Shown here one piece after another: positions 1-61,148 of a stretch of 61,148 bases of DNA. How positions within the stretch are numbered: the first letter of the stretch is position 1; each line of letters opens with the position of its first letter. The position numbers were made by a program, and so were the translations under genes. Source of the stretch: Parasporobacterium sp. (GTDB taxonomy: Bacteria; Bacillota; Clostridia; Lachnospirales; Lachnospiraceae); the NCBI GenBank assembly GCA_017510065.1, contig JAFWOB010000024.1, positions 1 through 61,148 of the forward strand, given 5' to 3'. A model generated the notes under the pieces. It did no database searches. It saw only the letters and a list, made by a program, of their open reading frames with translations, and was not told the DNA's origin.

Positions 1-32
1 CGTTCTCTGAGCTGTTCCAGATGATGATTCAT
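1..32 (-). CDS. 5' end of an unidentified gene leaving the window
   Basis: An ATG at 32-30 on the minus strand opens a frame reading MNHHLEQLRE to the window edge, preceded by GAGGT about eight bases upstream, an acceptable ribosome binding site. Only ten codons are visible, so no function can be given. It would be divergent from the LuxR-type gene starting at 312 and share the intervening regulatory region. Confidence 0.4.
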   Translation of the reverse strand, partial: MNHHLEQLRE

Positions 33-83
33 AGAAAATACCTCGTATTGTTTATGCAGACAGACCTGCTGAAAACAGACTTT

Positions 84-98
84 TATATATCGATTTAC
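84..98. promoter_or_regulatory. Weak match to the LacI-type operator seen at 9683 and 12322
   Basis: The sequence TATATATCGATTTAC resembles TGTGTATCGATATAC, found upstream of the solute-binding protein gene at 9636 and the LacI-family gene at 12240, and shares the central ATCGAT. It lies in the intergenic region between two divergent genes. With three mismatches in an AT-rich stretch it may be chance. Confidence 0.2.
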
Positions 99-218
99 GA
101 AAAGTATACTATCAGATTTTTTTGACCGAAATTCCTGAAATCTACCCTTTTTCTACTTAAATAATTATAATTGTAATCAATTTATCTATATTTTTACCTA
201 TTATCCTCCATATTTTGC

Positions 219-245
219 TTGACGGAACTTTATTTTTGTTATAAT
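219..245 (+). promoter_or_regulatory. Promoter candidate for the first LuxR-type gene
   Basis: TTGACG at 219-224 and a perfect TATAAT at 240-245 are separated by 15 bases, slightly short but with good hexamers. They lie about 65 bases upstream of the ATG at 312, which has a GGGAGG ribosome binding site. The surrounding 33-311 stretch is AT-rich and holds no other gene. Confidence 0.5.
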
Positions 246-311
246 TTGCTTATGTTATATTTTTCTTTTTGAACAATTTGCCGGAGTTTTCAGACCGGCG
301 GGAGGCGTTTT

Positions 312-1100
312 ATGGCCGATGATCTGTCCTATTGGGAAATGTCCTACCTTTCCCAGATGATCTACCGTATAAACTCCAAGATTGCGGGGGATTTTCAGTC
401 TGTTGCGGATATTATCCTGTCCCAGCTGAAAGAACTCATTCCTTACCGCAAAGCGATCATGGCAGAAATATCCACATCGGAAAAAGGGATCGTTTTTTCC
501 CATGTGTTAAATATACCGCCCTCTTATCGGGTAGACCTGAATCAGGTATCTCTTTTGGAAAAGCCGGTCTGGTGGGGATATCTGGAAGCTCCCTGGAGTA
601 CGGTGTTTATCGCTTCCTCCATGTGCAAAGACGAGGAATGGCTAAACAGCAGCATTTACAGGGAAGTCTACCAGCCCGAGAATCTCTTCTATGCTCTTCA
701 TGGCATTTTCATTCATCATGATTGTAAGTTGGGGATGCTGACATTGCTCCGTTCCCGGGAGGATGGAGATTTCACAGAACGGGAACTGTGGTATATGGAA
801 CTTCTGAAACCGCATATCGAATTGCATCTGTTCCGGGAGAAAACCCGTTTTCAAGGCCTGCAGATGGAAACAGACTCTTTGTACCCGAGTTTTTCGATCA
901 CGCGCCATTATATTGACAAATATCACCTGACTCACCGGGAGGTGGCGGTTGTCAATCCGATCCTGGGCGGAGCAAAGGATTCGGAGATCTGCAGTTTTCT
1001 CGGTATTACCCAGTCTACGCTGGATAAGCACCTCCATAATGTGTACCGCAAGACCGGTGCGACAAGCCGCGCTTCCCTGTTCCAGTGCTTCCGAAACTGA
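312..1100 (+). CDS. LuxR-type transcriptional regulator, paralogue A
   Basis: A 262-residue protein with a C-terminal LuxR/GerE helix-turn-helix at about residues 200-262: LTHREVAVV, then SEICSFLGITQSTLDKHLHNVYRKTG. The N-terminal 190 residues form a shared sensory region (SYLSQMIYRIN near the start, APWSTVF near the middle, LLKPHIELHLFR before the DNA-binding part) that also occurs in the proteins at 1121 and 48950. It is not an obvious autoinducer domain and no LuxI-type gene is nearby. One point of difference is that position 3 of the usual LTRRE motif is His and the following EEI is VAV. The start is supported by GGGAGG six bases upstream. It probably senses a metabolite and controls catabolic genes; the target is unknown. 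Confidence 0.85.
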   Translation: MADDLSYWEMSYLSQMIYRINSKIAGDFQSVADIILSQLKELIPYRKAIMAEISTSEKGIVFSHVLNIPPSYRVDLNQVSLLEKPVWWGYLEAPWSTVFIASSMCKDEEWLNSSIYREVYQPENLFYALHGIFIHHDCKLGMLTLLRSREDGDFTERELWYMELLKPHIELHLFREKTRFQGLQMETDSLYPSFSITRHYIDKYHLTHREVAVVNPILGGAKDSEICSFLGITQSTLDKHLHNVYRKTGATSRASLFQCFRN

Positions 1101-1120
1101 TCACATCAGAGGATGAAAGA

Positions 1121-1909
1121 ATGAATTCCACGATCTCGAAAAAAACCAGTTCCTATCTGTCGCAGATCATTTACCGGGTCAATCTGAGTTTCTCATATAC
1201 TGATCTGGCGCATAAGCTTTCCGAATATCTGGACAGTCTGATCTTATATGACAGTTTTTTTTCTGTCCGGGTCACAGAACAGCCGGACCATTCGCTGCTC
1301 ACCCATGATCTGATCCCGGGGAAGGCGTTCCCTGCAGAAGAAGAGAACAGTCCGGCAAACATCCACTCCCGGGATTACTGGACAAAATACCTGCAGGCTC
1401 CCTGGAGCAGCGTATACCGGGTTTCGAACATAGAGGACCGGACAGAATGGGAACATTCATTTTTATATAAACACTATTATAAACCGCAGGGATTCTATGA
1501 TTCTCTGCAGGCCGTGTTTACCCACAATCAGTTCAAGCTTGGGGCGATCTGCCTGTACCGGCGCAAAAACAGCGGGAACTATACAGACAGGGATGTCCGG
1601 ATCATGGAGTTGTTGAAACCGCACATTGAACTGAAACTGTTCCGTCTGCTGAACCGGGAAAAAGGATTCACGCTGGAGCCGGACCCGCTGGCACCTCATT
1701 TTGTCTTTTCCAGCACGAATGTGCAGCAATATGGCCTGACCCGCAGGGAAGAAGAGATCACCAGACGTCTTTTGCTGGGAGAAACAGATGCACAGCTGTG
1801 TAAACAACTGTGCATCACCAAATCCACCCTGGATAAACATATCCATAATATCTATAAAAAAACAGGCGCCCGAAGCAGGATCACTCTGTTCCAGCTCTTC
1901 AAGACTTGA
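1121..1909 (+). CDS. LuxR-type transcriptional regulator, paralogue B
   Basis: This 262-residue paralogue of the preceding gene sits 20 bases downstream in the same orientation, so the two are probably cotranscribed. I chose the ATG at 1121, which has AGAGG eight bases upstream and makes the protein the same length as paralogue A; an ATG at 1085 lies inside the previous gene. The HTH is canonical, with LTRREEEITRRLLLG followed by the recognition region CITKSTLDKHIHNIYKKTG. The sensory part keeps SYLSQIIYRVN, APWSSVYR and LLKPHIELKLFR. The 3' end overlaps the convergent gene at 1899 by 11 bases. Confidence 0.85.
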   Translation: MNSTISKKTSSYLSQIIYRVNLSFSYTDLAHKLSEYLDSLILYDSFFSVRVTEQPDHSLLTHDLIPGKAFPAEEENSPANIHSRDYWTKYLQAPWSSVYRVSNIEDRTEWEHSFLYKHYYKPQGFYDSLQAVFTHNQFKLGAICLYRRKNSGNYTDRDVRIMELLKPHIELKLFRLLNREKGFTLEPDPLAPHFVFSSTNVQQYGLTRREEEITRRLLLGETDAQLCKQLCITKSTLDKHIHNIYKKTGARSRITLFQLFKT

Positions 1910-2459
1910 CCGGATACTTCTTCTTCAGCTGATCATTCCAGATCCGGTTTGCTGCAATATGAACAGCCAGTAAAACAAGGGGCCAGATATCGAGTTTCAT
2001 ATCCATCGTTTCCCGGTTTAGAATGAAAAACAAAAGGTTCAGCAGAAAGATCACCACACACAGCATAAAGTTCCAGGTCACCCACTTGCACATTTCATAA
2101 TACCCGGCATGGATCTGCCGGTTGGTCAGCGGGAGCTTTTGAAAGACAAAATGGCCGGTACAAAACAGCAGAAATAATAAAGGGACGATCAGGACCAGAT
2201 TCACGATCCCGGCCCATCCCTTGCTGACAGCGCTCGGAAGGACCCAGATGCCGATCACACAGGCAAGGCTGAGCAGCATCAGAGCTCCGATCAGGATCTT
2301 ATAACCTGTAAAGTTTTTGGTCTGATAAGTATAATAGTCTCCGTGATAGACCAGTTCGCTGCGGACTTTTCCAGTTTTCGGATCTGTCACATCCTGACGG
2401 GTATATCCGTCAAAATACCATTCCCTGTATGGCTGATATTTCTGCTTCCGTTCTCTCAT
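1899..2459 (-). CDS. Hypothetical membrane protein with about four transmembrane segments
   Basis: A 186-residue protein of no family I recognise. The N-terminal 50 residues are polar and cytoplasm-like, rich in Tyr and Lys. Four hydrophobic stretches follow, around residues 55-78 (LIGALMLLSLACVIGIWVL), 85-108, 128-150 and 155-175. It follows the DUF4125 gene after a 17-base gap, so the two are probably one transcription unit. Its end overlaps the convergent LuxR-type gene. The start at 2459 has AGGAAAG a short distance upstream. No catalytic motif or metal site is visible. Confidence 0.7.
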   Translation of the reverse strand: MRERKQKYQPYREWYFDGYTRQDVTDPKTGKVRSELVYHGDYYTYQTKNFTGYKILIGALMLLSLACVIGIWVLPSAVSKGWAGIVNLVLIVPLLFLLFCTGHFVFQKLPLTNRQIHAGYYEMCKWVTWNFMLCVVIFLLNLLFFILNRETMDMKLDIWPLVLLAVHIAANRIWNDQLKKKYPVKS

Positions 2460-2476
2460 TTCTTCTTTCCTGCTGT

Positions 2477-3076
2477 TTACAGCTGTTTCTCGATCTGCTC
2501 CAGGGTCCGTCCGCTCAACTGCCTGAGTTCTTCCCCTACCACTGCTTCATGCAGATTGATCTTCTCTTCCCTGTATTTCCGGTATAGGGCAAGAAGACAG
2601 TTCAAAGTCTTCAGACTGTAGGTGGACATTTCTCCTTTCGCATAGGTCATCACCGAGGTAATGCCGCATCCCTTCGGCGCGGTAATGGGTCTTCCCTGAC
2701 GGGACAACTTTGGATAATCCCGGGAAAATGCTTCGCACCATTCCTGCGTAAGAATCAGCAGCTGCTCGATGATCTGCTGCCTTGTTTCCCCCACTTCCGG
2801 GATCTGCTCCCGGATGGCTTCGAATTCTGCCGGCGAGGTATGCTCCATCATGTAGGCATATTTCAGGCTGACAAGATTCTGTCCGTTCTGCTGCGCCTTC
2901 CGAAGATCCTCCAGATAGCTGTGCAGGCAGTTCTCATCCCACACGGAAAACTGGGCACGCCGGTTGATCTCAAACTGCCGGCGGTCATCCTGGCACCAGG
3001 CTCTTCCTCCGATATTATTGGTCTGCTGAAACATCGACCATTCGATTTCCACGATCTCATTGATGATCTGTTCCAT
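2477..3076 (-). CDS. DUF4125 family protein
   Basis: A 199-residue soluble protein. It matches my recollection of DUF4125, clostridial proteins with EIVEIEWSMF near the start, then GGRAWCQDDRRQFEINRRAQF, followed by a helical region with LKYAYMMEHTSP. The domain has no established biochemical role. I preferred the ATG at 3076, which has AAGGAG ten bases upstream, over the in-frame start at 3133, because the shorter form begins right at the conserved domain. It is the first gene of a two-gene unit with the membrane protein at 1899. Its upstream region runs into the repeat-rich stretch beginning near 3150. Confidence 0.8.
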   Translation of the reverse strand: MEQIINEIVEIEWSMFQQTNNIGGRAWCQDDRRQFEINRRAQFSVWDENCLHSYLEDLRKAQQNGQNLVSLKYAYMMEHTSPAEFEAIREQIPEVGETRQQIIEQLLILTQEWCEAFSRDYPKLSRQGRPITAPKGCGITSVMTYAKGEMSTYSLKTLNCLLALYRKYREEKINLHEAVVGEELRQLSGRTLEQIEKQL

Positions 3077-3149
3077 AATCAGATTGCTCCTTATCATTTC
3101 GCAGGAATCCCTGCAAATCCCATTGCCTGGCAAAAGGCGGTTTTCTCCG

Positions 3150-3420
3150 GTTGTCTTCCATACACATAAAATATGTGATTGTGTACGCCTGTTGCAGAAA
3201 AACTCCGTTTGTGTACCTTAATGACACAAAAACTTCGTTTGTGTACGGGGTGACAGGATTAAAAGTGCGTCTTCGCAAAAAATCAGTGACGTTTCAGCAA
3301 ATAATAATGCAAAAATTACTAGAAATTAATGCAAAATAGAACAATTGTCAGATTAAATCCCGTCATCGACGTACACAATCTGACTTTTTATGTCATCGAC
3401 GTACACAATCGAACTTTTTC
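3150..3420. repeat. Inverted clusters of 30-bp repeats (GTGTAC core), resembling transposon ends
   Basis: GTGTAC occurs at 3181, 3211 and 3241, a strict 30-base period. Its reverse complement GTACAC occurs at 3371 and 3401, again 30 bases apart. The flanks are conserved too: aligned in one orientation the units read roughly TGTCA, four variable bases, GTACACAA, then CGAACTTTTT. The clusters point away from a 100-base centre that has no gene. Multiple spaced sites in inverted orientation are typical of IS21- or Tn7-type transposase binding ends. No transposase gene is adjacent, so this is either a remnant or a cis-acting site. Confidence 0.6.
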
Positions 3421-3429
3421 TGCTTCCGG

Positions 3430-3491
3430 GCAGTACCTTTCCGGGCGGTATCTTGCCAGAGCAGTAACTTTCCGGGGCGGTTTCTTTCCGG
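3430..3491. repeat. Two 31-bp direct repeats with TTTCCGGG cores
   Basis: GCAGTACCTTTCCGGGCGGT at 3430 is repeated 31 bases later as GCAGTAACTTTCCGGGGCGG at 3461, and a further TTTCCGGG follows at 3485. The pair lies between the 30-bp repeat clusters and the 3' end of the activase gene at 3544. No gene overlaps it. It might be a further set of protein-binding sites or part of the same decayed mobile element. Confidence 0.45.
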
Positions 3492-3543
3492 GACGATATT
3501 CCATAACCATACGCCCGAAAACCTCGCTAAACACAGCGCTTGA

Positions 3544-4470
3544 TCAGCCGCCGATATGAGCTTTTACCCCCAGCTCCTCTACCTGCGCTGCCAGTTCCCG
3601 CATATAGGCATCCTCAGGAGGCGTTACGTGCAGTTCATAATCGGTCAGTTCCAGGCTCTCGCTCTTGGACTCGCCCAGCCGATGGTACGGAAGCAGGCTG
3701 TACATGACATCCGCTCCCAGTTCATCTGCGATGAAGCGGGCTGTTGCCAGGATGTTTTCCTGATCGCCGTTATAGCCGGGAACCACCGGCGTGCGGATAT
3801 TCATGGGCTTTTGAAGCACCTTTCGGATATACCGGATATTATCCAGGATCTGCTCGTTGGGAACCCCAGTCAGCCGGCGGTGGACTTCACTGTCCATATG
3901 CTTGATGTCGCAGATGGCCAGATCTACATGGGCATATACCCGGTCAATCACCTGGCGGGATGCAAAATTGCTGGTCTCGATGGCCGTATGGATCCCCTCC
4001 TCATGAGCCGCCTCCAATAGATTTGCTGTGAATTCCGGCTGCATCAGAGGTTCCCCTCCGCTTACGGTCATGCCTCCGCCGGAACCGTCCATGAACAGCT
4101 TATCTTCCATCACTTTCCGTATGGCATCTTCCACCGTCGTTGTGTAGCCGGTGATCTCACGGGCTTTTGAAGGACAGACCGTTACACAGGTTCCGCATGC
4201 GGTGCACTTCTGCCGGTCTGTCCGGGGCTTTCCTCCCTGTTCCCAGCAGACTGCGCCTACATGGCAGACAGCGCTGCAGGCACCGCAGCCGGTGCATTTA
4301 TCTACATAATACATCAGCTGTGGTTTCGCCTCTTTGGATTCCGGATTCTGGCACCACAGACAGTTTAAGGGGCACCCCTTTACAAACACCGTGGACCGGA
4401 TTCCCGGGCCATCGTGAATGCAGTAACTCTGGATATTAAAAATATGCCCCTGACAGGAATAATCTGCCAT
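3544..4470 (-). CDS. Glycyl radical enzyme activating protein (radical SAM), system 1
   Basis: This 308-residue enzyme would install the glycyl radical on the GRE encoded at 5602-8001 by reductive cleavage of S-adenosylmethionine. The radical-SAM cluster motif is GCPLNCLWCQ (C-x3-C-x2-C) near residue 30, after the family hallmark HDGPGIRSTVF. A ferredoxin insert with two [4Fe-4S] motifs follows (CTGCGACSAVC and CTACGTCVTVC), typical of activases of PFL-like eliminases and decarboxylases. GGEPL marks the SAM-binding region. I chose the ATG at 4470, with GAGG seven bases upstream, over a GTG two codons earlier. It is the last gene of the unit GRE1, UroD-like 1, activase. Confidence 0.93.
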   Translation of the reverse strand: MADYSCQGHIFNIQSYCIHDGPGIRSTVFVKGCPLNCLWCQNPESKEAKPQLMYYVDKCTGCGACSAVCHVGAVCWEQGGKPRTDRQKCTACGTCVTVCPSKAREITGYTTTVEDAIRKVMEDKLFMDGSGGGMTVSGGEPLMQPEFTANLLEAAHEEGIHTAIETSNFASRQVIDRVYAHVDLAICDIKHMDSEVHRRLTGVPNEQILDNIRYIRKVLQKPMNIRTPVVPGYNGDQENILATARFIADELGADVMYSLLPYHRLGESKSESLELTDYELHVTPPEDAYMRELAAQVEELGVKAHIGG

Positions 4471-4486
4471 TTTCACACCTCATCTC

Positions 4487-5590
4487 TTATCTGCGTGGGT
4501 ATTCCTTCTCGTAGGCCAGCCGGCTTTCTTCATACAAGACCTGGCTTGCGTTGGGTGAAGCTCCCATGAACATTCCCATCCAGACATTGCCTTTGTCAAA
4601 TGTCTTAAGCAGCAGCCGGAAAGCTTCCCGGGAATCCTCATCTGTCATGGGCGTCGCTGCCATATCCGTATTCCTGCGGCCAAGCGGCGCGATCCCCAGT
4701 TTGATCCGGTCTCCGTACTGTTCGTACAGCTTCACCTTGTCATTCATGTCCTGTCCGTGCCAGGTATCCACGCCGCATTCGATCATCAGAGGAACCAGCA
4801 TCTCATTTTTCCCGCAGCAGTGAAACTCAAAGAACATTCCGTGTTTATGGCACGAAGAGACGATCCGCTTCAGATAGGGGACGATCATTTCCCGGTAGGT
4901 CGCAGGGGAACAAAACGGCGCCCGTTCCGATCCCCAGTCATCGTGAAACCATACTGCGTCACAGTCAAAATACTTCTTAAACCGTTCAAACAGCTGATCG
5001 TAAAATCCACACAGATAGTCAAACAGCCGATGGACCCCCTCCTTCTGGTCGTCATCGATCAGGGCTACCATCGCATCCGTCATACCCATAAAGGACATCA
5101 GTCTTTCAAACAGACCGCTGAAGACGGTCATCTGCGTCAGTTTTCCGTCCTGCAGCCGTTCCCGGTTTGCCGCAGCGCACCCTTCCCAGTCCGGACTGTC
5201 CGGATCGGGCAGCGTCACATAGGATTCCCAGTCATTGATATCTTCCACAGGATGCGCCTTCGGATCCACCAGCGATCCGCGTGCCTTTGCGTCATAGACC
5301 CAGGGGATCCCGAACCAGTCTTTGCCGCCTCCTTCTTTTGCCGGATCGAAAGGCCGGTCATCGGAAACCATCCCTTTTGCTACGTTATCCGGGATGATCC
5401 TGGGGTCAAAACGTTTCAGATCCCAGCTGGAAGGCATCCATAAAGGATCTTCCCCCCGGAGAAAGGCCAGGAAATTCTCCCTCGGCGTCACCACCGGGGA
5501 AAACACCGGAATGGGCGGCATCCAGGGGCGGTAGCCGGGAATATGGTCAATGATCTTCGCTTCCTGCGGGTTATAAGGAATCCGTTCCAC
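4487..5590 (-). CDS. Uroporphyrinogen decarboxylase-fold protein, methyltransferase-like (UroD-like 1)
   Basis: A 367-residue member of the UroD/MtaA/CmuA superfamily. The characteristic features are FHDDWGSERAPFCSP around residues 215-229, which resembles the DD-x-G-(T/S)-Q segment of the methyltransferase branch, and FHCCG at 256-260, matching the HxC zinc site of corrinoid methyltransferases of the MtaA type. The third zinc cysteine of MtaA is not evident after it. True heme-pathway UroD is unlikely in this context. It starts at GTG 5590 with AAGGAG seven bases upstream. It lies between GRE1 (11-base gap) and the activase (16-base gap), so it is tied to the GRE reaction. No corrinoid protein is encoded in the window, which leaves the substrate open. 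Confidence 0.85.
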   Translation of the reverse strand: MERIPYNPQEAKIIDHIPGYRPWMPPIPVFSPVVTPRENFLAFLRGEDPLWMPSSWDLKRFDPRIIPDNVAKGMVSDDRPFDPAKEGGGKDWFGIPWVYDAKARGSLVDPKAHPVEDINDWESYVTLPDPDSPDWEGCAAANRERLQDGKLTQMTVFSGLFERLMSFMGMTDAMVALIDDDQKEGVHRLFDYLCGFYDQLFERFKKYFDCDAVWFHDDWGSERAPFCSPATYREMIVPYLKRIVSSCHKHGMFFEFHCCGKNEMLVPLMIECGVDTWHGQDMNDKVKLYEQYGDRIKLGIAPLGRRNTDMAATPMTDEDSREAFRLLLKTFDKGNVWMGMFMGASPNASQVLYEESRLAYEKEYPRR

Positions 5591-5601
5591 AATTCTTCTC
5601 C

Positions 5602-8001
5602 TTATCTGATGCTGTCATTGGTGGTTCTGGCAATGATCTCATCCTGCATACCATGGTTCAGATCCACAAAATACGCACTGTATCCTGCCACACGCACCAT
5701 GATATCCTGGTTTTCCTCCGGTTTTTCCTGTGCCTTCACAAGACGTTCTTTGCTGGTCACATTGAACTGCACATGCTTTCCGCCGTTCTTGAAATAGGTC
5801 CGGATCATGAGAGCCATTTTGTTCATGTCCTCTTCCGTTTTTAAGGCCGAAGGATGGAATTTCATGTTTAGCAGAACTCCCTGGTATTTGTCCTGGGGGA
5901 TCTTCATGGCACTTTGCAGCATAGCCAGCGGTCCGTGGGTATCCTGCCCCATCATGGGGGAAGCTGCTCCATCCGCCAGGATCGAATGAGCCATCCGGCC
6001 GTCCGGCGTCGCAAACGTCAGCATACCGCCCGGCTGATGTGTCGTAATGGAAACAGCAGTTGTCTTGATCGGAGCGCCCAGCAGACTGACGGCTTTATCA
6101 TTCTCATCGATCAGGAACTGATAATACTTCCCGACGATCTCGTCTACCTCCGGGATATTATTGCCGTATTTCGGCACTTCCAGGCAGGCCTTCCGAAGGT
6201 CCTCATACCCATCCCAGTTTGCGTCCATCGCCTGCTTCAGTTCTGTCAATGTGACCCGGTGATCTTCAAAAACCAGCTTTTTGATGGCGTACAGGCTGTT
6301 TCCCAGATTGACCATTCCGATCGGGCACAGGGCCTCTCCATTTTCAAAGGGCATACGAAGGGTCTGATAATCCTCTGCCTGCTCGATACATCCTGCCATG
6401 AAGGCTGAACGGAGAGGTTCCGGAAAATACTTCTGCATGGTCGCCACCTGGAGATTGCACCGCTTCCAGGCGATAGACAGGATCCTGGAAAATGCTTTCT
6501 GAAAGGCTGTTTCAAACGCTTCATAACTTTGGAACTGCTCCAGGTCCCCAGTGGGTTCCAGGAGCCTGATGCCAGTCCTCACATCCTTCCCGTCATTCAG
6601 AAAGGTGGTCAGGAACAGGGGAACCACAAACATGCTGGCGGTCATGGAACGGGACTTTCCAGGCAGGTTGCCGTCCAGACAACCGGTCATGCAATAGTCC
6701 CTGGCATCCTCAATAGAGGCACCGTATTCCGTGAAAAACCGGATATAGGTATCATCCGAGATAAAGGCCGGCATACTGAGGCCTCTTCTCTGACATTCCA
6801 GTCCTTTCAGCAAAAGGTCCTGCGGAGTGGAATCCGCCACGCGGATCGTGATGGTATGATGGGTGGTCGGGCACCTCAGCAGCGCCTCCAGGATCAGGTA
6901 GCTCAGTTCGTTGGTGGCATCCGATCCGTCTGCATGCACGCCGCCGATGGTACAGTTATGCCATTTTGCTTCCCCATCCTCTGCTTCCCGGCGGGATTTG
7001 CCGGCAAGACTTCCCATATCCATGTTCTTGACACGGATCATTTCAAAGATCTCCACGACTTCTTCGTCGGTGATCCGGCCTGCTTCCTTATCCGCTTTAT
7101 AGTAGGGATACAGGATCTGGTCGACCCTTCCCATACCTGCCGTAATGTTCGGGCAGCCGATGGTAATGAACAGGAACCAGTACATCTGCACCGCTTCCAG
7201 GAATGTCCTGGGACTTTCCGCCGGAACATGGCCGCACATATCAGCGATGGTAAGAAGTTCCTGACGGCGCTTTTCGTCCTTCTCCTTCTCCGCCATCTCC
7301 CTTGCCAGCTGCGCATAACGCTCCGCATGGGCGATCAGTCCTTCCAGGGACAGTATCATAGCCTTCAGGAACAGGCATTTATCATAATCGCCTTTCTGCG
7401 TGAAGGTGATCTTCGCAAGCCTCTCCCGGCACTGGGCGATATAGCTGTTCAGGCCCCTTCGGAGAGCCCCTTCATAATCATAACAGACCAGACACTGGCC
7501 CGGCCCCAGTCCAAGTCCTGCCATAGCGTAGCCTCCGCCCAGCTGCATGCCTTTTTCAAAGGAGCGCCAGGGAGGAAGGGTGATGCCGATCTTCATAAAG
7601 CTGGTCAGTTCTTCATTGTCCCGGACCGCTTCGGCGACACCGTCATTAAGGCCAAACGGCCTTGCCTGTGCATTCATCTGATACAGAGTCTGCGCATCGT
7701 TCAGATCGAATCCGTAGCCCTTGTCCAACAATGCCTTGATCTCTTCTTCATCCCAGATTCCGTTGTTGGGATCGATCTCCAGGCCCCTTGGCTTACTGGC
7801 TCCGTGTCCTGCAAACAGTTCATATTCATCAATGAAGATCGGGATCTGCGTCAGAAGGTTGTATTGGAATTTTGCTCTGCGCATGATCTCCGACTCGCCT
7901 TCTGTTTCTTTCCCTGTGGCCTGGTAGATCTTCATCCTTTCAATACAGATGGTGTATTTTTTCTGCTGCGCTTCCCGCATTTTCCTGATTCGTTCCGTCA
8001 T
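5602..8001 (-). CDS. Glycyl radical enzyme of the PFL-like family, system 1 (motif GCLD)
   Basis: A 799-residue pyruvate formate-lyase-like enzyme. The C-terminal glycyl loop reads MVRVAGYSAYFVDL, with the radical Gly at about 773. The thiyl cysteine is expected at Cys441 in YCMTGCLDGN, where known eliminases such as choline lyase and the glycerol, propanediol and hydroxyproline dehydratases have GCVE. The base position is Asp instead of Glu, and Cys437 lies four residues earlier. The length is normal for single-subunit GREs. The 11-base gap to UroD-like 1 and the activase behind it define one unit. A solute-binding protein gene lies upstream, separated by a strong terminator. The reaction cannot be assigned; a lyase or decarboxylase on an imported organic acid is possible. 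Confidence 0.92.
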   Translation of the reverse strand: MTERIRKMREAQQKKYTICIERMKIYQATGKETEGESEIMRRAKFQYNLLTQIPIFIDEYELFAGHGASKPRGLEIDPNNGIWDEEEIKALLDKGYGFDLNDAQTLYQMNAQARPFGLNDGVAEAVRDNEELTSFMKIGITLPPWRSFEKGMQLGGGYAMAGLGLGPGQCLVCYDYEGALRRGLNSYIAQCRERLAKITFTQKGDYDKCLFLKAMILSLEGLIAHAERYAQLAREMAEKEKDEKRRQELLTIADMCGHVPAESPRTFLEAVQMYWFLFITIGCPNITAGMGRVDQILYPYYKADKEAGRITDEEVVEIFEMIRVKNMDMGSLAGKSRREAEDGEAKWHNCTIGGVHADGSDATNELSYLILEALLRCPTTHHTITIRVADSTPQDLLLKGLECQRRGLSMPAFISDDTYIRFFTEYGASIEDARDYCMTGCLDGNLPGKSRSMTASMFVVPLFLTTFLNDGKDVRTGIRLLEPTGDLEQFQSYEAFETAFQKAFSRILSIAWKRCNLQVATMQKYFPEPLRSAFMAGCIEQAEDYQTLRMPFENGEALCPIGMVNLGNSLYAIKKLVFEDHRVTLTELKQAMDANWDGYEDLRKACLEVPKYGNNIPEVDEIVGKYYQFLIDENDKAVSLLGAPIKTTAVSITTHQPGGMLTFATPDGRMAHSILADGAASPMMGQDTHGPLAMLQSAMKIPQDKYQGVLLNMKFHPSALKTEEDMNKMALMIRTYFKNGGKHVQFNVTSKERLVKAQEKPEENQDIMVRVAGYSAYFVDLNHGMQDEIIARTTNDSIR

Positions 8002-8032
8002 TGTTCTTCCCTCTTTTGATATGTCCGTTTTT

Positions 8033-8063
8033 CAAAAAAGCCCGGAGACCGTGGTCCCCGGGC
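8033..8063 (-). terminator. Rho-independent terminator after the solute-binding protein gene 1
   Basis: On the minus strand a GC-rich stem (GCCCGGGGACC paired with GGTCTCCGGGC, loop of two) is followed directly by TTTTTT. It lies between the stop of the binding-protein gene (8098) and the start of GRE1 (8001). It probably lowers read-through into the GRE1 unit and protects the 3' end of the binding-protein mRNA. Confidence 0.85.
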
Positions 8064-8097
8064 CTAAGGATTCATGCCTTGGTTACTGTCCTGACAA

Positions 8098-9636
8098 TTA
8101 CTGTACAAACAGTTTATGAAGAACCAGCATATCGCACTTGGTATTGGTGAAGAATCCGCCCAGTTTTGCATCGCTGATAAACAGATAGTCCTTGGATACC
8201 AGGCAGGCTGCCGGTACATGCTCTGCGAAGATCTCTGTCAGCTGTTTGCTGAAGACCTGTCCGGACTCGATATCCGGCGTTGCATAGAGCTGATCCAGAA
8301 GATCGTTCCACTCATCAGACGGATACTGGGTCACGCCCTTGTTGTTGTAAGGAACTCTTCCATCCATCATATAGAACGGCTGAATGTTATTGCCCGGGAA
8401 GAAGGACACCATGTTGGCGTCATAATCGCCTGCGTTGGAAGCTTCCAGCCATCCTGCCAGCTCTCTGGAATCCAGTTCCATGGTAATGCCGATGTCTGCC
8501 AGGTTGCTCTGGACCACTTCCGCAACCTTCTGATAGGTGACCGGAAGGATGCAGCGGAAGGTGAAGCCGTCTTCATAGCCTGCTTCTTTCAGGTATTCTT
8601 TTGCTTTCTCCGGGTCATAAGTATATTTCAGATCCTCATCAATGCTCTGGTACAGACCATTGCCTACCGGAAGAAGTATGTCTACCGGTGAGCCGTAACC
8701 GCCGGTGTAAACCTGCACGATCGCGTCTTTGTTGATCGCATAGCAGATAGCCTTTCTGAGGGCTTCCTTACCGTCAAACGCACATCCTTCGCCGCAGTTA
8801 AAGGCCATAGCCGTCATGGTGCCGGCCTGCTGCTGGAAGACCTGCAGATCCGGGTTGCCGGCAACTTCAGCTGCCTGGGAAGCGGTTGCATAAGTGATCA
8901 GATCCACATCACCTGCCTGCACAGCGAAATACCGGGACGTATCATCCTGGATAAAGGAGATTTCCAGCTCTTTGAAGTAGGACTTGTCGCCCCAGTAGTT
9001 TTCATTTCTCTCCAGCGTAATATGGTCGCCGGGAGCCCACTCTTTCAGAAGATAAGCACCGTAGGCGTCCGGAGCTTCGGTATCCAGGATCGCCAGGCCG
9101 CCTGCCGGCTCCAGATCCGCTTCTACATGGATAAAGAAGGAAGCCTGTGCCAGATAGACAAAAGCATTGGCAAATGGTTCAAATGTCTTGATATCAATAG
9201 TAAAATCATCTACAACATTGAAATTGTCCACATCATAGTAGGAAAAATCCGCCTGACTCATGTTGTTCTGAAGACCCAGTTTAAAGGTATAGATAACATC
9301 GCTGGCCTTCAGCTGTGTTCCGTTCTGTGTATACACGTCATCTCTCAGATAGTATCTGATCGTGCAGTCATCAATGGTTTCCCACTTGGTTGCCAGACAC
9401 GGCTCGTAGGAATTTGTGTTGCTGTTGAAGAAAATCAGTCCGTTGTAGAGGTTCTCAGCAATAAACCCGCCGTAGGTACCGCCGTCATAAGTTCCGATCC
9501 TCTGCGGTTCTCCCTGGATCGCCACTCTGAGGGTCTCATCCGTCACATCCCCCTGTGCTGCAAACGCCGTGCTGAAAATGCCGACAGACATCGCCAGTGC
9601 CAGCACCAGTACCAGCATACCTTTGAATACTTTCAT
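8098..9636 (-). CDS. ABC transporter solute-binding protein, family 5 (peptide/nickel type)
   Basis: A 512-residue extracytoplasmic binding protein of the DppA/OppA class, preceded by a signal peptide (MKVFKGMLVLVLALAMSVG, cleavage after AFA near residue 27). No lipobox cysteine is visible, which is unusual for a binding protein of a monoderm. The family-5 body includes LRVAIQGEP at the mature start, ENLYNGLIFF and RKAICYAINKDAIVQ in the middle. It stands alone without permease or ATPase genes, so it probably serves one of the two ABC importers further along. Transcription should start at the promoter 9707-9734, with a LacI-type operator overlapping the start region. It precedes the GRE1 unit. 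Confidence 0.92.
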   Translation of the reverse strand: MKVFKGMLVLVLALAMSVGIFSTAFAAQGDVTDETLRVAIQGEPQRIGTYDGGTYGGFIAENLYNGLIFFNSNTNSYEPCLATKWETIDDCTIRYYLRDDVYTQNGTQLKASDVIYTFKLGLQNNMSQADFSYYDVDNFNVVDDFTIDIKTFEPFANAFVYLAQASFFIHVEADLEPAGGLAILDTEAPDAYGAYLLKEWAPGDHITLERNENYWGDKSYFKELEISFIQDDTSRYFAVQAGDVDLITYATASQAAEVAGNPDLQVFQQQAGTMTAMAFNCGEGCAFDGKEALRKAICYAINKDAIVQVYTGGYGSPVDILLPVGNGLYQSIDEDLKYTYDPEKAKEYLKEAGYEDGFTFRCILPVTYQKVAEVVQSNLADIGITMELDSRELAGWLEASNAGDYDANMVSFFPGNNIQPFYMMDGRVPYNNKGVTQYPSDEWNDLLDQLYATPDIESGQVFSKQLTEIFAEHVPAACLVSKDYLFISDAKLGGFFTNTKCDMLVLHKLFVQ

Positions 9637-9682
9637 GTTTGTCCTCCTTAACCTTTTGTTTTATTACGTTCAAAACTGTTTC

Positions 9683-9697
9683 TGTGTATCGATATAC
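9683..9697. promoter_or_regulatory. LacI-family operator candidate upstream of solute-binding protein 1
   Basis: TGTGTATCGATATAC is nearly symmetrical around ATCGAT, with the central CG typical of LacI/GalR operators. The same 15 bases occur at 12322-12336 next to the LacI-family gene. Here the site lies nine bases downstream of the -10 hexamer, where a bound repressor would block initiation. Confidence 0.6.
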
Positions 9698-9706
9698 GTT
9701 ATTACA

Positions 9707-9734
9707 ATCATATCTGACAGGGACTATTTTTCAA
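9707..9734 (-). promoter_or_regulatory. Promoter of solute-binding protein 1
   Basis: Reading the minus strand, TTGAAA (9734-9729) and TATGAT (9712-9707) are separated by 16 bases, a good vegetative-type promoter. The gene start at 9636 is about 70 bases downstream and has AAGGAGG upstream. The -35 context CAATTGAAA also occurs in the promoter of the LacI-family gene. Confidence 0.65.
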
Positions 9735-9785
9735 TTGGCAACTGTGACCAATTTTTTCTGCCCAATTCGTCTAAAATCACAAGTC

Positions 9786-11150
9786 TCAGGAAATGATATG
9801 GATCCACTTCCGGTTCTTCAGCCTGTACAGTGTTACAAACGTTTTTATGATCTTCTCTGAATACAGACAGATATAGACCCAGAAAGAAGGCCAGTGAAAC
9901 ACCAGACCGGCAAGGGCTCCCAGAGGAACACTGATAAACCATAGAAAAGCGATATCGATCACCATCAGATACCGGGTATCCCCTGCCCCGCGAAGCACCC
10001 CTTTGGTCAGGGTCGAGGATACCATCATGAAGATGGAAATAACCGCCGAGGCATACAGCAGGGAATAGGCTGTTTCCCGGGTATAGTCATTCAGATTGTA
10101 GATATTGACATACGGTTTCCCCACAAGCAGCGTGATCAGCGCCACCACCGCTCCGAACAGCGCACTGACGATGGTACAGGTCACGCCTTCCCGAAAAGCC
10201 CTCCTGGCATCCTTTTCTCCCAGTGTATGTCCGATCAGGACAGCGGAAGAATTGGAAAGACCGCTGCAGAAGGCAGACAGCAGACGGGCCAGGGTCTGGA
10301 TGACCGCATTGGCTGCCACATAGTAACTTCCCACGTGGCCCATGACGACAGAGATCATATTCATGCCGATCCCCAGCATAAAATCACTGATGATCACCGG
10401 CAGACTGTATTTGATAAAGACTTTCCCCTGCCCTTCCAGAGAGCGGAAGATATCCAGGATCTTGCAGCCCAGTTCCTTATCCCGGACAAAAACATGGATC
10501 CATACATAAACACACTGGAAAATATAGGAAACCATGGTTCCCAGCGCGGCACCCGCGATCTCCATCCTCGGCATGCCCAGGTTTCCGAAAATAAATACCC
10601 AGTTCACGAATATGTTGATGATAAAAGCGCCCAGTGTAGAATATAAGGCGACTTTTGCCCTGCCGGCGCTTCGGATGACATAGGAAAGCGGCTGCCCCAG
10701 CATGATAAACAGCAGGGCCACACAGATATAGCCGAGATACTTCACACCATAACCGATCACGACTTCGTCGCTGGTATACAGGGACATGATCGTCTCCGGG
10801 AACAGTGCAGTGAACAAGGCTACAATGACGCCCACTACGATCCCGATCCGAAGGACCAGGGCGACGGTTCTGGAAAATCCCCGTTTGTTCTTGGCACCCC
10901 AGTACTGGGAAGCCATGACGTTGGCGCCGAAGCCGATCCCCATGGACAGGACGTTCAACAGCATCATATAGGAACCGGCAAGAGAGGAGGCGGAGATCTG
11001 CTCTTCCTGAAGCTGGGAGAGCATCAGGGTATCCATGACATTAACGCCGACGGTGATCAGCGACTGAAGACTGATGGGAACTGCCAGCGCCAGCCAGCGG
11101 CTGTAAAAATCCTTATCTGTTACAAATACTTCTTTGATCTTGCTGAGCAT
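9786..11150 (-). CDS. MATE family efflux transporter 1
   Basis: A 454-residue integral membrane protein with about 12 hydrophobic segments, of the MATE family of Na+ or H+ coupled exporters. Visible signatures are the N-terminal amphipathic start, LALAVPISLQSLITVGVNVMD, VMASQYWGAKN, then PRMEIAGAALGTMVSY and LRGAGDTRYLM. The closest relative in the window is the protein at 33061. It is 25 bases downstream of the LacI-family gene and probably cotranscribed with it. No clear Shine-Dalgarno precedes the ATG at 11150, suggesting translational coupling or weak expression. In this setting it may export a catabolic product or a toxic intermediate; this is inference. Confidence 0.93.
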   Translation of the reverse strand: MLSKIKEVFVTDKDFYSRWLALAVPISLQSLITVGVNVMDTLMLSQLQEEQISASSLAGSYMMLLNVLSMGIGFGANVMASQYWGAKNKRGFSRTVALVLRIGIVVGVIVALFTALFPETIMSLYTSDEVVIGYGVKYLGYICVALLFIMLGQPLSYVIRSAGRAKVALYSTLGAFIINIFVNWVFIFGNLGMPRMEIAGAALGTMVSYIFQCVYVWIHVFVRDKELGCKILDIFRSLEGQGKVFIKYSLPVIISDFMLGIGMNMISVVMGHVGSYYVAANAVIQTLARLLSAFCSGLSNSSAVLIGHTLGEKDARRAFREGVTCTIVSALFGAVVALITLLVGKPYVNIYNLNDYTRETAYSLLYASAVISIFMMVSSTLTKGVLRGAGDTRYLMVIDIAFLWFISVPLGALAGLVFHWPSFWVYICLYSEKIIKTFVTLYRLKNRKWIHIIS

Positions 11151-11175
11151 ATTGCGGGATATTATTTATGATCCT

Positions 11176-12240
11176 TCAGATGATCTGTCTGGCTTCCGGC
11201 ACAATAAAGGATGGTTTTGTGATATCCGTAGACCGGCGGACGATCAGTTCAGAAGGAAAACAGGTGTTTTCCGGGATCCCCTCCGCGCTGCCGCCGGAAC
11301 GGATCATTGTCATGAGAGTTTCCAGCACCCACTCTGCGATCTGGGGAGACGGGAAAGACGTGGTAGTAACAGGCGGGTAAGCAATCTCTGCAGGAGGCGT
11401 ATTCAAACTGCCGGTAACTGCCAGATCTTCCGGGATCCTTATGCCATGCTCATGGCAGTACTGGCAGCAGCCGATGGCAATAAAATCATTGTCGGTTACA
11501 ATGGCCGTTGGCCTGACAGAACGGTCCATGATCTCTCTCATCCCTTCATATCCGATGTAGACATTCCGGTATTTCATGGTATTGTTGATGCGCAGATCAT
11601 CGTAAACTCGTTTTCCCGCTTCGGACATCGCCCGCAGGAAACCGTATCTTCTGTTGTTGAACAGTTCATCATCCTCCACATTGCTGATCATGGCGATCCT
11701 GTCATGTCCAAGCCCGATCAGATGCTTTGTGGTCTGATAGATGGCGTCCTCCTCATCCCTTGATGCATTGGGAACGCCCGGGATAAAAGCCGCCCGGGAA
11801 ACGCTGACTTTAGGCGTCGAACTCATCAGGTTTGCATGCTCCCTGATCAGCTGCTTATCCGTCACCCAGGTATAGATGATCCCATCCACCGTTGCGGCGG
11901 ACATGGCCAGGGAGCTGGTCTGGGCGTGGGTGATCTTTCGGATGTTGTCCTGCGTCATGATCAGGATCGCATACCCTCTCTTCTCCGCTTCTCTCTGGAT
12001 ATGGTAGATCACTTCATTGGAAGGAACCGTCAGTATTTCATCGGTTACCAGAAGAAGTGTGTTGGTATTTTTCGTCCGCAGGGCTCTGGCGATCATACTG
12101 GGACGATAGTTCAGGACCCGGATCGCCTCTTCGATTTTCTTTCTGGTATCCGGCCTTACACTGTCCGGATCCTTTAAATATTTGGAAACCGCCGATACAC
12201 TGTACCCCGCATACCGCGCCACATCTTTGATCGCTGCCAT
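11176..12240 (-). CDS. LacI/GalR family transcriptional regulator
   Basis: A 354-residue repressor. The N-terminal LacI helix-turn-helix is clear (MAAIKDVARYAGYSVSAVSK), followed by the hinge region with RPSMIARALRTK. The rest is a periplasmic-binding-protein-like effector domain (TVDGIIYTW, AIVTDNDFIAIG). The ATG at 12240 has AAAGGAG eight bases upstream and starts exactly at the conserved domain; an upstream in-frame start at 12294 would add 18 non-conserved residues. Its own promoter (12285-12313) lies just outside the CoA-transferase gene. A shared operator at 12322 and at 9683 suggests that it controls itself and solute-binding protein 1. The effector is unknown. Confidence 0.93.
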   Translation of the reverse strand: MAAIKDVARYAGYSVSAVSKYLKDPDSVRPDTRKKIEEAIRVLNYRPSMIARALRTKNTNTLLLVTDEILTVPSNEVIYHIQREAEKRGYAILIMTQDNIRKITHAQTSSLAMSAATVDGIIYTWVTDKQLIREHANLMSSTPKVSVSRAAFIPGVPNASRDEEDAIYQTTKHLIGLGHDRIAMISNVEDDELFNNRRYGFLRAMSEAGKRVYDDLRINNTMKYRNVYIGYEGMREIMDRSVRPTAIVTDNDFIAIGCCQYCHEHGIRIPEDLAVTGSLNTPPAEIAYPPVTTTSFPSPQIAEWVLETLMTMIRSGGSAEGIPENTCFPSELIVRRSTDITKPSFIVPEARQII

Positions 12241-12284
12241 TTCAAGTACTCCTTTTGCCATTCGGAAGATGTCTTGTTGGTAGC

Positions 12285-12313
12285 ATAGTAACATCGCATA
12301 TCGGTTTTTTCAA
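12285..12313 (-). promoter_or_regulatory. Promoter of the LacI-family gene
   Basis: On the minus strand, TTGAAA (12313-12308) and TACTAT (12290-12285) are 17 bases apart, an excellent match. The start codon at 12240 is 45 bases downstream of the -10. The operator copy at 12322-12336 is just upstream of the -35 hexamer. Confidence 0.7.
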
Positions 12314-12316
12314 TTG

Positions 12317-13885
12317 CTATTTGTGTATCGATATACCGGACAGTCCCATTTTTCCTTCCCGGAAGATCCGCTCCTCCATGATCTTCAGGTTTTCGGATAC
12401 GATGGGGACAAATCCCATTTTCCCCAGGATATCCCTTTGAAGATCAACGCCGGGAGCGATCTCCTCCAGCTTCAACCCTTCTTCCGTCAGGGAGAATACC
12501 GCTCTCTCTGTGATATATGTGACCTGCTGATCATTTTTGCGGGCATATCCGGCGGAAAAAGTGATCTGCTGTACCTGATCTACAAATTTTGCTTTTTCTC
12601 CGTCCTGTATGATCTCCAGTTTTCCGCCGGAGATCCGGATATCGGACCTTCCTGCCGTGAAGGTTCCGATAAAGAATATCTTTTTCGTATTCTGGGTGAT
12701 ATCGATAAAACCGCCGGGACCGGTACATCTGGTCCCGAACCTGGAAACATTGACATTGCCCTTCCGGTCGATCTGGGCAGCCCCTAAGAACGCCATATCC
12801 AGATATCCGCCGTCATACAGGTTCAGTGCGTCGCACATTTCCATAAATGCCTGCGGATTGACAGCCGCGGCAAATCCCATTCCTTCCAACGGCACTCCGC
12901 CTACCGGACCGGATTCCAGGGACAGCAAAGACTCTATGCCCTCTTCATGGGCAACTGCCCCCACCCCCGAAGGGATTCCGATCCCCAGATTGATCACACA
13001 GCCGGGCCTCAGTTCCATAGCAGCTCTTCTGGCAATGACCTTCCGCAGGGAAAGCGGCATGGCAGCGAGGTCTTCGGCATCGCCCCGTATCTCTCCGGAT
13101 AGTTCTGGTCTGTAAAAAGCAGCATAGCCCTGGGGCTGGGACTCCTCCGGCACCACCACGACGTAATCCACCAGGGAAGAATGGATCCTTACCTTCCTGG
13201 GCATAAGAAGTTCTTCTGAAACGGCCGGCACCTGAACGATCACGATCCCGCCGCTGTTATGGACTGCCATGGCAATCTGTGCGTCAGCCGCTGTCAGGGC
13301 TTCCTTTTCAATGGAAATGCTTCCGTTTCGATCCGCCAGGCTTCCCCGTATGAGACAGGCATGGATGGGAAAGGCAGGATAATACAGCTGTTCACAGCCA
13401 TCCACTGTCACAAGCTTTACCACTTCCCGGCCCTGCTCCAAAGCCTTCTGATTTACCCTGCATCCCTCGACCCTGGGATCCGCACAGGTTCCCAGCCCGA
13501 TACTTGTCAGGACTCCTTTTTTGCCGGAAGCTGTCGCCCGGAACAGATCGCACACAACTCCCAGCGGAAGTGTATAGGCAGCCACCTTGTTTCCCGCAGC
13601 CAAGGCACCGAACCGCGGAGGATTTCCCAGGTGGGCCGCAATGATGGTCCCCACAAGTCCTTCCACCGCCAGGCAGTTCATACCCACGTCCTCTTCTGAA
13701 AAATCACCGGTACTGATCCCCGATACAGTGGTGATCTCCCGGGGATGGGACTCCTCTTTATATCGGTTGGCCAGAGCTTTTAGCAACACGTCCGGCGCGC
13801 CGTAAGCACCAAAACCGCCCAGGGCAACCGTATCATGATCCCTGATCTTTGAAACCGCTTCTTTTGCCGAAACAAACTCTGCCAT
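12317..13885 (-). CDS. Acyl-CoA:acetate/3-ketoacid CoA-transferase (family I, fused alpha-beta), copy 1
   Basis: A 522-residue single-chain family I CoA-transferase, like propionate CoA-transferase, with both halves in one polypeptide. It moves CoA between carboxylic acids through a glutamyl-CoA thioester; the catalytic Glu should be Glu324 in LLSLESGPVGG. Other marks are GGFGAYGAP at the N terminus and GIGIPSGV before the active site. It follows UroD-like 2 after 12 bases and ends the GRE2 unit, so it probably activates the product of GRE2 or removes CoA from it. The last codons contain the LacI-type operator at 12322. A paralogue lies at 47198. Confidence 0.93.
   Translation of the reverse strand: MAEFVSAKEAVSKIRDHDTVALGGFGAYGAPDVLLKALANRYKEESHPREITTVSGISTGDFSEEDVGMNCLAVEGLVGTIIAAHLGNPPRFGALAAGNKVAAYTLPLGVVCDLFRATASGKKGVLTSIGLGTCADPRVEGCRVNQKALEQGREVVKLVTVDGCEQLYYPAFPIHACLIRGSLADRNGSISIEKEALTAADAQIAMAVHNSGGIVIVQVPAVSEELLMPRKVRIHSSLVDYVVVVPEESQPQGYAAFYRPELSGEIRGDAEDLAAMPLSLRKVIARRAAMELRPGCVINLGIGIPSGVGAVAHEEGIESLLSLESGPVGGVPLEGMGFAAAVNPQAFMEMCDALNLYDGGYLDMAFLGAAQIDRKGNVNVSRFGTRCTGPGGFIDITQNTKKIFFIGTFTAGRSDIRISGGKLEIIQDGEKAKFVDQVQQITFSAGYARKNDQQVTYITERAVFSLTEEGLKLEEIAPGVDLQRDILGKMGFVPIVSENLKIMEERIFREGKMGLSGISIHK
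12322..12336. promoter_or_regulatory. LacI-family operator candidate near the LacI-family gene
   Basis: TGTGTATCGATATAC is identical to the site at 9683. It sits in the final codons of the CoA-transferase gene, nine to ten bases upstream of the -35 of the LacI-gene promoter, so it must satisfy both coding and regulatory needs. Autoregulation is the likely role. Confidence 0.55.
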
Positions 13886-13897
13886 AACTATTCCGCC

Positions 13898-14854
13898 TTA
13901 CTCCTGTATGACTGCTGCCAGTTTCTCGATCTGCTCTTGTGTAAAGAATCTCGGAAAGCTGAATTTGACCTTTTTGTCTTTGTAGGTTTCCTTCAGCTGT
14001 TTGGTCCGCTCATAGATTTCCTCAAAGGAGGTACCCGGCTCAAAGGGGACGAAAATATCAAATGTAAACTGATCCCCGTACTGCTCCACCAGTTTCTTCT
14101 TGTCATTTAATTCCTGTCCGCGCCATGTGATCACGCCCGTTTTGATCAGGTTCGGGATCAGCGGTTCTATAAAACCGCAGCTGTGCATCATGACCAGGAC
14201 GCCTTTTTCCCTGGCTCCTGACGTCACTTTCTGCATATAGGGCAGGATCATCTCCGTATGAGTGGCAGGCGAGAAGATCGGAGCTCTCTGGGAGCCCCAG
14301 TCATCATGGAAATCGATCAGTTCCACATTAAAGTAATCCTTCATGTAGCCCATCAGTTCCACATAGAAATCAGCCAGATGATCGAAGAGTTCCTTCACAC
14401 TGTCCTGCTGGTCTTCATCCACCATGGCAGCGGCAGCATCTTCAAATCCCATAAAAGAGATCAGCCGCTCGAAAAAGCCGGTAAAGATCACGCTGGAAAG
14501 AATCTTGTCTGTCTTCAGATACTCTTTGTTCTCTTCCGCGCATCCGGCCCAGTCCAGTTTGGAAAGATCCGGGAACTTAACATATTCTTTCCAGTCGTTG
14601 GCATCATCAAATAAGCTGTAGTCTTCCATGGAGCCGCCCATTCCGGCAGCCTCCGGATAAAACGTCCAGTGGATACCGAACCAGTCATTTCCCCCGAACT
14701 TTTCCCTTGGGAACGGTTTCTGCTGAATGACAAATCCCCTGGCGACGTTTTCCGGGATCAGTTCCGGATAAAAATATTTCTCATCGGCCGTCGTCGGGAT
14801 CCATTCATACTCTTTATTGGTAAAAAAATTGATAAAATTATCGCGAGGTGTCAT
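13898..14854 (-). CDS. Uroporphyrinogen decarboxylase-fold protein, methyltransferase-like (UroD-like 2)
   Basis: A 318-residue paralogue of the protein at 4487, shorter at the N terminus by about 35 residues. It shares TPRDNF at the start, FHDDWGSQRAPIFSP around residues 182-196 and MMHSCGF with the HxC pair at His224 and Cys226. Near the C terminus it diverges and carries RFFTQEQIEKL. The ATG at 14854 has AAGGAG ten bases upstream. It lies between the activase (14-base gap) and the CoA-transferase in the GRE2 unit. That the same fold accompanies two different GREs argues that it acts in the same pathway step class, perhaps methyl transfer or decarboxylation; the sequence does not settle which. 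Confidence 0.85.
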   Translation of the reverse strand: MTPRDNFINFFTNKEYEWIPTTADEKYFYPELIPENVARGFVIQQKPFPREKFGGNDWFGIHWTFYPEAAGMGGSMEDYSLFDDANDWKEYVKFPDLSKLDWAGCAEENKEYLKTDKILSSVIFTGFFERLISFMGFEDAAAAMVDEDQQDSVKELFDHLADFYVELMGYMKDYFNVELIDFHDDWGSQRAPIFSPATHTEMILPYMQKVTSGAREKGVLVMMHSCGFIEPLIPNLIKTGVITWRGQELNDKKKLVEQYGDQFTFDIFVPFEPGTSFEEIYERTKQLKETYKDKKVKFSFPRFFTQEQIEKLAAVIQE

Positions 14855-14868
14855 ACTGCTGTATCTCC

Positions 14869-15777
14869 TTACTTAATATAGTCGCACTTGATCCCCATAT
14901 TCTCAAAAATATTATGGATATCCACTACCCGCTGTTCCTCATGACGCTTCAGTTCGGATAACTCGTATTCCCTGTCCAGCTGGCTGTATTTTCCGGAACC
15001 GTAATCATGATACGGCATCAGCTCCACCCGTTTCAGCCCCAGGCTTTGTACATACTCCGCGACCGCTTTCATGTCTTCGTCGGAATCATTCAGACCCGGG
15101 ATCAGCGGAAGCCGCACCAGAACATTGGCGCCGTGGCGGACCAGCCAGGACAGATTCGACAGGATCTGTCTGTTACTTACAGCCGTCAGTTTCCGGTGTT
15201 TCTCATCATCCATCTGCTTGATATCATACAGGAACAGATCTGTCAGAGGAAGGATCTTTTCAAAACTGCTCCGGGGGACCATCCCGCAGGTTTCCACAGC
15301 CGTGGGGATCCTGTCGGCTCTGCAGAGTCGGAACAGTTCTTCCACAAAATCCACCTGCATCAAAGGCTCTCCGCCGGAAACCGTCAGTCCGCCTCCGGAC
15401 GCCCGGTAAAACATTTCATCCTTCTTTACGATCCTGTAGATCTCGGAAACCGTCTTTTCTTCCCCGATCAGCTTGATGGCCTGAGGATAGCACTCTTCGG
15501 TGCAGGTACCGCAGCTGACGCAGATTTCCCGGTTGATCACCGGTCCGTTTTCCGTCATCGTGATCGCTTTGTTGGGACATCTCATGGCGCAGCGTCCGCA
15601 TTTTACACACAGGTTGCTGTTATGAGAGATCTCCGGTTTCAGATTCTGGGATTCCGGATTGCAGCACCACAGGCATCGTAAGGGGCAGCCTTTCAGAAAG
15701 ACGATGGTCCTGATCCCGGGACCGTCATCGATACTGTACCTTTGTATATTGAATATAACTCCTTTTTGTTCTGACAT
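14869..15777 (-). CDS. Glycyl radical enzyme activating protein (radical SAM), system 2
   Basis: This 302-residue activase would generate the radical on GRE2 (15863-18382). It begins with VIFNIQRYSIDDGPGIRT, then GCPLRCLWCC (C-x3-C-x2-C) for the SAM-cleaving cluster. The ferredoxin insert has two cluster motifs, CVKCGRCAMRC and CVSCGTCTEEC. GGEPL and the C-terminal VRLPLIPGLND and ELMPYHDYG segments are typical. AAAGGGG precedes the ATG at 15777. It is downstream of GRE2, with a strong hairpin in the gap that probably lowers its expression relative to its substrate protein, which is needed in larger amounts. Confidence 0.94.
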   Translation of the reverse strand: MSEQKGVIFNIQRYSIDDGPGIRTIVFLKGCPLRCLWCCNPESQNLKPEISHNSNLCVKCGRCAMRCPNKAITMTENGPVINREICVSCGTCTEECYPQAIKLIGEEKTVSEIYRIVKKDEMFYRASGGGLTVSGGEPLMQVDFVEELFRLCRADRIPTAVETCGMVPRSSFEKILPLTDLFLYDIKQMDDEKHRKLTAVSNRQILSNLSWLVRHGANVLVRLPLIPGLNDSDEDMKAVAEYVQSLGLKRVELMPYHDYGSGKYSQLDREYELSELKRHEEQRVVDIHNIFENMGIKCDYIK

Positions 15778-15796
15778 CTTTTCCCCTTTATGAATG

Positions 15797-15830
15797 AAAA
15801 AGTGCCGCAGGGAGGCTGCGGCCGCTTTTT
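15797..15830 (-). terminator. Hairpin between GRE2 and its activase
   Basis: AAAAAG-GCCGCAG, a five-base loop and CTGCGGC-CTTTTT form a stem with A and T tracts on the two sides, so it can act in both directions. It lies in the 85-base gap between two genes that should share a transcript, which suggests partial termination or mRNA stabilisation. Confidence 0.75.
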
Positions 15831-15862
15831 CACCGGGCTGTCGCCCTTTTCTTCGTTACGTA

Positions 15863-18382
15863 TCAGACTGTGTGCTCTGTACGTTTGATGATCTCATTCT
15901 GAAGTGATGTCGGAAGATCCACAAAGTATGCACTGTATCCGCCGACACGAACCATCAGGTTCTTCCATTTTGCCGGATCCTTCTGGGCTTCTTTCAGTTC
16001 CTTGGAATCCGTGATGTTGAACTGGATATGCCAGCCGCCCCTTTCAAAGAAGACTCTCACCATGGCAAGGATCAGTTTCAGCTTCTCCGGGTTGTCGAAC
16101 AGGTTGCTTGCGAACTTCATGTTGTGGGTGTTGCCGAAGGTTTCCCAGGAAATGTTGTCGCAGGTGGAGGAGTTGATCAGGGCTGTCGGTCCGTTCACGT
16201 CCATACCCGGCATTGCAGAGGTTCCTGCATCGTTGACAGATTCTCCGCGGGACCGTCCGTTGGGAAGCGCACCTACATGCATGCCGTGAAGGATATGTCC
16301 GGAAGCGGCGCCTTTGAACGGGATCGGCTTCTCACCGGTGAACGGGTCAGGCCTGCTTTCGATGATCCTCTGGGTATCGAAGATCAGTTTCTTGAAGATG
16401 TCATCCACATATTCATCATCGTTTCCGTATTTCGGAGCCTTCAGGCACATCTGGTGAATATCCTCGTATCCTTCCCAGTTGGCTCTCATGGCGGTGATCA
16501 ACTGCTCCAGCGTGATTTTCTTCTGGTCGTAAACCAGATACTTGACTGCGGCAAGACAGTCGGCAACATCTGTGGTGCCTCTGTCACCTACCCAGCCGGT
16601 GAACGCATTGGGGTATTTGCAGCCGCCCCTGGTCGGGCATTTGCCGATGGGGATCGTATATTTGTACAGGTAAGCGGATCCGAGGCCGGACTGGAAGTTA
16701 TGCTCCCTGTCCACTTTCCAGCGGATCGCATAGTCATCATGAAGAGCTTTCGCGACAAAGTCTTCCTGTTTCAGGAATGCATCGTACAGTTTCTCATAGG
16801 TATCGAAGGTCTTCGGATCTCCCGAATGGATGCCAACCTGCACATCTCTTAACGGATCATAGCCGTCATAGAACGTCAGCTCCAGAACCTTAGCCTGATT
16901 GATGTGCATGGAACCGCCGGTATGCTCGGAGCAGTCCAGATGATAACCCAGGCATCCGCTGGCCGCCCAGTTGTAGGCATCTTCCTTCGCAACACCGCGG
17001 GCGATATAACGTTCCGCACCCATTTCATCATTCAGGAACGCCGGAATGCCGCCCTGCATGTCCTTATTGCATTCCAGGGCATACAGCAGGAAATCGTCTT
17101 CCATCACCTTGTTGTACCGGATATAAACGGCTGGCTCGGAAAGATGGATCTGTCTCATGACTTCCAGGATGATCCAGGACATTTCATTGGTCTCATCATG
17201 TCCGTTTCCGTCTGTACCGCAGATAGTGATATTGGGAAGGTTGGTTCCCGGTGCGATACGGGTCGCTGCAGGCTGTACCTGAAGGATCTCGCCTTCACGG
17301 GTCTTCAGCCAGAAGCATCCCAGCAGTTCCGCCGCATCCTGTCTGGTGAGCTTTCCTGCCTCCACGTCTGGCTTGTAATATTTGTAAAGGATCCTGTCCA
17401 GACGGCCGACACTGTTTTCCGGTCTCTGCGGCTGTTCCTTACGGACTGCCAGGTGCAGGAATCTGGTGGCCTGTACTGCCTCCCAGTAATCTCTCGGCTG
17501 ATGCTCCGGTACCCAGGAACATACGTCGGCGATCTTTTCCAGTTCTTTCTTCCGGACTTCATTGGTCTCAAGCGCGGCCAGTCTCTTAGCCTCTTCCGAA
17601 TAACGGTTGGCCCATTTGACAATGGCTTCGCAGGAAATGATGATTGCCTGGATCAGATTGTATTTGCCATAGGCATCTGTTCCTTCTTTTGTGAAGTCGA
17701 TGCCTTCTGCTTTCATTTTCTCGATCTCGTCGTAAGCCATCTTGATGATGGCGCCGAGTCCTGCGTCCACCACATCCTCATGAACGGCAAGAACGCCGCC
17801 CCAGGCGCCGACATCCGCGAAGAGTCCGCGTTCCGGATTCTTTCTGAGATACGGTCCTTCCAGGACACAGGAAGCATCGTTCATTAATTCGAAATGCTGG
17901 TCGCCCAGTTCTTTCCGAAGGGCGTCATTGATATAGTCGGGCGGCAGATGGTTGACCCAGTATTCGGTCTCTTCCGCCAGAGCCTTCATATCGTCTTCGT
18001 CGATCGTGGCTGCCACCTGGTCGCTCATGTTTCTGGCAAAACGGCCGTCCTTGAGCATCTTCTGGATCTCAAAGGGACGGAAGGAGGTCATCAGTTCCAC
18101 ACCTTTCACGTTCTTGGTCAGAGAGCCGACGATGAGCTCGTCTTCAAAGATCGTGACCTGGCCTTTTAACAGCTTGTTGGCAAATCCTTTTGCCCAACGG
18201 ATATCCACAGGTTCCCCTTCAGTCGCTTTCCAGGATTCTGTAAACAGGATCGATCCCTCCGGACAGATCTTGGCATTTTCATTTTCCCAGATAGCTCTTC
18301 TCTTTGCCACACGCGGGGTCATGACATTTAATTTTCTCATTTCGGCAGCACTCAGTTCCCTGCCTAAAACGCCTTTTGACAT
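15863..18382 (-). CDS. Glycyl radical enzyme of the PFL-like family, system 2 (motif GCLG)
   Basis: An 839-residue glycyl radical enzyme. The radical Gly is about residue 815 in MVRVGGYSAYFVDL; the residue before it is Gly rather than the Ala found in the other two. The thiyl Cys should be Cys477 in NWAASGCLGYHLD. The position of the catalytic Glu in GCVE eliminases is Gly479, so there is no acid-base residue at this site, and a water-removing mechanism like that of glycerol dehydratase is unlikely. The N-terminal PFL region has WKATEGEP and DELIVGS. AGGAGG precedes the ATG. The unit continues with activase, UroD-like 2 and CoA-transferase. Decarboxylation or C-C bond chemistry are open alternatives. 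Confidence 0.92.
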   Translation of the reverse strand: MSKGVLGRELSAAEMRKLNVMTPRVAKRRAIWENENAKICPEGSILFTESWKATEGEPVDIRWAKGFANKLLKGQVTIFEDELIVGSLTKNVKGVELMTSFRPFEIQKMLKDGRFARNMSDQVAATIDEDDMKALAEETEYWVNHLPPDYINDALRKELGDQHFELMNDASCVLEGPYLRKNPERGLFADVGAWGGVLAVHEDVVDAGLGAIIKMAYDEIEKMKAEGIDFTKEGTDAYGKYNLIQAIIISCEAIVKWANRYSEEAKRLAALETNEVRKKELEKIADVCSWVPEHQPRDYWEAVQATRFLHLAVRKEQPQRPENSVGRLDRILYKYYKPDVEAGKLTRQDAAELLGCFWLKTREGEILQVQPAATRIAPGTNLPNITICGTDGNGHDETNEMSWIILEVMRQIHLSEPAVYIRYNKVMEDDFLLYALECNKDMQGGIPAFLNDEMGAERYIARGVAKEDAYNWAASGCLGYHLDCSEHTGGSMHINQAKVLELTFYDGYDPLRDVQVGIHSGDPKTFDTYEKLYDAFLKQEDFVAKALHDDYAIRWKVDREHNFQSGLGSAYLYKYTIPIGKCPTRGGCKYPNAFTGWVGDRGTTDVADCLAAVKYLVYDQKKITLEQLITAMRANWEGYEDIHQMCLKAPKYGNDDEYVDDIFKKLIFDTQRIIESRPDPFTGEKPIPFKGAASGHILHGMHVGALPNGRSRGESVNDAGTSAMPGMDVNGPTALINSSTCDNISWETFGNTHNMKFASNLFDNPEKLKLILAMVRVFFERGGWHIQFNITDSKELKEAQKDPAKWKNLMVRVGGYSAYFVDLPTSLQNEIIKRTEHTV

Positions 18383-18442
18383 ATATATTCCTCCTTTTGA
18401 AAAAAGTCGATCTTTCCCTATTTTCCTATTAAAATGCTATCA

Positions 18443-18457
18443 TTTCCCACGTGGAAA
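18443..18457. promoter_or_regulatory. Dyad TTTCCCACGTGGAAA upstream of GRE2
   Basis: A near-perfect 15-base inverted repeat centred on CACGTG lies 60-75 bases upstream of the GRE2 start codon, in the 145-base gap between GRE2 and the LysR-type gene. It is a good candidate regulator site. I found no convincing -35/-10 pair beside it. Confidence 0.45.
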
Positions 18458-18527
18458 GTGAAATGCCCTTTTACTTGATTTGAACACTTATTGATTCCGA
18501 TTCCGAATAAATAGACGGATCCGTTTT

Positions 18528-19463
18528 TCAGCTGCGGGATTCCTCCCTGTTTTTTTCTTCCACTACTTCTTTGATCACATCTACCATTTTCTGGATTGCC
18601 TGGGAATTCAGTCGTTTTTCCTTTTTCCAGAAAAAGACCAGGGATGCTTCCAGTACATCATCCTTCTGACAGTCAACCTCTATGTCCAGAAATGTAATAT
18701 TGTCCGGTACATTCACCAGGTTATGATGAGAAAAGAGCATGATCCCCTGCCTTGCGCTCACCATCATCAGGGAAAGATGTATACTGGAGGCTTTGCCGGA
18801 GATCTTCGGATAGAAATAGTTCCGGTCACAGATCTGATACAATCTGTTGAGCAGGTTCCGCGGAGCTTTGGAATTCAAGATAAATTTCTCATTTTTCAGA
18901 TCCGCGATCTGAACGGATTTCTTTTTCTCCAGCGGATGTCCTTTCCAGACCGCTACCTTCAGTGAGTCTTTGTCAAATATACAATACTCATATGCATTGG
19001 ATTCGGGAAGCTGCGGAAGAGGCAGTATGGCAATATCAATCTGCTCCTCATCCATCAGACGAACCAGCTGATCATCCTCATGCTGAACGATGTTGATGGG
19101 AATCTGGGGATTATCTGTCGCAAAACGATCCAGGATCTCGGTCGTATAATGAGTTTCCATCAATCCGCCTATCCCCAGGACAACTCCTCTGCTTACCTCA
19201 TCCAATGCATACCGGGGATATTCTGCCAGCAGATTTTCACATCCGATCAGAAACATACGGCACAGTTTCTGATAACTTTCTCCTGCAGGAGTCAGCCGGA
19301 CTTTCCGGGTAGTCCTTTCAAACAGTTTGACGCCCAGCTGTTTTTCCATTTTGGAAATCTGCCGGCTGATCGCTGGCTGGGCGATGTGAAGATGCTCTGC
19401 CGCCTCCGTAAAATTCAGGCATTCTGCCACAACCATAAAATTGTTTAATTCATCAGAAATCAT
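18528..19463 (-). CDS. LysR-type transcriptional regulator 1
   Basis: A 311-residue LysR regulator. The N-terminal winged helix-turn-helix is typical: LNNFMVVAECLNFTEAAEHL, then HIAQPAISRQISKMEKQLG and LFERTTRKVRLTPAG. The effector domain spans about residues 90-300. It sits 35 bases after the ferredoxin gene and may be cotranscribed with the flavoprotein/ferredoxin pair, or expressed separately. Being directly upstream of GRE2 in the same orientation, with the dyad at 18443 between, it is a candidate activator of the GRE2 unit. Confidence 0.93.
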   Translation of the reverse strand: MISDELNNFMVVAECLNFTEAAEHLHIAQPAISRQISKMEKQLGVKLFERTTRKVRLTPAGESYQKLCRMFLIGCENLLAEYPRYALDEVSRGVVLGIGGLMETHYTTEILDRFATDNPQIPINIVQHEDDQLVRLMDEEQIDIAILPLPQLPESNAYEYCIFDKDSLKVAVWKGHPLEKKKSVQIADLKNEKFILNSKAPRNLLNRLYQICDRNYFYPKISGKASSIHLSLMMVSARQGIMLFSHHNLVNVPDNITFLDIEVDCQKDDVLEASLVFFWKKEKRLNSQAIQKMVDVIKEVVEEKNREESRS

Positions 19464-19498
19464 ATCAGGCCCCCATTTTGAAAAAGTGCAGCTCCGCC

Positions 19499-19795
19499 CT
19501 ATTTCAGCGTGTGGATCTCACCGGAAGCCTTGGTTCGCCAACGGGGCTTAAGAGACAGCGGATAGTTGAGTTTGATCGCACCGGGCGTCGGACAGTCTGT
19601 CATACAGCAGCCACAGTACCAGCACTCCTCAGGATGCAGAATGATCGGCGGCTCACCTTCCTTAGGGTTCGGAATGAAAACATCGATCTGGCAGATCTCA
19701 ACACAGGTATTGCAGCCGGTGCATTTCGACGGGTCGATGATCACCGGTGCATTCGGTGTCTGTACGTTGGGAATTGCGTATATCATCTCAGCCAT
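19499..19795 (-). CDS. Ferredoxin-type protein with two [4Fe-4S] clusters (AprB-like)
   Basis: A 98-residue electron carrier. Two cluster motifs are visible: C25-x2-C28-x2-C31-x3-C35 (CTGCNTCVEIC) and C58-x2-C61-x2-C64-x3-C68 (CWYCGCCMTDC), the latter followed by PTPGAIKLNYPL, as in the beta subunit of adenylylsulfate reductase and its relatives. The true start is the ATG at 19795 with AGGAGG upstream, giving an eight-base overlap with the flavoprotein gene. The overlap and the pairing indicate a two-subunit flavin/iron-sulfur oxidoreductase. No sulfate-activation genes are seen, so sulfate reduction is not implied. Confidence 0.9.
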   Translation of the reverse strand: MAEMIYAIPNVQTPNAPVIIDPSKCTGCNTCVEICQIDVFIPNPKEGEPPIILHPEECWYCGCCMTDCPTPGAIKLNYPLSLKPRWRTKASGEIHTLK

Positions 19796-21776
19796 TGTCC
19801 TTTCCTCCTGTTTCAGTTTCAGGTTTATAAACGCCGGCATAATCCGGGTTGTGCTTCTCATACTCCTCCTTCATGTTGCCCCAGAAACGGATGGGCAGGC
19901 GCTCAAACTTCGTCTCGCCATCCTCCTGATGGAGCAGCAGGTAGTTCTTAAGCTCCTCCGGATCAGAGTCCGGGTAGTCCAGACGCTTTACATTCAGCTC
20001 ACGGGCAGTGAGACGGCGCTCCTTCATCGCCTGAATGGCAATCTTTGCGTGCTCGATCAGGCTGAGGTCTTCCAAAGAGCGCATCAGCTTATGCGGGTCA
20101 GGTGCATAAAGCTGCGGTACGGCGTATTCCTCGATCTGGCGGATCTCCTCCAGAGCGAGATCGAAAAGACGCTCGCTGCGGTAGCCGCCTACGTAATACT
20201 GCATAACACGGTTGAGGGCAAAATGAAGTTCCTTCCAATCGATGCCGGAACTGCGTCTGGCCGGAGCCAGTACGCGTTCTTTTTCCCTGTCGATCTGCTC
20301 ACGGCAGAGAGCAGGCGTTTTCATGTTCTTAACATAGGCTGCTGCCTTTCGTCCTGCGTAGCGGCCGGAAGATGCGCACAGGGCATGAGCCGTATGGTCG
20401 CAGGCGAAGAACATGGAAGTTCCGGCGGCAAACAGGCCTTCTACCGTGGTTTTCAGATCCCAGTCAATGAGAATGCCGCTGCCCCGTCCGTTCCGGAATT
20501 GCTCGGAAGGCTGCAGCTCCATGTAAGTATAGTTCAAAATCTGATCCCTGCTTGTATCGAAACCACATTGGGTCATAGTTTTTACCACAGGTTTTCCACA
20601 GGTTTCCTCCGAAAGCGTCAGGTTCCAGGTGGCATTGGCTTCTTCTTTTTTCATACCGGCAAAATCGGCGTAGAGCGGAAGCTGGTATTCCCCTGACTCG
20701 ATCCCTTCCCGGATCTTCTGAACGACATCTCTGTTGGCAGGAAACAGCGCGCCTCCGTCTTCCCACCCCTGTGGCGGAGCAGGCAGAACTTTGTTGTCGG
20801 CATCCACAAGATGTACATTCTCATAACAGGCATCTCCACCGCCGGTATACCACTTATGGCCGAGACCGGCTCCGTCGGTGGTGGGGCTGCTTCCTTCCAT
20901 CATGGTAAGGGCTGCTCCTGCACGCCATGCAAGGTCCAGGCCGGCACTGCTCATGTTGCGGGAACTGAAGGACAGACCGCCATGCTCCGTATCCATCATC
21001 CACAGCGTATCGCTGGGGGCGCCGGCAGACAGGATGACCGCCTTGGCCTTAACGATCAGAAATTCACCGGTACGGGTATTGATGCCAGTCGCACCTACAG
21101 CTCGGCCGCCCTGTTTTCCGTTTTCATTCAGGATACAGGTAGCCATAAATCTCTCGTACATCTCCACACCGAGACGCTCACACTCCTTCTTAAGAGCGGG
21201 CTTGAACGTGCTACCCCAGACATGAAGTACCGTGTTGTTGCGCTCTTCCGGAGGGTTGAAACCGGGTTCCTGCCAGTCTTTGCGGGCAACGATGCTGTTA
21301 TTGGCAGAATAACGGGAGCATATCATAAACTTCGTGTCATTTTGTCTTCCCTCAACGCCGATATACGCATCCTCTGTATCGCGGATCTTGCCTCCCATCT
21401 GCTCCATCTCCAACAGGGTATCATAGTTTTCCCTGCATTCGATCTCGATGGCTATGCCGTTGGAGTAGTTTCCCAAAGCATTCATTTCCCGGATAGCCCA
21501 TTCATCAGGGTCTACACGGGAGTGCGGATTATTGGGGACGTTGCACCAATGGGCGCAACCGGGTCCGCCGGCGCCGCTGCGCCGGATGTCAGCTTTTTCC
21601 ATGATGACCACTTTCGCACCTGCTCTGGCGGCGCTGATCGCAGCCCAGCAGCCTGCAATGCCGCCGCCTAATATCAATATGTCAGTCTCGACTTCTGTTT
21701 CTTCCCCATAACGAATCGGGTAAGGCCACTCCGGCAGCCTTCCTTCCTCTTTCAGGTATTCCTGCCATGTTCCCAT
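19788..21776 (-). CDS. FAD-dependent oxidoreductase, fumarate reductase/AprA superfamily
   Basis: A 662-residue flavoprotein. Near residues 33-45 it has the FAD dinucleotide-binding motif DILILGGGIAGCWAA, then MEKADIRRSGAGGPGCAHW, as in AprA-like members of the succinate dehydrogenase/fumarate reductase flavoprotein family. A second FAD-contact region near the C-terminal third reads GLFAAGTSMFFACDHTAHA. The ATG at 21776 has AAAGGAG seven bases upstream; an in-frame start at 21887 would run through a terminator. It overlaps the ferredoxin gene and should form a complex with it. Likely role: reduction of an unsaturated acid or similar acceptor, or the reverse. Substrate unknown. Confidence 0.88.
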   Translation of the reverse strand: MGTWQEYLKEEGRLPEWPYPIRYGEETEVETDILILGGGIAGCWAAISAARAGAKVVIMEKADIRRSGAGGPGCAHWCNVPNNPHSRVDPDEWAIREMNALGNYSNGIAIEIECRENYDTLLEMEQMGGKIRDTEDAYIGVEGRQNDTKFMICSRYSANNSIVARKDWQEPGFNPPEERNNTVLHVWGSTFKPALKKECERLGVEMYERFMATCILNENGKQGGRAVGATGINTRTGEFLIVKAKAVILSAGAPSDTLWMMDTEHGGLSFSSRNMSSAGLDLAWRAGAALTMMEGSSPTTDGAGLGHKWYTGGGDACYENVHLVDADNKVLPAPPQGWEDGGALFPANRDVVQKIREGIESGEYQLPLYADFAGMKKEEANATWNLTLSEETCGKPVVKTMTQCGFDTSRDQILNYTYMELQPSEQFRNGRGSGILIDWDLKTTVEGLFAAGTSMFFACDHTAHALCASSGRYAGRKAAAYVKNMKTPALCREQIDREKERVLAPARRSSGIDWKELHFALNRVMQYYVGGYRSERLFDLALEEIRQIEEYAVPQLYAPDPHKLMRSLEDLSLIEHAKIAIQAMKERRLTARELNVKRLDYPDSDPEELKNYLLLHQEDGETKFERLPIRFWGNMKEEYEKHNPDYAGVYKPETETGGKDNG

Positions 21777-21848
21777 CGCAATACTCCTTTGATCGTTTGA
21801 TGATTCATTGCTTAAACGTTTCAAAAAGAAAGACTGTTTGATAAAACA

Positions 21849-21879
21849 GGGGCTCAAAGAGCGAACGTTCTCTGGCCCC
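21849..21879 (-). terminator. Terminator of the ABC importer operon
   Basis: On the minus strand GGGGCCAGAGA and TCTTTGAGCCCC pair imperfectly around a short loop and are followed by TGTTTTAT. It lies 36 bases after the zinc-ribbon gene and ends the long minus-strand operon before the flavoprotein gene. Confidence 0.65.
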
Positions 21880-21915
21880 AGTTTCAAAACAACCTTATCT
21901 GATTAAAATGCTGCT

Positions 21916-22350
21916 CTACCTTGTCTGAACCGTGCAGGTCAGATCCGGCTTTTTGTTCGTATACAGATGGATCTCCACCACATAATCATAGCCGGGTTCC
22001 ACATGGAAGACTTCATACACTTCATCGTTGATATAGCAGAACAGTGTCATCGGTCCTTCACAGGGAATCTCTTCGGTGGTTCCCTTTTTGACCTGCGCCA
22101 TGACCCTTCCTTCTGACAGAACTCTCAGGACCTTGTGCACATCATCCGCACACCGGTAGGTCACGGTCAGTTTGCCGCTGTTTCTTCTTTCCAGCGCTGC
22201 CTGCTCTTTCTGTTCCTGCAGCTTGAGGTTCTGTTTTTCTTCCTCTGCCTTTTTCATATATTCCGCAACCGGAAATCCGCAATGAGGACATGCAGCAGCC
22301 AGGGAAGAAACTCTCTCCGCCCCGCATTCGGGACAATTCATCAGTGACAT
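21916..22350 (-). CDS. Zinc-ribbon domain protein, unknown function
   Basis: A 144-residue protein. The first 27 residues form a zinc ribbon with two CxxC pairs (MNCPECGAE and CPHCGFP). A charged coiled-coil-like helix rich in Glu, Lys and Gln follows at about residues 30-55, then a beta-rich C-terminal domain (LTVTYRCADDVHKVLRVLSEG) that I cannot assign. It is the last gene of the importer operon, 17 bases after solute-binding protein 2. Such architecture is common in small cytoplasmic proteins of Clostridia with no known role; a link to transport is only positional. Confidence 0.75.
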   Translation of the reverse strand: MSLMNCPECGAERVSSLAAACPHCGFPVAEYMKKAEEEKQNLKLQEQKEQAALERRNSGKLTVTYRCADDVHKVLRVLSEGRVMAQVKKGTTEEIPCEGPMTLFCYINDEVYEVFHVEPGYDYVVEIHLYTNKKPDLTCTVQTR

Positions 22351-22367
22351 TTATGATTACCTCCTGT

Positions 22368-23909
22368 TTATTCACAAAGCCGTCCGTACATGGTATGCAT
22401 TCCGCAGTAATCAAGGAATACATTCGGATCAATGGTATCTTTGGCTCCGTAAAGAGATGTGGTCTCCACCAGCGGAAGGATCGCGAAATTCTCTTTGTTC
22501 CACTCCATGAGACGTGCATAGGCTTCTTTGCCTTCCTCTATATTAGTCGAACCCATTACGATGTCAAGGTCCGCATAGATGGCAGGATCGTCAACCGCGG
22601 AATAGTTTTCCTGGATGATATTCAGTCTTCCGTCCAGGGAAGAAACAGTTGAGCGGATCTGGGATCCGAAACGGGACATCAGGAAGATATCGTATTCCAT
22701 ATGGGTATTTCTCTGGATCCACTGCGGCACATCCAGGAGGCTGAGCTCCAGGGTGACACCCACCTGTGCCAGCTGGTTCTGAAGGATCTCGCAGATCTTC
22801 GAATCCACTTGCAGGGAAAGGACATCCAGAGTCAACCCTTCCGCATATCCTGCTTCTGCCAGCAATGCTTTGGAAGCTTCCGGATCATAGTAAGAGCCTA
22901 CTTCCGTATAATACGGTGAGGTGGACGGTGCGCAGGAATCCGCTGCTTTTCCATATCCGTTATAAGCGACCTGTACCAGTGCGTCTTTATTGATCGCATA
23001 GGCAATGGCTTTACGGACACGGGCATCTTTCAGTGCCGGGTTCGGTGTGAAGTTTTCATTCCCCTCTCCCGCATTGAAGAACATGGTGAATACGGAGTTG
23101 GACGGCACCTGGATCACCTGAAGTCCCGGCGTACCTTCCACATCCGCTACCATTGCAGGGCTGAGGCTGTGGATATAATCCACATCGCCGCTCTGAAGGC
23201 TCATGGTACGGGAAGACGGATCGCCGATAAAGTAAAAGATGATGGTCTTGTAGTATCCGGGCTTTCCATGGTAGTATTCATTGCGCTCTACCGTGATATG
23301 GTCGCCTTCTACCCATTCCACCAGCTTATAAGGACCTGTTCCCGCAGCTGCTGTTTTGGAGGTTGCTTCATAGCCGCCCGCAGCTTCCATCAAAGATTCA
23401 CTGTAAATAGCAAAATGCTTGTTGCCGAGGCCTGTAACGATCTCAGCAAAAGGATCATATGTTTTCAGGACGATGGTGTGATCGTCAATGATTTCGAAGT
23501 TTTCCACATCATAGTAGGTCAGAAGGTTTGCAACCGGATTGCCGCAGTCCCGTGCTTTCCTGAAGGAATACAGAACGTCATTCGCCGTGATCGCAGATCC
23601 GTCGATGGCTTTGGCGTCCGGGTTCAGATGCATAGTGACAGACTTGCTGTCTTCGGCAATCTCCCAGGAATCCGCAAGACCCGGGGTAACCGTCTGCGCA
23701 TTGCTGTCCAGATATACCAGCGTATCATATAATAAATGGGTAAACGGAGTGTTGTTGGAGGAAGAAGCATTCAACTCACATATGGTAGTCGGCTCTACCG
23801 TAACGCCGACTCTCAATGTTGCGTCTTCCTCTGCCATTGTAACGGATGCAAATCCGAAAATGGAGATGACCGCCAGAACAAGGGCGATCAGAACTGATAC
23901 TTTTTTCAT
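22368..23909 (-). CDS. ABC transporter solute-binding protein, family 5, copy 2
   Basis: A 513-residue DppA/OppA-type binding protein with a signal peptide (MKKVSVLIALVLAVISIFG, cleavage near VTMA) and no lipobox cysteine. It is strongly similar to its upstream neighbour at 23981: both share LADSWEIAEDSKS, FTHLLYDTLV and RVRKAIAYAINKDAL-type segments, so the pair arose by tandem duplication. The two may give one importer two substrate ranges. It lies downstream of permease and ATPase genes in the same operon, after a GC-rich hairpin (23948-23968). Confidence 0.93.
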   Translation of the reverse strand: MKKVSVLIALVLAVISIFGFASVTMAEEDATLRVGVTVEPTTICELNASSSNNTPFTHLLYDTLVYLDSNAQTVTPGLADSWEIAEDSKSVTMHLNPDAKAIDGSAITANDVLYSFRKARDCGNPVANLLTYYDVENFEIIDDHTIVLKTYDPFAEIVTGLGNKHFAIYSESLMEAAGGYEATSKTAAAGTGPYKLVEWVEGDHITVERNEYYHGKPGYYKTIIFYFIGDPSSRTMSLQSGDVDYIHSLSPAMVADVEGTPGLQVIQVPSNSVFTMFFNAGEGNENFTPNPALKDARVRKAIAYAINKDALVQVAYNGYGKAADSCAPSTSPYYTEVGSYYDPEASKALLAEAGYAEGLTLDVLSLQVDSKICEILQNQLAQVGVTLELSLLDVPQWIQRNTHMEYDIFLMSRFGSQIRSTVSSLDGRLNIIQENYSAVDDPAIYADLDIVMGSTNIEEGKEAYARLMEWNKENFAILPLVETTSLYGAKDTIDPNVFLDYCGMHTMYGRLCE

Positions 23910-23947
23910 GTTTTTCTCCTTTATGCAGTCAAGTCCCTTTAAAATCC

Positions 23948-23968
23948 GGGGCCGGCTGAGCCGGCCCC
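23948..23968 (-). terminator. GC-rich hairpin between the two binding-protein genes
   Basis: A perfect stem GGGGCCGGCT / AGCCGGCCCC with a one-base loop follows the stop of solute-binding protein 3. The downstream minus-strand sequence is only mildly T-rich (GGATTTTAAAG), so it is more likely an mRNA-stabilising or partial terminator than a full stop. Confidence 0.6.
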
Positions 23969-23980
23969 CAAAAGTATTAC

Positions 23981-25528
23981 TTATTCTTCATAGAGCCATC
24001 CGTACATGCACTGCATGCCGTTGTAGTCAAGGCTTGCATTCTGGATCGTATCGATTGCTCCGAATAAGGTTGCAGTCTCCACCAACGGGATCACTGCGAA
24101 GTTTTCAAGGTTCCACTGCATTAACTCTGTATAGGCAGCTTTTCCTTTTTCAATGTCGGTTGTGCCGTAAACGGTATCAATGGCTTCATAAATAGAAGGA
24201 TCATCAACAAAGGAGTAGTTCTCCTGAAGAGGTCCTCTTCTGCCGTCTAATGCAGAAGCTGTCATGAATACCTGGGATCCGAAACGGGACATCAGATAAA
24301 TATCATAGGACCCTGACATAGCGTTCTGCTGCCAGGAAGGAATATCACCAAGGTTCAGTTCCAGTGTAATGCCAATCTGTGCCAGCTGGTTCTGAAGGAC
24401 TTCACAGAGCTTGGATTCGCTCTGAAGAGCATTGACCACAAGTGTGAATCCATCTGCGTATCCTGCTTCCGCAAGAAGAGCCTTTGCTGCTTCTAAATCA
24501 TAGTAGTCACCCATCGGCTCATAGTATTTGGAGGTTCTGGGAGCCAGTGAATCTGCCGGAAGAGCATGGCCGTCATAAGCTACCATCGCGAGAGCTTCTT
24601 TCTGGATCGCATAAGCAATGGCCTTACGTACACGGGCGTCTTTCAGGGCCGGATTCGGCGTAAAGTTCTCATTTCCTTCGCCTGCGTTGAGGTGCATTGT
24701 CATGATCGAATTGGACTGGCACTCGATTACCTGAAGTCCCGGTGTTGCAGCAATATCGTTTACCAAGGCTGTACCCAATCCATAGATAAAATCAACATCA
24801 CCGCTCTGAAGGCTCATGGCACGTGCAGAACCGTCACCAATGAAATAGAAAGTGATGTATTTGTAATACCCCTTTTCTCCGAAATAATCATCTCTGCGCT
24901 CTAATGTGATATGGTCGCCTTCCACCCATTCCACAAACTTGTATGCACCCGTTGCACATGCGCCGTTCTTCGCACATACTTCCGCTCCGCCGGCTTCTTC
25001 CATCAGATGCTGGCTGAATACGCCAAAGTTCTTGTTTCCAAGGCTGTGCACGATACCTGCATACGGCTCATATGTTTTTACAACAAGTGTATGGTCGTCG
25101 ATGATCTCGAAATTATCAACATCATAGTACGTATACTGTGTTGCGATCGTAGTCGGTGCCTCCTTGGCCATCTTGAACGAGAACACCACGTCACTTGCCG
25201 TGACAGGAGAACCGTCAACCGCTGTTGCGTTTTCATTCAGATGGATCACCGCCGATTTGCTGTCTTCCGCAATCTCCCAGGAATCCGCAAGACGCGGTCT
25301 GATGGTCTGGTCTCTGCTGTCGAAAGCGACCAGTGTATCATAAAGCAGATGTGTAAACGGGCAGTTTGCCGATGAAGCCGCGATCAATTCACAGATTGCA
25401 GTCGGTTCCATGGCCAGGCCGACCCTTAAGGTTTTGTCGCTCGGTTCTGCCGCTTTTGCCGGTGTCACTGTCCCCATAACAGCAACGGCAATCATTAAAA
25501 CTGCCAATAAAATCCCGATTTTTTTCAT
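23981..25528 (-). CDS. ABC transporter solute-binding protein, family 5, copy 3
   Basis: A 515-residue binding protein, paralogue of the one at 22368. The signal peptide (MKKIGILLAVLMIAVAVMG) ends near PAKA, again with no lipobox cysteine. The mature part starts TLRVGLAMEPTAICELIAA and continues with the same conserved blocks. It follows the ATPase gene after 15 bases and is the first of two binding proteins in the operon. It should deliver substrate to the permease pair at 27494-29389. Confidence 0.93.
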   Translation of the reverse strand: MKKIGILLAVLMIAVAVMGTVTPAKAAEPSDKTLRVGLAMEPTAICELIAASSANCPFTHLLYDTLVAFDSRDQTIRPRLADSWEIAEDSKSAVIHLNENATAVDGSPVTASDVVFSFKMAKEAPTTIATQYTYYDVDNFEIIDDHTLVVKTYEPYAGIVHSLGNKNFGVFSQHLMEEAGGAEVCAKNGACATGAYKFVEWVEGDHITLERRDDYFGEKGYYKYITFYFIGDGSARAMSLQSGDVDFIYGLGTALVNDIAATPGLQVIECQSNSIMTMHLNAGEGNENFTPNPALKDARVRKAIAYAIQKEALAMVAYDGHALPADSLAPRTSKYYEPMGDYYDLEAAKALLAEAGYADGFTLVVNALQSESKLCEVLQNQLAQIGITLELNLGDIPSWQQNAMSGSYDIYLMSRFGSQVFMTASALDGRRGPLQENYSFVDDPSIYEAIDTVYGTTDIEKGKAAYTELMQWNLENFAVIPLVETATLFGAIDTIQNASLDYNGMQCMYGWLYEE

Positions 25529-25543
25529 GTTTTTCTCCTCCTG

Positions 25544-26497
25544 TTATTTGCTATTTACTTCAAAACATGCACAGTAGTGTCCATTGCCGGTATCCTTCAG
25601 TCCCGGCATTTCTTTGAAACATCTGTCTGTTGCATATTGACAACGAGGTGCGAACCGGCATCCCGGTTTTGGTTCGATCGGGGAAGAGACTTCCCCTTTC
25701 AGGAGCATCCTGTCTTTGTTGGCACCCACAACCGGCTTGGGAATTGCTTCCAGCAGTGCCTGTGTATACGGATGAAGAGGATGCTTGAACAGATCCCTGG
25801 TCGGGCTCTTTTCTACAACGGTTCCCATATACAGAACAATAATCTCATCCGAAATATGCTTCACCACCGAAAGATCATGGGTGATAAACATGTAGGTCAG
25901 GCCTTTTTCTTCCTGAAGATCCTGCAGCAGGTTCAGGAACTGGGCCTGAATGGAAACGTCCAGTGCCGATACCGGTTCATCGCATACGATAAATTTCGGA
26001 TTCAGCGATAAGGCCCTGGCGATCCCGATCCTCTGCCTTCTTCCGCCGTCCAGTTCGTGAGGATAGCTGTTGGCAAATCTCTGGGAGATACCTACGGTAT
26101 CCATCAGGGATCTGGCTATTTCCTGACGTTCTGCCTTGTTTTTCCCGATCTTATAGATCTCAAGAGGCTCTTCGATCAGCTGCGTCACGCTGAACCTCGG
26201 ATCCAGTGAAGCATACGGATCCTGAAAGATCATCTGGATATCTTTTCTTAAGGCCTTGATCTCCCGCTTGCTGATATGGGTGATATCCCGCCCTTCAAAC
26301 AGTATCTGCCCTCCGGTGGGTTCATTTAAATGGATAATGGAACGTCCCAGAGTGGACTTGCCGCATCCGGATTCTCCGACCACGCCCAGGGTCTTTCCCC
26401 TCTCAATGGCAATACTGACATCATCCACCGCATGCAGCTCACCACCCGCGGTATGAAAGTATGTTTTCAGGTTTTTGGTTTCCAGAATAATATCCAT
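25544..26497 (-). CDS. dppF: ABC importer ATPase, DppF/OppF type, with altered signature motif
   Basis: A 317-residue ATPase. Walker A is GESGCGKST, Walker B is FIVCDEPVSALD, and the C-terminal oligopeptide-type cysteine region reads GCRFAPRCQYATDRC. The ABC signature normally reads LSGGQ; here it is LDGGR (HELDGGRRQRIGIARAL), replacing the phosphate-contacting Ser with Asp. The second DppF in the window (39315) shares this, so it is a lineage trait rather than an error. The start at 26497 overlaps the stop of the preceding ATPase gene (TGATG) and has GGAGG upstream. It should pair with the partner ATPase to power uptake. Confidence 0.92.
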   Translation of the reverse strand: MDIILETKNLKTYFHTAGGELHAVDDVSIAIERGKTLGVVGESGCGKSTLGRSIIHLNEPTGGQILFEGRDITHISKREIKALRKDIQMIFQDPYASLDPRFSVTQLIEEPLEIYKIGKNKAERQEIARSLMDTVGISQRFANSYPHELDGGRRQRIGIARALSLNPKFIVCDEPVSALDVSIQAQFLNLLQDLQEEKGLTYMFITHDLSVVKHISDEIIVLYMGTVVEKSPTRDLFKHPLHPYTQALLEAIPKPVVGANKDRMLLKGEVSSPIEPKPGCRFAPRCQYATDRCFKEMPGLKDTGNGHYCACFEVNSK

Positions 26498-27477
26498 CAC
26501 GAATCCTCCCCGATGCGGCTGCATCTTACGAAATGGCCCGGCTCGATCTCCACCGTCGGAGGCTCGCCTTCCTTACACCTGTCACAGTGTCTTTCACATC
26601 GGTCATAGAAGCTGCAGTACTGCGGAAGGTCCATCGGATCGCACATAAGACCGGGGATCGGTTTCAGCCGGTCCACTTCCTTATCCAGATCCGGGAGGGA
26701 TCCGAACAGCCCGATGGTATAAGGATGTGTCGGATGTTCGAACACCTGCTTCGTGGTTCCCATCTCAATGATCTCCCCTGCGTACATGACCGCGCAGTTA
26801 TCGCAGCTGTCTGCCACGACTCCGAAATCATGGGTGATCAGAAGAAGGGCTGTGCCGAACTTTTCCTTCAGTTCCCGGATCAGATGAAGGATCTGGGCCT
26901 GGATCGTAACATCCAGGGCAGTCGTCGGTTCATCGGCGATCAGGAGTTCCGGATTGCATGCCAGCGCAATGGCGATCACGACCCTCTGCTTCATCCCGCC
27001 GGAAAACTGATGCGGGAAATCTTTATAACGTTCCGGAGAGATTCCTACCAGTTCCAGCATTTCCGTAGCCTTCCTGGTTGCTTCCGCACGGGATACATCA
27101 TTATGAAGCCGGATCACTTCTGCGATCTGCTCCCCGACCCTTAACACAGGATTCAGCGAAGTCATCGGATCCTGAAAGATCATGCTGACCTCATCGCCCA
27201 GAACTTTGTGCTTTTTGCCCTTATTTTTTTCATCGTTCAGATCGACCCCGTTGATCGTGGCAGTTCCTTCAATGATATGGGCTGCCTGTTTGGGCAGCAG
27301 TCCCATGATGGAAAGGGCGATCGTCGTCTTGCCGGCTCCGGTCTCCCCTACAAGCCCTAGGCTTTCCCCTTTTGCAAGACTGAAGGAAACGCCGTTTACC
27401 GCTTCCACGATTCCTTCATCGGTCTCGTAATGGACCACCAGATCCTTGACTTCCAGGATGTTCTTTTTCTCTTCCAT
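26497..27477 (-). CDS. dppD: ABC importer ATPase, DppD/OppD type
   Basis: A 326-residue ATPase with Walker [10 protein letters not shown], an intact signature ([17 protein letters not shown]), Walker [13 protein letters not shown] and a C-terminal cysteine-rich segment [14 protein letters not shown], as in peptide-importer ATPases. It should form a heterodimer with the DppF-type partner, whose signature is altered, so one of the two ATP sites may be impaired. The gene is preceded by the permease genes and overlaps the next gene by one base. Confidence 0.94.
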
Positions 27478-27493
27478 ATATCTGCCTCCCTTG

Positions 27494-28399
27494 TTACTTC
27501 AGCCTCGGATCCAGTGCGTCACGCACACCGTCACCGAACAGGTTCAGGGCAAACACGGCGATCATGATCGTAACGCCCGGGAAGATCAGATACCATGGCG
27601 CTGCAGAGATATAACTCTTGGCCGCGGAAAGGATGGAGCCCCATTCTGCCGTCGGAGGAACAATACCCACACCCAGGTAACTCAAGGCAGAGACCACCAG
27701 GATATTGCCCGCCACGGAAAAGGTGGTGACAACGATGATCGGTCCCAGGGCATTTGGCAGGATATGTTTCAGCATCATCCGAACACTCCCTGCGCCGATC
27801 GCCCTGGAAGCGTCCATATAGTCGGCGCCTTTCACCGTATAGACCGCGCCTCTCGTGATCCTGGCAAACAGCGGCAGGCAAGAGATCGTGATCGCGATGA
27901 TCATATTGGCTACGCCCGTACCGATGGCGGAAAGAACCGCCATGGCAAACAGCATGGCCGGGATTGCCTGGAAGATATCCATGATCCTCATGATGATGTC
28001 TTCCACCAGGCCTCCGTAATAGGCTGCCACCAGACCCAGCCCTCCGCCGATGAGCAGGGAAACTGCAGAACAGATAAAGCCCACCGGGATCGAGATCCTG
28101 GAACCATAAAGAAGTCTGACAAAAATATCGCGTCCGAAGTCATCGGTTCCGAAGATATGCTCCCAGCTGGGAGATTTGAGGATCTGGCTGTAATCCTGGA
28201 CATCATAGCCGGAAGGAGCGATGACCGAAGCGAAAATGGCCAGCAGTATCAAAAGGACTACGACCACAAGCCCTACGATCGCCAGCTTGTTTTTCGTCAT
28301 CCGCATCCATGCTTCCTGGCCCGGCGTATACTGCCGGAAGGTTTTTCCTTTGTTTTTCTTATTGAACCGCTCAATGGCCGGTGTTACTCTTTTTGACAT
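27494..28399 (-). CDS. dppC: ABC importer permease, DppC type
   Basis: A 301-residue inner membrane permease of the DppC/OppC family. A 35-residue cytoplasmic N-terminal extension is followed by six predicted transmembrane segments; the family marks HIFGTDDFGRDIFVRLLYG and the EAA-type coupling loop DASRAIGAGSVRMMLKHILP are present. It partners with the DppB-type protein encoded 12 bases upstream. The C terminus reads FGDGVRDALDPRLK, standard for the family. Confidence 0.95.
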   Translation of the reverse strand: MSKRVTPAIERFNKKNKGKTFRQYTPGQEAWMRMTKNKLAIVGLVVVVLLILLAIFASVIAPSGYDVQDYSQILKSPSWEHIFGTDDFGRDIFVRLLYGSRISIPVGFICSAVSLLIGGGLGLVAAYYGGLVEDIIMRIMDIFQAIPAMLFAMAVLSAIGTGVANMIIAITISCLPLFARITRGAVYTVKGADYMDASRAIGAGSVRMMLKHILPNALGPIIVVTTFSVAGNILVVSALSYLGVGIVPPTAEWGSILSAAKSYISAAPWYLIFPGVTIMIAVFALNLFGDGVRDALDPRLK

Positions 28400-28411
28400 T
28401 TTCCCACCCCC

Positions 28412-29389
28412 TTAAGCAGACGGAACTTCGGCAGCTTTTTTACGTTTCGGAGCTTTTCTCCTTTCGTAGGCTGCCTTGGTCCTCGGATCTATGAACGCAT
28501 AGGTCAGGTCCACAATAAGATTCATAAGACTGAATGTAATGGATATGATCAATACTCCTCCCAGAACAGCAGGATAGTTTCTGTTGGAAAGCCCGGTCAC
28601 AAGATACTGTCCGAGACCGGGAAGGGAGAATACCGATTCGATCGCGATGGATCCGCCCAGCATGGCACCGAACTGGGTTCCTACCGTTGTAATGATAGGG
28701 ATCAGGGCATTTCTCAGGCCATGCTTCAGGATGATGACGTTTTCCTTCTGGCCTTTTGCCCTGGCGGTATTGATATAGTCCTGCCGGACCACATCCAGCA
28801 TACTGGATCTGGTGATCCTCACTACATTGGCCGATGAAGTCAGACCGCAGGTGACGATCGGCATGATCCAGCCCAGAGGACTGGTGAGGCCAAAGGACGG
28901 AAGCCAGTGCAGTCTCATTGCAAAGAATAAAATAAACAGAAGACCCAGCCAGAACTGGGGCATCGATACCGCAGCCAGAGACAGGACACGACAGATATAA
29001 TCTATGATCGTATTCTGTTTCACGGCAGAGATAATGCCCAGTGGGAGTCCTACCAGCAGGGCCACAAAGATTGAGCCGATCGCCAGTTTGAACGTTACCG
29101 GCCATCTGTTCAGCAGTTCTCCCATAACAGGCTGTTTTGTTGTATATGATGTTCCCAGGTCACCCTTCGTCACAAAATCCTTGATATAGTTGAAGAATCT
29201 TGTTAAGACCGGCTCATCGAGTCCCAGTTCGCTGCGGAGATTATCACGCTGTTCCTGTGACGCGCCCGCACCGAGCAGGCTGTCCACCGGATCGCCCGGG
29301 GTCATTTCCTGCAATACGAACACGATGATCATAACGCCGACAATGACCAGGATCATCTGAAGAAGTCTCTTAATGACATACCTTCCCAT
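28412..29389 (-). CDS. dppB: ABC importer permease, DppB type
   Basis: A 325-residue permease with an N-terminal transmembrane helix (MGRYVIKRLLQMILVIVGV), the conserved MTPGDPVD, and the coupling loop ARAKGQKENVIILKHGLRN. Six transmembrane segments are expected. It follows the flavodoxin-like gene after 21 bases, so that gene seems to head the operon. The C-terminal tail is Lys/Arg-rich (RRKAPKRKKAAE). Together with the DppC-type protein it forms the transmembrane channel. Confidence 0.95.
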   Translation of the reverse strand: MGRYVIKRLLQMILVIVGVMIIVFVLQEMTPGDPVDSLLGAGASQEQRDNLRSELGLDEPVLTRFFNYIKDFVTKGDLGTSYTTKQPVMGELLNRWPVTFKLAIGSIFVALLVGLPLGIISAVKQNTIIDYICRVLSLAAVSMPQFWLGLLFILFFAMRLHWLPSFGLTSPLGWIMPIVTCGLTSSANVVRITRSSMLDVVRQDYINTARAKGQKENVIILKHGLRNALIPIITTVGTQFGAMLGGSIAIESVFSLPGLGQYLVTGLSNRNYPAVLGGVLIISITFSLMNLIVDLTYAFIDPRTKAAYERRKAPKRKKAAEVPSA

Positions 29390-29410
29390 AATGTTTCTCC
29401 GATCGTTTTA

Positions 29411-30349
29411 CTATGCCCGTTCCGGCTTCACTAAAATGTCGTAGTCTTTGTATTTGTCAAAATGAAGTTCTTCTGAATGCGCTTTCAGGTATTCCCTGAA
29501 TTCGTCATGGCGTTTTCCGATATTGATGATATGCTGTCTTCTGTATTCCGGATCGTCCGCTGCCAGCTCATCAAAGAATTCCACGACGATCTTTCCGTCC
29601 CGTTCCACAAACTGTCCCGGTTTGCTGCAGGTAGCACAGTGAACGCCTGTCTCCGTATCGATACAGACCGCGTTGCCGTGGCAGTTCGGGCATACGAAGT
29701 TATCTCCGCCCAGCCATTCGATATCATCGAATTTCTTTCCGACCTGGGAAACCACGTTTTCCGCCAGTTTTGAAACCCGTTCCAGATAATCCGGATGTTC
29801 CAGGACCTGGCCCGGTGCCGGGCAGAAAGTCGCGGCAAACTGATCCACCAGTTTGCATTTCGGCGATTTCAGGAAATGGAACATAAAATCCAGAGCTGTC
29901 TGGACATGGGTCGACGGACCGCCGCCTACGATGATCGTTCCGGCCGGTCTGTCCTTGAACCATCTTTCATCGATATCCGCCCCCTTGAAATCCCTGGCGT
30001 ATCTCTTGAATTCACGGTCGAAAGACGGGCCGCATCTGTCACCGAGCATCCGGAACAGACCCGGTGCCGTATTATTGTATGCAGGGGCGCTGATGATCAG
30101 GGCATCGCTAGCCAGGAAATGCTCCCGGAAGAAATCCATGTCGTCGCCCTTCAGATGACAATAACCGTTATGGCCATTGATGCAGCTGATGATACAGCCG
30201 TTGCATCCGAGACAGGGTTTGATATAAAGGTCGTGAAGTCTTATCATTTCCACTTCAAAGCCCTTCTTCTCACACGTCATCAGAGCTTCCTTCAAAAGGA
30301 TCTCACTGTTGCCCATATCACGGCCGCAGCTGATTCCCAAAACTTTCAT
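29411..30349 (-). CDS. Flavodoxin-like FMN reductase with C-terminal zinc ribbon
   Basis: A 312-residue protein of the NADPH-dependent FMN reductase/flavodoxin-like family. The N-terminal KVLGISCGRDMGNSEILL is the FMN phosphate loop; it is followed by CLGCNGCIISC, four cysteines that could hold an iron-sulfur cluster as in iron-sulfur flavoproteins. Near the C terminus CPNCHGNAV and HCATCSKPG form a likely zinc ribbon. The ATG at 30349 has GGAGGTG six bases upstream. It heads the ABC importer operon, which suggests that it acts on the imported compound, perhaps by flavin-dependent reduction. Confidence 0.85.
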   Translation of the reverse strand: MKVLGISCGRDMGNSEILLKEALMTCEKKGFEVEMIRLHDLYIKPCLGCNGCIISCINGHNGYCHLKGDDMDFFREHFLASDALIISAPAYNNTAPGLFRMLGDRCGPSFDREFKRYARDFKGADIDERWFKDRPAGTIIVGGGPSTHVQTALDFMFHFLKSPKCKLVDQFAATFCPAPGQVLEHPDYLERVSKLAENVVSQVGKKFDDIEWLGGDNFVCPNCHGNAVCIDTETGVHCATCSKPGQFVERDGKIVVEFFDELAADDPEYRRQHIINIGKRHDEFREYLKAHSEELHFDKYKDYDILVKPERA

Positions 30350-30495
30350 AGCATACACCTCCCCCATAAAACTCTATATAATAATAACACTCAATGATTG
30401 AAGAATTTAATGCAAAAATGTCATCATTCAGTTAAAAATATACTATAAATCGAATAAATCATCCCCCTTTATTATCTATTTTAACGAAAATTTAT
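30350..30495. other. AT-rich intergenic region upstream of the flavodoxin-like gene
   Basis: A 146-base AT-rich gap between the flavoprotein gene (stop at 30496) and the flavodoxin-like gene. It must hold the operon promoter. TATTAT/TATATA hexamers lie near 30373-30383 but no convincing -35 pairs with them at 16-18 bases. A short dyad TCAATGATTGA lies at 30391-30401. No terminator hairpin for the upstream gene is visible. Confidence 0.4.
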
Positions 30496-31989
30496 TTACA
30501 ACCTGTTATGCGCTGTTTCTGCCAGCTTTCTCCCTGTAAGGTAGCCGAACGTCAGACAGCAGCCGTAGTTGTGCCCCGCGATCCTGTAATTATAGCAGTC
30601 GGCAAACATATCTCCCGCGATGGTCCCGACTCCGTACAGTCCCGGGATCGGATCATCCTTTTCATCGCAGATCTGCATGTCGACATTGGTCCGAGGGCCA
30701 CCCAGAACAGTGAGGAAATAGAAGTCGTGCAAGATCCCGGCATAAAAAGGACCCTCTTTGATGGTCTGCAGATATTTGGCTTTTTTGTGGAAATCCTCAT
30801 CAATGCCTTTTTCACACAGTTCATTATACCGTCTTACTTCCGCCAGACCTTTCTCCACCGGGATCCCGATCTTTTCAAACAGCTCTTCCAGGGTATCCGC
30901 TTTTACGATCCTGCCGGCTTTTATGAAATTTTCCCAATTGGCAAAGATCTGCTCCCTGGTCAGGGGTTTTGCGTCCCTCGTTCCGCCCATGGCATAAAAG
31001 TCCAGTTTATCAGCATAAGCCTGATCCCAGATGCCCCAGGCTTTCTGCTCCGGTTCTCTCAGGACTGTGATGGCAGTATAAGCGCCATTGCAATCTTCGT
31101 TGCAGTATCTCTCCCCCCGGGCATTCAGTCGGAGTCCTCTGTGGGAACCATTTGGCATATGGGATCCGATGCGGCTTCCCTGGATCATGACTGCATTGGG
31201 AAAGGTTTTCTGCCAGGCAGCACCGGCTTCCAGCGCCATCTTATGACCTTCTCCTCTGTACAAGCCTTTGGTGATCATTCCGGCGTCGTAATTGACTTCC
31301 CGATTGGTAAAATACGGCGCAAATGTCGGACAGTATTTCTGCATCATCTCCGGATCAGCAGAAAAATCACCCGTTGCGAGCACGACCGCTGTCCCCGCCT
31401 CAAACAACACATTCCTGCCCTCCGGATCTTCTGCCGTCACGCCTGTTACCCGGCGATCCCCTTGTTCTTCCCGAACTAGATGGCGGGCAATATGCTGATG
31501 AAACACTTCACCGCCGAGAGCCTTGAAGTGATCCTCCATGACCTGCAGGGCGTATTTGATCCCCGATCCTGCCAGCTTTGAACCTGGTACCATGAATCCG
31601 TGGGTTCCCACAGGCTGATTCGTGGGGCTTTCCGGATCATCCCGGTTGCTGATCTCCAGAACAACTTTGATCCCGGTACCTTCCAGATGGTCCATGATCC
31701 AGTTCATGGCTTCCTCACTCCGATTATAAAACCGATACCATTTTCTCTGGTCCACCTGATAGGACTGGGAAGCCAGCTCTTCCAGATAGAAGCGCTCTAC
31801 CTCCTGCCTCTCATAGCCCTGTTCCTGCATGAGCCTGCTGTAGGAGGCGTGAACAGCTCCTCCTCTTCCCACAGGTCCTTTGCTGGCGGTAACGATTATG
31901 ACTTTCAGTCCCTGTTCCGCTGCGGAAAGAGCCGTGCTGAGTCCTGCCAGACCTTCTCCCACTACCACAACATCTGCCTGATACTTCAT
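30496..31989 (-). CDS. FAD-dependent oxidoreductase, fumarate reductase/ketosteroid dehydrogenase type
   Basis: A 497-residue flavoprotein. The FAD motif is at the N terminus (ADVVVVGEGLAGLSTALSA). The C-terminal FAD-contact segment reads GLYGVGTIAGDMFADCYNY, as in flavocytochrome-type fumarate reductases and steroid delta-1-dehydrogenases. The KADTLEELFEKIGI segment near residue 385 is also typical of that group. No heme or covalent-FMN motif is visible. The ATG at 31989 has GAGG six bases upstream. It follows the BKACE gene after 15 bases in the same unit. It probably reduces or desaturates a carbon-carbon bond next to a carbonyl; the substrate is unknown. Confidence 0.88.
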   Translation of the reverse strand: MKYQADVVVVGEGLAGLSTALSAAEQGLKVIIVTASKGPVGRGGAVHASYSRLMQEQGYERQEVERFYLEELASQSYQVDQRKWYRFYNRSEEAMNWIMDHLEGTGIKVVLEISNRDDPESPTNQPVGTHGFMVPGSKLAGSGIKYALQVMEDHFKALGGEVFHQHIARHLVREEQGDRRVTGVTAEDPEGRNVLFEAGTAVVLATGDFSADPEMMQKYCPTFAPYFTNREVNYDAGMITKGLYRGEGHKMALEAGAAWQKTFPNAVMIQGSRIGSHMPNGSHRGLRLNARGERYCNEDCNGAYTAITVLREPEQKAWGIWDQAYADKLDFYAMGGTRDAKPLTREQIFANWENFIKAGRIVKADTLEELFEKIGIPVEKGLAEVRRYNELCEKGIDEDFHKKAKYLQTIKEGPFYAGILHDFYFLTVLGGPRTNVDMQICDEKDDPIPGLYGVGTIAGDMFADCYNYRIAGHNYGCCLTFGYLTGRKLAETAHNRL

Positions 31990-32004
31990 CGTGTTCCTCA
32001 TTTC

Positions 32005-32883
32005 CTATGACAGTTTCGGGATTCCCAGGATCTGCCTTGCTTCATCCGGAGATGCCGTTTCATATCCCAGTTCATGAATGATCCTGACCATCCGTTCCAC
32101 CATTTCCGCATTGCTCTTCAGAAGCCGTCCTGGCCCGTAATAAATGTTGTCTTCCATACCGACACGGGCATTTCCGCCTTTCAGGATCGTCATGACACAT
32201 CCCGGGACATGGTTTTTGGCACCGATGGAAATGGTACTGAAATTAACAAACCTGTCTTTAGGAAGTTTCCTGATCATGAAATCCAGATTCTCTTCCGAAA
32301 AGGAGATCGCCCCCTGGCTGATCCTGTCCATTCCCATGACAAAAGACAGAGATACCGGATCGTCCAGAACGCCGGCCGGATACAGTACGCGGAACACATC
32401 TTCCACCGAAGTGGGATCAAAGCATTCCAGTTCCGGTTTAATTCCGAGATCTTTCATCATTTTGGCATATTTGCAGAGGAAATCCCGAAACCATTCATAG
32501 ACAAAGGTCCGACCATCCCAACTGGTACTGATCAGGGAACAATCAAGAGAGCACATATCCGGCTTGACCAGATCTTTGTAGTACAGAAGCTTCATTCCGT
32601 CTTCCGCCACCGTTCCCGCCCTGTTGGCCGGAGCTGTGGAATACTGGGTCATGATATTGCATTTTGCCCGGATCCTGGATCCGATCTCGCTGTAAACAGC
32701 CGGATCATTGGTGGATAATCCATCCTTGTCCCTGGCATGGATATGCACGATGGCAGCGCCTGCATTGTAACAGTCATAGGCGGAAGCAGCGATCTCTTCC
32801 GGCGTCAGCGGAATATTGGGATTGGCTTCTTTCCCATGAAAATTGCCCGTCTGCGCAACGGTAATGATGATCTTTCTGGACAT
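32005..32883 (-). CDS. BKACE family beta-keto acid cleavage enzyme (3-keto-5-aminohexanoate cleavage enzyme-like)
   Basis: A 292-residue enzyme of the BKACE family (DUF849). Members use a zinc-bound beta-keto acid and acetyl-CoA to give acetoacetate and a shortened CoA ester. The zinc site of the characterised enzyme corresponds to IVHIHARD (His47, His49) and the glutamate in VGMEDN (Glu244), both present. The ATG at 32883 has AGGAGG upstream; the long in-frame extension to 32997 is non-conserved. No lysine-fermentation genes accompany it, so the substrate is probably another beta-keto acid. It is cotranscribed with the downstream flavoprotein. Confidence 0.92.
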   Translation of the reverse strand: MSRKIIITVAQTGNFHGKEANPNIPLTPEEIAASAYDCYNAGAAIVHIHARDKDGLSTNDPAVYSEIGSRIRAKCNIMTQYSTAPANRAGTVAEDGMKLLYYKDLVKPDMCSLDCSLISTSWDGRTFVYEWFRDFLCKYAKMMKDLGIKPELECFDPTSVEDVFRVLYPAGVLDDPVSLSFVMGMDRISQGAISFSEENLDFMIRKLPKDRFVNFSTISIGAKNHVPGCVMTILKGGNARVGMEDNIYYGPGRLLKSNAEMVERMVRIIHELGYETASPDEARQILGIPKLS

Positions 32884-32980
32884 GTTCCATCCTCCTTTTC
32901 TTTTTATCGTAACATGCCGGGATGGCATGCTCCAATAAAAAACTGAATATGATTCTGTTTTATTTATAACACAATAAGTA

Positions 32981-33009
32981 TTAATGTAGTACCGCATTTG
33001 TTTTATAAT
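32981..33009 (+). promoter_or_regulatory. Promoter candidate for MATE transporter 2
   Basis: A perfect TATAAT at 33004-33009 lies 52 bases before the start codon, with a weak -35 (TTAATG at 32981-32986) at 17 bases. On the other side of the divergent region, the inverted repeat CATGCC-N5-GGCATG at 32913-32929 lies just upstream of the BKACE gene and may be an operator. Confidence 0.45.
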
Positions 33010-33060
33010 TGTAGATGGTTTATTATCAGCAACCGGTCAGATCCGGAAAAGGAATGTACT

Positions 33061-34419
33061 ATGAAATACCTTGTCAGGGACAGATCCTTCTATACCAAAC
33101 TACTGGCGCTCAGTATTCCGATGGCGGGGCAGCAGCTCCTGACCGCCGGTGTCAACATGATCGACACTCTCATGGTCGGGCAATTGGATGAGATTGCTCT
33201 CTCCTCGGTCTCCATGGCCGGTCAGGTCCAATTTTTGTTTATCTTCATGAGCCTGGGTACCGGCATCGGCGCCAGCATCATGCTGTCCCGCTACTGGGGC
33301 GGCAAGAATGAAGTCAGCATCAAAAAGACCATTACCATCGCCTTTCGCTTCATTATCGCGCTGGCCGCTGTCTATACGCTGCTGGTCGGACTCTTCCCCC
33401 GGGCAGTCATGAATATCCTGACCACCGAGGAAGTTGTTATCACTACCGGCGTCACCTATCTGAAATGGTCGATCCCATGTTATTTTCTGATCGGACTCCC
33501 TACTATCTGTACCTGTATCCTGCGCAACATCGGGAAAGTGCGGATTCCCTTATATACTTCCATCGGAGCATTTGTCGTAAACATATTCTTTAACTGGGTA
33601 TTCATCTTCGGAAAACTGGGAATGCCCAGAATGGAAGTGGCCGGCGCTGCCCTGGGTACCATGATCGCCAGAGCGTTCGAAACGGTTGTGATCGTTGTCT
33701 ATGTGTTTGCCAAAGACAAAGTCATCCGTTACCGGATCAAGGACCTTCTGATGCCCTGCCGGGACCTGGTAAAGGAATTCTTCAAGATCACGATCCCCAC
33801 TGTGGTAAGCGACACCCTGGTCGGCCTTGGCATGACCATGTGTACGGCAGTCGGCGGCAGGATCAGCGTGGCATTTATGTCAGGCAATTCCATTACAGCT
33901 GTGATGCAGCAGATCATGTCCGTCTTCAGCCACAGTATTTCCAGCGCTTCCCAGATCGTGATCGGAAACACACTCGGCGAAGGGCGTAAGGACGACGTCC
34001 GGAGCGAAAGTATTACCCTTCTGCTGATTTCCGTAGGACTGGGTCTGATCGTGGGAGCAGGCATTTTCATCCTGGCAGGTCCGATCGTAAATGGCTACAA
34101 GCTGACCCCGGAAACACATGACGTGGCAATGCAGCTGATGTACGGACAGGCCATTGCCACCGTACTCATGCTTCCCTCCTGCGAACTCACCAAGGGAATC
34201 CTCCGGGGAGGCGGCGATACCCGTTTCCTGATGATCGCCGAAGTCCTGTTCCTCTGGGTCCTTAGCATTCCTCTCGGGTACGTAACCGGCGTAATCTTAA
34301 GGTGGAGCCCGATCATCGTATTCCTGATGCTCCGGATCGATCACGTCTGCAAGATCATATGGTGTCTGCTGCGATTCCGCACTGACAAATGGATCAAGAA
34401 GATCAAAACTGCGGAGTGA
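33061..34419 (+). CDS. MATE family efflux transporter 2
   Basis: A 452-residue MATE transporter, paralogue of the one at 9786 (shared features: LALSIPMAGQQLLTAGVNMID, SRYWGGKN, PRMEVAGAALGTM, LRGGGDTRFLM). About 12 hydrophobic segments are seen. The ATG at 33061 has AAGGA ten bases upstream; the longer frame from 32998 covers its promoter. Divergent from the BKACE gene and ended by a strong terminator, it forms a single-gene unit. It may export a metabolite or protect against an intermediate. Confidence 0.93.
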   Translation: MKYLVRDRSFYTKLLALSIPMAGQQLLTAGVNMIDTLMVGQLDEIALSSVSMAGQVQFLFIFMSLGTGIGASIMLSRYWGGKNEVSIKKTITIAFRFIIALAAVYTLLVGLFPRAVMNILTTEEVVITTGVTYLKWSIPCYFLIGLPTICTCILRNIGKVRIPLYTSIGAFVVNIFFNWVFIFGKLGMPRMEVAGAALGTMIARAFETVVIVVYVFAKDKVIRYRIKDLLMPCRDLVKEFFKITIPTVVSDTLVGLGMTMCTAVGGRISVAFMSGNSITAVMQQIMSVFSHSISSASQIVIGNTLGEGRKDDVRSESITLLLISVGLGLIVGAGIFILAGPIVNGYKLTPETHDVAMQLMYGQAIATVLMLPSCELTKGILRGGGDTRFLMIAEVLFLWVLSIPLGYVTGVILRWSPIIVFLMLRIDHVCKIIWCLLRFRTDKWIKKIKTAE

Positions 34420-34440
34420 TCCTGCATGAATTCCAAAAAG

Positions 34441-34469
34441 CAGCCGCAATCATATGCGGCTGTTTTTTT
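34441..34469 (+). terminator. Rho-independent terminator after MATE transporter 2
   Basis: CAGCCGCA and TGCGGCTG pair around a six-base loop and are followed by seven T residues. It separates the transporter gene from the following operon. Confidence 0.9.
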
Positions 34470-34649
34470 GTGAATAACGAACAGCTATATGAGTACTATT
34501 CATTCATATTTTGTTATTAATGCACAGAAATGATGATTATTTATTATTTCAGTCTGTTTCAGACAGGTGTTATTATTTAATCGTAGAATTGTTATTTTCA
34601 ACTAATTACCAGATTGTTATCAAAGTCATTTAAGTTAGGAGGAAAAGAA
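34470..34649 (+). promoter_or_regulatory. Upstream region of the plus-strand importer/GRE3 operon
   Basis: This AT-rich 180-base stretch should hold the operon promoter. TTGTTA near 34511 with a weak -10 seventeen bases on is the best I see. A small dyad GTCTG-N3-CAGAC at 34552-34564 could be a regulator site. The evidence for an exact promoter is poor. Confidence 0.35.
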
Positions 34650-36263
34650 ATGAAAAAAGCATTTACCCTAATCCTGGCACTTCTCATTATCCTGAGCTGT
34701 CTGGTGGCCGGTCCGATGGCCGCAGCTGCAGCTGACGCAGCTCCCGAAGAGGGGCAGGCACTCGTTGTGTCCGGCGAAGTTGCGCCGAACAAAGTCAAAT
34801 CTGATGAAACCCTGAATGTCGTTCTTCCCGAAGAACCGGCTACTCTTATTGGCAGCAAGCAGGCTGGTACCTATGCCCTTCCCATCACCAACCTTCTGCT
34901 CGATATGCCTTTCAAGTATAACCTGGAAACCGGAGAGATCGAGCCTTATCTCTTCACCGGCTATGAGTGGGTAGACGATGCGCACACAAAACTTAAATGT
35001 ACCATACGTCAAGGCGTTAAGGCGACCGATGGCAGTGAGTTTACCGCAAACGATGTTCTTTTCAGCTTCAATGAATATCATGATTTTGAGGGCGACTGGT
35101 TCACTCCTCTGGTCGATTTCGAGAACACCGAAGTTGTGGATGACTACACCATTATCATTGGCTGCGCCAGCGGCAATCCCACTTTTGCGAATGCTCTGAG
35201 CAACAGAGGCAACGTTTACATGATCGACGAGTCCTCCTATCTTGCCAGCGGCGGCAGGGACAATACCACCAATCCACAGTACGGCACAGGCAAATACAGA
35301 TTTGTCGAGTGGATCCCCGGCCAGTCTATCCTATTGGAACGCAATGAAGAGCATTGGGATACCGAGAATGTTCCCTACTATAAATATATCAAGTTTACAT
35401 TCGTTCCCGATGCTGCTACCCGTGTTATGAACATCATGAGCGGCAGCGCTGACGTTGCCCTTGCGATCAATATCGGTCAGGCTGCAGAGCTCGTCGGCAA
35501 CGACAAGTGTGCTGTCACTTTTGTAAGCACACAGGACTGCAACCGCTTCTTCATGTATGCCGGCGAGGGACATCCGACTGCCGACAAGAGAGTCCGTGAA
35601 GCCATCCGCCTCGCGCTGAACACCGAACTGCTCAATCAGGTCCATACCAGTGGAATCGCTCCTATTGAGCCGTTCTATGTCACTTCTGAATCCAAGTATT
35701 ACTATGATCCTACAGATGGTGCCGGCGTTGAATTTAACCCGGAAAAAGCCAAAGAGCTTCTGGCTGAAGCCGGATATGCAGATGGCCTTGTAATCAACGG
35801 TATCGCATTCCCGCAGAATGCTGCGATCATGACTGCAGCGCAGGCCATGCTGAAAGAAGTTGGTATTACCCTCGACTTCACCACCCCCGACGTTCCTACT
35901 TTCCTGGAAATGTCCAAGAGCGGCAACTTCGATCTGCTGTTTACGGAACTTGCCAACAGCTGTAAGTTCTTCCGTGATGCCAACGTTTTCACCGTTATCG
36001 AACCCGGCGCTGTAGCTCCCGGCAACCCCAACATTGATGATCCCGATTTCCTTACGACCGTGGTAACAGCATACAGCAGCCTTGATGAGGACGAAGCCGT
36101 TCAGGCTATTAAAGACATTGTAACGTATCTCTATGATGGCGCTTATATGATCGGTATGGGCCGTTCTCTGAACGCAGTCGCTCATAATCCCCAGCTTGAA
36201 GGCTTCTATAATGGCACCGGCACCAGCGTAGACCTTTCTCTCGTCAGACCTATCGGCGAATAA
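34650..36263 (+). CDS. ABC transporter solute-binding protein, family 5, copy 4
   Basis: A 537-residue DppA-type binding protein, first gene of the plus-strand operon. The N-terminal signal sequence MKKAFTLILALLIILSCLVAG is followed by an Ala-rich stretch; LSC could be a poor lipobox, but an AxA-type cleavage seems more likely. The mature part starts DETLNVVLPEEPATLIG and contains VREAIRLALNTELLNQV. It is clearly more distant from the other three binding proteins. AGGAGG precedes the ATG at 34650. It should feed the DppB-DppC pair that follows. Confidence 0.92.
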   Translation: MKKAFTLILALLIILSCLVAGPMAAAAADAAPEEGQALVVSGEVAPNKVKSDETLNVVLPEEPATLIGSKQAGTYALPITNLLLDMPFKYNLETGEIEPYLFTGYEWVDDAHTKLKCTIRQGVKATDGSEFTANDVLFSFNEYHDFEGDWFTPLVDFENTEVVDDYTIIIGCASGNPTFANALSNRGNVYMIDESSYLASGGRDNTTNPQYGTGKYRFVEWIPGQSILLERNEEHWDTENVPYYKYIKFTFVPDAATRVMNIMSGSADVALAINIGQAAELVGNDKCAVTFVSTQDCNRFFMYAGEGHPTADKRVREAIRLALNTELLNQVHTSGIAPIEPFYVTSESKYYYDPTDGAGVEFNPEKAKELLAEAGYADGLVINGIAFPQNAAIMTAAQAMLKEVGITLDFTTPDVPTFLEMSKSGNFDLLFTELANSCKFFRDANVFTVIEPGAVAPGNPNIDDPDFLTTVVTAYSSLDEDEAVQAIKDIVTYLYDGAYMIGMGRSLNAVAHNPQLEGFYNGTGTSVDLSLVRPIGE

Positions 36264-36283
36264 TACATGTCCTTTTAGCAAAA

Positions 36284-36318
36284 CGATGGGGGCACCGCAT
36301 CCTGTGGTACCCCCATCG
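36284..36318 (+). terminator. Strong hairpin between solute-binding protein 4 and dppB
   Basis: CGATGGGGGCACC pairs with GGTACCCCCATCG with a single mismatch around a nine-base loop. No T tract follows, so it is better seen as an mRNA-stabilising hairpin that raises binding-protein transcript levels over the downstream permease genes than as a true terminator. Confidence 0.65.
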
Positions 36319-36407
36319 CTTATAGGCTGGTGCCCTACACAAATGCATGCATTACAGGTTCCTGCCGGCCTGCTGCTAATCCTTTTTTGATCGGCGGAGG
36401 TGGTTAA

Positions 36408-37391
36408 ATGCTAAAGTATTTAACAAAAAGAATTTTATATCTTATTCCGATCCTGTTCGGCGTGATTCTGATCCTCTTCGTCCTGAACGAGATTTCCCCG
36501 GGTGATCCCGCACAGATGATTCTGGGTGTTGATGCAAAACAGGAAGATATCGATGCGCTTCGGGAAGAAATGGGATTGGACGATCCGTTTTTCACCCGTT
36601 TCTTCAGATATGTGGCACACTCTTTCACCGGAGACCTCGGCACCTCCTACCGCTCGGGAAAACCGGTGATCGACGAGCTCATGGTCCGATTCCCTGTCTC
36701 GCTGATTTTTGCGGTTGGTGCGGTTCTGTTGGGCGTTCTGATCGGCGTCCCATTGGGAATCCTGTCAGCTATCAAGCAATATACCTGGATTGACAGCGCG
36801 CTGATCGTATTTTCCATGGCCTTGATGGCGATTCCCGGCTTCTGTCTGGCGCTGTTCGGAATCCTGCTCTTTTCAGTCAAATGGGGGATCCTGCCGACGA
36901 GCGGCATTGAGACCTGGAAAGGTTATGTTCTTCCGATGGCTGTCATTACGCTGTCCGTTATGTCCACAAACATTCGTGTAACACGAACAACTATGCTGGA
37001 TGTAATGCGTCAGGATTATGTCAAAACGGCGAGAGCAAAGGGACAAAAAGAGCGTGTTGTTATTTTTAAGCACATGGTTCGCAACACGATGATCCCGCTT
37101 GTCTCCCAGATCGGTTATGATTTCGGCAACCAGCTCGGCGGCGCACTGATCATCGAAACGGTCTTCGGTGTTCCCGGCGTCGGAAAATATATTGCTGATG
37201 CCATCAATTCGAGAAACTATCCATCTGCACTAGGCGGCGTTTTTGTTCTGGCAGTTGTCTGTACCCTGATCAACCTGATTCTGGACCTCTTATATGTGTT
37301 TGTGGATCCACGCCTGAAAACGACTCTTATTCTGGATAATATTAAAAAAAGACAGAAAAAAGTAAGGAGGGTTGAGCATGGCGAAATATAA
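36408..37391 (+). CDS. dppB: ABC importer permease, DppB type, second operon
   Basis: A 327-residue permease with KYLTKRILYLIPILFGVIL at the start, EISPGDPAQM, and the coupling loop ARAKGQKERVVIFKHMVRN. Six transmembrane segments are expected. It follows the hairpin after the binding-protein gene. The 3' end overlaps the next permease gene by 14 bases, which suggests translational coupling. Confidence 0.95.
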   Translation: MLKYLTKRILYLIPILFGVILILFVLNEISPGDPAQMILGVDAKQEDIDALREEMGLDDPFFTRFFRYVAHSFTGDLGTSYRSGKPVIDELMVRFPVSLIFAVGAVLLGVLIGVPLGILSAIKQYTWIDSALIVFSMALMAIPGFCLALFGILLFSVKWGILPTSGIETWKGYVLPMAVITLSVMSTNIRVTRTTMLDVMRQDYVKTARAKGQKERVVIFKHMVRNTMIPLVSQIGYDFGNQLGGALIIETVFGVPGVGKYIADAINSRNYPSALGGVFVLAVVCTLINLILDLLYVFVDPRLKTTLILDNIKKRQKKVRRVEHGEI

Positions 37392-38289
37392 GACACCGGA
37401 AATGGAAAAAGCCGCACAGGTCAGAGCCAAGTACAGTGGAAAAAGCAGCATTGACTCTCCCGGACGACAAGCCTGGAAACGTTTGAAGCGCAATCCCACT
37501 GCTCTGGTCGGCATGTTCATTATTATAGTGGTCATCCTTGTGGCCATTTTTGCAGATGTTCTGGCTCCTTTTGATCCCAACCAGCCCGACTATATGGCTC
37601 TTAAAAAGGCACCGGATGCGGTCCACTGGTTTGGCACCGATTCGCTGGGCAGAGACATTCTCAGCCGCTGTATCTACGGCGCCAGATACTCCCTTGCGCT
37701 GTCACTCGCAACAACGATCACCTCTGCACTGACCGGCGGTCTGTTAGGTACCATCGCCGGATACCGGGGTGGGAAGACTGACAATGCTATCATGCGCGTC
37801 ATGGACGTATTTCAGGCTATTCCGATGGTGCTGATGGCCATGAGTATTACCGCTGTACTGGGTAACGGCATCCCGCAGCTTATTGTCGCCATAACCATCT
37901 CAAGTCTGTCAATCTGTGCACGTACCTTCCGTATGGCCATATTGACAGTCAGAAGCGGCGAGTATATCGAATCTTCCCGCGCTATTAATATCGGTACCTT
38001 TAAAATGATCCTGAGGCATCTTATTCCAAATGCCGTTGGTTTGCTTTCCATCCAGATGATCACCATTCTGGCTGCATCGATCGGACTCATTTCCAGCCTC
38101 AGCTACATAGGTATCGGTATTGCGCCGCCGACACCGGAATGGGGAAGTATCCTCAACCAGGGAAAAGATTTCCTCATGTCCTCCCCGCATATGGTAATTG
38201 CTCCTACATGTTGTATTTTGGTAGCAGTTCTTGGCTTCCAGCTGTTTGGTGTCGGTCTCCGCGATGCGCTTGACCCCAGAATGAAGTGA
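37378..38289 (+). CDS. dppC: ABC importer permease, DppC type, second operon
   Basis: A 303-residue permease with a polar N-terminal extension, then six predicted membrane segments, HWFGTDSLGRDILSRCIYG and the loop ESSRAINIGTFKMILRHLIP. I chose the ATG at 37378 with AAGGAGG seven bases upstream over a TTG at 37372. It ends FGVGLRDALDPRMK. It pairs with the overlapping DppB-type gene. Confidence 0.94.
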   Translation: MAKYKTPEMEKAAQVRAKYSGKSSIDSPGRQAWKRLKRNPTALVGMFIIIVVILVAIFADVLAPFDPNQPDYMALKKAPDAVHWFGTDSLGRDILSRCIYGARYSLALSLATTITSALTGGLLGTIAGYRGGKTDNAIMRVMDVFQAIPMVLMAMSITAVLGNGIPQLIVAITISSLSICARTFRMAILTVRSGEYIESSRAINIGTFKMILRHLIPNAVGLLSIQMITILAASIGLISSLSYIGIGIAPPTPEWGSILNQGKDFLMSSPHMVIAPTCCILVAVLGFQLFGVGLRDALDPRMK

Positions 38290-38299
38290 GGAACGTATT

Positions 38300-39304
38300 A
38301 TGGAAGAAAAGAAGCAAGCGCAGGATATTCTGCTTAAGATAAACAATTTCCGACTACACTATAATACCAGAGAAGAAGTGTATGAGGCCGTTAACGGTGT
38401 TTCTTTTAATCTGAAAAAAGGCACCACGCTGGGACTGGTCGGTGAGACCGGTGCGGGAAAGACCTCTATCGCTTTGGCAATCATGGGTCTGCTTCCCATT
38501 CCTCCTGCCCGCATTATTGAAGGCGAGATCCTGTTTAATGGAGAGGATCTTCTGAAAAAAGACGCGAAAGAGATGCGCAGGATCCGCGGCAACAGGATCA
38601 GTATGATCTTCCAGGATCCTATGACTGCACTTAACCCTGTATTACGCGTAGGCGATCAGATCATGGAAGTTATCAAACTGCATGACAAGATCTCCAAAGC
38701 AGAAGCAGAAGTTAAGGCACATGAAGTGCTTCAGATGGTTGGCATTGAGGATGACCGGTTTAACGATTATCCTCACCAATTCTCCGGTGGGATGAAACAG
38801 CGTGTAGTAATCGCTATGGCTCTTGTCTGCAGACCAGAACTGATCATAGCGGATGAGCCGACGACTGCACTGGATGTTACCATACAGGCGCAGGTACTCA
38901 GCATGATGAAATCCCTGCGGGATGAAATCAGAACTTCCATGCTTCTTATCACACATGATCTGGGCATTGTGGCAGAAAACTGTGATGAGTGCGCGATCAT
39001 TTATGCAGGCGAGATCATGGAGCGCGGTACGATCCGGGATATCTTCGGAAACCCGCTCCATCCATATACACTTGGGTTGTTTAACTCTATCCCCAGTCTG
39101 GACAAGGAAGTGGAGCGCCTTACTCCCATACCCGGTCTGGCAAGTGATCCTACAAACCTGCCTGAATACTGCAGCTTCTGCGACCGGTGTCCGATGCACA
39201 TCGAAAAATGCAGACAGGTGGACCCAGAAACGGTCGAAGTTTCTCCCGGCCATTTTGTGAAGTGTCATTTAGTCAGCGAAGGCAGCGCCTCCGCAGAAAG
39301 GTAA
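38300..39304 (+). CDS. dppD: ABC importer ATPase, DppD type, second operon
   Basis: A 334-residue ATPase with Walker [10 protein letters not shown], intact signature [17 protein letters not shown], Walker [13 protein letters not shown] and a C-terminal CSFCDRCPMHIEKC segment. It begins ten bases after the permease gene. It forms a heterodimer with the DppF-type ATPase that follows, whose signature is altered. Confidence 0.94.
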   Translation: MEEKKQAQDILLKINNFRLHYNTREEVYEAVNGVSFNLKKGTTLGLVGETGAGKTSIALAIMGLLPIPPARIIEGEILFNGEDLLKKDAKEMRRIRGNRISMIFQDPMTALNPVLRVGDQIMEVIKLHDKISKAEAEVKAHEVLQMVGIEDDRFNDYPHQFSGGMKQRVVIAMALVCRPELIIADEPTTALDVTIQAQVLSMMKSLRDEIRTSMLLITHDLGIVAENCDECAIIYAGEIMERGTIRDIFGNPLHPYTLGLFNSIPSLDKEVERLTPIPGLASDPTNLPEYCSFCDRCPMHIEKCRQVDPETVEVSPGHFVKCHLVSEGSASAER

Positions 39305-39314
39305 GGGGTTTACT

Positions 39315-40271
39315 ATGGCATTGATTGAAATAGAAAACCTGAAAAAATATTTCAACGTGGCCAAGGGCACACTTCACGCTGTAGACGACATCTCAATCAG
39401 CATTGATGCCGGCAAAACACTGGGTGTTGTCGGGGAATCCGGCTGTGGAAAATCAACACTGGGCAAAACAATCATGCGGTTGGAAGAGCCAACCTCCGGA
39501 AAAATCATTTACGATGGTGTGGATGTGACAGCGCTTCCCATGAAGGAGTTCAAACCTTACCGTCGTCAGATCCAGATGATATTTCAGGATCCGTTTGCCT
39601 CTCTGGATCCCCGGATGAGTGTTTCCCAGCTTATTGCCGAGCCCATCCGCTCTCTGACCGATATCAGGAACTCTTCTGAGATTGAAAAACGTGTCTATGA
39701 TCTGATGGATCTGGTCGGACTTGCAAGACGTCTTGCGAATGTATATCCTCACGAGCTTGACGGCGGACGAAGACAGCGTATCGGCATTGCCCGCGCACTC
39801 TCCTCTGAACCCCGGATGATCGTCTGTGATGAGCCGGTCTCTGCACTGGACTTTTCTATTCAGGCGCAGATCTTGAATCTTCTTCAGGATCTGCAGAAGG
39901 AACGGAATCTGACCTACATATTCATAACTCATGACCTTTCTGTTGTAAAACATATTTCTGACCAGATCGTCGTGATGTATCTGGGTCAGATCGTGGAAAA
40001 ATCCGGTACCAGGGATCTATTTGCCAACACACTGCATCCCTACACGCAAGCCCTTCTTTCCGCGATCCCCATACCCAGTCTCCAGCATGAGAAAAAACGT
40101 ATTGTCCTGCGAGGTGAACTGAGTTCACCCATCAATCCTAAGCCCGGCTGCCGCTTTGCACCGCGCTGCATCTATGCAACGGATAAATGCCGTGCGGAAA
40201 GCCCTGAACTGCGCGAATACAGCGACGGTCACTATGTTGCCTGCCATTACGCAGGAGATGCAATAAAATAA
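39315..40271 (+). CDS. dppF: ABC importer ATPase, DppF type, second operon, altered signature
   Basis: A 318-residue ATPase with Walker A GESGCGKST and Walker B MIVCDEPVSALD. Its signature is LDGGR (HELDGGRRQRIGIARAL) instead of LSGGQ, the same change as in the ATPase at 25544. The cysteine region GCRFAPRCIYATDKC is present near the C terminus. It ends 23 bases before GRE3, so the importer and GRE3 are one operon and the imported molecule is probably the GRE3 substrate or its precursor. Confidence 0.93.
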   Translation: MALIEIENLKKYFNVAKGTLHAVDDISISIDAGKTLGVVGESGCGKSTLGKTIMRLEEPTSGKIIYDGVDVTALPMKEFKPYRRQIQMIFQDPFASLDPRMSVSQLIAEPIRSLTDIRNSSEIEKRVYDLMDLVGLARRLANVYPHELDGGRRQRIGIARALSSEPRMIVCDEPVSALDFSIQAQILNLLQDLQKERNLTYIFITHDLSVVKHISDQIVVMYLGQIVEKSGTRDLFANTLHPYTQALLSAIPIPSLQHEKKRIVLRGELSSPINPKPGCRFAPRCIYATDKCRAESPELREYSDGHYVACHYAGDAIK

Positions 40272-40294
40272 AATACGAAAAGGAAGAAAATACA

Positions 40295-42742
40295 ATGATC
40301 GAATCATCAAAGGTAACCAATGATTTTGCGCAGATAGACTCTGTAAACTGTGTAACGGATAGAGTTGCAAGTCTTATAGAACTCCGTAAGAATGCGGTTG
40401 AACATATCTGCTGTGAACGCAGCCGTATCGTTACCGATTCCTGGAAAAGTACCTATGGACAGAATATTGATATCCGGCGGGCAAAGCTCTTCCGCCAGAT
40501 CATGCGGGAGAATCCCATTTCTATTTGGCCCGGTGAACTGATCGTAGGTTCCCAGTCCCAGTATGTTTTAGGTGCATCCCCTTATGTGGATTACAGTCCC
40601 GACAGTGCGATTGAAAACCTCAATACCATGGGACCTTCCGGTGGAAGTTCTGTTACTGCTGCCATGATAACGGAAGAAGAACGCCGCAGCATTCTTGAGG
40701 ACTGCGAGTTCTGGCACGGACATTCAACAGGCGACATCGTCAGGGAAGTCAGAGAGGCTAAATTTCCTTGGCTGCCAGACTGGATAGAGTCTGGTCTGGT
40801 TATGGGAATGAAGCTTGTCGCACCTCCGGGAGTTCGTACTGTTGATTATGGCAAAGTGATCCGTATCGGTCTTGAAGGGGTTATTGACGAAGCAAAAGAA
40901 GCACTCGACAATCTCCCGTATGAAACCGACAGCGCAAATGATTATCTCAGGGATTGTTTTCTGCAGGCTGTTATCATTGCATGCGAAGGCGCTATTGAAT
41001 ACGCCCAGCGCTATTCTGTCCTGGCCGCTGAGATGGCGGCGAAAGAAGCCGATCCTGTCCGCCGCGCAGAGTTGGAGGAGATCTCCCAGATCTGTGCTCA
41101 TGTACCTGCAAAACCTGCCCGTAGTTTCCGTGAAGCCGTTCAGAGTTTCTGGTTTATTCATCTTTGTCTGAATCTGGAAATGGCATTCCACGCAGAAACG
41201 CCGGGTCGTCTTGACCAATATCTCTATCCGATGTACCGCAAGGATGTTATGGTGGAACAGACGCTTTCCCGTCAGGATGCTGCAGAAATTGTTGCCTGCC
41301 TGTTTGTCAAGTTCAATCAGCTGACGTCCGTTAAGAGCAACTACGATAAAAAGAATATCCCTGGAACGCACCTTCAGAACACCACGATCTGCGGTGTTGA
41401 CAGGGATGGAAACGATGCATCCAATGAGTTGTCCTATCTGCTTCTTGAGACTCTCGCCCAGGTACAGTTTCCCCAGCCTCCGATCTACGTAAGGTACCAT
41501 AAGAATATTGACAGAAAAGTCTGGCTTAAAGCTCTTGAAGTGAATGTTCGTCGCGGTGACGGCAATCCCTCGATCCTGAGCGATGAGCCGAGAATTCCCA
41601 GCTTCGTCGATCATGGAATCACTCTTGAGGATGCAAGAGACTGGTGCTGCAGCGGCTGTGCCGGATCTATCACCTCAGCATCCATCCACGGCGGCTCCCT
41701 GGGTGTAATTGATATCAATACAGCAAAGATATTTGAATATGTTCTTAATGAAGGCAGGGAACCCAAAAACGGAAAACAGATCGGCCCGAAAACCGGTGAT
41801 CCGAGCAGCTTTACCTGCATTGAAGATTATGTCGAAGCTTTCAAAGCGCAGTTCGATGTACTGATCAAGATTCTTGTCCACATGAGTCATCTGACCGCAT
41901 TTGCTGATATAAACAGTTACCGGATCCCCTTCTGCTCCGCACTCTGCAACGACTGCATCAAGCTGGGCAAAGACGTTCGAAACGGCGGTCAGCGATATCA
42001 GCAGTTCCTCTTCCATGTAGCAGATCGTGGAATCCAGGATGTTGTTGATTCTCTCGCTGCAATCAAAAAGGTCGTCTTTGATGATAAGATTGCCACGATC
42101 GATGAGATCAAAGCAGCTCTCAAGGCGAATTTTGAGGGCTATGAAGAGCTTCGTGACAGGCTTCTCGCTGCACCGAAATACGGCAATGACGACGATTACG
42201 TCGACTGCTTCTACAGTGAGCTGGCCGAATGGTGCGGAAACCGTATCCGTCAGGAGAAGGATCCGTTCGGCTTCCCGCAGTGGGCAGGCAGAAGCGGTGC
42301 GAACACGCATCTGATGTTTGGCAAAGTAACAGGAGCACTTCCCGATGGCCGTAAAGCTGAAACGCCTCTTGCCGATGGATTCTGTTCTCCGGAGCAGGGA
42401 TGTGATATCCACGGACCTACCTGTGTTTTCAATTCCGCAGGGAAAGCAAATGTCGTTGCCAACTCCAACGCTGCACTTATGAACATGAAGTTTGAGCATA
42501 AACTGTTCGAGGACGGCAGGAATATCGATAAGCTGGCCGCGCTCCTTGAGAATTTCTTTAATAAAAACGGGTATCATGTCCAGATTAATTTCATTGACAA
42601 AGAAACACTTGAAAATGCACAGAAACGTCCGGAAGACTACTCAAATCTTATGGTTCGTGTCGCAGGCTACAGTGCGTTCTTTGTAGATCTGCCGACAAGG
42701 GTCCAGGATGACATTATAAGCAGAACCAGCCAGGATATCTGA
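40295..42742 (+). CDS. Glycyl radical enzyme of the PFL-like family, system 3 (motif GCAG)
   Basis: An 815-residue glycyl radical enzyme. The radical Gly is about residue 791 in MVRVAGYSAFFVDL. The thiyl Cys should be Cys455 in WCCSGCAGSIT, with another Cys pair at 451-452 just before. The eliminase Glu position is Gly457. WKSTYGQN and GELIVGSQSQY mark the N-terminal PFL region, and QFPQPPIYVRYH the mid-domain. The start has AAGGAAG upstream. It follows the importer ATPase gene in one operon and is followed by a hairpin and the activase. It is related to but clearly distinct from the other two GREs, and its reaction is unknown. Confidence 0.92.
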   Translation: MIESSKVTNDFAQIDSVNCVTDRVASLIELRKNAVEHICCERSRIVTDSWKSTYGQNIDIRRAKLFRQIMRENPISIWPGELIVGSQSQYVLGASPYVDYSPDSAIENLNTMGPSGGSSVTAAMITEEERRSILEDCEFWHGHSTGDIVREVREAKFPWLPDWIESGLVMGMKLVAPPGVRTVDYGKVIRIGLEGVIDEAKEALDNLPYETDSANDYLRDCFLQAVIIACEGAIEYAQRYSVLAAEMAAKEADPVRRAELEEISQICAHVPAKPARSFREAVQSFWFIHLCLNLEMAFHAETPGRLDQYLYPMYRKDVMVEQTLSRQDAAEIVACLFVKFNQLTSVKSNYDKKNIPGTHLQNTTICGVDRDGNDASNELSYLLLETLAQVQFPQPPIYVRYHKNIDRKVWLKALEVNVRRGDGNPSILSDEPRIPSFVDHGITLEDARDWCCSGCAGSITSASIHGGSLGVIDINTAKIFEYVLNEGREPKNGKQIGPKTGDPSSFTCIEDYVEAFKAQFDVLIKILVHMSHLTAFADINSYRIPFCSALCNDCIKLGKDVRNGGQRYQQFLFHVADRGIQDVVDSLAAIKKVVFDDKIATIDEIKAALKANFEGYEELRDRLLAAPKYGNDDDYVDCFYSELAEWCGNRIRQEKDPFGFPQWAGRSGANTHLMFGKVTGALPDGRKAETPLADGFCSPEQGCDIHGPTCVFNSAGKANVVANSNAALMNMKFEHKLFEDGRNIDKLAALLENFFNKNGYHVQINFIDKETLENAQKRPEDYSNLMVRVAGYSAFFVDLPTRVQDDIISRTSQDI

Positions 42743-42763
42743 TTCTGCTGTAATTCCAGATCT

Positions 42764-42804
42764 GATTCTGCCTGACTCCGCTTGCGGCGTCAGGCAGAAT
42801 TTTG
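42764..42804 (+). terminator. Terminator-like hairpin between GRE3 and its activase
   Basis: ATTCTGCCTGAC and GTCAGGCAGAAT form a long stem with an inner CCGC/GCGG pairing and are followed by TTTTG. It sits in the 112-base gap between GRE3 and its activase, just as a hairpin does in system 2, and should lower activase expression. Confidence 0.8.
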
Positions 42805-42854
42805 TAATATTTTACCCGGCTTTTATGTTAATGACAGGGAGGTGAAGCACTGAG

Positions 42855-43775
42855 ATGCCGGAAACACAGGGAACGATTTTTAATATACAGCGTTTCAGTA
42901 CCGACGACGGACCTGGGATCAGAACCACCGTTTTTGTGAAAGGCTGTCCGCTTTCATGCATCTGGTGCGCCAACCCGGAATCCCAAAGCAGCCTTCCACA
43001 GATCGTGAATCGCCCCTCCAAATGCCGTGGCTGCGGCAAATGTGCCGCCGTCTGTCCTGAACACGTCATTTCTCTTATTCCAACCGATAATAAACCTGAA
43101 ATAAGAATCGACCGTTCTCTTTGCAAAAACTGCTGCACATGCGTAAAAGCATGCTCAGCAGGCGCTATGCATCTGTACGGCGAGCATGTAACTGCAGATG
43201 AAGTATATAACACGGTGAAGCGGGATCTGGGGTATTATCAGCGCTCAGGCGGCGGAATTACGATCTCCGGCGGCGAGCCCATGATGCAGATTGATTTCGT
43301 CACGGCTCTTTATACCCTCTGCAAAAACGGAGGTATACATACCGCGCTGGATACTTGTGGTTATTTTCCAACAGAATATATAAGCAGAACCAGCGGACTG
43401 GTTGATCTCGTACTATTCGATTTGAAGATCATTGATCCCGATCTGCATAAACATTACACCGGGGTGGATAATCAACTTATCCATAGGAACCTGCGGGAGT
43501 TTCTGAAAACAGACGCCGAAATATTTATCCGGGTTCCATTGATCCCTGAGATTACGGATACCGAGGCCAACCTTACTGCAATCGCAAACGTCGTAAAGAG
43601 CTTTGAAAAGCCACTCCACGTGGATCTGCTGCCCTACCACAATTACGGTGAAAATAAGTTTAAGATGTTAGGAAAGCCCTATCTTCTCTCCGATGCTAAG
43701 CGGCAGAGCAAAGAAAAACTTGCCTCCTGTCTGGAAATATTTACCGCTGCCGGCCTTGACTGCCAGCTTCACTGA
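42855..43775 (+). CDS. Glycyl radical enzyme activating protein (radical SAM), system 3
   Basis: A 306-residue activase for GRE3. It has FNIQRFSTDDGPGIRTTVF, the cluster motif GCPLSCIWCA, and a ferredoxin insert with CRGCGKCAAVC and CKNCCTCVKAC. GGEPM and the C-terminal VPLIPEITD and DLLPYHNYGE segments match the family. GGAGGTG precedes the ATG at 42855. Last gene of the plus-strand operon. Confidence 0.94.
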   Translation: MPETQGTIFNIQRFSTDDGPGIRTTVFVKGCPLSCIWCANPESQSSLPQIVNRPSKCRGCGKCAAVCPEHVISLIPTDNKPEIRIDRSLCKNCCTCVKACSAGAMHLYGEHVTADEVYNTVKRDLGYYQRSGGGITISGGEPMMQIDFVTALYTLCKNGGIHTALDTCGYFPTEYISRTSGLVDLVLFDLKIIDPDLHKHYTGVDNQLIHRNLREFLKTDAEIFIRVPLIPEITDTEANLTAIANVVKSFEKPLHVDLLPYHNYGENKFKMLGKPYLLSDAKRQSKEKLASCLEIFTAAGLDCQLH

Positions 43776-44072
43776 AAAAAAGGACATGTGAAAAAACGGG
43801 AGTTTTTTATGCACCTTTTCTTCACAGCCCCTCTTTGAAGATAGAGTTCCTTTGTTGAGACAGATCCGCTCAGGCGTTTGCAATGATTTTACGGGTATGC
43901 GCGATTTTGCAGCACCCCCCTGCAACGATTTTACGGCTGTGAACGATTTTATTGCCAGTGATGGGCTGAAAATCGTTCATAGCCGTAAATTCATTGCAGG
44001 AAATGCTTTTGCATCTGCCGCCGGAAAAAAGGACTGTGAAAAATGATCATTCATTTTTTCACAGCCCCTTTT
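43776..44072. repeat. Nested inverted repeat element between convergent units
   Basis: A gene-free stretch. Its core is a 32-base inverted repeat with three mismatches (arms 43919-43950 and 43969-44000, loop of 18). A degenerate direct copy of the left arm lies about 42 bases earlier (43880-43912). CGATTTT-type heptamers occur at 43884, 43902, 43926 and 43944. On both sides are TGTGAA...TTCACAGCCCC hairpins (43783-43836 and 44031-44068), which resemble each other. The whole looks like a small non-coding mobile or regulatory element flanked by related terminator hairpins. Confidence 0.6.
44025..44072. terminator. Bidirectional terminator after etfA
   Basis: GGACTGTGAAAAATGA pairs with TCATTTTTTCACAGCCCC. 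Poly-A on one side and TTTT on the other allow action in both directions. It lies 20 bases beyond the etfA stop. Confidence 0.75.
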
Positions 44073-44091
44073 CATACATATAACACGGTTC

Positions 44092-45192
44092 TTATTTCTG
44101 CGCCTTGATGGCTTCGATCATCTCCGGAACGATCTGGAACAGATCGCCTACCAGACCGTAGTCTGCCACTTCAAAGATCGGTTCATTCTCGTTCTTGTTG
44201 ACGGCAATGATCAGCTCGGAATTCTGCATGCCTGCTTTGTGCTGGATCGCACCGCTGATGCCGAGAGCCACATATACCTTGGGATGCACGGTCTTGCCGG
44301 TCTGACCTACCTGCCGGTCTGCGCTCATGAGACCTGCATCCACCAGGGCACGGCTGCTTCCTACGACACCGCCGCCTAAAGCATCTGCCAGCTGCTGTGC
44401 CAGTTCTTTCGCCCGGGCGATGTCCTTGGCAGCGCCGTTTCCGATGGAAACGATCACGTCAGCGCCGATCAGGTCCACGATCTCCTTGGCTTCCTTCGCC
44501 ACTTCCAGAACCTTCTCGTGAAGAGCATCCGCATTGAGTCCCATCTGCAGTACTTCTACTTCGCAGGCATCGGCTTTTGCCTGGTCAAAGGGTGCTTTCT
44601 TCATAACGCCCGGACGTACCGTTGCCATACAGGGACGGAATCTCGGGCAGATGATGGTTGCCATCAGATGGCCGCCGAAAGCCGGACGGGTCATCTTCAT
44701 GTTTACATCTTCCATCTTGAATTCGGTATTGGCCACATCTACGTTGGAGTTCTTATCCAGGAAATCCACATAGGTATTCATGTCGATATCAAGATGTGTA
44801 CAGTCAGCGGTCAGTCCGGTATGCAGACGGGCTGCGCATCTCGGCCCCAGGTCTCTTCCGATGTTGCTGGCTCCCAGGAGCAGTACTTCGGGCTTTCGTT
44901 CCATGACGACTTTGCAGACCACATCCGTATAAGCTTCATTCGTATAAATCTTTAAGGCGGGATCTTCACAGACGATCACCTTGTCTGCGCCGTATCCTCC
45001 CAGTTCCTTTGCAAGATCCGCTACCTGGTCGCCCAGAAGCAGACCTACCAGTTTCGAACCTCTCTGGTCGGCCAGTTTTCTGCCTTCCGAGATCAGTTCA
45101 AAATCCGTATTCATCAGTTTTCCGTCTCTCTGCTCGCAGAACACCCAGATATCGGAAAACTCTTCTATCGCTTTGCTGTTGTATTCAGCCAT
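44092..45192 (-). CDS. etfA: Electron transfer flavoprotein alpha subunit
   Basis: A 366-residue EtfA. The C-terminal FAD-binding domain is clear: GSSRALVDAGLMSADRQVGQ, KVYVALGISGAIQHKAGM and FEVADYGLVGDLFQ. The N-terminal half has the flavodoxin-like fold with LLLGASNIGRDLGPRCAARL. It pairs with EtfB, encoded 13 bases upstream, to carry electrons for the acyl-CoA dehydrogenase in the same operon. AAGGAG precedes the ATG. In Clostridia such Etf/dehydrogenase complexes often bifurcate electrons to ferredoxin; whether this one does cannot be told from the sequence by eye. Confidence 0.96.
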   Translation of the reverse strand: MAEYNSKAIEEFSDIWVFCEQRDGKLMNTDFELISEGRKLADQRGSKLVGLLLGDQVADLAKELGGYGADKVIVCEDPALKIYTNEAYTDVVCKVVMERKPEVLLLGASNIGRDLGPRCAARLHTGLTADCTHLDIDMNTYVDFLDKNSNVDVANTEFKMEDVNMKMTRPAFGGHLMATIICPRFRPCMATVRPGVMKKAPFDQAKADACEVEVLQMGLNADALHEKVLEVAKEAKEIVDLIGADVIVSIGNGAAKDIARAKELAQQLADALGGGVVGSSRALVDAGLMSADRQVGQTGKTVHPKVYVALGISGAIQHKAGMQNSELIIAVNKNENEPIFEVADYGLVGDLFQIVPEMIEAIKAQK

Positions 45193-45205
45193 ATTGATCT
45201 CCTTT

Positions 45206-46006
45206 CTATATCACGTGTTTTGCTGCCAATCTGTCTGCCAGTGCGGCAGCCATTTCCTTCACGCTTCCCTGAAGCATTTCCCCCTGCCCCTTAACCGGCG
45301 GGTTGAACGACTTGAAGATATTGGTCGGAGATCCTTTCAGTCCGATGGTATCCGCCTCGATCAGCGGTTCGTCCTTCAATGCTTCATAATCGAGGATCAA
45401 TAACGGCTTTTCATCTGCTTCGAAAACGCCCTGCACTGTCATATAGCGGGGCTCATTCAGTTCCTTGATGCAGGTGATCAGGCAGGGAGACTTCACCTGG
45501 ATCTTCATATAGCCGTCTTCCAGTGCTCTTTTCACGGTATAGGTATTACCGTCTTTTACGATCTCTGTGGCATAGGTCACCTGCGGAAGATGGAGCTTTT
45601 CAGCGATCTGCGGGCCGACCTGTGCGGTATCACCGTCAATAGCCTGACGGCCGCAGAGGATCAGGTCGCCTTCCTCAATCCCGAGATGATGGATGCCTCC
45701 TGCAATGATCTGGCTGGTGGCAAATGTATCCGATCCGCCGAACTCCCTGCCGGAGATCAGTACGGCTTCATCGGCGCCCATGGCCAGAAGTTCCCTCATC
45801 ATTTCCCCTGCCTGGGGAGGTCCCATGGAGATCGCGACCACAGTAGCGCCTTCCCGTTCTTTCAGGGTCAGGGCTGCTTCCATGGCGTTGAGATCGTCAG
45901 GATTGATGATGGTGGGCATTTTGCTCCGGTTCATTGTTCCGTCCGGATTCACAGCTACCACGCCGGAGGTATCCGGAACCTGTTTTACACATACATATAT
46001 CTTCAT
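45206..46006 (-). CDS. etfB: Electron transfer flavoprotein beta subunit
   Basis: A 266-residue EtfB with IYVCVKQVPDTSGVV at the start, the AMP/FAD-binding AISMGPPQAGEMMRELLAMG, and the signature SGREFGGSDTFATSQIIAGG then CGRQAIDGDTAQVGPQIAE, which is characteristic of clostridial EtfB. It lies between the acyl-CoA dehydrogenase (16 bases) and etfA. AAGGAGG precedes the ATG at 46006. Confidence 0.96.
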   Translation of the reverse strand: MKIYVCVKQVPDTSGVVAVNPDGTMNRSKMPTIINPDDLNAMEAALTLKEREGATVVAISMGPPQAGEMMRELLAMGADEAVLISGREFGGSDTFATSQIIAGGIHHLGIEEGDLILCGRQAIDGDTAQVGPQIAEKLHLPQVTYATEIVKDGNTYTVKRALEDGYMKIQVKSPCLITCIKELNEPRYMTVQGVFEADEKPLLILDYEALKDEPLIEADTIGLKGSPTNIFKSFNPPVKGQGEMLQGSVKEMAAALADRLAAKHVI

Positions 46007-46022
46007 TTTTCTGGATCCTCCT

Positions 46023-47165
46023 TTACTTCAGCAGCATGCCGGAAATAACCATCTGCTGCACCTGGCTGGTTCCTTCATAGATCGGTACGATCCTGGCGTC
46101 ACGATAGAACCGCTCTACTTTGTATTCGTTGATGTATCCGTATCCGCCGTGGATCTGGACAGCCTTATATGCTACATGGTTGGCTGCCTCTGCGGCAAAA
46201 TACTTCGCCATGGAGCAGGCCTGTCCTGCTTCTTTTCCGGCGTCTTTCAGCTGTGCCGCATGATAGACCAGCTGACGGGCTGCTTCCGTTTCCGTTGCCA
46301 TATCTGCCAGCATAAAGCTGATGGCCTGGAAATTGGCGATGGGCCTTCCGAACTGTTTTCTTTCTTTTGCGTATTTGATCGCTTCTTCCAGACATCCCTG
46401 GGCAATGCCGACGCCCTGGGCCGCCATGCCGAGCCGGCCGCCGTCCAGTGTCTTCATGGCGTAGCCGAAGCCTTTGTCTTTCTGACCTACCAGCGCATCC
46501 TTCGCCACATGCACATCTTCCATGATCAGGTCACAGGTAGGATACCCTTTGATACCCATCTTATGTTCCGGCTTTCCGCAGGAAACGCCCGGCAGATGCA
46601 TATCCAGGATGAACATGGAAATGCCGCGGCTGCCCTTCTGCTTCGGATCCGTCTTGGCAAAGACGATGCAGTAATCTGCCACCGGCGCGCCGCTGATGAA
46701 AGTCTTGCGGCCGTTCAGGATGAAGCTTCCGTCCGGCTGCTCTTCCGCTCTTGTGGTGGTGCCGCCGGCATCCGAACCTGCACCGGGCTCTGTCAGGGCA
46801 AATACCATGATCTTTTCTCCCTTCGCTACCGGCGGAAGATAGAACTGTTTCTGCTCCTCGCTTCCTGCCAGCATTAAGGGGCCTCCTCCAAGGGAGTTGG
46901 ATGTATTGGCATAGATTGACATGACAGGCGATACCCGGGCAAATTCCTCTACCAGCAGCGCGTAGGACAGATAGTCCCCGCCGGCTCCGCCGTATTCCTT
47001 CGGGATCTTTACGCCGCAGAATCCGTAACGGGACATTTTATTGAAAATATCCCAGTCAAATTCCCCGGTCTCATCCAGCCTGTCAAGAAGCTCTTTTGTA
47101 AATTCCGTTTCCGCGAACTGTCTGCACAGTTTCTGGAATCTTAAATGCTTTTGATCAAGAATCAT
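46023..47165 (-). CDS. Acyl-CoA dehydrogenase (short-chain/butyryl type)
   Basis: A 380-residue acyl-CoA dehydrogenase that oxidises acyl-CoA to enoyl-CoA, or runs in reverse with Etf. Marks are ALTEPGAGSDAGG (FAD and substrate binding), YKAVQIHGGYGYINEYKVER, and IYEGTSQVQQ with the catalytic Glu364, positioned as in short- and medium-chain enzymes. AGGAGG precedes the ATG. It is the second gene of the operon CoA-transferase, dehydrogenase, etfB, etfA. No thiolase, crotonase or hydroxyacyl-CoA dehydrogenase is present, so the operon is not a complete butyrate pathway; a specialised acyl-CoA is likely the substrate. Confidence 0.95.
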   Translation of the reverse strand: MILDQKHLRFQKLCRQFAETEFTKELLDRLDETGEFDWDIFNKMSRYGFCGVKIPKEYGGAGGDYLSYALLVEEFARVSPVMSIYANTSNSLGGGPLMLAGSEEQKQFYLPPVAKGEKIMVFALTEPGAGSDAGGTTTRAEEQPDGSFILNGRKTFISGAPVADYCIVFAKTDPKQKGSRGISMFILDMHLPGVSCGKPEHKMGIKGYPTCDLIMEDVHVAKDALVGQKDKGFGYAMKTLDGGRLGMAAQGVGIAQGCLEEAIKYAKERKQFGRPIANFQAISFMLADMATETEAARQLVYHAAQLKDAGKEAGQACSMAKYFAAEAANHVAYKAVQIHGGYGYINEYKVERFYRDARIVPIYEGTSQVQQMVISGMLLK

Positions 47166-47197
47166 ATTTTCCTCCTGCTATTTCCGTGATTGCTATT

Positions 47198-48748
47198 TTA
47201 TAAGGTCAGGCCGCCCCAGTGCTCCCGGAACATGCCTTCATCCATCAGCTTCAGATCCGCAGAGATCTCCGGACGGAAATCCATATTGGCCAGAATGTCC
47301 TTCTCCAGATCGATGCCCGGCGCGATCTCGATCAGCGTCAGTTTTCCGTCGACCAGTTTGAAGACGCAGCGTTCTGTTACATACAGAACATTCTGATCCT
47401 TCGGGGCCTTTTCCGCAGAGAAGGTTATCTGCTCCACGTTTTTGACGAATTTGCGGATCTTTCCTTCCTCCACGATCTCCAGCTTCCCGTCATGGACCGC
47501 ATATTTGGCTTTGGCCATAAAGGTGCCGCAGAAGATAACGGTCTTAGTTGCGCTGGTAATGTTGATGAATCCGCCGGGGCCGGTAAGGCTCGGTCCGAAC
47601 TTGGAAACATTGTTGTTGCCCTTCTCATCGATCTGTCCGATTCCCAGCACGGTAACGTCCAGATTGCCGCCGTCGATCAGGTCGAACATATCGTTGTGGG
47701 TCATGATCGCTTCCGGATTGTAGGCGCTTCCGAAATTGGGAAGAGCTGCCGGAACGCCGCCCACCATACCGGATTCCGTGCTCAGCACGATCTCATCGAT
47801 ATGGCCTTCTTCCGCCACGATGGAAGCAGTGTCCGCTGCGATGCCGATGCCCAGGTTAACCACATTTCCCTTCTTCAGAGCAGCCGCACAGCGACGGCAG
47901 ATTACTTTACGCTCTGTCAGATCCAACGGTTTGATCCGGTCTACCGGTTTTTTCACATTGCCGCAGAAGGCGGGTTCATAGTAAACTCCTTCGGTCTGCC
48001 AGCAGGCATCCGTACTGGTTGCCTGGACGATATAATCCACCAGGATCCCGGGGATCTTTACATCCTTCGGATGCAGCGTTCCTGCCTTGGCGATGTATTC
48101 CACCTGCACGATCACGATACCGCCGCAATGCTTCACCGCCTCTGCGATCGACAGTGCTTCACTGAGCACGGATTCATGTTCAAAGGTCACATTGCCGTTG
48201 GTATCAGCAGTCGTTCCCCGCAGGATTGCCACATTTACGGGGAAGGATTTGTAGAACAGATACTCTTCTCCTTCAAATTCGATCAGCTTGCAGATATCTT
48301 CCTTGGTGACCTGGTTCATGCGGCCGCCGTCCAGTCTGGGATCAACGAAAGTTCCGAGTCCGACTTTGGTGATCAGTCCCGGTCTTCCTGCCGCAATTTC
48401 CCTCCACAGGTTTACGATCACGCCCTGGGGCAGGCACCAGCATTCCAGTTTGTTTTCCACCGCCAGCTTATTGAGGGTAAATGCGCTTCCAATATGAGCT
48501 GCGCTCCATTTGGTCACCAGCCCTTCCCCGGCTTCCCCAAGCCGGGTAATGCCTCTGGTTTTCCAGTCGCCCATGGCGCTTCCCTGTTTCACGTTCAGAT
48601 TGCAGGGATGCCCTGTTTCTTTATAATTGTCCCGGATCGCGCATCCGATCTCCTCTGCCCATCCGGACAGTCCCATGCCGCCGCACGCAATTGTGGCACC
48701 GTCAGGGATCAGCTGCGCCGCTTCCTTTGCAGTGATAATCTTTGCCAT
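47198..48748 (-). CDS. Acyl-CoA:acetate/3-ketoacid CoA-transferase (family I), copy 2
   Basis: A 516-residue family I CoA-transferase with both halves fused; catalytic Glu325 lies in VLSTESGMVGGVP. N-terminal ACGGMGLSGW, GIGIAADT before the active site and DGGNLDVTVLGIGQID after it are typical. It is a paralogue of the enzyme at 12317. It heads the operon and would activate the acid that the acyl-CoA dehydrogenase then uses. AAGGAGG precedes the ATG at 48748. Promoter at 48787-48814, divergent from the LuxR-type gene. Confidence 0.94.
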   Translation of the reverse strand: MAKIITAKEAAQLIPDGATIACGGMGLSGWAEEIGCAIRDNYKETGHPCNLNVKQGSAMGDWKTRGITRLGEAGEGLVTKWSAAHIGSAFTLNKLAVENKLECWCLPQGVIVNLWREIAAGRPGLITKVGLGTFVDPRLDGGRMNQVTKEDICKLIEFEGEEYLFYKSFPVNVAILRGTTADTNGNVTFEHESVLSEALSIAEAVKHCGGIVIVQVEYIAKAGTLHPKDVKIPGILVDYIVQATSTDACWQTEGVYYEPAFCGNVKKPVDRIKPLDLTERKVICRRCAAALKKGNVVNLGIGIAADTASIVAEEGHIDEIVLSTESGMVGGVPAALPNFGSAYNPEAIMTHNDMFDLIDGGNLDVTVLGIGQIDEKGNNNVSKFGPSLTGPGGFINITSATKTVIFCGTFMAKAKYAVHDGKLEIVEEGKIRKFVKNVEQITFSAEKAPKDQNVLYVTERCVFKLVDGKLTLIEIAPGIDLEKDILANMDFRPEISADLKLMDEGMFREHWGGLTL

Positions 48749-48786
48749 AACCTCCTCCTTATATTTGAGCTTACAGTTACAGTTTT

Positions 48787-48814
48787 AGTATAATATTTTT
48801 GCCGATTCCGTTAA
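48787..48814 (-). promoter_or_regulatory. Promoter candidate for the CoA-transferase/acyl-CoA dehydrogenase/etf operon
   Basis: On the minus strand TTAACG (48814-48809) and TATACT (48792-48787) are 16 bases apart, 40 bases before the start codon. The pair is reasonable, and the region is shared with the divergent LuxR-type gene. Confidence 0.5.
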
Positions 48815-48881
48815 ATTGTTCACAACTTCTATTTATATACTTATTTACCATATTAATACTTGTTTTCTTCTATATTTGTGC

Positions 48882-48910
48882 TTGCCGTTTCCGAACGGTT
48901 CCTATATAGT
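48882..48910 (+). promoter_or_regulatory. Promoter of LuxR-type paralogue C with a dyad in its spacer
   Basis: TTGCCG (48882-48887) and TATAGT (48905-48910) are 17 bases apart, 40 bases before the ATG at 48950. The inverted repeat CCGTT-N4-AACGG (48885-48898) overlaps the -35 and spacer, so a bound regulator would block this promoter. Confidence 0.6.
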
Positions 48911-48949
48911 ATAAACAGCGGACGGATCACATCTGACAAGGAGGCAGTT

Positions 48950-49735
48950 ATGGCAGTCAATCTCACCATGAAGGAAAGTTCTTATATTTCCCAGGTCATA
49001 TACCGGATCAATCTGTGCGATTCTTTCCAGGACCTCTCCCGGGTACTGCTTTCCCAGATCAAGACCATCATCCCCTACCATAAAGCCATGGCGCTGAAGG
49101 TCACCTCCCGCAACAATGAGTTCGTCTATGAAGAGCCTTATTTCATAGGTCCTGATAATGAATCCTTCGACGAATCCCGATTTGTGGAAGGATCCTATCG
49201 TTCTGTCTGGTGGGAATACATGGACGCCCCCTGGAGTTCTGTTTTCCGCGCTTCCGATGCCCGGGACGAAGAAGAATGGTGCCGCTCTGCATTGTATCTG
49301 GATATCTATAAGACCCAGAATCTGTATTACGCCCTTCAGGCAACCTTTGTCCATAATGATATCAAACTGGGAATGATCGGACTGTACCGTACGAAAAAAG
49401 ACGGGGACTTTACGGAGAAGGAAATGTTTTTCCTGGAACTCCTGAAGATCCATATCGAACTGAAACTCTACCGTCTCGTCACGAGATACCGGGGCTTCAA
49501 GGCCGATCCCACCGCCCCCGGGTTTGCCGCGCCGAAAGCCATGATCAATGAATTCGGTCTGACCCGCCGGGAAGAAGAGATCATCAATATGCTGCTGAAC
49601 GGAGCCGCAGATCCGGCGGTCATAGAAGAGCTGTGCATCACCCGTTCCACCTTTGAAAAACATATTCACAATATATATAAAAAGACCGGCGCGAAAAATC
49701 GCGTCAGTCTTTTCGGTATCTTTCGAAGTCTCTGA
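48950..49735 (+). CDS. LuxR-type transcriptional regulator, paralogue C
   Basis: A 261-residue protein with the same layout as the two regulators at 312 and 1121. The sensory part has SYISQVIYRINL, PWSSVFRASD and LLKIHIELKLYR; the HTH has LTRREEEIINMLLNG and LCITRSTFEKHIHNIYKKTG. The ATG at 48950 has AAGGAGG upstream; the frame from 48860 overlaps its promoter. It is divergent from the CoA-transferase operon and is the obvious candidate to control it. The likely signal is an acid or CoA-ester metabolite; this is inference. Confidence 0.9.
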   Translation: MAVNLTMKESSYISQVIYRINLCDSFQDLSRVLLSQIKTIIPYHKAMALKVTSRNNEFVYEEPYFIGPDNESFDESRFVEGSYRSVWWEYMDAPWSSVFRASDARDEEEWCRSALYLDIYKTQNLYYALQATFVHNDIKLGMIGLYRTKKDGDFTEKEMFFLELLKIHIELKLYRLVTRYRGFKADPTAPGFAAPKAMINEFGLTRREEEIINMLLNGAADPAVIEELCITRSTFEKHIHNIYKKTGAKNRVSLFGIFRSL

Positions 49736-49761
49736 AAGCCGGCTGCGGCTGCGGGACCTTG

Positions 49762-51243
49762 TCAATCCTCCATGACATAGCCGAAGTTATAGACCCAGGT
49801 TCCCGACTGGCCGTAATCGATCATATAGCCGTTCTTTTTCATCTGCATTTCAAAATCCGGATCGCACACATGTGTTTCCCCGTCCACCACGATCTCAACC
49901 CATGCATGTTCTCCCATGGAACCACTTCGATAGGGAACGTGCCCGTAAATGACGCGGGCTTCATAGCCCAGTGCCCTCGCCATCCAGCAGAAGGTCGAGG
50001 CCATGCTGACGCAGTTTCCGTAATGAGTGGAAAAAGAATACACGGCGGATTCTGTCGTGGTATTTCCGGTATACAGATAATAATTATAGGAAAGCCCCAC
50101 AGACCAGTCATAGGCTTTTTTCAGGTCCCAGCCAATCTCATCCAGGATCTGTTTCGCATATGCTTCCGCATCGTTGCCGGCATTGTCCAACGCTTCCTGG
50201 TCGAAAGGAAGCGGATCATCAAACAGTTTATCCGCGGTCTCCCTTCCGCAGGATCCGTCCCGGCCCAGATTGTTGATCGCCTGGAAATCATGAACGGCTT
50301 TTTTCGTCTGACTGCCGAAGGATCCGTCCGGTTCATTTTCAGTGTAACCCAGTTCCTTCAGGATCGTCTGGAGCATTCTGACCGGGGTTCCTTTGGAGCC
50401 CTGGTTCAGGGGAGAAAAGGAAACCTGTTTCGCGCAGATCGCTTCAATGGTATCGCCGTCTGCCGTTCCGGTGATCTCCATCCCTGCATACATCTGGAAC
50501 AGCTTCACAGCCCGCTGCGTCTCATCGTCGAAAGTTCCGCCGGCTTCCGCCTGCAAAAAACCCAGATCCTTTAGCTTTTCCTGGATCACCGCAACAAGAT
50601 CGCCCTCATCTCCGCTTTGCAGCGGTTCGAAGCTGAGAGGCTCATTGATCATTTTTGCAGCTGTTTGTTTTCCCACGTTTCCATCCTGGGGATCAATGCC
50701 TGCCAGAGACTGAAACAGTTTTACGGCACTCGCCGTTCCCGGCCCGAAGCTTCCGTCCGGTTTCGTTGAAAGAAATCCCGCTGAGAACAGGTATTGCTGC
50801 ACGCGTTCCACTGCTTTTCCGTTATCTCCTTTTGCAAGGACACGGAACCGCTCCGCTCCGCCCTGGTACAGGGCTGTCAGGGTTTCACCGTCTGCTTCCC
50901 CTGTTACCGGAAGACCGTTATAGAACTGGAAGATCTGAACTGCAAGACGGGAATTTTCTCCAAACTCCCCGTCCGGAATGAATCCGGGATATCCCAGGTC
51001 TTTCAGGGCGTTCTGCATTTTAAGAACGTCATCGCCTTTCATTCCGAATACCAGGGAAACCTCTTCTGAAAGCGGATCGGTTTCAGCTGTCAGTCCGGGT
51101 GTTGTCGGCGGACCGGCTTCGGCCGCCCACGCTGCTGTCACGCCGAAGAGCAGGCATAAACACAATGCGCCGCACAGCAGTGCGGTTCCTTTCCGAAAAA
51201 GAGCATGTATCCGGGACTTCCCGGACAGGCAGATTCGTTTCAT
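49762..51243 (-). CDS. Secreted peptidoglycan-binding protein with transglutaminase-like domain
   Basis: A 493-residue exported protein. A signal peptide (ALLCGALCLCLLFGVTAAWA, about residues 20-40) is followed by four PG_binding_1 repeats at roughly 55-120, 125-190, 195-260 and 265-330, each with a motif like PDGxFGxxTxxAVxxFQ. The C terminus is a transglutaminase-like cysteine protease domain with Cys411 (YGNCVSMAS), His446 (EHAWVEI) and Asp461 (CDPDFE), a full triad. It probably acts on the cell wall. The start is uncertain: two ATGs (51243, 51258) are possible and neither has a strong ribosome binding site. The upstream region holds the repeat array at 51351-51545. Confidence 0.85.
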   Translation of the reverse strand: MKRICLSGKSRIHALFRKGTALLCGALCLCLLFGVTAAWAAEAGPPTTPGLTAETDPLSEEVSLVFGMKGDDVLKMQNALKDLGYPGFIPDGEFGENSRLAVQIFQFYNGLPVTGEADGETLTALYQGGAERFRVLAKGDNGKAVERVQQYLFSAGFLSTKPDGSFGPGTASAVKLFQSLAGIDPQDGNVGKQTAAKMINEPLSFEPLQSGDEGDLVAVIQEKLKDLGFLQAEAGGTFDDETQRAVKLFQMYAGMEITGTADGDTIEAICAKQVSFSPLNQGSKGTPVRMLQTILKELGYTENEPDGSFGSQTKKAVHDFQAINNLGRDGSCGRETADKLFDDPLPFDQEALDNAGNDAEAYAKQILDEIGWDLKKAYDWSVGLSYNYYLYTGNTTTESAVYSFSTHYGNCVSMASTFCWMARALGYEARVIYGHVPYRSGSMGEHAWVEIVVDGETHVCDPDFEMQMKKNGYMIDYGQSGTWVYNFGYVMED

Positions 51244-51350
51244 GATCGTCACCATCACATATAGATTTCAGCAATCAGTAAATCTATGCCGTTCATGTGA
51301 TTGTACTCTATTTGATCTGCATATACAATAATCGGCATACGACCTTCAAT

Positions 51351-51545
51351 ATCCGTTTTTTTGAAAAATCATATTTTTAAGAATAGTCCCTCAAGAAAAA
51401 CTATTCGCAAATAGTATTTAACCCTTGATTCGCGAATAGTTTTGTACATGAAACTATTCGTAAATCAAGGGCATACAACACATTGAGAATAACTCACTAT
51501 TCTTAAAAATGGAAAATCGCAAAAAAAAGACAGCGGACTATTCTT
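51351..51545. repeat. Array of about 35-bp dyad elements (ATTCGY...GAGAAT type)
   Basis: Units with ATTCGC...GCGAAT ends occur at 51403-51437 and, as ATTCGT...GAGAAT, at 51456-51490, both 35 bases long. A weaker unit ends AAGAAT at 51384, and further ATTCTT starts occur at 51499 and 51540. Successive starts are 52-53, 53, 43 and 41 bases apart, close to five and four helical turns. A 21-base inverted repeat with two mismatches (51422-51471, eight-base loop) lies in the middle. No gene lies here. It is upstream of the peptidoglycan-binding protein gene and downstream of LysR 2. Confidence 0.6.
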
Positions 51546-51572
51546 ATTTCTGCGCAATCCTGTAAAATGCTT

Positions 51573-52472
51573 CTACTCCAATCCGATCCTGCGGTTTTCC
51601 TCCCTGACAAAATCCACCAGCAACTGTCTTGCCTTATTTTTATTGGACCTGTTCCATACCAGGTCTATCTCCAACTGTACCTGATAGTCTTTGGTATGGA
51701 TATAGCTGATAAGGCCGCCGTATACTTTTCGTGTGCCGTATAACAGATGCCCTACTGCAAGTCCGCAGGAAACCGCCAGAACCAGTTCATCCACATTGCC
51801 TGCGATCATAATGCTGTTCGGATGATATCCGTTTTCTGTCAGGTTATTGATCAGATTGGCAAAGGGGACATGATCGGAAGTCGGCTGGATACCGATATAG
51901 TTTTCTCCCTGGAGCTGCTCAATGCTGAGTTCTGTCTCCCCTGCCAGAGGATGGTGTTTGCTGACCACCACTGCCAACTGATCTCTGGAAAAGGGAATGC
52001 CGTCCACTTCACTTTCACTGTCCAGTTCAAACCGGGTCTGGAAGGCAACATCCAGCATATTTCCCAGGATCTGCGCATGGTTCTGGGCTGCCGTATTGCG
52101 GTGCAGGGACAAGGAGATTTCCGGATGGATCTGCCGGAATGCATTCAGGGTATCTGTCAGTCTGCCATACTCGATCCCGGTGCAGCCGATATTCAAAGTG
52201 GTATCCGGATTCTCTCCCAGCGCCCGCACTTTGTATTCCAGATCCTCCCCGTATTTCAAAAGGATCGGGGCTTCATTATAAAGGAGCTGACCTGCCTCCG
52301 TCAGTTCTACTGTCCGATTGTCCCGGATCAGCAGAGTGGTCCCCAGTTCTTTTTCAAATTCCGAGATCTTCTTGCTCAGCGCAGGCTGGCTGATGAACAG
52401 TTCCGCCGATGCCTTCGTAAAGCTTCTCCATTTTGCCACACAGACAAATGCTTTGAGTTTTTGCAGATCCAT
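51573..52472 (-). CDS. LysR-type transcriptional regulator 2
   Basis: A 299-residue LysR regulator with the N-terminal winged helix LKAFVCVAKWRSFTKASAEL, FISQPALSKKISEFEKELG and RTVELTEAGQLL, followed by an effector domain. The ATG at 52472 has AGGAG upstream. It lies downstream of the UGSC-like gene in the same orientation but is separated by a strong terminator (52548-52578), so it has its own promoter in the 52473-52547 gap. It may control the UGSC/NTF2/TRAP gene group. Confidence 0.93.
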   Translation of the reverse strand: MDLQKLKAFVCVAKWRSFTKASAELFISQPALSKKISEFEKELGTTLLIRDNRTVELTEAGQLLYNEAPILLKYGEDLEYKVRALGENPDTTLNIGCTGIEYGRLTDTLNAFRQIHPEISLSLHRNTAAQNHAQILGNMLDVAFQTRFELDSESEVDGIPFSRDQLAVVVSKHHPLAGETELSIEQLQGENYIGIQPTSDHVPFANLINNLTENGYHPNSIMIAGNVDELVLAVSCGLAVGHLLYGTRKVYGGLISYIHTKDYQVQLEIDLVWNRSNKNKARQLLVDFVREENRRIGLE

Positions 52473-52547
52473 GGTCCCTCTCCTGATACAAGAATGTTTG
52501 TATTATATACCATAACTGCAAAGCCGGCAAATAGAGGATGGGACAGT

Positions 52548-52578
52548 AAAAAACCGGCTGCGCAAACAGCCGGTTTTC
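52548..52578 (-). terminator. Terminator after the UGSC-like gene
   Basis: AAAACCGGCTG and CAGCCGGTTTT pair around a six-base loop, with a T tract on the minus strand. It ends the TRAP/NTF2/UGSC gene group. Confidence 0.85.
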
Positions 52579-52613
52579 TATCAGCAGCATCTGCTCTGCT
52601 CAAAATATTTGAT

Positions 52614-54299
52614 TTAATACGGATGATACTCAGGTTCGATCACTTCGTACTCTTTCACCAGTTCCGCCCAGTTGGCAGGAAGTTCGATCTTTGCGCAGGA
52701 AGGTCCGCCGTGCTCGCCGCCGCCGGCAAAATTGATACAGGTGGCGTCATAGTTGGAACCGGAGATGACGATCATCATATGATCCATGGTCCAGAACAGA
52801 GGTGCGGAAACATCCTTGCTCCTGGGAATCTGTACACCTTCCGGAATATGGTTGTTGTCATACATCCAGCGGAAGTTCACATTGGCCGCACTGTGGCGTG
52901 CGTACTGCTGCACATAGCGGAGCACTTCTTTACGGCTCTTGTAGCCTTCCCTGTCAAGGACCCTGGCAAAGCCCGGCGACATGACATAGCAGCAGCCTCT
53001 GTCCCATCCGCCGTAAGCGCAGCGGAACATGGATTTAAAGCAGCCTTCGGCGTTGCCGCCATGGCCTTCATAGCGTTCCTGTCCCCAGAACATGATGACA
53101 GCGCTGTCCTCTTTGTCCAGGCCGAAGTCCACATGAAGAGGTTCCCAAGGATTGTCATCGGCGATCCGGTCGCCGAGTGTGATGCCCATGCGGGCTTCAT
53201 GACCGACTTCCGCCATATCTTCCACACCCGGACGCACGCCGGCGATATTCTGGATGATATACGCGTAAGTCCTGGAAATGGCAGCATTGGCTTTCTGATA
53301 CTGGCTCAGAGCTGCCGCGCCTGTCCCGATCCCGATTTCCTGCGCCACTTTTCCGCTGACAGTGATTATCGGGCACCAGCTGGCCACGGAACAGACCCAG
53401 CCTTCCAGGGCGATCTTCGGATCCACGATCGCCTTGACCATGGCGATCAGGACCGGCATATAGGTCGGCTTGCATCCGGCCATGACAGCGTTGATGGCGA
53501 TCTTCTCCACAGTGGCTTTTCCGTTCATCGGGGGAATCTGCGCCACAACATAGTCTGCAGGCAGATCCGTTCCTTTCAGCATTTCCCTGACCTTTTCCTC
53601 TGTGGGAGGCACGATGGGAAGTCCGGTTGTCCAGCCGTTCTTATAGAACAGATCGTTGATCCCGTCCAGGCTGTCCACTTCAAAGGGCTGCGCAAAACTG
53701 TTGTCCTTGACATAAGGAATCTTTTCCTCTTCTGTAAGAGGCTTTGTCAGACCATCGATTATTTCATCCAGGATGTCCCGCAGGTTCGGGCGGATAATGC
53801 CTTCCCGCACTTTTTCATCCAGTTCCGGCATCCAGGTCAGGTCCGGAATTTTGGAGGTGACAAACCGAAGGTTCGGACACAGACGGGAAGTGGCGGCCTT
53901 CCTTCCGACGCCTACCAGATCCTCCTTGCACAGCATGACGCAAGGCTTTCCGAGTTTTTCCACATATACGGTGTTGTAGGCGTGGAACATGCAGCAGCTT
54001 CCGGCATCGCCGTAAGCGGTGATCACGCCGTCCACATCCTTCAGCCATTCTTTCAGCTGTGCATCAAATTCCGGAAGCTTGAAGGCCTCCTTTGTGTCCC
54101 GTTTCAGCTGGATCGCTTTGAATTTCGTTGTAGGGAAACGCTCCTGCAGAAGTTCCGACAGGATCTGGAGCATCAGCGGTGAATGCCCTTTGAAATGGGC
54201 GTAAAGGCCGATGGTCTTGCCTTCCAGCGTATCCAGACGGGGATTTAATAATACCGGTGCCGAGCTGTCCACTTCGGCCCATGGGCTGTATATTTTCAT
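52614..54299 (-). CDS. UGSC-like domain protein, long form with a C-terminal domain of unknown function
   Basis: A 561-residue protein. Residues 1-180 resemble the UGSC family of (seleno)proteins: TIGLYAHFKGHSP, then DGVITAYGDAGSCCMF, where the U/C of the family's UGSC motif is Ala99 (AGSC, Cys102). The remainder contains NGWTTGLPIVPPTEEKVREM and NGKATVEKIAINAVMAGCKP, a conserved block I know only from hypothetical proteins. The ATG at 54299 has AGGAGG upstream. It follows the NTF2-type gene and ends the transcription unit. No function is proven; with the active Cys/Sec lost, redox chemistry at that site would need Cys102 or Cys103. Confidence 0.6.
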   Translation of the reverse strand: MKIYSPWAEVDSSAPVLLNPRLDTLEGKTIGLYAHFKGHSPLMLQILSELLQERFPTTKFKAIQLKRDTKEAFKLPEFDAQLKEWLKDVDGVITAYGDAGSCCMFHAYNTVYVEKLGKPCVMLCKEDLVGVGRKAATSRLCPNLRFVTSKIPDLTWMPELDEKVREGIIRPNLRDILDEIIDGLTKPLTEEEKIPYVKDNSFAQPFEVDSLDGINDLFYKNGWTTGLPIVPPTEEKVREMLKGTDLPADYVVAQIPPMNGKATVEKIAINAVMAGCKPTYMPVLIAMVKAIVDPKIALEGWVCSVASWCPIITVSGKVAQEIGIGTGAAALSQYQKANAAISRTYAYIIQNIAGVRPGVEDMAEVGHEARMGITLGDRIADDNPWEPLHVDFGLDKEDSAVIMFWGQERYEGHGGNAEGCFKSMFRCAYGGWDRGCCYVMSPGFARVLDREGYKSRKEVLRYVQQYARHSAANVNFRWMYDNNHIPEGVQIPRSKDVSAPLFWTMDHMMIVISGSNYDATCINFAGGGEHGGPSCAKIELPANWAELVKEYEVIEPEYHPY

Positions 54300-54329
54300 A
54301 ATGGATTCCTCCTGATTCAAGCAAGTGAT

Positions 54330-54986
54330 TTATAATTCTTCCGGAAGATACGGTCCCCAGTTGTAAATGTTATCAAAGGAATACACCGCATCCGGATGGA
54401 AGGTATAGTAGCGCGGGGGCTGATCCGGCTTCAGGGTCCGTACCGGCGCGATCCGCATGCAGTCCGCCTGCCTCATCCAGCCTTCTTCAAAGGGAGTCCG
54501 CACGTAGGCGATCAGATGAAGCTTTAAGATCTTCCATTCTCCGTTTACTTTGATAAATTCATTCTGGTAGCGGCCGATGAACCACATGGCCGTCAGCCTT
54601 CGGTCGTCGCACGGGTACGGAGTTGCCATTTTGGCCCAGGGGCTCAGAATGGTCCACTGCCCTGCGGCACGATCGCCGGTCCCGTTTTCGCTGATCACGA
54701 TCTTCGGGGTGGTAAGATGCTGGAACTCCATCCAGCCTTTCTTTTCCTCAAAGGACTGCGCCCGTTCATGAAGAGCCGTCATATAAGCCCTTACCTTTTC
54801 AGGTCCTTTGTATTCCCCGCTCTCCATCAGTTCAAAGCTGACTTCCGGGTTGTCGATGGCAAATAAGTTCTCCATGCTGGACTGATAATCCATTTTCAGG
54901 CAGTTGGTCACATAATCCGCCATCAGATTCTGTATTTCGTCGATATTTGCAGCGCGAACTGCAAGTTCCAGGGTATTCTTATCCAT
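54330..54986 (-). CDS. NTF2-like (SnoaL-fold) protein, single domain
   Basis: A 218-residue protein with one SnoaL/NTF2-like cone-shaped alpha+beta domain, of the fold found in small dehydratases and isomerases such as scytalone dehydratase and bile-acid 7-alpha-dehydratase. It shares AQW/GQW, MATPYPCDDRRLTAMWFIGR, NEFIKVNGEWKILKLHL and FEEGWMRQADCMR with both halves of the next gene. AAGGAGG precedes the ATG. It sits between the two-domain paralogue (12 bases) and the UGSC-like gene. Catalytic residues cannot be assigned. Confidence 0.75.
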   Translation of the reverse strand: MDKNTLELAVRAANIDEIQNLMADYVTNCLKMDYQSSMENLFAIDNPEVSFELMESGEYKGPEKVRAYMTALHERAQSFEEKKGWMEFQHLTTPKIVISENGTGDRAAGQWTILSPWAKMATPYPCDDRRLTAMWFIGRYQNEFIKVNGEWKILKLHLIAYVRTPFEEGWMRQADCMRIAPVRTLKPDQPPRYYTFHPDAVYSFDNIYNWGPYLPEEL

Positions 54987-54998
54987 GCTGTCCCCTCC

Positions 54999-56369
54999 TT
55001 ACTGATTGGCATCCGCACAGTCTGTCTGCGGAGCTTCTTTCGAACCATAGGCTTCTTCCGGGAGGAACGGTTCCCACCGGTGAGCGCCTTTGCCCGAATA
55101 AATATTGGCGGGCCGGTACTGCGGCTGGAAGGGATCATCGCCGGCATGATGATAGTCATGCATGATACGGCGTGCATCCGCCTGCTTCAGCCAGCCCAGT
55201 TCATACGGGGCTCTGGCATAGGAATACACCTTGTTCTTCAGCATTTTCCACTTGCCGTCTTTCTTGATATATTCGTTGTTATAACGTGCAATGAACCAAT
55301 ATCCTACCGGGCGTTTCTTATCTCCCGGATAAGGAGTCACGGCCATGGCATGGGGTGCCAGTTCATTCCACTGGGCCCAGGCATGGGTTCCGTCTTCGCT
55401 GACCACGATATGCGGCGTCCAGAGACAGACCATGCCGAACCATCCATGTACCGCCATGGGATTGCCGGCGCTGGGCTTGTTGCAGTTCTCTACAAATGCT
55501 TTCATGCCAGGTCCCACATAATCGCCGCCTTCACACATCGTAAAGGTAACGTCCGGTTCCTCCATGTCAAATAATTCCACGCACATCTGCTTCATGTTGA
55601 ATGCATCCAGCAGTGTCAGGTACCGTCCCTGCATCATCTCGATCTCTTTCACGGCAGCTGCCCGCTCGATCCGCTTCAGGGTCGCTTCGTCCTCAACAAG
55701 CTCCGGAGCCGGACCGTCTTCGATCTTCTCCGGCAGGAAAGGACCATAGGTATGCAGACCGTCGCCGGAATAATTGGCGTCGGAATGATAGATCTTATTG
55801 GGATTGGAAGGACGGGTGGGCTCCACCTTGCAGGCGCCGAAGCGCAGACAGTCGGGATCTTTCAGCCAGCCTTCTTCAAAGGGAGATTTGAAATACGTGA
55901 CCAGATGAAGCTTTAACAGTTTCCATTTGCCGCCCACCTTGATAAATTCGTTGTCATAGCGTCCGCAGATCCACAGCGCTGTCAGCTTGGTCTGATCTCC
56001 CGGATACGGCGTGGCCTGCATAGCGCTGGCATTTAAGATATCCCACTGAGCACGGGCGCGCTGGCCGGAGGTGCTGACAACGATATGGGGAGTTGCAAGA
56101 TTCTGCAGGGGCATAAACCCTCTTTTGTCAGAAGGATCATCCAGATAGTCCTGGATAGCCAGCATGTAGGCTTTTACCTTCTCCGGTCCTTCATAGAGGC
56201 CTTCCTCCATGAATTCCACACTAACTTCTGGATGGTCTGCCGCCATCAGGTTCTGCAGGATGTTCATGGCGTCGAACCGGTCAAAGCTCTGCACCAGTTC
56301 CGCCATCACCTGTGTGATCTCCACATGATCCGCCATACGGACCAGGGAGGCTAATTGTTTTTTATCCAT
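54999..56369 (-). CDS. Tandem NTF2-like (SnoaL-fold) protein with two domains
   Basis: A 456-residue protein made of two NTF2-like domains, about residues 1-225 and 232-445, each similar to the single-domain protein next to it. The repeat hallmark is TPYPGD (domain 1: MQATPYPGDQTKLTALWICG; domain 2: MAVTPYPGDKKRPVGYWFIA). Both domains have a W-K-(L/M)-LK strand pattern and a GWLK-DxxR segment near the end. Three related domains in two adjacent genes point to duplication and fusion. No strong ribosome binding site is seen before the ATG at 56369. It follows the TRAP permease gene and should act on the TRAP substrate. Confidence 0.75.
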   Translation of the reverse strand: MDKKQLASLVRMADHVEITQVMAELVQSFDRFDAMNILQNLMAADHPEVSVEFMEEGLYEGPEKVKAYMLAIQDYLDDPSDKRGFMPLQNLATPHIVVSTSGQRARAQWDILNASAMQATPYPGDQTKLTALWICGRYDNEFIKVGGKWKLLKLHLVTYFKSPFEEGWLKDPDCLRFGACKVEPTRPSNPNKIYHSDANYSGDGLHTYGPFLPEKIEDGPAPELVEDEATLKRIERAAAVKEIEMMQGRYLTLLDAFNMKQMCVELFDMEEPDVTFTMCEGGDYVGPGMKAFVENCNKPSAGNPMAVHGWFGMVCLWTPHIVVSEDGTHAWAQWNELAPHAMAVTPYPGDKKRPVGYWFIARYNNEYIKKDGKWKMLKNKVYSYARAPYELGWLKQADARRIMHDYHHAGDDPFQPQYRPANIYSGKGAHRWEPFLPEEAYGSKEAPQTDCADANQ

Positions 56370-56432
56370 GGTTTTTCTCTTTCTTAAATCACTGTTTTCG
56401 GAGCAGTCATGAAGCGCTGCCCCGGAAATCCT

Positions 56433-57734
56433 TTATCTCATCAGTCCCGGCAGCAGCAGGGAAATATCAGGAATGTACATACAGATCACCAGAGCCACAA
56501 AGGTTGCTGCGATAAAAGGCAGGATGCCCCGTATGATCTCCCCGATCTTTACATCCGGCACGCGGTTTGCCAATACGAACAGGTTCATTCCTACCGGCGG
56601 AGTGATGCAGCCGATGGCGCCGCAGAAGGTGACAATGATACCGAACCATACCAGGTTGAATCCGAGGCCTGCCACAATCGGGGCAAAGATCGGAACGGTA
56701 AGCATCATCAGCGGAGCCACATCCAGGAAGCAGCCCAGGAACAGATAGATCACTACCATCAGCCAGATAACGGTCATCGGCGCCACATTCAGGCTGCCGA
56801 CCCATTTTGCCAGTGCCTTGGGAAGCCCTGACAGGGACATGAAGGAGTTGAAGAACTGCACGCCCACAAACAGGAAGAAGAAGGAAGCGCCGGAACCTAC
56901 CACGCCTTTCATGGTCTGTACGAATTCCTTTACTTTCAGCCTTCTCATGGCAAAGGTGATGATCGTCGCACCGACTGCTCCGACAGCGGCGCCTTCATTG
57001 ACGGTACAGATACCGCCCCAGATACCGCCCATAACAAGGAGGATCAGCAGCAGGAACGGCCATACCCTGATAAGGCTCTTAAACCGTTCCTTCAGAGGGT
57101 ATTTGTCCGTCAGCGGAGCGTCCTTGGGACGAGTCTTCGCCCAGATAAAAATCGTAAGGCACAGGACGATCAGCAGAAGGATGCCCGGAAGCCAGCCTGC
57201 CATAAACAGCTTGGCAATGGATGTTTCTGCCATGATGCCGTACATGATCAGGGGCACCGAAGGCGGGATCAGGGTTCCTAAAGGACCTGCTGCCGCAATG
57301 GCTGCCAGACCCAGTCTCGGGCTGTAACCGTATTTTTTCATTTCCGGCCATGCGATCTGGGAAAATACCATGGCGGTGGTGACGCCGGATCCGCAGACAG
57401 CGCCGAAGATTGCACTGGACACGGTGGTGGTGACCGCCAGACCGCCCTTCTTATGGCCGAACCAGTATCTGGCAGAAGTGTAGGCGTCTGTCGTCAGTCC
57501 TCCCGCCGAGGCCACCTCGCCCATCATCATGAACATGGGCATAACCAGCAGCGTATAGGAAGCCGCCGCTGTGATCGGGATAGACATCATATACCCGAGG
57601 CCCGTCTTGAGCCCAAGGATGCAAACCATTCCTACCACACCGGAAACGCCGAATACAAAAGCGATCGGCATTCCCAGAAACATGAGAACGAGCATTACAC
57701 AAAGTCCGATGATACCAATTGTTAAAGATGACAT
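56433..57734 (-). CDS. dctM: TRAP transporter large permease subunit (DctM type)
   Basis: A 433-residue membrane protein of the DctM family with about 12 hydrophobic segments. Landmarks: FLGMPIAFVFGVSGV at the N terminus, AVCGSGVTTAMVFSQIAWPEM in the middle, GPLGTLIPPSVPLIMYGI, and near the C terminus CFLDVAPLMMLTVPIFAP and CGAIGCITPPVGMNLFV. It uses an ion gradient to import organic acids. Its start overlaps the stop of the small subunit gene by one base. Confidence 0.95.
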   Translation of the reverse strand: MSSLTIGIIGLCVMLVLMFLGMPIAFVFGVSGVVGMVCILGLKTGLGYMMSIPITAAASYTLLVMPMFMMMGEVASAGGLTTDAYTSARYWFGHKKGGLAVTTTVSSAIFGAVCGSGVTTAMVFSQIAWPEMKKYGYSPRLGLAAIAAAGPLGTLIPPSVPLIMYGIMAETSIAKLFMAGWLPGILLLIVLCLTIFIWAKTRPKDAPLTDKYPLKERFKSLIRVWPFLLLILLVMGGIWGGICTVNEGAAVGAVGATIITFAMRRLKVKEFVQTMKGVVGSGASFFFLFVGVQFFNSFMSLSGLPKALAKWVGSLNVAPMTVIWLMVVIYLFLGCFLDVAPLMMLTVPIFAPIVAGLGFNLVWFGIIVTFCGAIGCITPPVGMNLFVLANRVPDVKIGEIIRGILPFIAATFVALVICMYIPDISLLLPGLMR

Positions 57735-58270
57735 TATGCATTCGCTCCTTTCTCTTCTTTTTTCCCTTTCGCCTGCGCGCCTTCGATAAAATAGCGGATT
57801 GCATCAAGCAGGAATTCCGCGGCAGAGATCACAATTCCCACCGCTCCGATATAGTAGATATAGAAATTCGGGATCCGAAGAAGCAAAGTGGCGTTGCCCG
57901 GTGTCAGAGACAGCTTGGCTGCCTGCTGGAACACCTTGACCGCTGCCAGCACCAGAAAGGCAAAGCATATGATATCCAGGATTCCATACAGGATACTGCG
58001 GGCACGCAGGGAGAAATTACCGGGGATCGTCTCGACCCGGACATGCCTGCGCATCCGGGTGGCAAACGGAAGTCCGAAATACACGACGATCACGGTCCCC
58101 ATTTCAGCCAGTTCCTGCTGTCCCGGGATCGGACTGTTCAGAATATATCGCATAATCACATCAATAAATATCAGGACAACGATCAGAAACAGTATGACAG
58201 ATCCGAAATATACACTGACCGTACTGACCTTGTCTAAGACTTTATTGAGTCCTTCGTAAATTTTTTTCAT
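57734..58270 (-). CDS. dctQ: TRAP transporter small permease subunit (DctQ type)
   Basis: A 178-residue membrane protein with four predicted helices, of the DctQ family (VLIFIDVIMRYILNSPIPGQ and EMGTVIVVYFGLPFATRM are typical). It pairs with the DctM-type protein. The gene ends in TAATG, giving the one-base overlap with dctM. The C-terminal tail is lysine-rich. It is preceded by a hairpin after the binding-protein gene. Confidence 0.93.
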   Translation of the reverse strand: MKKIYEGLNKVLDKVSTVSVYFGSVILFLIVVLIFIDVIMRYILNSPIPGQQELAEMGTVIVVYFGLPFATRMRRHVRVETIPGNFSLRARSILYGILDIICFAFLVLAAVKVFQQAAKLSLTPGNATLLLRIPNFYIYYIGAVGIVISAAEFLLDAIRYFIEGAQAKGKKEEKGANA

Positions 58271-58296
58271 AGAGTGTTACCTCAGCTTTTTATACC

Positions 58297-58325
58297 GAAC
58301 GGGAGCCTGAAATAAGCTCCCGTTC
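58297..58325 (-). terminator. Hairpin between dctP and dctQ
   Basis: GAACGGGAGC and GCTCCCGTTC form a perfect ten-base-pair stem with a nine-base loop. No good T tract follows, so it probably protects the dctP transcript and reduces downstream expression. Confidence 0.7.
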
Positions 58326-58390
58326 ATGAAATTCAGATGGTTCTGCGCAAAATGGCGCAGGTTGACCTACAAATTGCCTTATTCAGTTGA

Positions 58391-59401
58391 TCAGTTGTTG
58401 GCAACTGCCTCGTCAATGATTGCCAGGATCGCTTCTGCATTGTCACCCAGCGTTGCTGCATAATCATCACGGAAGGAAGCGGTTGCTTCTCTCATAGCTG
58501 CTTCCAGTTCTTCGGACATCGGAGTCACTTCCACGCCCTGTCCTGTCAGGATGCCAAGAGCATTGTTGTACTCTTCTTCCATCTTCGGCATGTAGTAATC
58601 ATTGACTTTTGCGGTGAATGCGTCTTTGATCAGGGTCTGCAGATCTTCCGGAAGAGATGCCCAGGTGTCTTTGTTCATTCCGCAGAACATGCAGCTCATG
58701 GCAATGTTGCCCTGAAGCAGGTGCTTGCAGACATCGCCCAGGCCAGTCCAGGAACCGAACATTGCACCGGTGATCACGCCGTCCAGAACGCCCTGCTGAA
58801 GGGATGTGGTCTGCTCGGAAGGCTGAATGGAAACCGGAGTGCCGCCCAGTGCGCCGATAGCGTTGGAAAGGGTCATGGAGCTTGCACGAAGTTTAAGGCC
58901 TGCCAGATCTTCCATTGTTGCAACCGGTTTCTTCACAGTAAAGAGTTCCAGTCCGCCGGCCGGAAGGAAAGCAAGCAGTTCCATGTTATCGGAATATTCC
59001 GGGATCAAGCCGGCTTCCAGAAGCGCATTCATAGCTGCGAGTACCTGGTTGTCATTTTCAAACAGGAACGGGACGTTGAATCCTTCAGATACCGGGAAGG
59101 AGCCTACCATACCCGGAGACATATCCAGGATGTCGATGCCGCCTTCGGTAAACATGTTCCACAGATCCGGGGGAGCACCCAGGGTATTGTTGTGGAATAC
59201 TTCGAACTGCAGTCTTCCGCCGGAAGCTTCGGTCAGTTCTGCAAACAGATCATCATACATCTGAGCAAACCAGGTGCTGTCGCCACGGGTCGTGCTGACA
59301 CGCAGTGTGTAAACAGTGTCGTCGCCGCCTTCTGCCGCAAATGCAGTTACAGGAACTGCGAGAAGGCATACTGCAAGCAATAAGCAAAGTAATTTTTTCA
59401 T
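58391..59401 (-). CDS. dctP: TRAP transporter solute-binding protein (DctP type)
   Basis: A 336-residue extracytoplasmic binding protein. The signal peptide MKKLLCLLLAVCLLAVPVTA ends AFA before AEGGDD, with no lipobox. The mature protein has the DctP/TRAP pattern: YTLRVSTTRGDSTWFAQMYD, FEVFHNNTLGAPPDLWNMF and LKLRASSMTLSNAIGALGG, where the conserved Arg of the substrate carboxylate site is expected in KLRASS. The ATG at 59401 has GGAGG upstream. First gene of the TRAP operon, with a structured leader. Confidence 0.94.
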   Translation of the reverse strand: MKKLLCLLLAVCLLAVPVTAFAAEGGDDTVYTLRVSTTRGDSTWFAQMYDDLFAELTEASGGRLQFEVFHNNTLGAPPDLWNMFTEGGIDILDMSPGMVGSFPVSEGFNVPFLFENDNQVLAAMNALLEAGLIPEYSDNMELLAFLPAGGLELFTVKKPVATMEDLAGLKLRASSMTLSNAIGALGGTPVSIQPSEQTTSLQQGVLDGVITGAMFGSWTGLGDVCKHLLQGNIAMSCMFCGMNKDTWASLPEDLQTLIKDAFTAKVNDYYMPKMEEEYNNALGILTGQGVEVTPMSEELEAAMREATASFRDDYAATLGDNAEAILAIIDEAVANN

Positions 59402-59473
59402 AGTAACCTCCATAAATGAAATGTACGGACCCGGTTGGAAATGTTCTCCCCGGATCTCGTTACGATCCACTGA

Positions 59474-59499
59474 TCCGCTCCCTTGCGGAGGCGGATCTT
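59474..59499 (-). promoter_or_regulatory. Stem-loop in the leader of dctP
   Basis: On the minus strand GATCCGC, CTCCGCAAGGGA and GCGGATC fold into a GC-rich hairpin in the leader, 70-95 bases upstream of the start codon. A TATAAT at about 59512-59517 upstream of it is the likely -10, though its -35 is poor. The fold may be a regulatory leader or an mRNA-stabilising structure. Confidence 0.35.
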
Positions 59500-59603
59500 A
59501 CTTACGGTTTCATTATATTTCACAGACACGGTTTTGTATAGTTTCAAAAAGTTATCGCATTAAAAAGAAATGGAATAAACAGGATCTGACTGCATCCCGG
59601 ATA

Positions 59604-59632
59604 TTGACTAATGAAGCCGGGGTAACTAAAAT
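59604..59632 (+). promoter_or_regulatory. Promoter of azlC
   Basis: TTGACT (59604-59609) and TAAAAT (59627-59632) are exactly 17 bases apart and lie 46 bases upstream of the azlC start codon at 59679. A convincing vegetative-type promoter. Confidence 0.7.
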
Positions 59633-59678
59633 AGCATCAGTTTTTACCTCACTGATATAGTAAAGAAACAGGAATCCA

Positions 59679-60389
59679 ATGAAATCATCCAAGATCTTTT
59701 TGAAAGGCATGCGGGACGGCCTGCCGATCGCCCTGGGGTATTTTGCCGTGGCATTTTCCCTGGGGATCACCGCCCGGAATGCCGGAATCAACGCCTTGCA
59801 GGGATTTATCATGAGCATGCTCAACAACGCCTCTGCAGGAGAATATGCTGCCATCGCCGCGATCAAGGGAAATGTGCCTTATCTGGAAATGGCAGTTCTG
59901 ATCTTTATCACCAACGCCAGATATATCCTGATGAGCTGCGCCCTGAGCCAGAAGCTCTCCCCGGATCTTCCCTGGTATCACAGGCTGCTGATCGGATTTG
60001 ACATCACTGACGAGCAGTTCGGCATTGCCATCAACCATCCGTTTCCTCTGCCTCCCCAGTATCTGTACGGATCCTATATCCTGACGATCCCGGGCTGGGC
60101 AGGCGGGACCGCCATCGGCATCATCGCCGGCAACCTGCTGCCTCCCATGGTAGTCACCGCATTGAGCGCGGCCATTTACGGCATGTTCATCGCCGTGATC
60201 ATTCCGCCGGCCCGCAAAAACCGCACTATCATGGTGATCGTGATCGTAAGTTTCGCAGCCAGCGGCCTTCTGGCCCTGATCCCTGCAGTGGCCTCAATGT
60301 CCGAGAGCCTCAGGATCATCATTCTCACGGTTGTGATCTCTGCCGCGGCAGCGATCATCCGGCCGCTGAAAGAAGAGGAGGGTGTCTGA
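59679..60389 (+). CDS. azlC: AzlC family branched-chain amino acid exporter, large subunit
   Basis: A 236-residue membrane protein of the AzlC/YgaZ family, which exports branched-chain amino acids with AzlD. Characteristic are GMRDGLPIALGYFAVAFSLG at the N terminus, LNNASAGEYAA and NARYILMSCALSQKL. Six or more hydrophobic segments are predicted. AGGA precedes the ATG at 59679. The stop is one base before the azlD start. Confidence 0.94.
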   Translation: MKSSKIFLKGMRDGLPIALGYFAVAFSLGITARNAGINALQGFIMSMLNNASAGEYAAIAAIKGNVPYLEMAVLIFITNARYILMSCALSQKLSPDLPWYHRLLIGFDITDEQFGIAINHPFPLPPQYLYGSYILTIPGWAGGTAIGIIAGNLLPPMVVTALSAAIYGMFIAVIIPPARKNRTIMVIVIVSFAASGLLALIPAVASMSESLRIIILTVVISAAAAIIRPLKEEEGV

Positions 60390-60390
60390 A

Positions 60391-60693
60391 ATGGAACATT
60401 CCATATGGCTTTATATCGCAGTCATGAGTCTGGTCAGTTACCTGATCCGTGTGCTTCCCGTCACGCTGATCCGCAGGCAGATCAAGAACCGGTTCCTTCG
60501 TTCCGTTCTGTATTACCTGCCCTATGTGACCCTGTCCGTCATGACGGTACCGGCAATCTTTTCCATCTCCGCAAATCCGCTGTGCGGCGTGGCCGCCCTG
60601 ATGGTCGCGGCCGCGATTGCCTGGTTTTCCGGCAACCTGCTGCTGTCAGCCACCGGTGCCTGTGTAGCGGTGTTTCTGATCTCGCTGTTCTAG
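60391..60693 (+). CDS. azlD: AzlD family exporter, small subunit
   Basis: A 100-residue protein with three to four hydrophobic segments, of the AzlD family (YIAVMSLVSYLIRVLPVTLI, LYYLPYVTLSVMTVPAIF). The start is the ATG at 60391 with GGAGG nine bases upstream; a GTG at 60382 lies in that binding site. It partners with AzlC. Terminator at 60722-60749. Confidence 0.93.
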   Translation: MEHSIWLYIAVMSLVSYLIRVLPVTLIRRQIKNRFLRSVLYYLPYVTLSVMTVPAIFSISANPLCGVAALMVAAAIAWFSGNLLLSATGACVAVFLISLF

Positions 60694-60721
60694 GTCCCGG
60701 TGTTTGTAAACTCACATGAAT

Positions 60722-60749
60722 AAAACCACGCGGCTGCCGCGTGGTTTTT
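60722..60749 (+). terminator. Terminator after azlD
   Basis: AAAACCACGCGG and CCGCGTGGTTTT form a perfect 12-base-pair stem with a three-base loop, with T tract following. Effective in both directions. Confidence 0.9.
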
Positions 60750-60770
60750 ATTTCATATAAGAAGCCCTGT

Positions 60771-61013
60771 GTTCTTTTTTTGACCATTTTTGATTTATAA
60801 GAACGCGGGGTGTTCTTAAAATCCAGATTCTTCAAATTAGAGAATACAATGTGTTCTTGGATGGCCAATTTTCAAAATTAAAGAACAGCCCAGGTATTCT
60901 CTAATCCCGGAATATGCCCAAATAAGTACACTTTTTATTCTTTTTTGAAACAACCAGAAGATTTGAGAATAGTTTACCAGTTCTTAAATATTGAAAAACG
61001 GCTAATCAAGAAC
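60771..61013. repeat. Six 34-bp dyad elements spaced 41-43 bases apart
   Basis: Elements of exactly 34 bases with GTTCTT or ATTCT ends and AAGAAC, GAGAAT or AAGTAC partners lie at 60771-60804, 60812-60845, 60853-60886, 60896-60929, 60937-60970 and 60980-61013. Start-to-start distances are 41, 41, 43, 41 and 43, very near four turns of B-DNA, so all could face the same side. The middle 22 bases are not conserved. No gene or ORF is seen over this stretch. Confidence 0.7.
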
Positions 61014-61035
61014 ACTTTGATATGCACCCCTATAG

Positions 61036-61105
61036 GGTAACACTTTTTGTGACTGAATCCTTTAGATGGTAACAAAGAGTTTCCACTGCCTCCAAGAGGG
61101 TAACA
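61036..61105. repeat. Three GGTAACA repeats about 31-32 bp apart
   Basis: GGTAACA occurs at 61036, 61068 and 61099, spaced 32 and 31 bases, two of them as GGGTAACAC. Such spaced short repeats recall the ends of IS21-type elements. The window ends 43 bases later, so no transposase gene can be checked. Confidence 0.45.
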
Positions 61106-61148
61106 CTCCTTGTTATTAGATGTTGTTATTCTGCAACTACTTGAGTCA

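Follow-up and report, generated by a model that had tools for sequence, protein, structure and literature searches.

A family-5 ABC importer encoded with a glycyl radical enzyme of an uncharacterised branch and its activase in Parasporobacterium

Glycyl radical enzymes (GREs) are oxygen-sensitive. For many of their sequences no substrate is known, and the first lead usually comes from the genomic neighbourhood. The isethionate lyases IslA and IseG are encoded, together with an activase, beside an importer whose type varies by strain, and the ligand of its TRAP binding protein is the substrate of the GRE (PMC6453916, PMC6386719). At the IseG locus this binding protein bound isethionate at 0.5 μM, and the adjoining transporter swaps between TRAP and MFS (PMC6453916). 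The operon investigated here, at positions 34650-43775 on the plus strand of a 61,148-nucleotide Parasporobacterium stretch (the window), likewise places a GRE, GRE3, and an activase beside an importer. However, the GRE3 importer is of the ABC type, and GRE3 has Cys-Ala-Gly where IslA has Cys-Ile-Glu (PMC8473560). No paper on this operon neighbourhood was found among the open-access papers listed.

We read the operon as an importer-coupled anaerobic catabolic unit, at a probability of roughly 0.55. A small solute would be captured by the family-5 binding protein and brought in by the ABC unit of OppBCDF type. The activase would generate the Gly791 radical of GRE3, and the thiyl radical at Cys455 would then attack what has been imported, or a compound derived directly from it.

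Operon layout and transcription signals

Seven co-directional genes made up the operon, encoding a family-5 binding protein, two permeases, two ATPases, GRE3 and the activase (Table 1). Pfam matches and motifs confirmed this set, which the first-pass annotation had placed entirely on the plus strand with a GCAG motif in the GRE. Its description of the gaps as short held for the overlapping permease genes and the gaps of 10-23 nt, but not for the SBP-permease gap (144 nt) and the GRE3-activase gap (112 nt), both of which hold strong hairpins.

Table 1. Positions of the operon genes and of stem-loops in and before the operon
Feature	Position	Strand	Evidence
Stem-loop then seven T, behind upstream MATE gene	34441..34469	+	sequence; same stem in terminator scan on - strand (34462-34441)
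SBP_d, family-5 solute-binding protein, 537 aa	34650..36263	+	PF00496 (SBP_bac_5), E 2.1e-58
Hairpin in SBP-permease gap, without T run	about 36285..36317	+	fold, shuffle z -3.55
Permease, OppB/DppB type	36408..37391	+	PF00528 (BPD_transp_1), PF19300
Permease, OppC/DppC type	37378..38289	+	PF00528, PF12911; start ATG at 37378
ATPase, OppD/DppD type	38300..39304	+	PF00005, PF08352 (oligo_HPY tail)
ATPase, OppF/DppF type	39315..40271	+	PF00005, PF08352 (oligo_HPY tail)
GRE3, glycyl radical enzyme, 815 aa	40295..42742	+	PF02901 (PFL-like), E 2e-166; PF01228 (Gly_radical)
Strong hairpin with U-rich tail, GRE3-activase gap	about 42764..42801	+	fold z -5.59; also in terminator scan
Radical-SAM GRE activase, 306 aa	42855..43775	+	Radical_SAM; TIGR02494

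The stem-loop before the operon is probably the end of the preceding transcript. The hairpin behind the binding protein gene is perhaps an mRNA stabiliser that would give an excess of SBP, and the hairpin behind GRE3 is a probable leaky terminator. A purine-rich, RBS-like sequence lay upstream of each ATG, most clearly ahead of the SBP, permease and activase genes. Promoter-like sites across the region showed no excess over shuffled sequence (12 vs 12.1), and terminator-like sites were somewhat more frequent (14 vs 8.8); given these counts, one transcript for all seven genes, as read from sequence signals, is only plausible. The two hairpins, one of them terminator-like, would also fit a rather unlikely alternative, namely that importer and GRE3 share the operon solely as members of one nutrient regulon, the importer carrying other cargo (peptides, for example) and GRE3 having an internal metabolite as its substrate.

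The window contained three GRE genes and the draft genome four. No catabolic gene was found downstream of the activase on the plus strand, which leaves the substrate without a pathway frame. The convergent neighbours included CoA-transferase, acyl-CoA dehydrogenase and Etf genes, resembling a beta-oxidation set (EtfB was called by eye).

Motifs and placement of GRE3

GRE3 belonged to the GRE superfamily, with PF02901 and PF01228 over cut-off, the thiyl Cys455 in WCCSGCAGS, and Gly791 in the glycyl loop RVAGYSAFF. Pyruvate formate-lyase has adjacent Cys-Cys at the thiyl site; GRE3 has Gly454-Cys455 and scored 83.9 bits against 994 for pyr_form_ly_1. Among the NCBIfam matches listed, GRE3 was under every equivalog cut-off, with 518 bits against 1100 for HypD, 508 against 1000 for HpsG, 467 against 1000 for HpfG, 458 against 1050 for CutC, and 413 against 1100 for IAD, scores so far under the cut-offs that these five identities were ruled out. 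HypD shares the GRE fold and activase type with GRE3, but besides its score it is separated by a branch supported at 100/99. The activase scored 349 bits with TIGR02494 (cut-off 174), and it carried the radical-SAM motif CxxxCxxC (residue 31) together with two Cys clusters of ferredoxin type (extra 4Fe-4S motifs).

The distribution of GRE3 was also examined. Orthologs were found in 0 of 396 other genomes sampled from its own family at E <= 1e-135, with one 36% match in G136; a search for relatives of G447 found them in 0 of 98 others at E <= 1e-160. A close homolog on plasmids was rejected: the 46 plasmid records at E <= 1e-60 were all below 60% identity, the best of the 20 listed reaching 35%.

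The Cys-x-Glu of GRE eliminases was replaced in GRE3 by Cys455-Ala-Gly457, and alignment showed GCAG in 4/4 of GRE3, L004, L104 and L005. The closest solved relative was B12-independent glycerol dehydratase (1r8w, 493.9 bits, residues 21-812). Since this enzyme and the other closest solved relatives are eliminases, GRE3 could be an ordinary eliminase with another residue in place of the Cys-x-Glu base, coupled to its importer as for isethionate. HypD would offer a precedent, its base being Asp278 and its Glu having another role, but HypD Glu436 is essential too (PMC7077986 for both points). In GRE3 the loss also went beyond the Glu: the columns of glycerol dehydratase His164, Ser282, Glu435 and Asp447 held Val180, Ala300, Gly457 and Leu469. 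His281 was kept as His299, but without a match in three GRE3 orthologs. We consider an ordinary eliminase unlikely. A conserved Arg/Lys followed at residue 181; it was given little weight because the His164 (HypD His160) column itself holds Val180, one residue earlier.

A wide clade comprising the GRE3 group, Chloroflexota enzymes and GRE2 was recovered with SH-aLRT 99 in a 24-row quick tree. It was split from HypD, CutC, YbiW and PflD at 100/99, and with IAD added its 12 rows held together at 100/100. The Glu of Cys-x-Glu was absent in 18 of the 24 sampled rows and kept in six, L106 among them, which leaves the eliminase reading some room. Nevertheless, on account of the 18 rows, GRE3 probably does not carry out the standard 1,2-elimination by way of a ketyl. 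A partial GRE, L017 (41% identity in its best segment), fell outside the wide clade and keeps CVE; L010_3545 formed a long branch inside it in the quick tree, where its placement is doubtful. Trees of few rows put GRE2 as sister to the GRE3 group (97/95, 98/96, 97/92), and a quick tree with more rows showed the GRE3 group adjoining G449 enzymes (SH-aLRT 94); because placement changes once more rows enter, we do not claim GRE2 as the sister. This uncharacterised branch, with the usual catalytic acid largely lost, is more novel than the importer linkage.

The missing Cys-x-Glu, together with the beta-oxidation-like convergent genes, would also suit a fumarate-adding X-succinate synthase. BSS and MASS have the fumarate Arg 15 residues past the thiyl Cys (PMC12358834). 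However, the corresponding position was Gly470 in GRE3 and Met, Leu and Leu in L004, L104 and L005 (a sequence position taken from published residue numbers, not from a structure), and no small-subunit gene was among the seven genes of the operon. MasD, at 305.8 bits over part of GRE3 only, and TutD, at 297.4 bits, scored well below glycerol dehydratase. The profile TIGR04003, tried as a benzylsuccinate synthase reference, gave nothing over cut-off, a result that carries no weight since a second search gave no signal anywhere. With the fumarate Arg missing, this identity was rejected as extremely improbable.

The importer and its binding protein

SBP_bac_5 occurred together with OppBCDF-type subunits, which places the importer in the family-5 SBP (PepT/NikA) class. 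Like the Opp, Dpp, Nik and Gsi importers, it has an SBP_bac_5 protein, two permeases and two ATPases; unlike them, none of its five subunits reached an equivalog cut-off among the NCBIfam matches listed, at most 25 for each protein. SBP_d has a signal peptide-like N-terminus, and its closest solved relative by sequence was AccA (agrocinopine; 73.9 bits). At E <= 1e-90, SBP_d orthologs were found in 0 of 298 other genomes.

The architecture is that of peptide and nickel importers, and the first-pass annotation had accordingly suggested a GRE acting on a peptide-like or cationic molecule. The peptide amine is anchored by OppA Asp419 or DppA Asp408 (residue numbering checked). SBP_d had no Asp in that column, in an alignment at 18-20% identity that is locally uncertain, and it scored 89.6 bits against a cut-off of 393 with the NikA profile TIGR02294. 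On these two results peptide, nickel or opine was rejected as the default cargo, and a dicarboxylate-type carrier at an ortholog locus (L104) also speaks against a peptide-like or cationic substrate, which we regard as very unlikely. Judged from these residues and scores, the solute of SBP_d is probably neither a peptide nor a nickel complex. Our best guess is a small organic acid, suggested by the one MatC neighbour, at L104, and weakly by Arg/Lys181 of GRE3.

Importer linkage at related loci

The neighbourhoods of GRE3-like enzymes were compared at 12 other loci in seven genomes (at least 38.9% identity plus tree placement; three loci without flank), the GRE2 group being kept out of both this set and the controls. 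A Pfam-checked ABC binding-protein gene was co-directional with the GRE gene and no more than 265 bp away at 7 of the 12, being of family 5 at L006, L087 and L089 (one Chloroflexota genome) and of SBP_6/8/11 at L105, L106, L090 and L007. Such genes stood beside related GREs in genomes G449, G585, G549 and G450; in G450 they adjoined 9/11 of its GREs, a count that includes seven of its nine more distant GREs, with the gene within 275 bp (two of the seven SBPs being only marginally over a Pfam cut-off). This recurrence speaks against a shared regulon only.

Counted by genome and with the window included, linkage was present in 5/7 informative genomes and 0/44 control loci (Fisher p 9e-6), a test that mixes genomes as cases with loci as controls and whose 0/44 is partly circular, since the loci that supplied the SBP_6/8 HMM belong to the same group. 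A conservative control count of 6/44, which assumes that two Peripla_BP_4, two NMT1 and two DctP matches are binding proteins in different loci, gave p 0.003. The controls covered 161 ORFs listed for 44 loci, 146 of which went to Pfam (the other 15 were GRE paralogs and long ORFs), and the first 25 of 163 families were viewed, which leaves out single-member families and those sharing a count of two. One control locus, L010, holds a GRE placed inside the wide clade by the quick tree.

The linkage did not extend to all relatives. None of the nine GRE2-group loci had an ABC binding protein at a distance of up to 3.5 kb, and no binding-protein gene was adjacent at L092 or at the doubtfully placed L010_3545, so importer linkage is not a trait of the entire wide clade. 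The two closest relatives with flank, orthologs of 63-65% identity, also lacked this importer: L004 had no recognisable importer, and L104 had a MatC_N/CitMHS carrier after the activase and no ABC importer. These orthologs and the GRE2 loci fit the shared-regulon alternative, as does the number of family-5 binding proteins in the draft genome (about 20, from 21 matches), which raises the chance of an SBP lying beside a GRE. The claim that the imported compound is the GRE substrate is partly supported: it gained from the recurrence, which reaches another phylum, and lost at L004, L104 and the GRE2 loci.

The complete set of family-5 SBP, dppBCDF, GRE and activase, whose conservation the first-pass annotation had proposed as a check, was found only in the window among the loci compared; a family-5 SBP beside a GRE did recur at three loci, where the full set is possible because the contigs are only 4.0-5.6 kb. 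A neighbourhood differing elsewhere had been named as evidence against the coupling, and it does differ at L004, L104 and the GRE2 loci, but the linkage itself is not unique to this genome. Transporter type differs among branches, and the IseG case (PMC6453916) indicates that a differing transporter beside GRE3 relatives does not refute coupling.

More tentatively, the GRE3 clade may carry out an undescribed GRE reaction, in most members with the Cys-x-Glu acid missing; decarboxylation of an imported organic acid, or cleavage of a C-C or C-N bond in it, would be examples. It may also have repeatedly recruited unrelated importers (family-5 ABC, SBP_6/8 ABC, MatC), the extreme being arrays that pair GREs with binding proteins, such as those of G450. 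For the importer-coupled unit preferred here, the ligand of the importer would be a direct way to the substrate of GRE3, because the operon pairs the two and several relatives also adjoin importer genes, mostly of other kinds. The operon gives a handle for this, a soluble binding protein open to ligand screening, following the example of the isethionate work. A substrate for GRE3 would directly test wider GRE chemistry, since the defining acid of the known eliminases is largely missing from its branch.

Gene layout and importer ligand

Seven genes encode a family-5 solute-binding protein (SBP_d), OppB/C-type permeases, OppD/F-type ATPases, the PFL-like glycyl radical enzyme (GRE) GRE3 and a radical-SAM activase, and the first-pass annotation, which had placed importer, GRE3 and activase together on one strand, was borne out. 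The upstream MATE gene was set apart from the operon by a stem-loop with a T run. Two gaps within the operon held hairpins much stronger than those of shuffled sequence: a hairpin without a T run in the 144-nt gap between the binding protein and permease genes (z −3.55), and one with a U-rich tail in the 112-nt gap between the GRE and activase genes (z −5.59). These hairpins may tune expression, with the binding protein up and the activase down. Promoter-like sites in the operon region showed no excess over chance.

Features of the window and of loci with GRE3 relatives (L-numbers)
Feature	Position	Strand	Remarks
Importer, GRE3 and activase genes	window 34650–43775	+	
SBP_d	window 34650–36263	+	
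GRE3	window 40295–42742	+	815 aa
Etf alpha, acyl-CoA dehydrogenase, CoA-transferase	directly downstream of operon	opposite	Pfam
Etf beta	directly downstream of operon	opposite	by eye
GRE1 region	window 3544–9636	−	TGCLDG motif; family-5 binding protein gene of its own, 96 nt upstream; URO-D-like protein and activase downstream; nearest sampled relative of GRE1 in L010
GRE2	window 15863–18382	−	SGCLGYH in place of Cys-x-Glu; neighbours include activase and CoA-transferase
GRE2 neighbour	window 13898–14854		no Pfam match
Second Opp-type operon	window 22368–32997	−	two tandem binding proteins; FMN reductase, FAD oxidoreductase, beta-keto acid cleavage enzyme (BKACE)
UGSC-family protein gene region	window 52614–59470	−	cobalamin-protein-like genes; TRAP transporter (by eye)
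L006 clade GRE (genome G449)	L006 387–2804		thiyl site CCVL; adjoins family-5 binding protein
L007 and L090 clade GREs	L007 546–8531		near putative CoA-transferase, acyl-CoA dehydrogenase, enoyl-CoA hydratase, thiolase and DUF35; set resembles beta-oxidation (by eye save L007 acyl-CoA dehydrogenase matches)
L107 clade GRE	L107 2130–5590		followed by old-yellow-enzyme-type reductase and AtuA-family protein; possible pathway clue

The peptide-like or cationic cargo proposed in the same annotation was not supported. SBP_d lacked an Asp partner at the column of OppA Asp419 and DppA Asp408 (confirmed by numbering), which presumably binds the peptide amine, and it scored 89.6/393 bits against the NikA family. 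Its identity to OppA, DppA, NikA and GsiB was 18–22%, and its best solved relative by sequence, the agrocinopine-binding protein (73.9 bits), was too distant for naming a ligand. The window also contained a second, paralogous importer operon (ATPases 60–65%, permeases 43–46% and binding proteins 28–32% identical), and the draft genome gave 21 family-5 matches in about 20 proteins.

Enzyme class and relatives of GRE3

GRE3 carried the thiyl cysteine Cys455 and an RVAGY glycyl loop with Gly791, and its partner activase carried CxxxCxxC and two ferredoxin-type clusters. No NCBIfam cut-off was attained by GRE3 (HypD, 518/1100 bits; subfamily TIGR01774, 569/678 bits). Residues 21–812 aligned with glycerol dehydratase 1r8w, of which His164, Ser282, Glu435 and Asp447 corresponded to Val180, Ala300, Gly457 and Leu469 in GRE3, whereas His281 was kept as His299 (Leu or Gln in GRE3 orthologs); we take His164, Ser282, His281 and Asp447 to be active-site residues. 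The Cys loop of GRE3 was SGCAGS, and the alignment showed GCAG in GRE3, L004, L104 and L005 (4/4), without the Cys-x-Glu motif described in excerpts of PMC7077986 and PMC8473560 as conserved among GRE eliminases. X-succinate synthases have a fumarate-holding Arg 15 residues after the Cys (PMC12358834, in excerpt), but this position is Gly470 in GRE3.

Scanning 84,980 species genomes yielded at least 587 relatives; 80 loci were kept. Identity in the best segment exceeded 40% in L004 (65%), L005 (62%), L006 (43%) and L017 (41%), the last a partial GRE placed outside the clade by the tree. Searches around the genomes of these relatives added L104 in G647 (63% identity), plus G585 and G549, found as relatives of G449. 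L006 and L007 belong to Chloroflexi MAGs (phylum was given for part of the relative records), and their genomes, G449 and G450, had extra copies. Matches to GRE3 at E ≤ 1e-60 numbered 13 in G447 (L004; about 2.4 Mb), 14 in G448 (L005; about 2.0 Mb) and 11 in G450 (L007; about 6.5 Mb).

In trees, GRE3, L004 and L104 (and L005) were grouped with support of 100/100 or 100, HypD, CutC, YbiW and PflD were separated from the GRE3 clade by a 100/99 branch, and with IAD added a 12-row GRE3 clade was obtained at 100/100. When more rows were used in a quick tree, the clade widened to 24 rows (SH-aLRT 99; the wide clade), now also containing GRE2, L092, nine further enzymes of G450 and one enzyme of L010 on a long branch. 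The Glu of Cys-x-Glu was missing in 18 of these 24 rows and retained in L106 and five G450 rows. The Cys-Cys pair of the L006 enzyme is presumably as in pyruvate formate-lyase. By tree, the GRE2 group comprised GRE2, L009, L011, L016 and L018, in Bacillota; L012, L014, L019, L021 and L022 were added by motif.

Importer genes beside related enzymes

Clade members outside the window with at least 38.9% identity to GRE3, without the GRE2 group, made up 12 loci in 7 genomes. A same-strand ABC binding-protein gene lay within 265 bp of the GRE in 7/12 loci: a family-5 protein in L006, L087 and L089, all from G449, and an SBP_6/8/11-type protein in L105, L106, L090 and L007, with BPD_transp_1 permeases also nearby in L105 and L106. 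In L104, the activase was followed after 32 bp by a MatC_N/CitMHS carrier, with a divergent LysR gene. The L004 flanks (4.6 kb upstream of the GRE, 2.9 kb beyond the activase) contained no recognised importer gene; at their far upstream end was a membrane-like protein of 257 aa that matched no Pfam family. L005, L088 and L107 had insufficient flank on at least one side. A complete family-5 importer with GRE and activase was present in 0/12 loci, the three family-5 contigs being just 4.0–5.6 kb.

Among nine further G450 GREs, seven had a same-strand SBP_1/6/8/11-type binding protein at 34–275 bp, and the two without one shared a 5.8 kb contig; overall, 9/11 G450 GREs adjoined such a protein (L124–L127, L090 and L007, some in tandem arrays). 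No binding protein was found at L092 of G447 (8 kb flanks), at L010, or in the short flanks of L093 of G449 (35% identity). The GRE2 group had an ABC-type binding protein in 0/9 loci; in L011, a DctP gene lay on the opposite strand at a distance of 1.9 kb. The importer–GRE linkage was recurrent, in the 12 loci and in G450, but not universal in the wide clade, as L092 and the GRE2 group showed, and what recurred elsewhere, within the flanks available, was a binding protein beside the GRE rather than the complete family-5 set.

At 44 control loci of other GREs, custom HMMs gave no family-5 or SBP_6/8 match within 3.5 kb, and DctP was present in L052 and L073. When 146 of the 161 ORFs listed as neighbours of the control loci were scanned with Pfam, the first 25 of 163 families included two Peripla_BP_4 and two NMT1 matches but no SBP_bac family. 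An ABC binding protein adjoined the GRE in 5/7 informative genomes (window included) compared with 0/44 control loci (Fisher test, P = 9e-6, a value partly circular because the HMM was built from the same group) or, by a conservative count, 6/44 (P = 0.003). For family 5 alone, the counts were 2/7 genomes and 0/44 loci (P = 0.016).

A proposed model of importer–GRE3 coupling

Beside the gene content, motifs and linkage observed here, we infer that importer and GRE3 have a common substrate, as first proposed from gene order. The ABC unit would import the solute, the activase would activate GRE3, and the GRE3 thiyl radical would attack the imported compound. The ligand may be an acid, the one hint being the MatC-type neighbour in L104, and the chemistry of GRE3 is probably that of a non-eliminase. 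In the isethionate system, the template for this scheme, according to excerpts of PMC6453916, the GRE and activase adjoin a TRAP or MFS transporter, and the TRAP binding protein binds isethionate at 0.5 µM; knockouts of the GRE, activase or transporter gene lose growth on isethionate (PMC6386719, in excerpt). There likewise the transporter type varies and the GRE is constant, so the mixed transporters beside GRE3 relatives do not refute coupling. Importer–GRE coupling, recurrent though not general in the wide clade, is plausible, and the point of interest in the operon is the enzyme branch to which GRE3 belongs.
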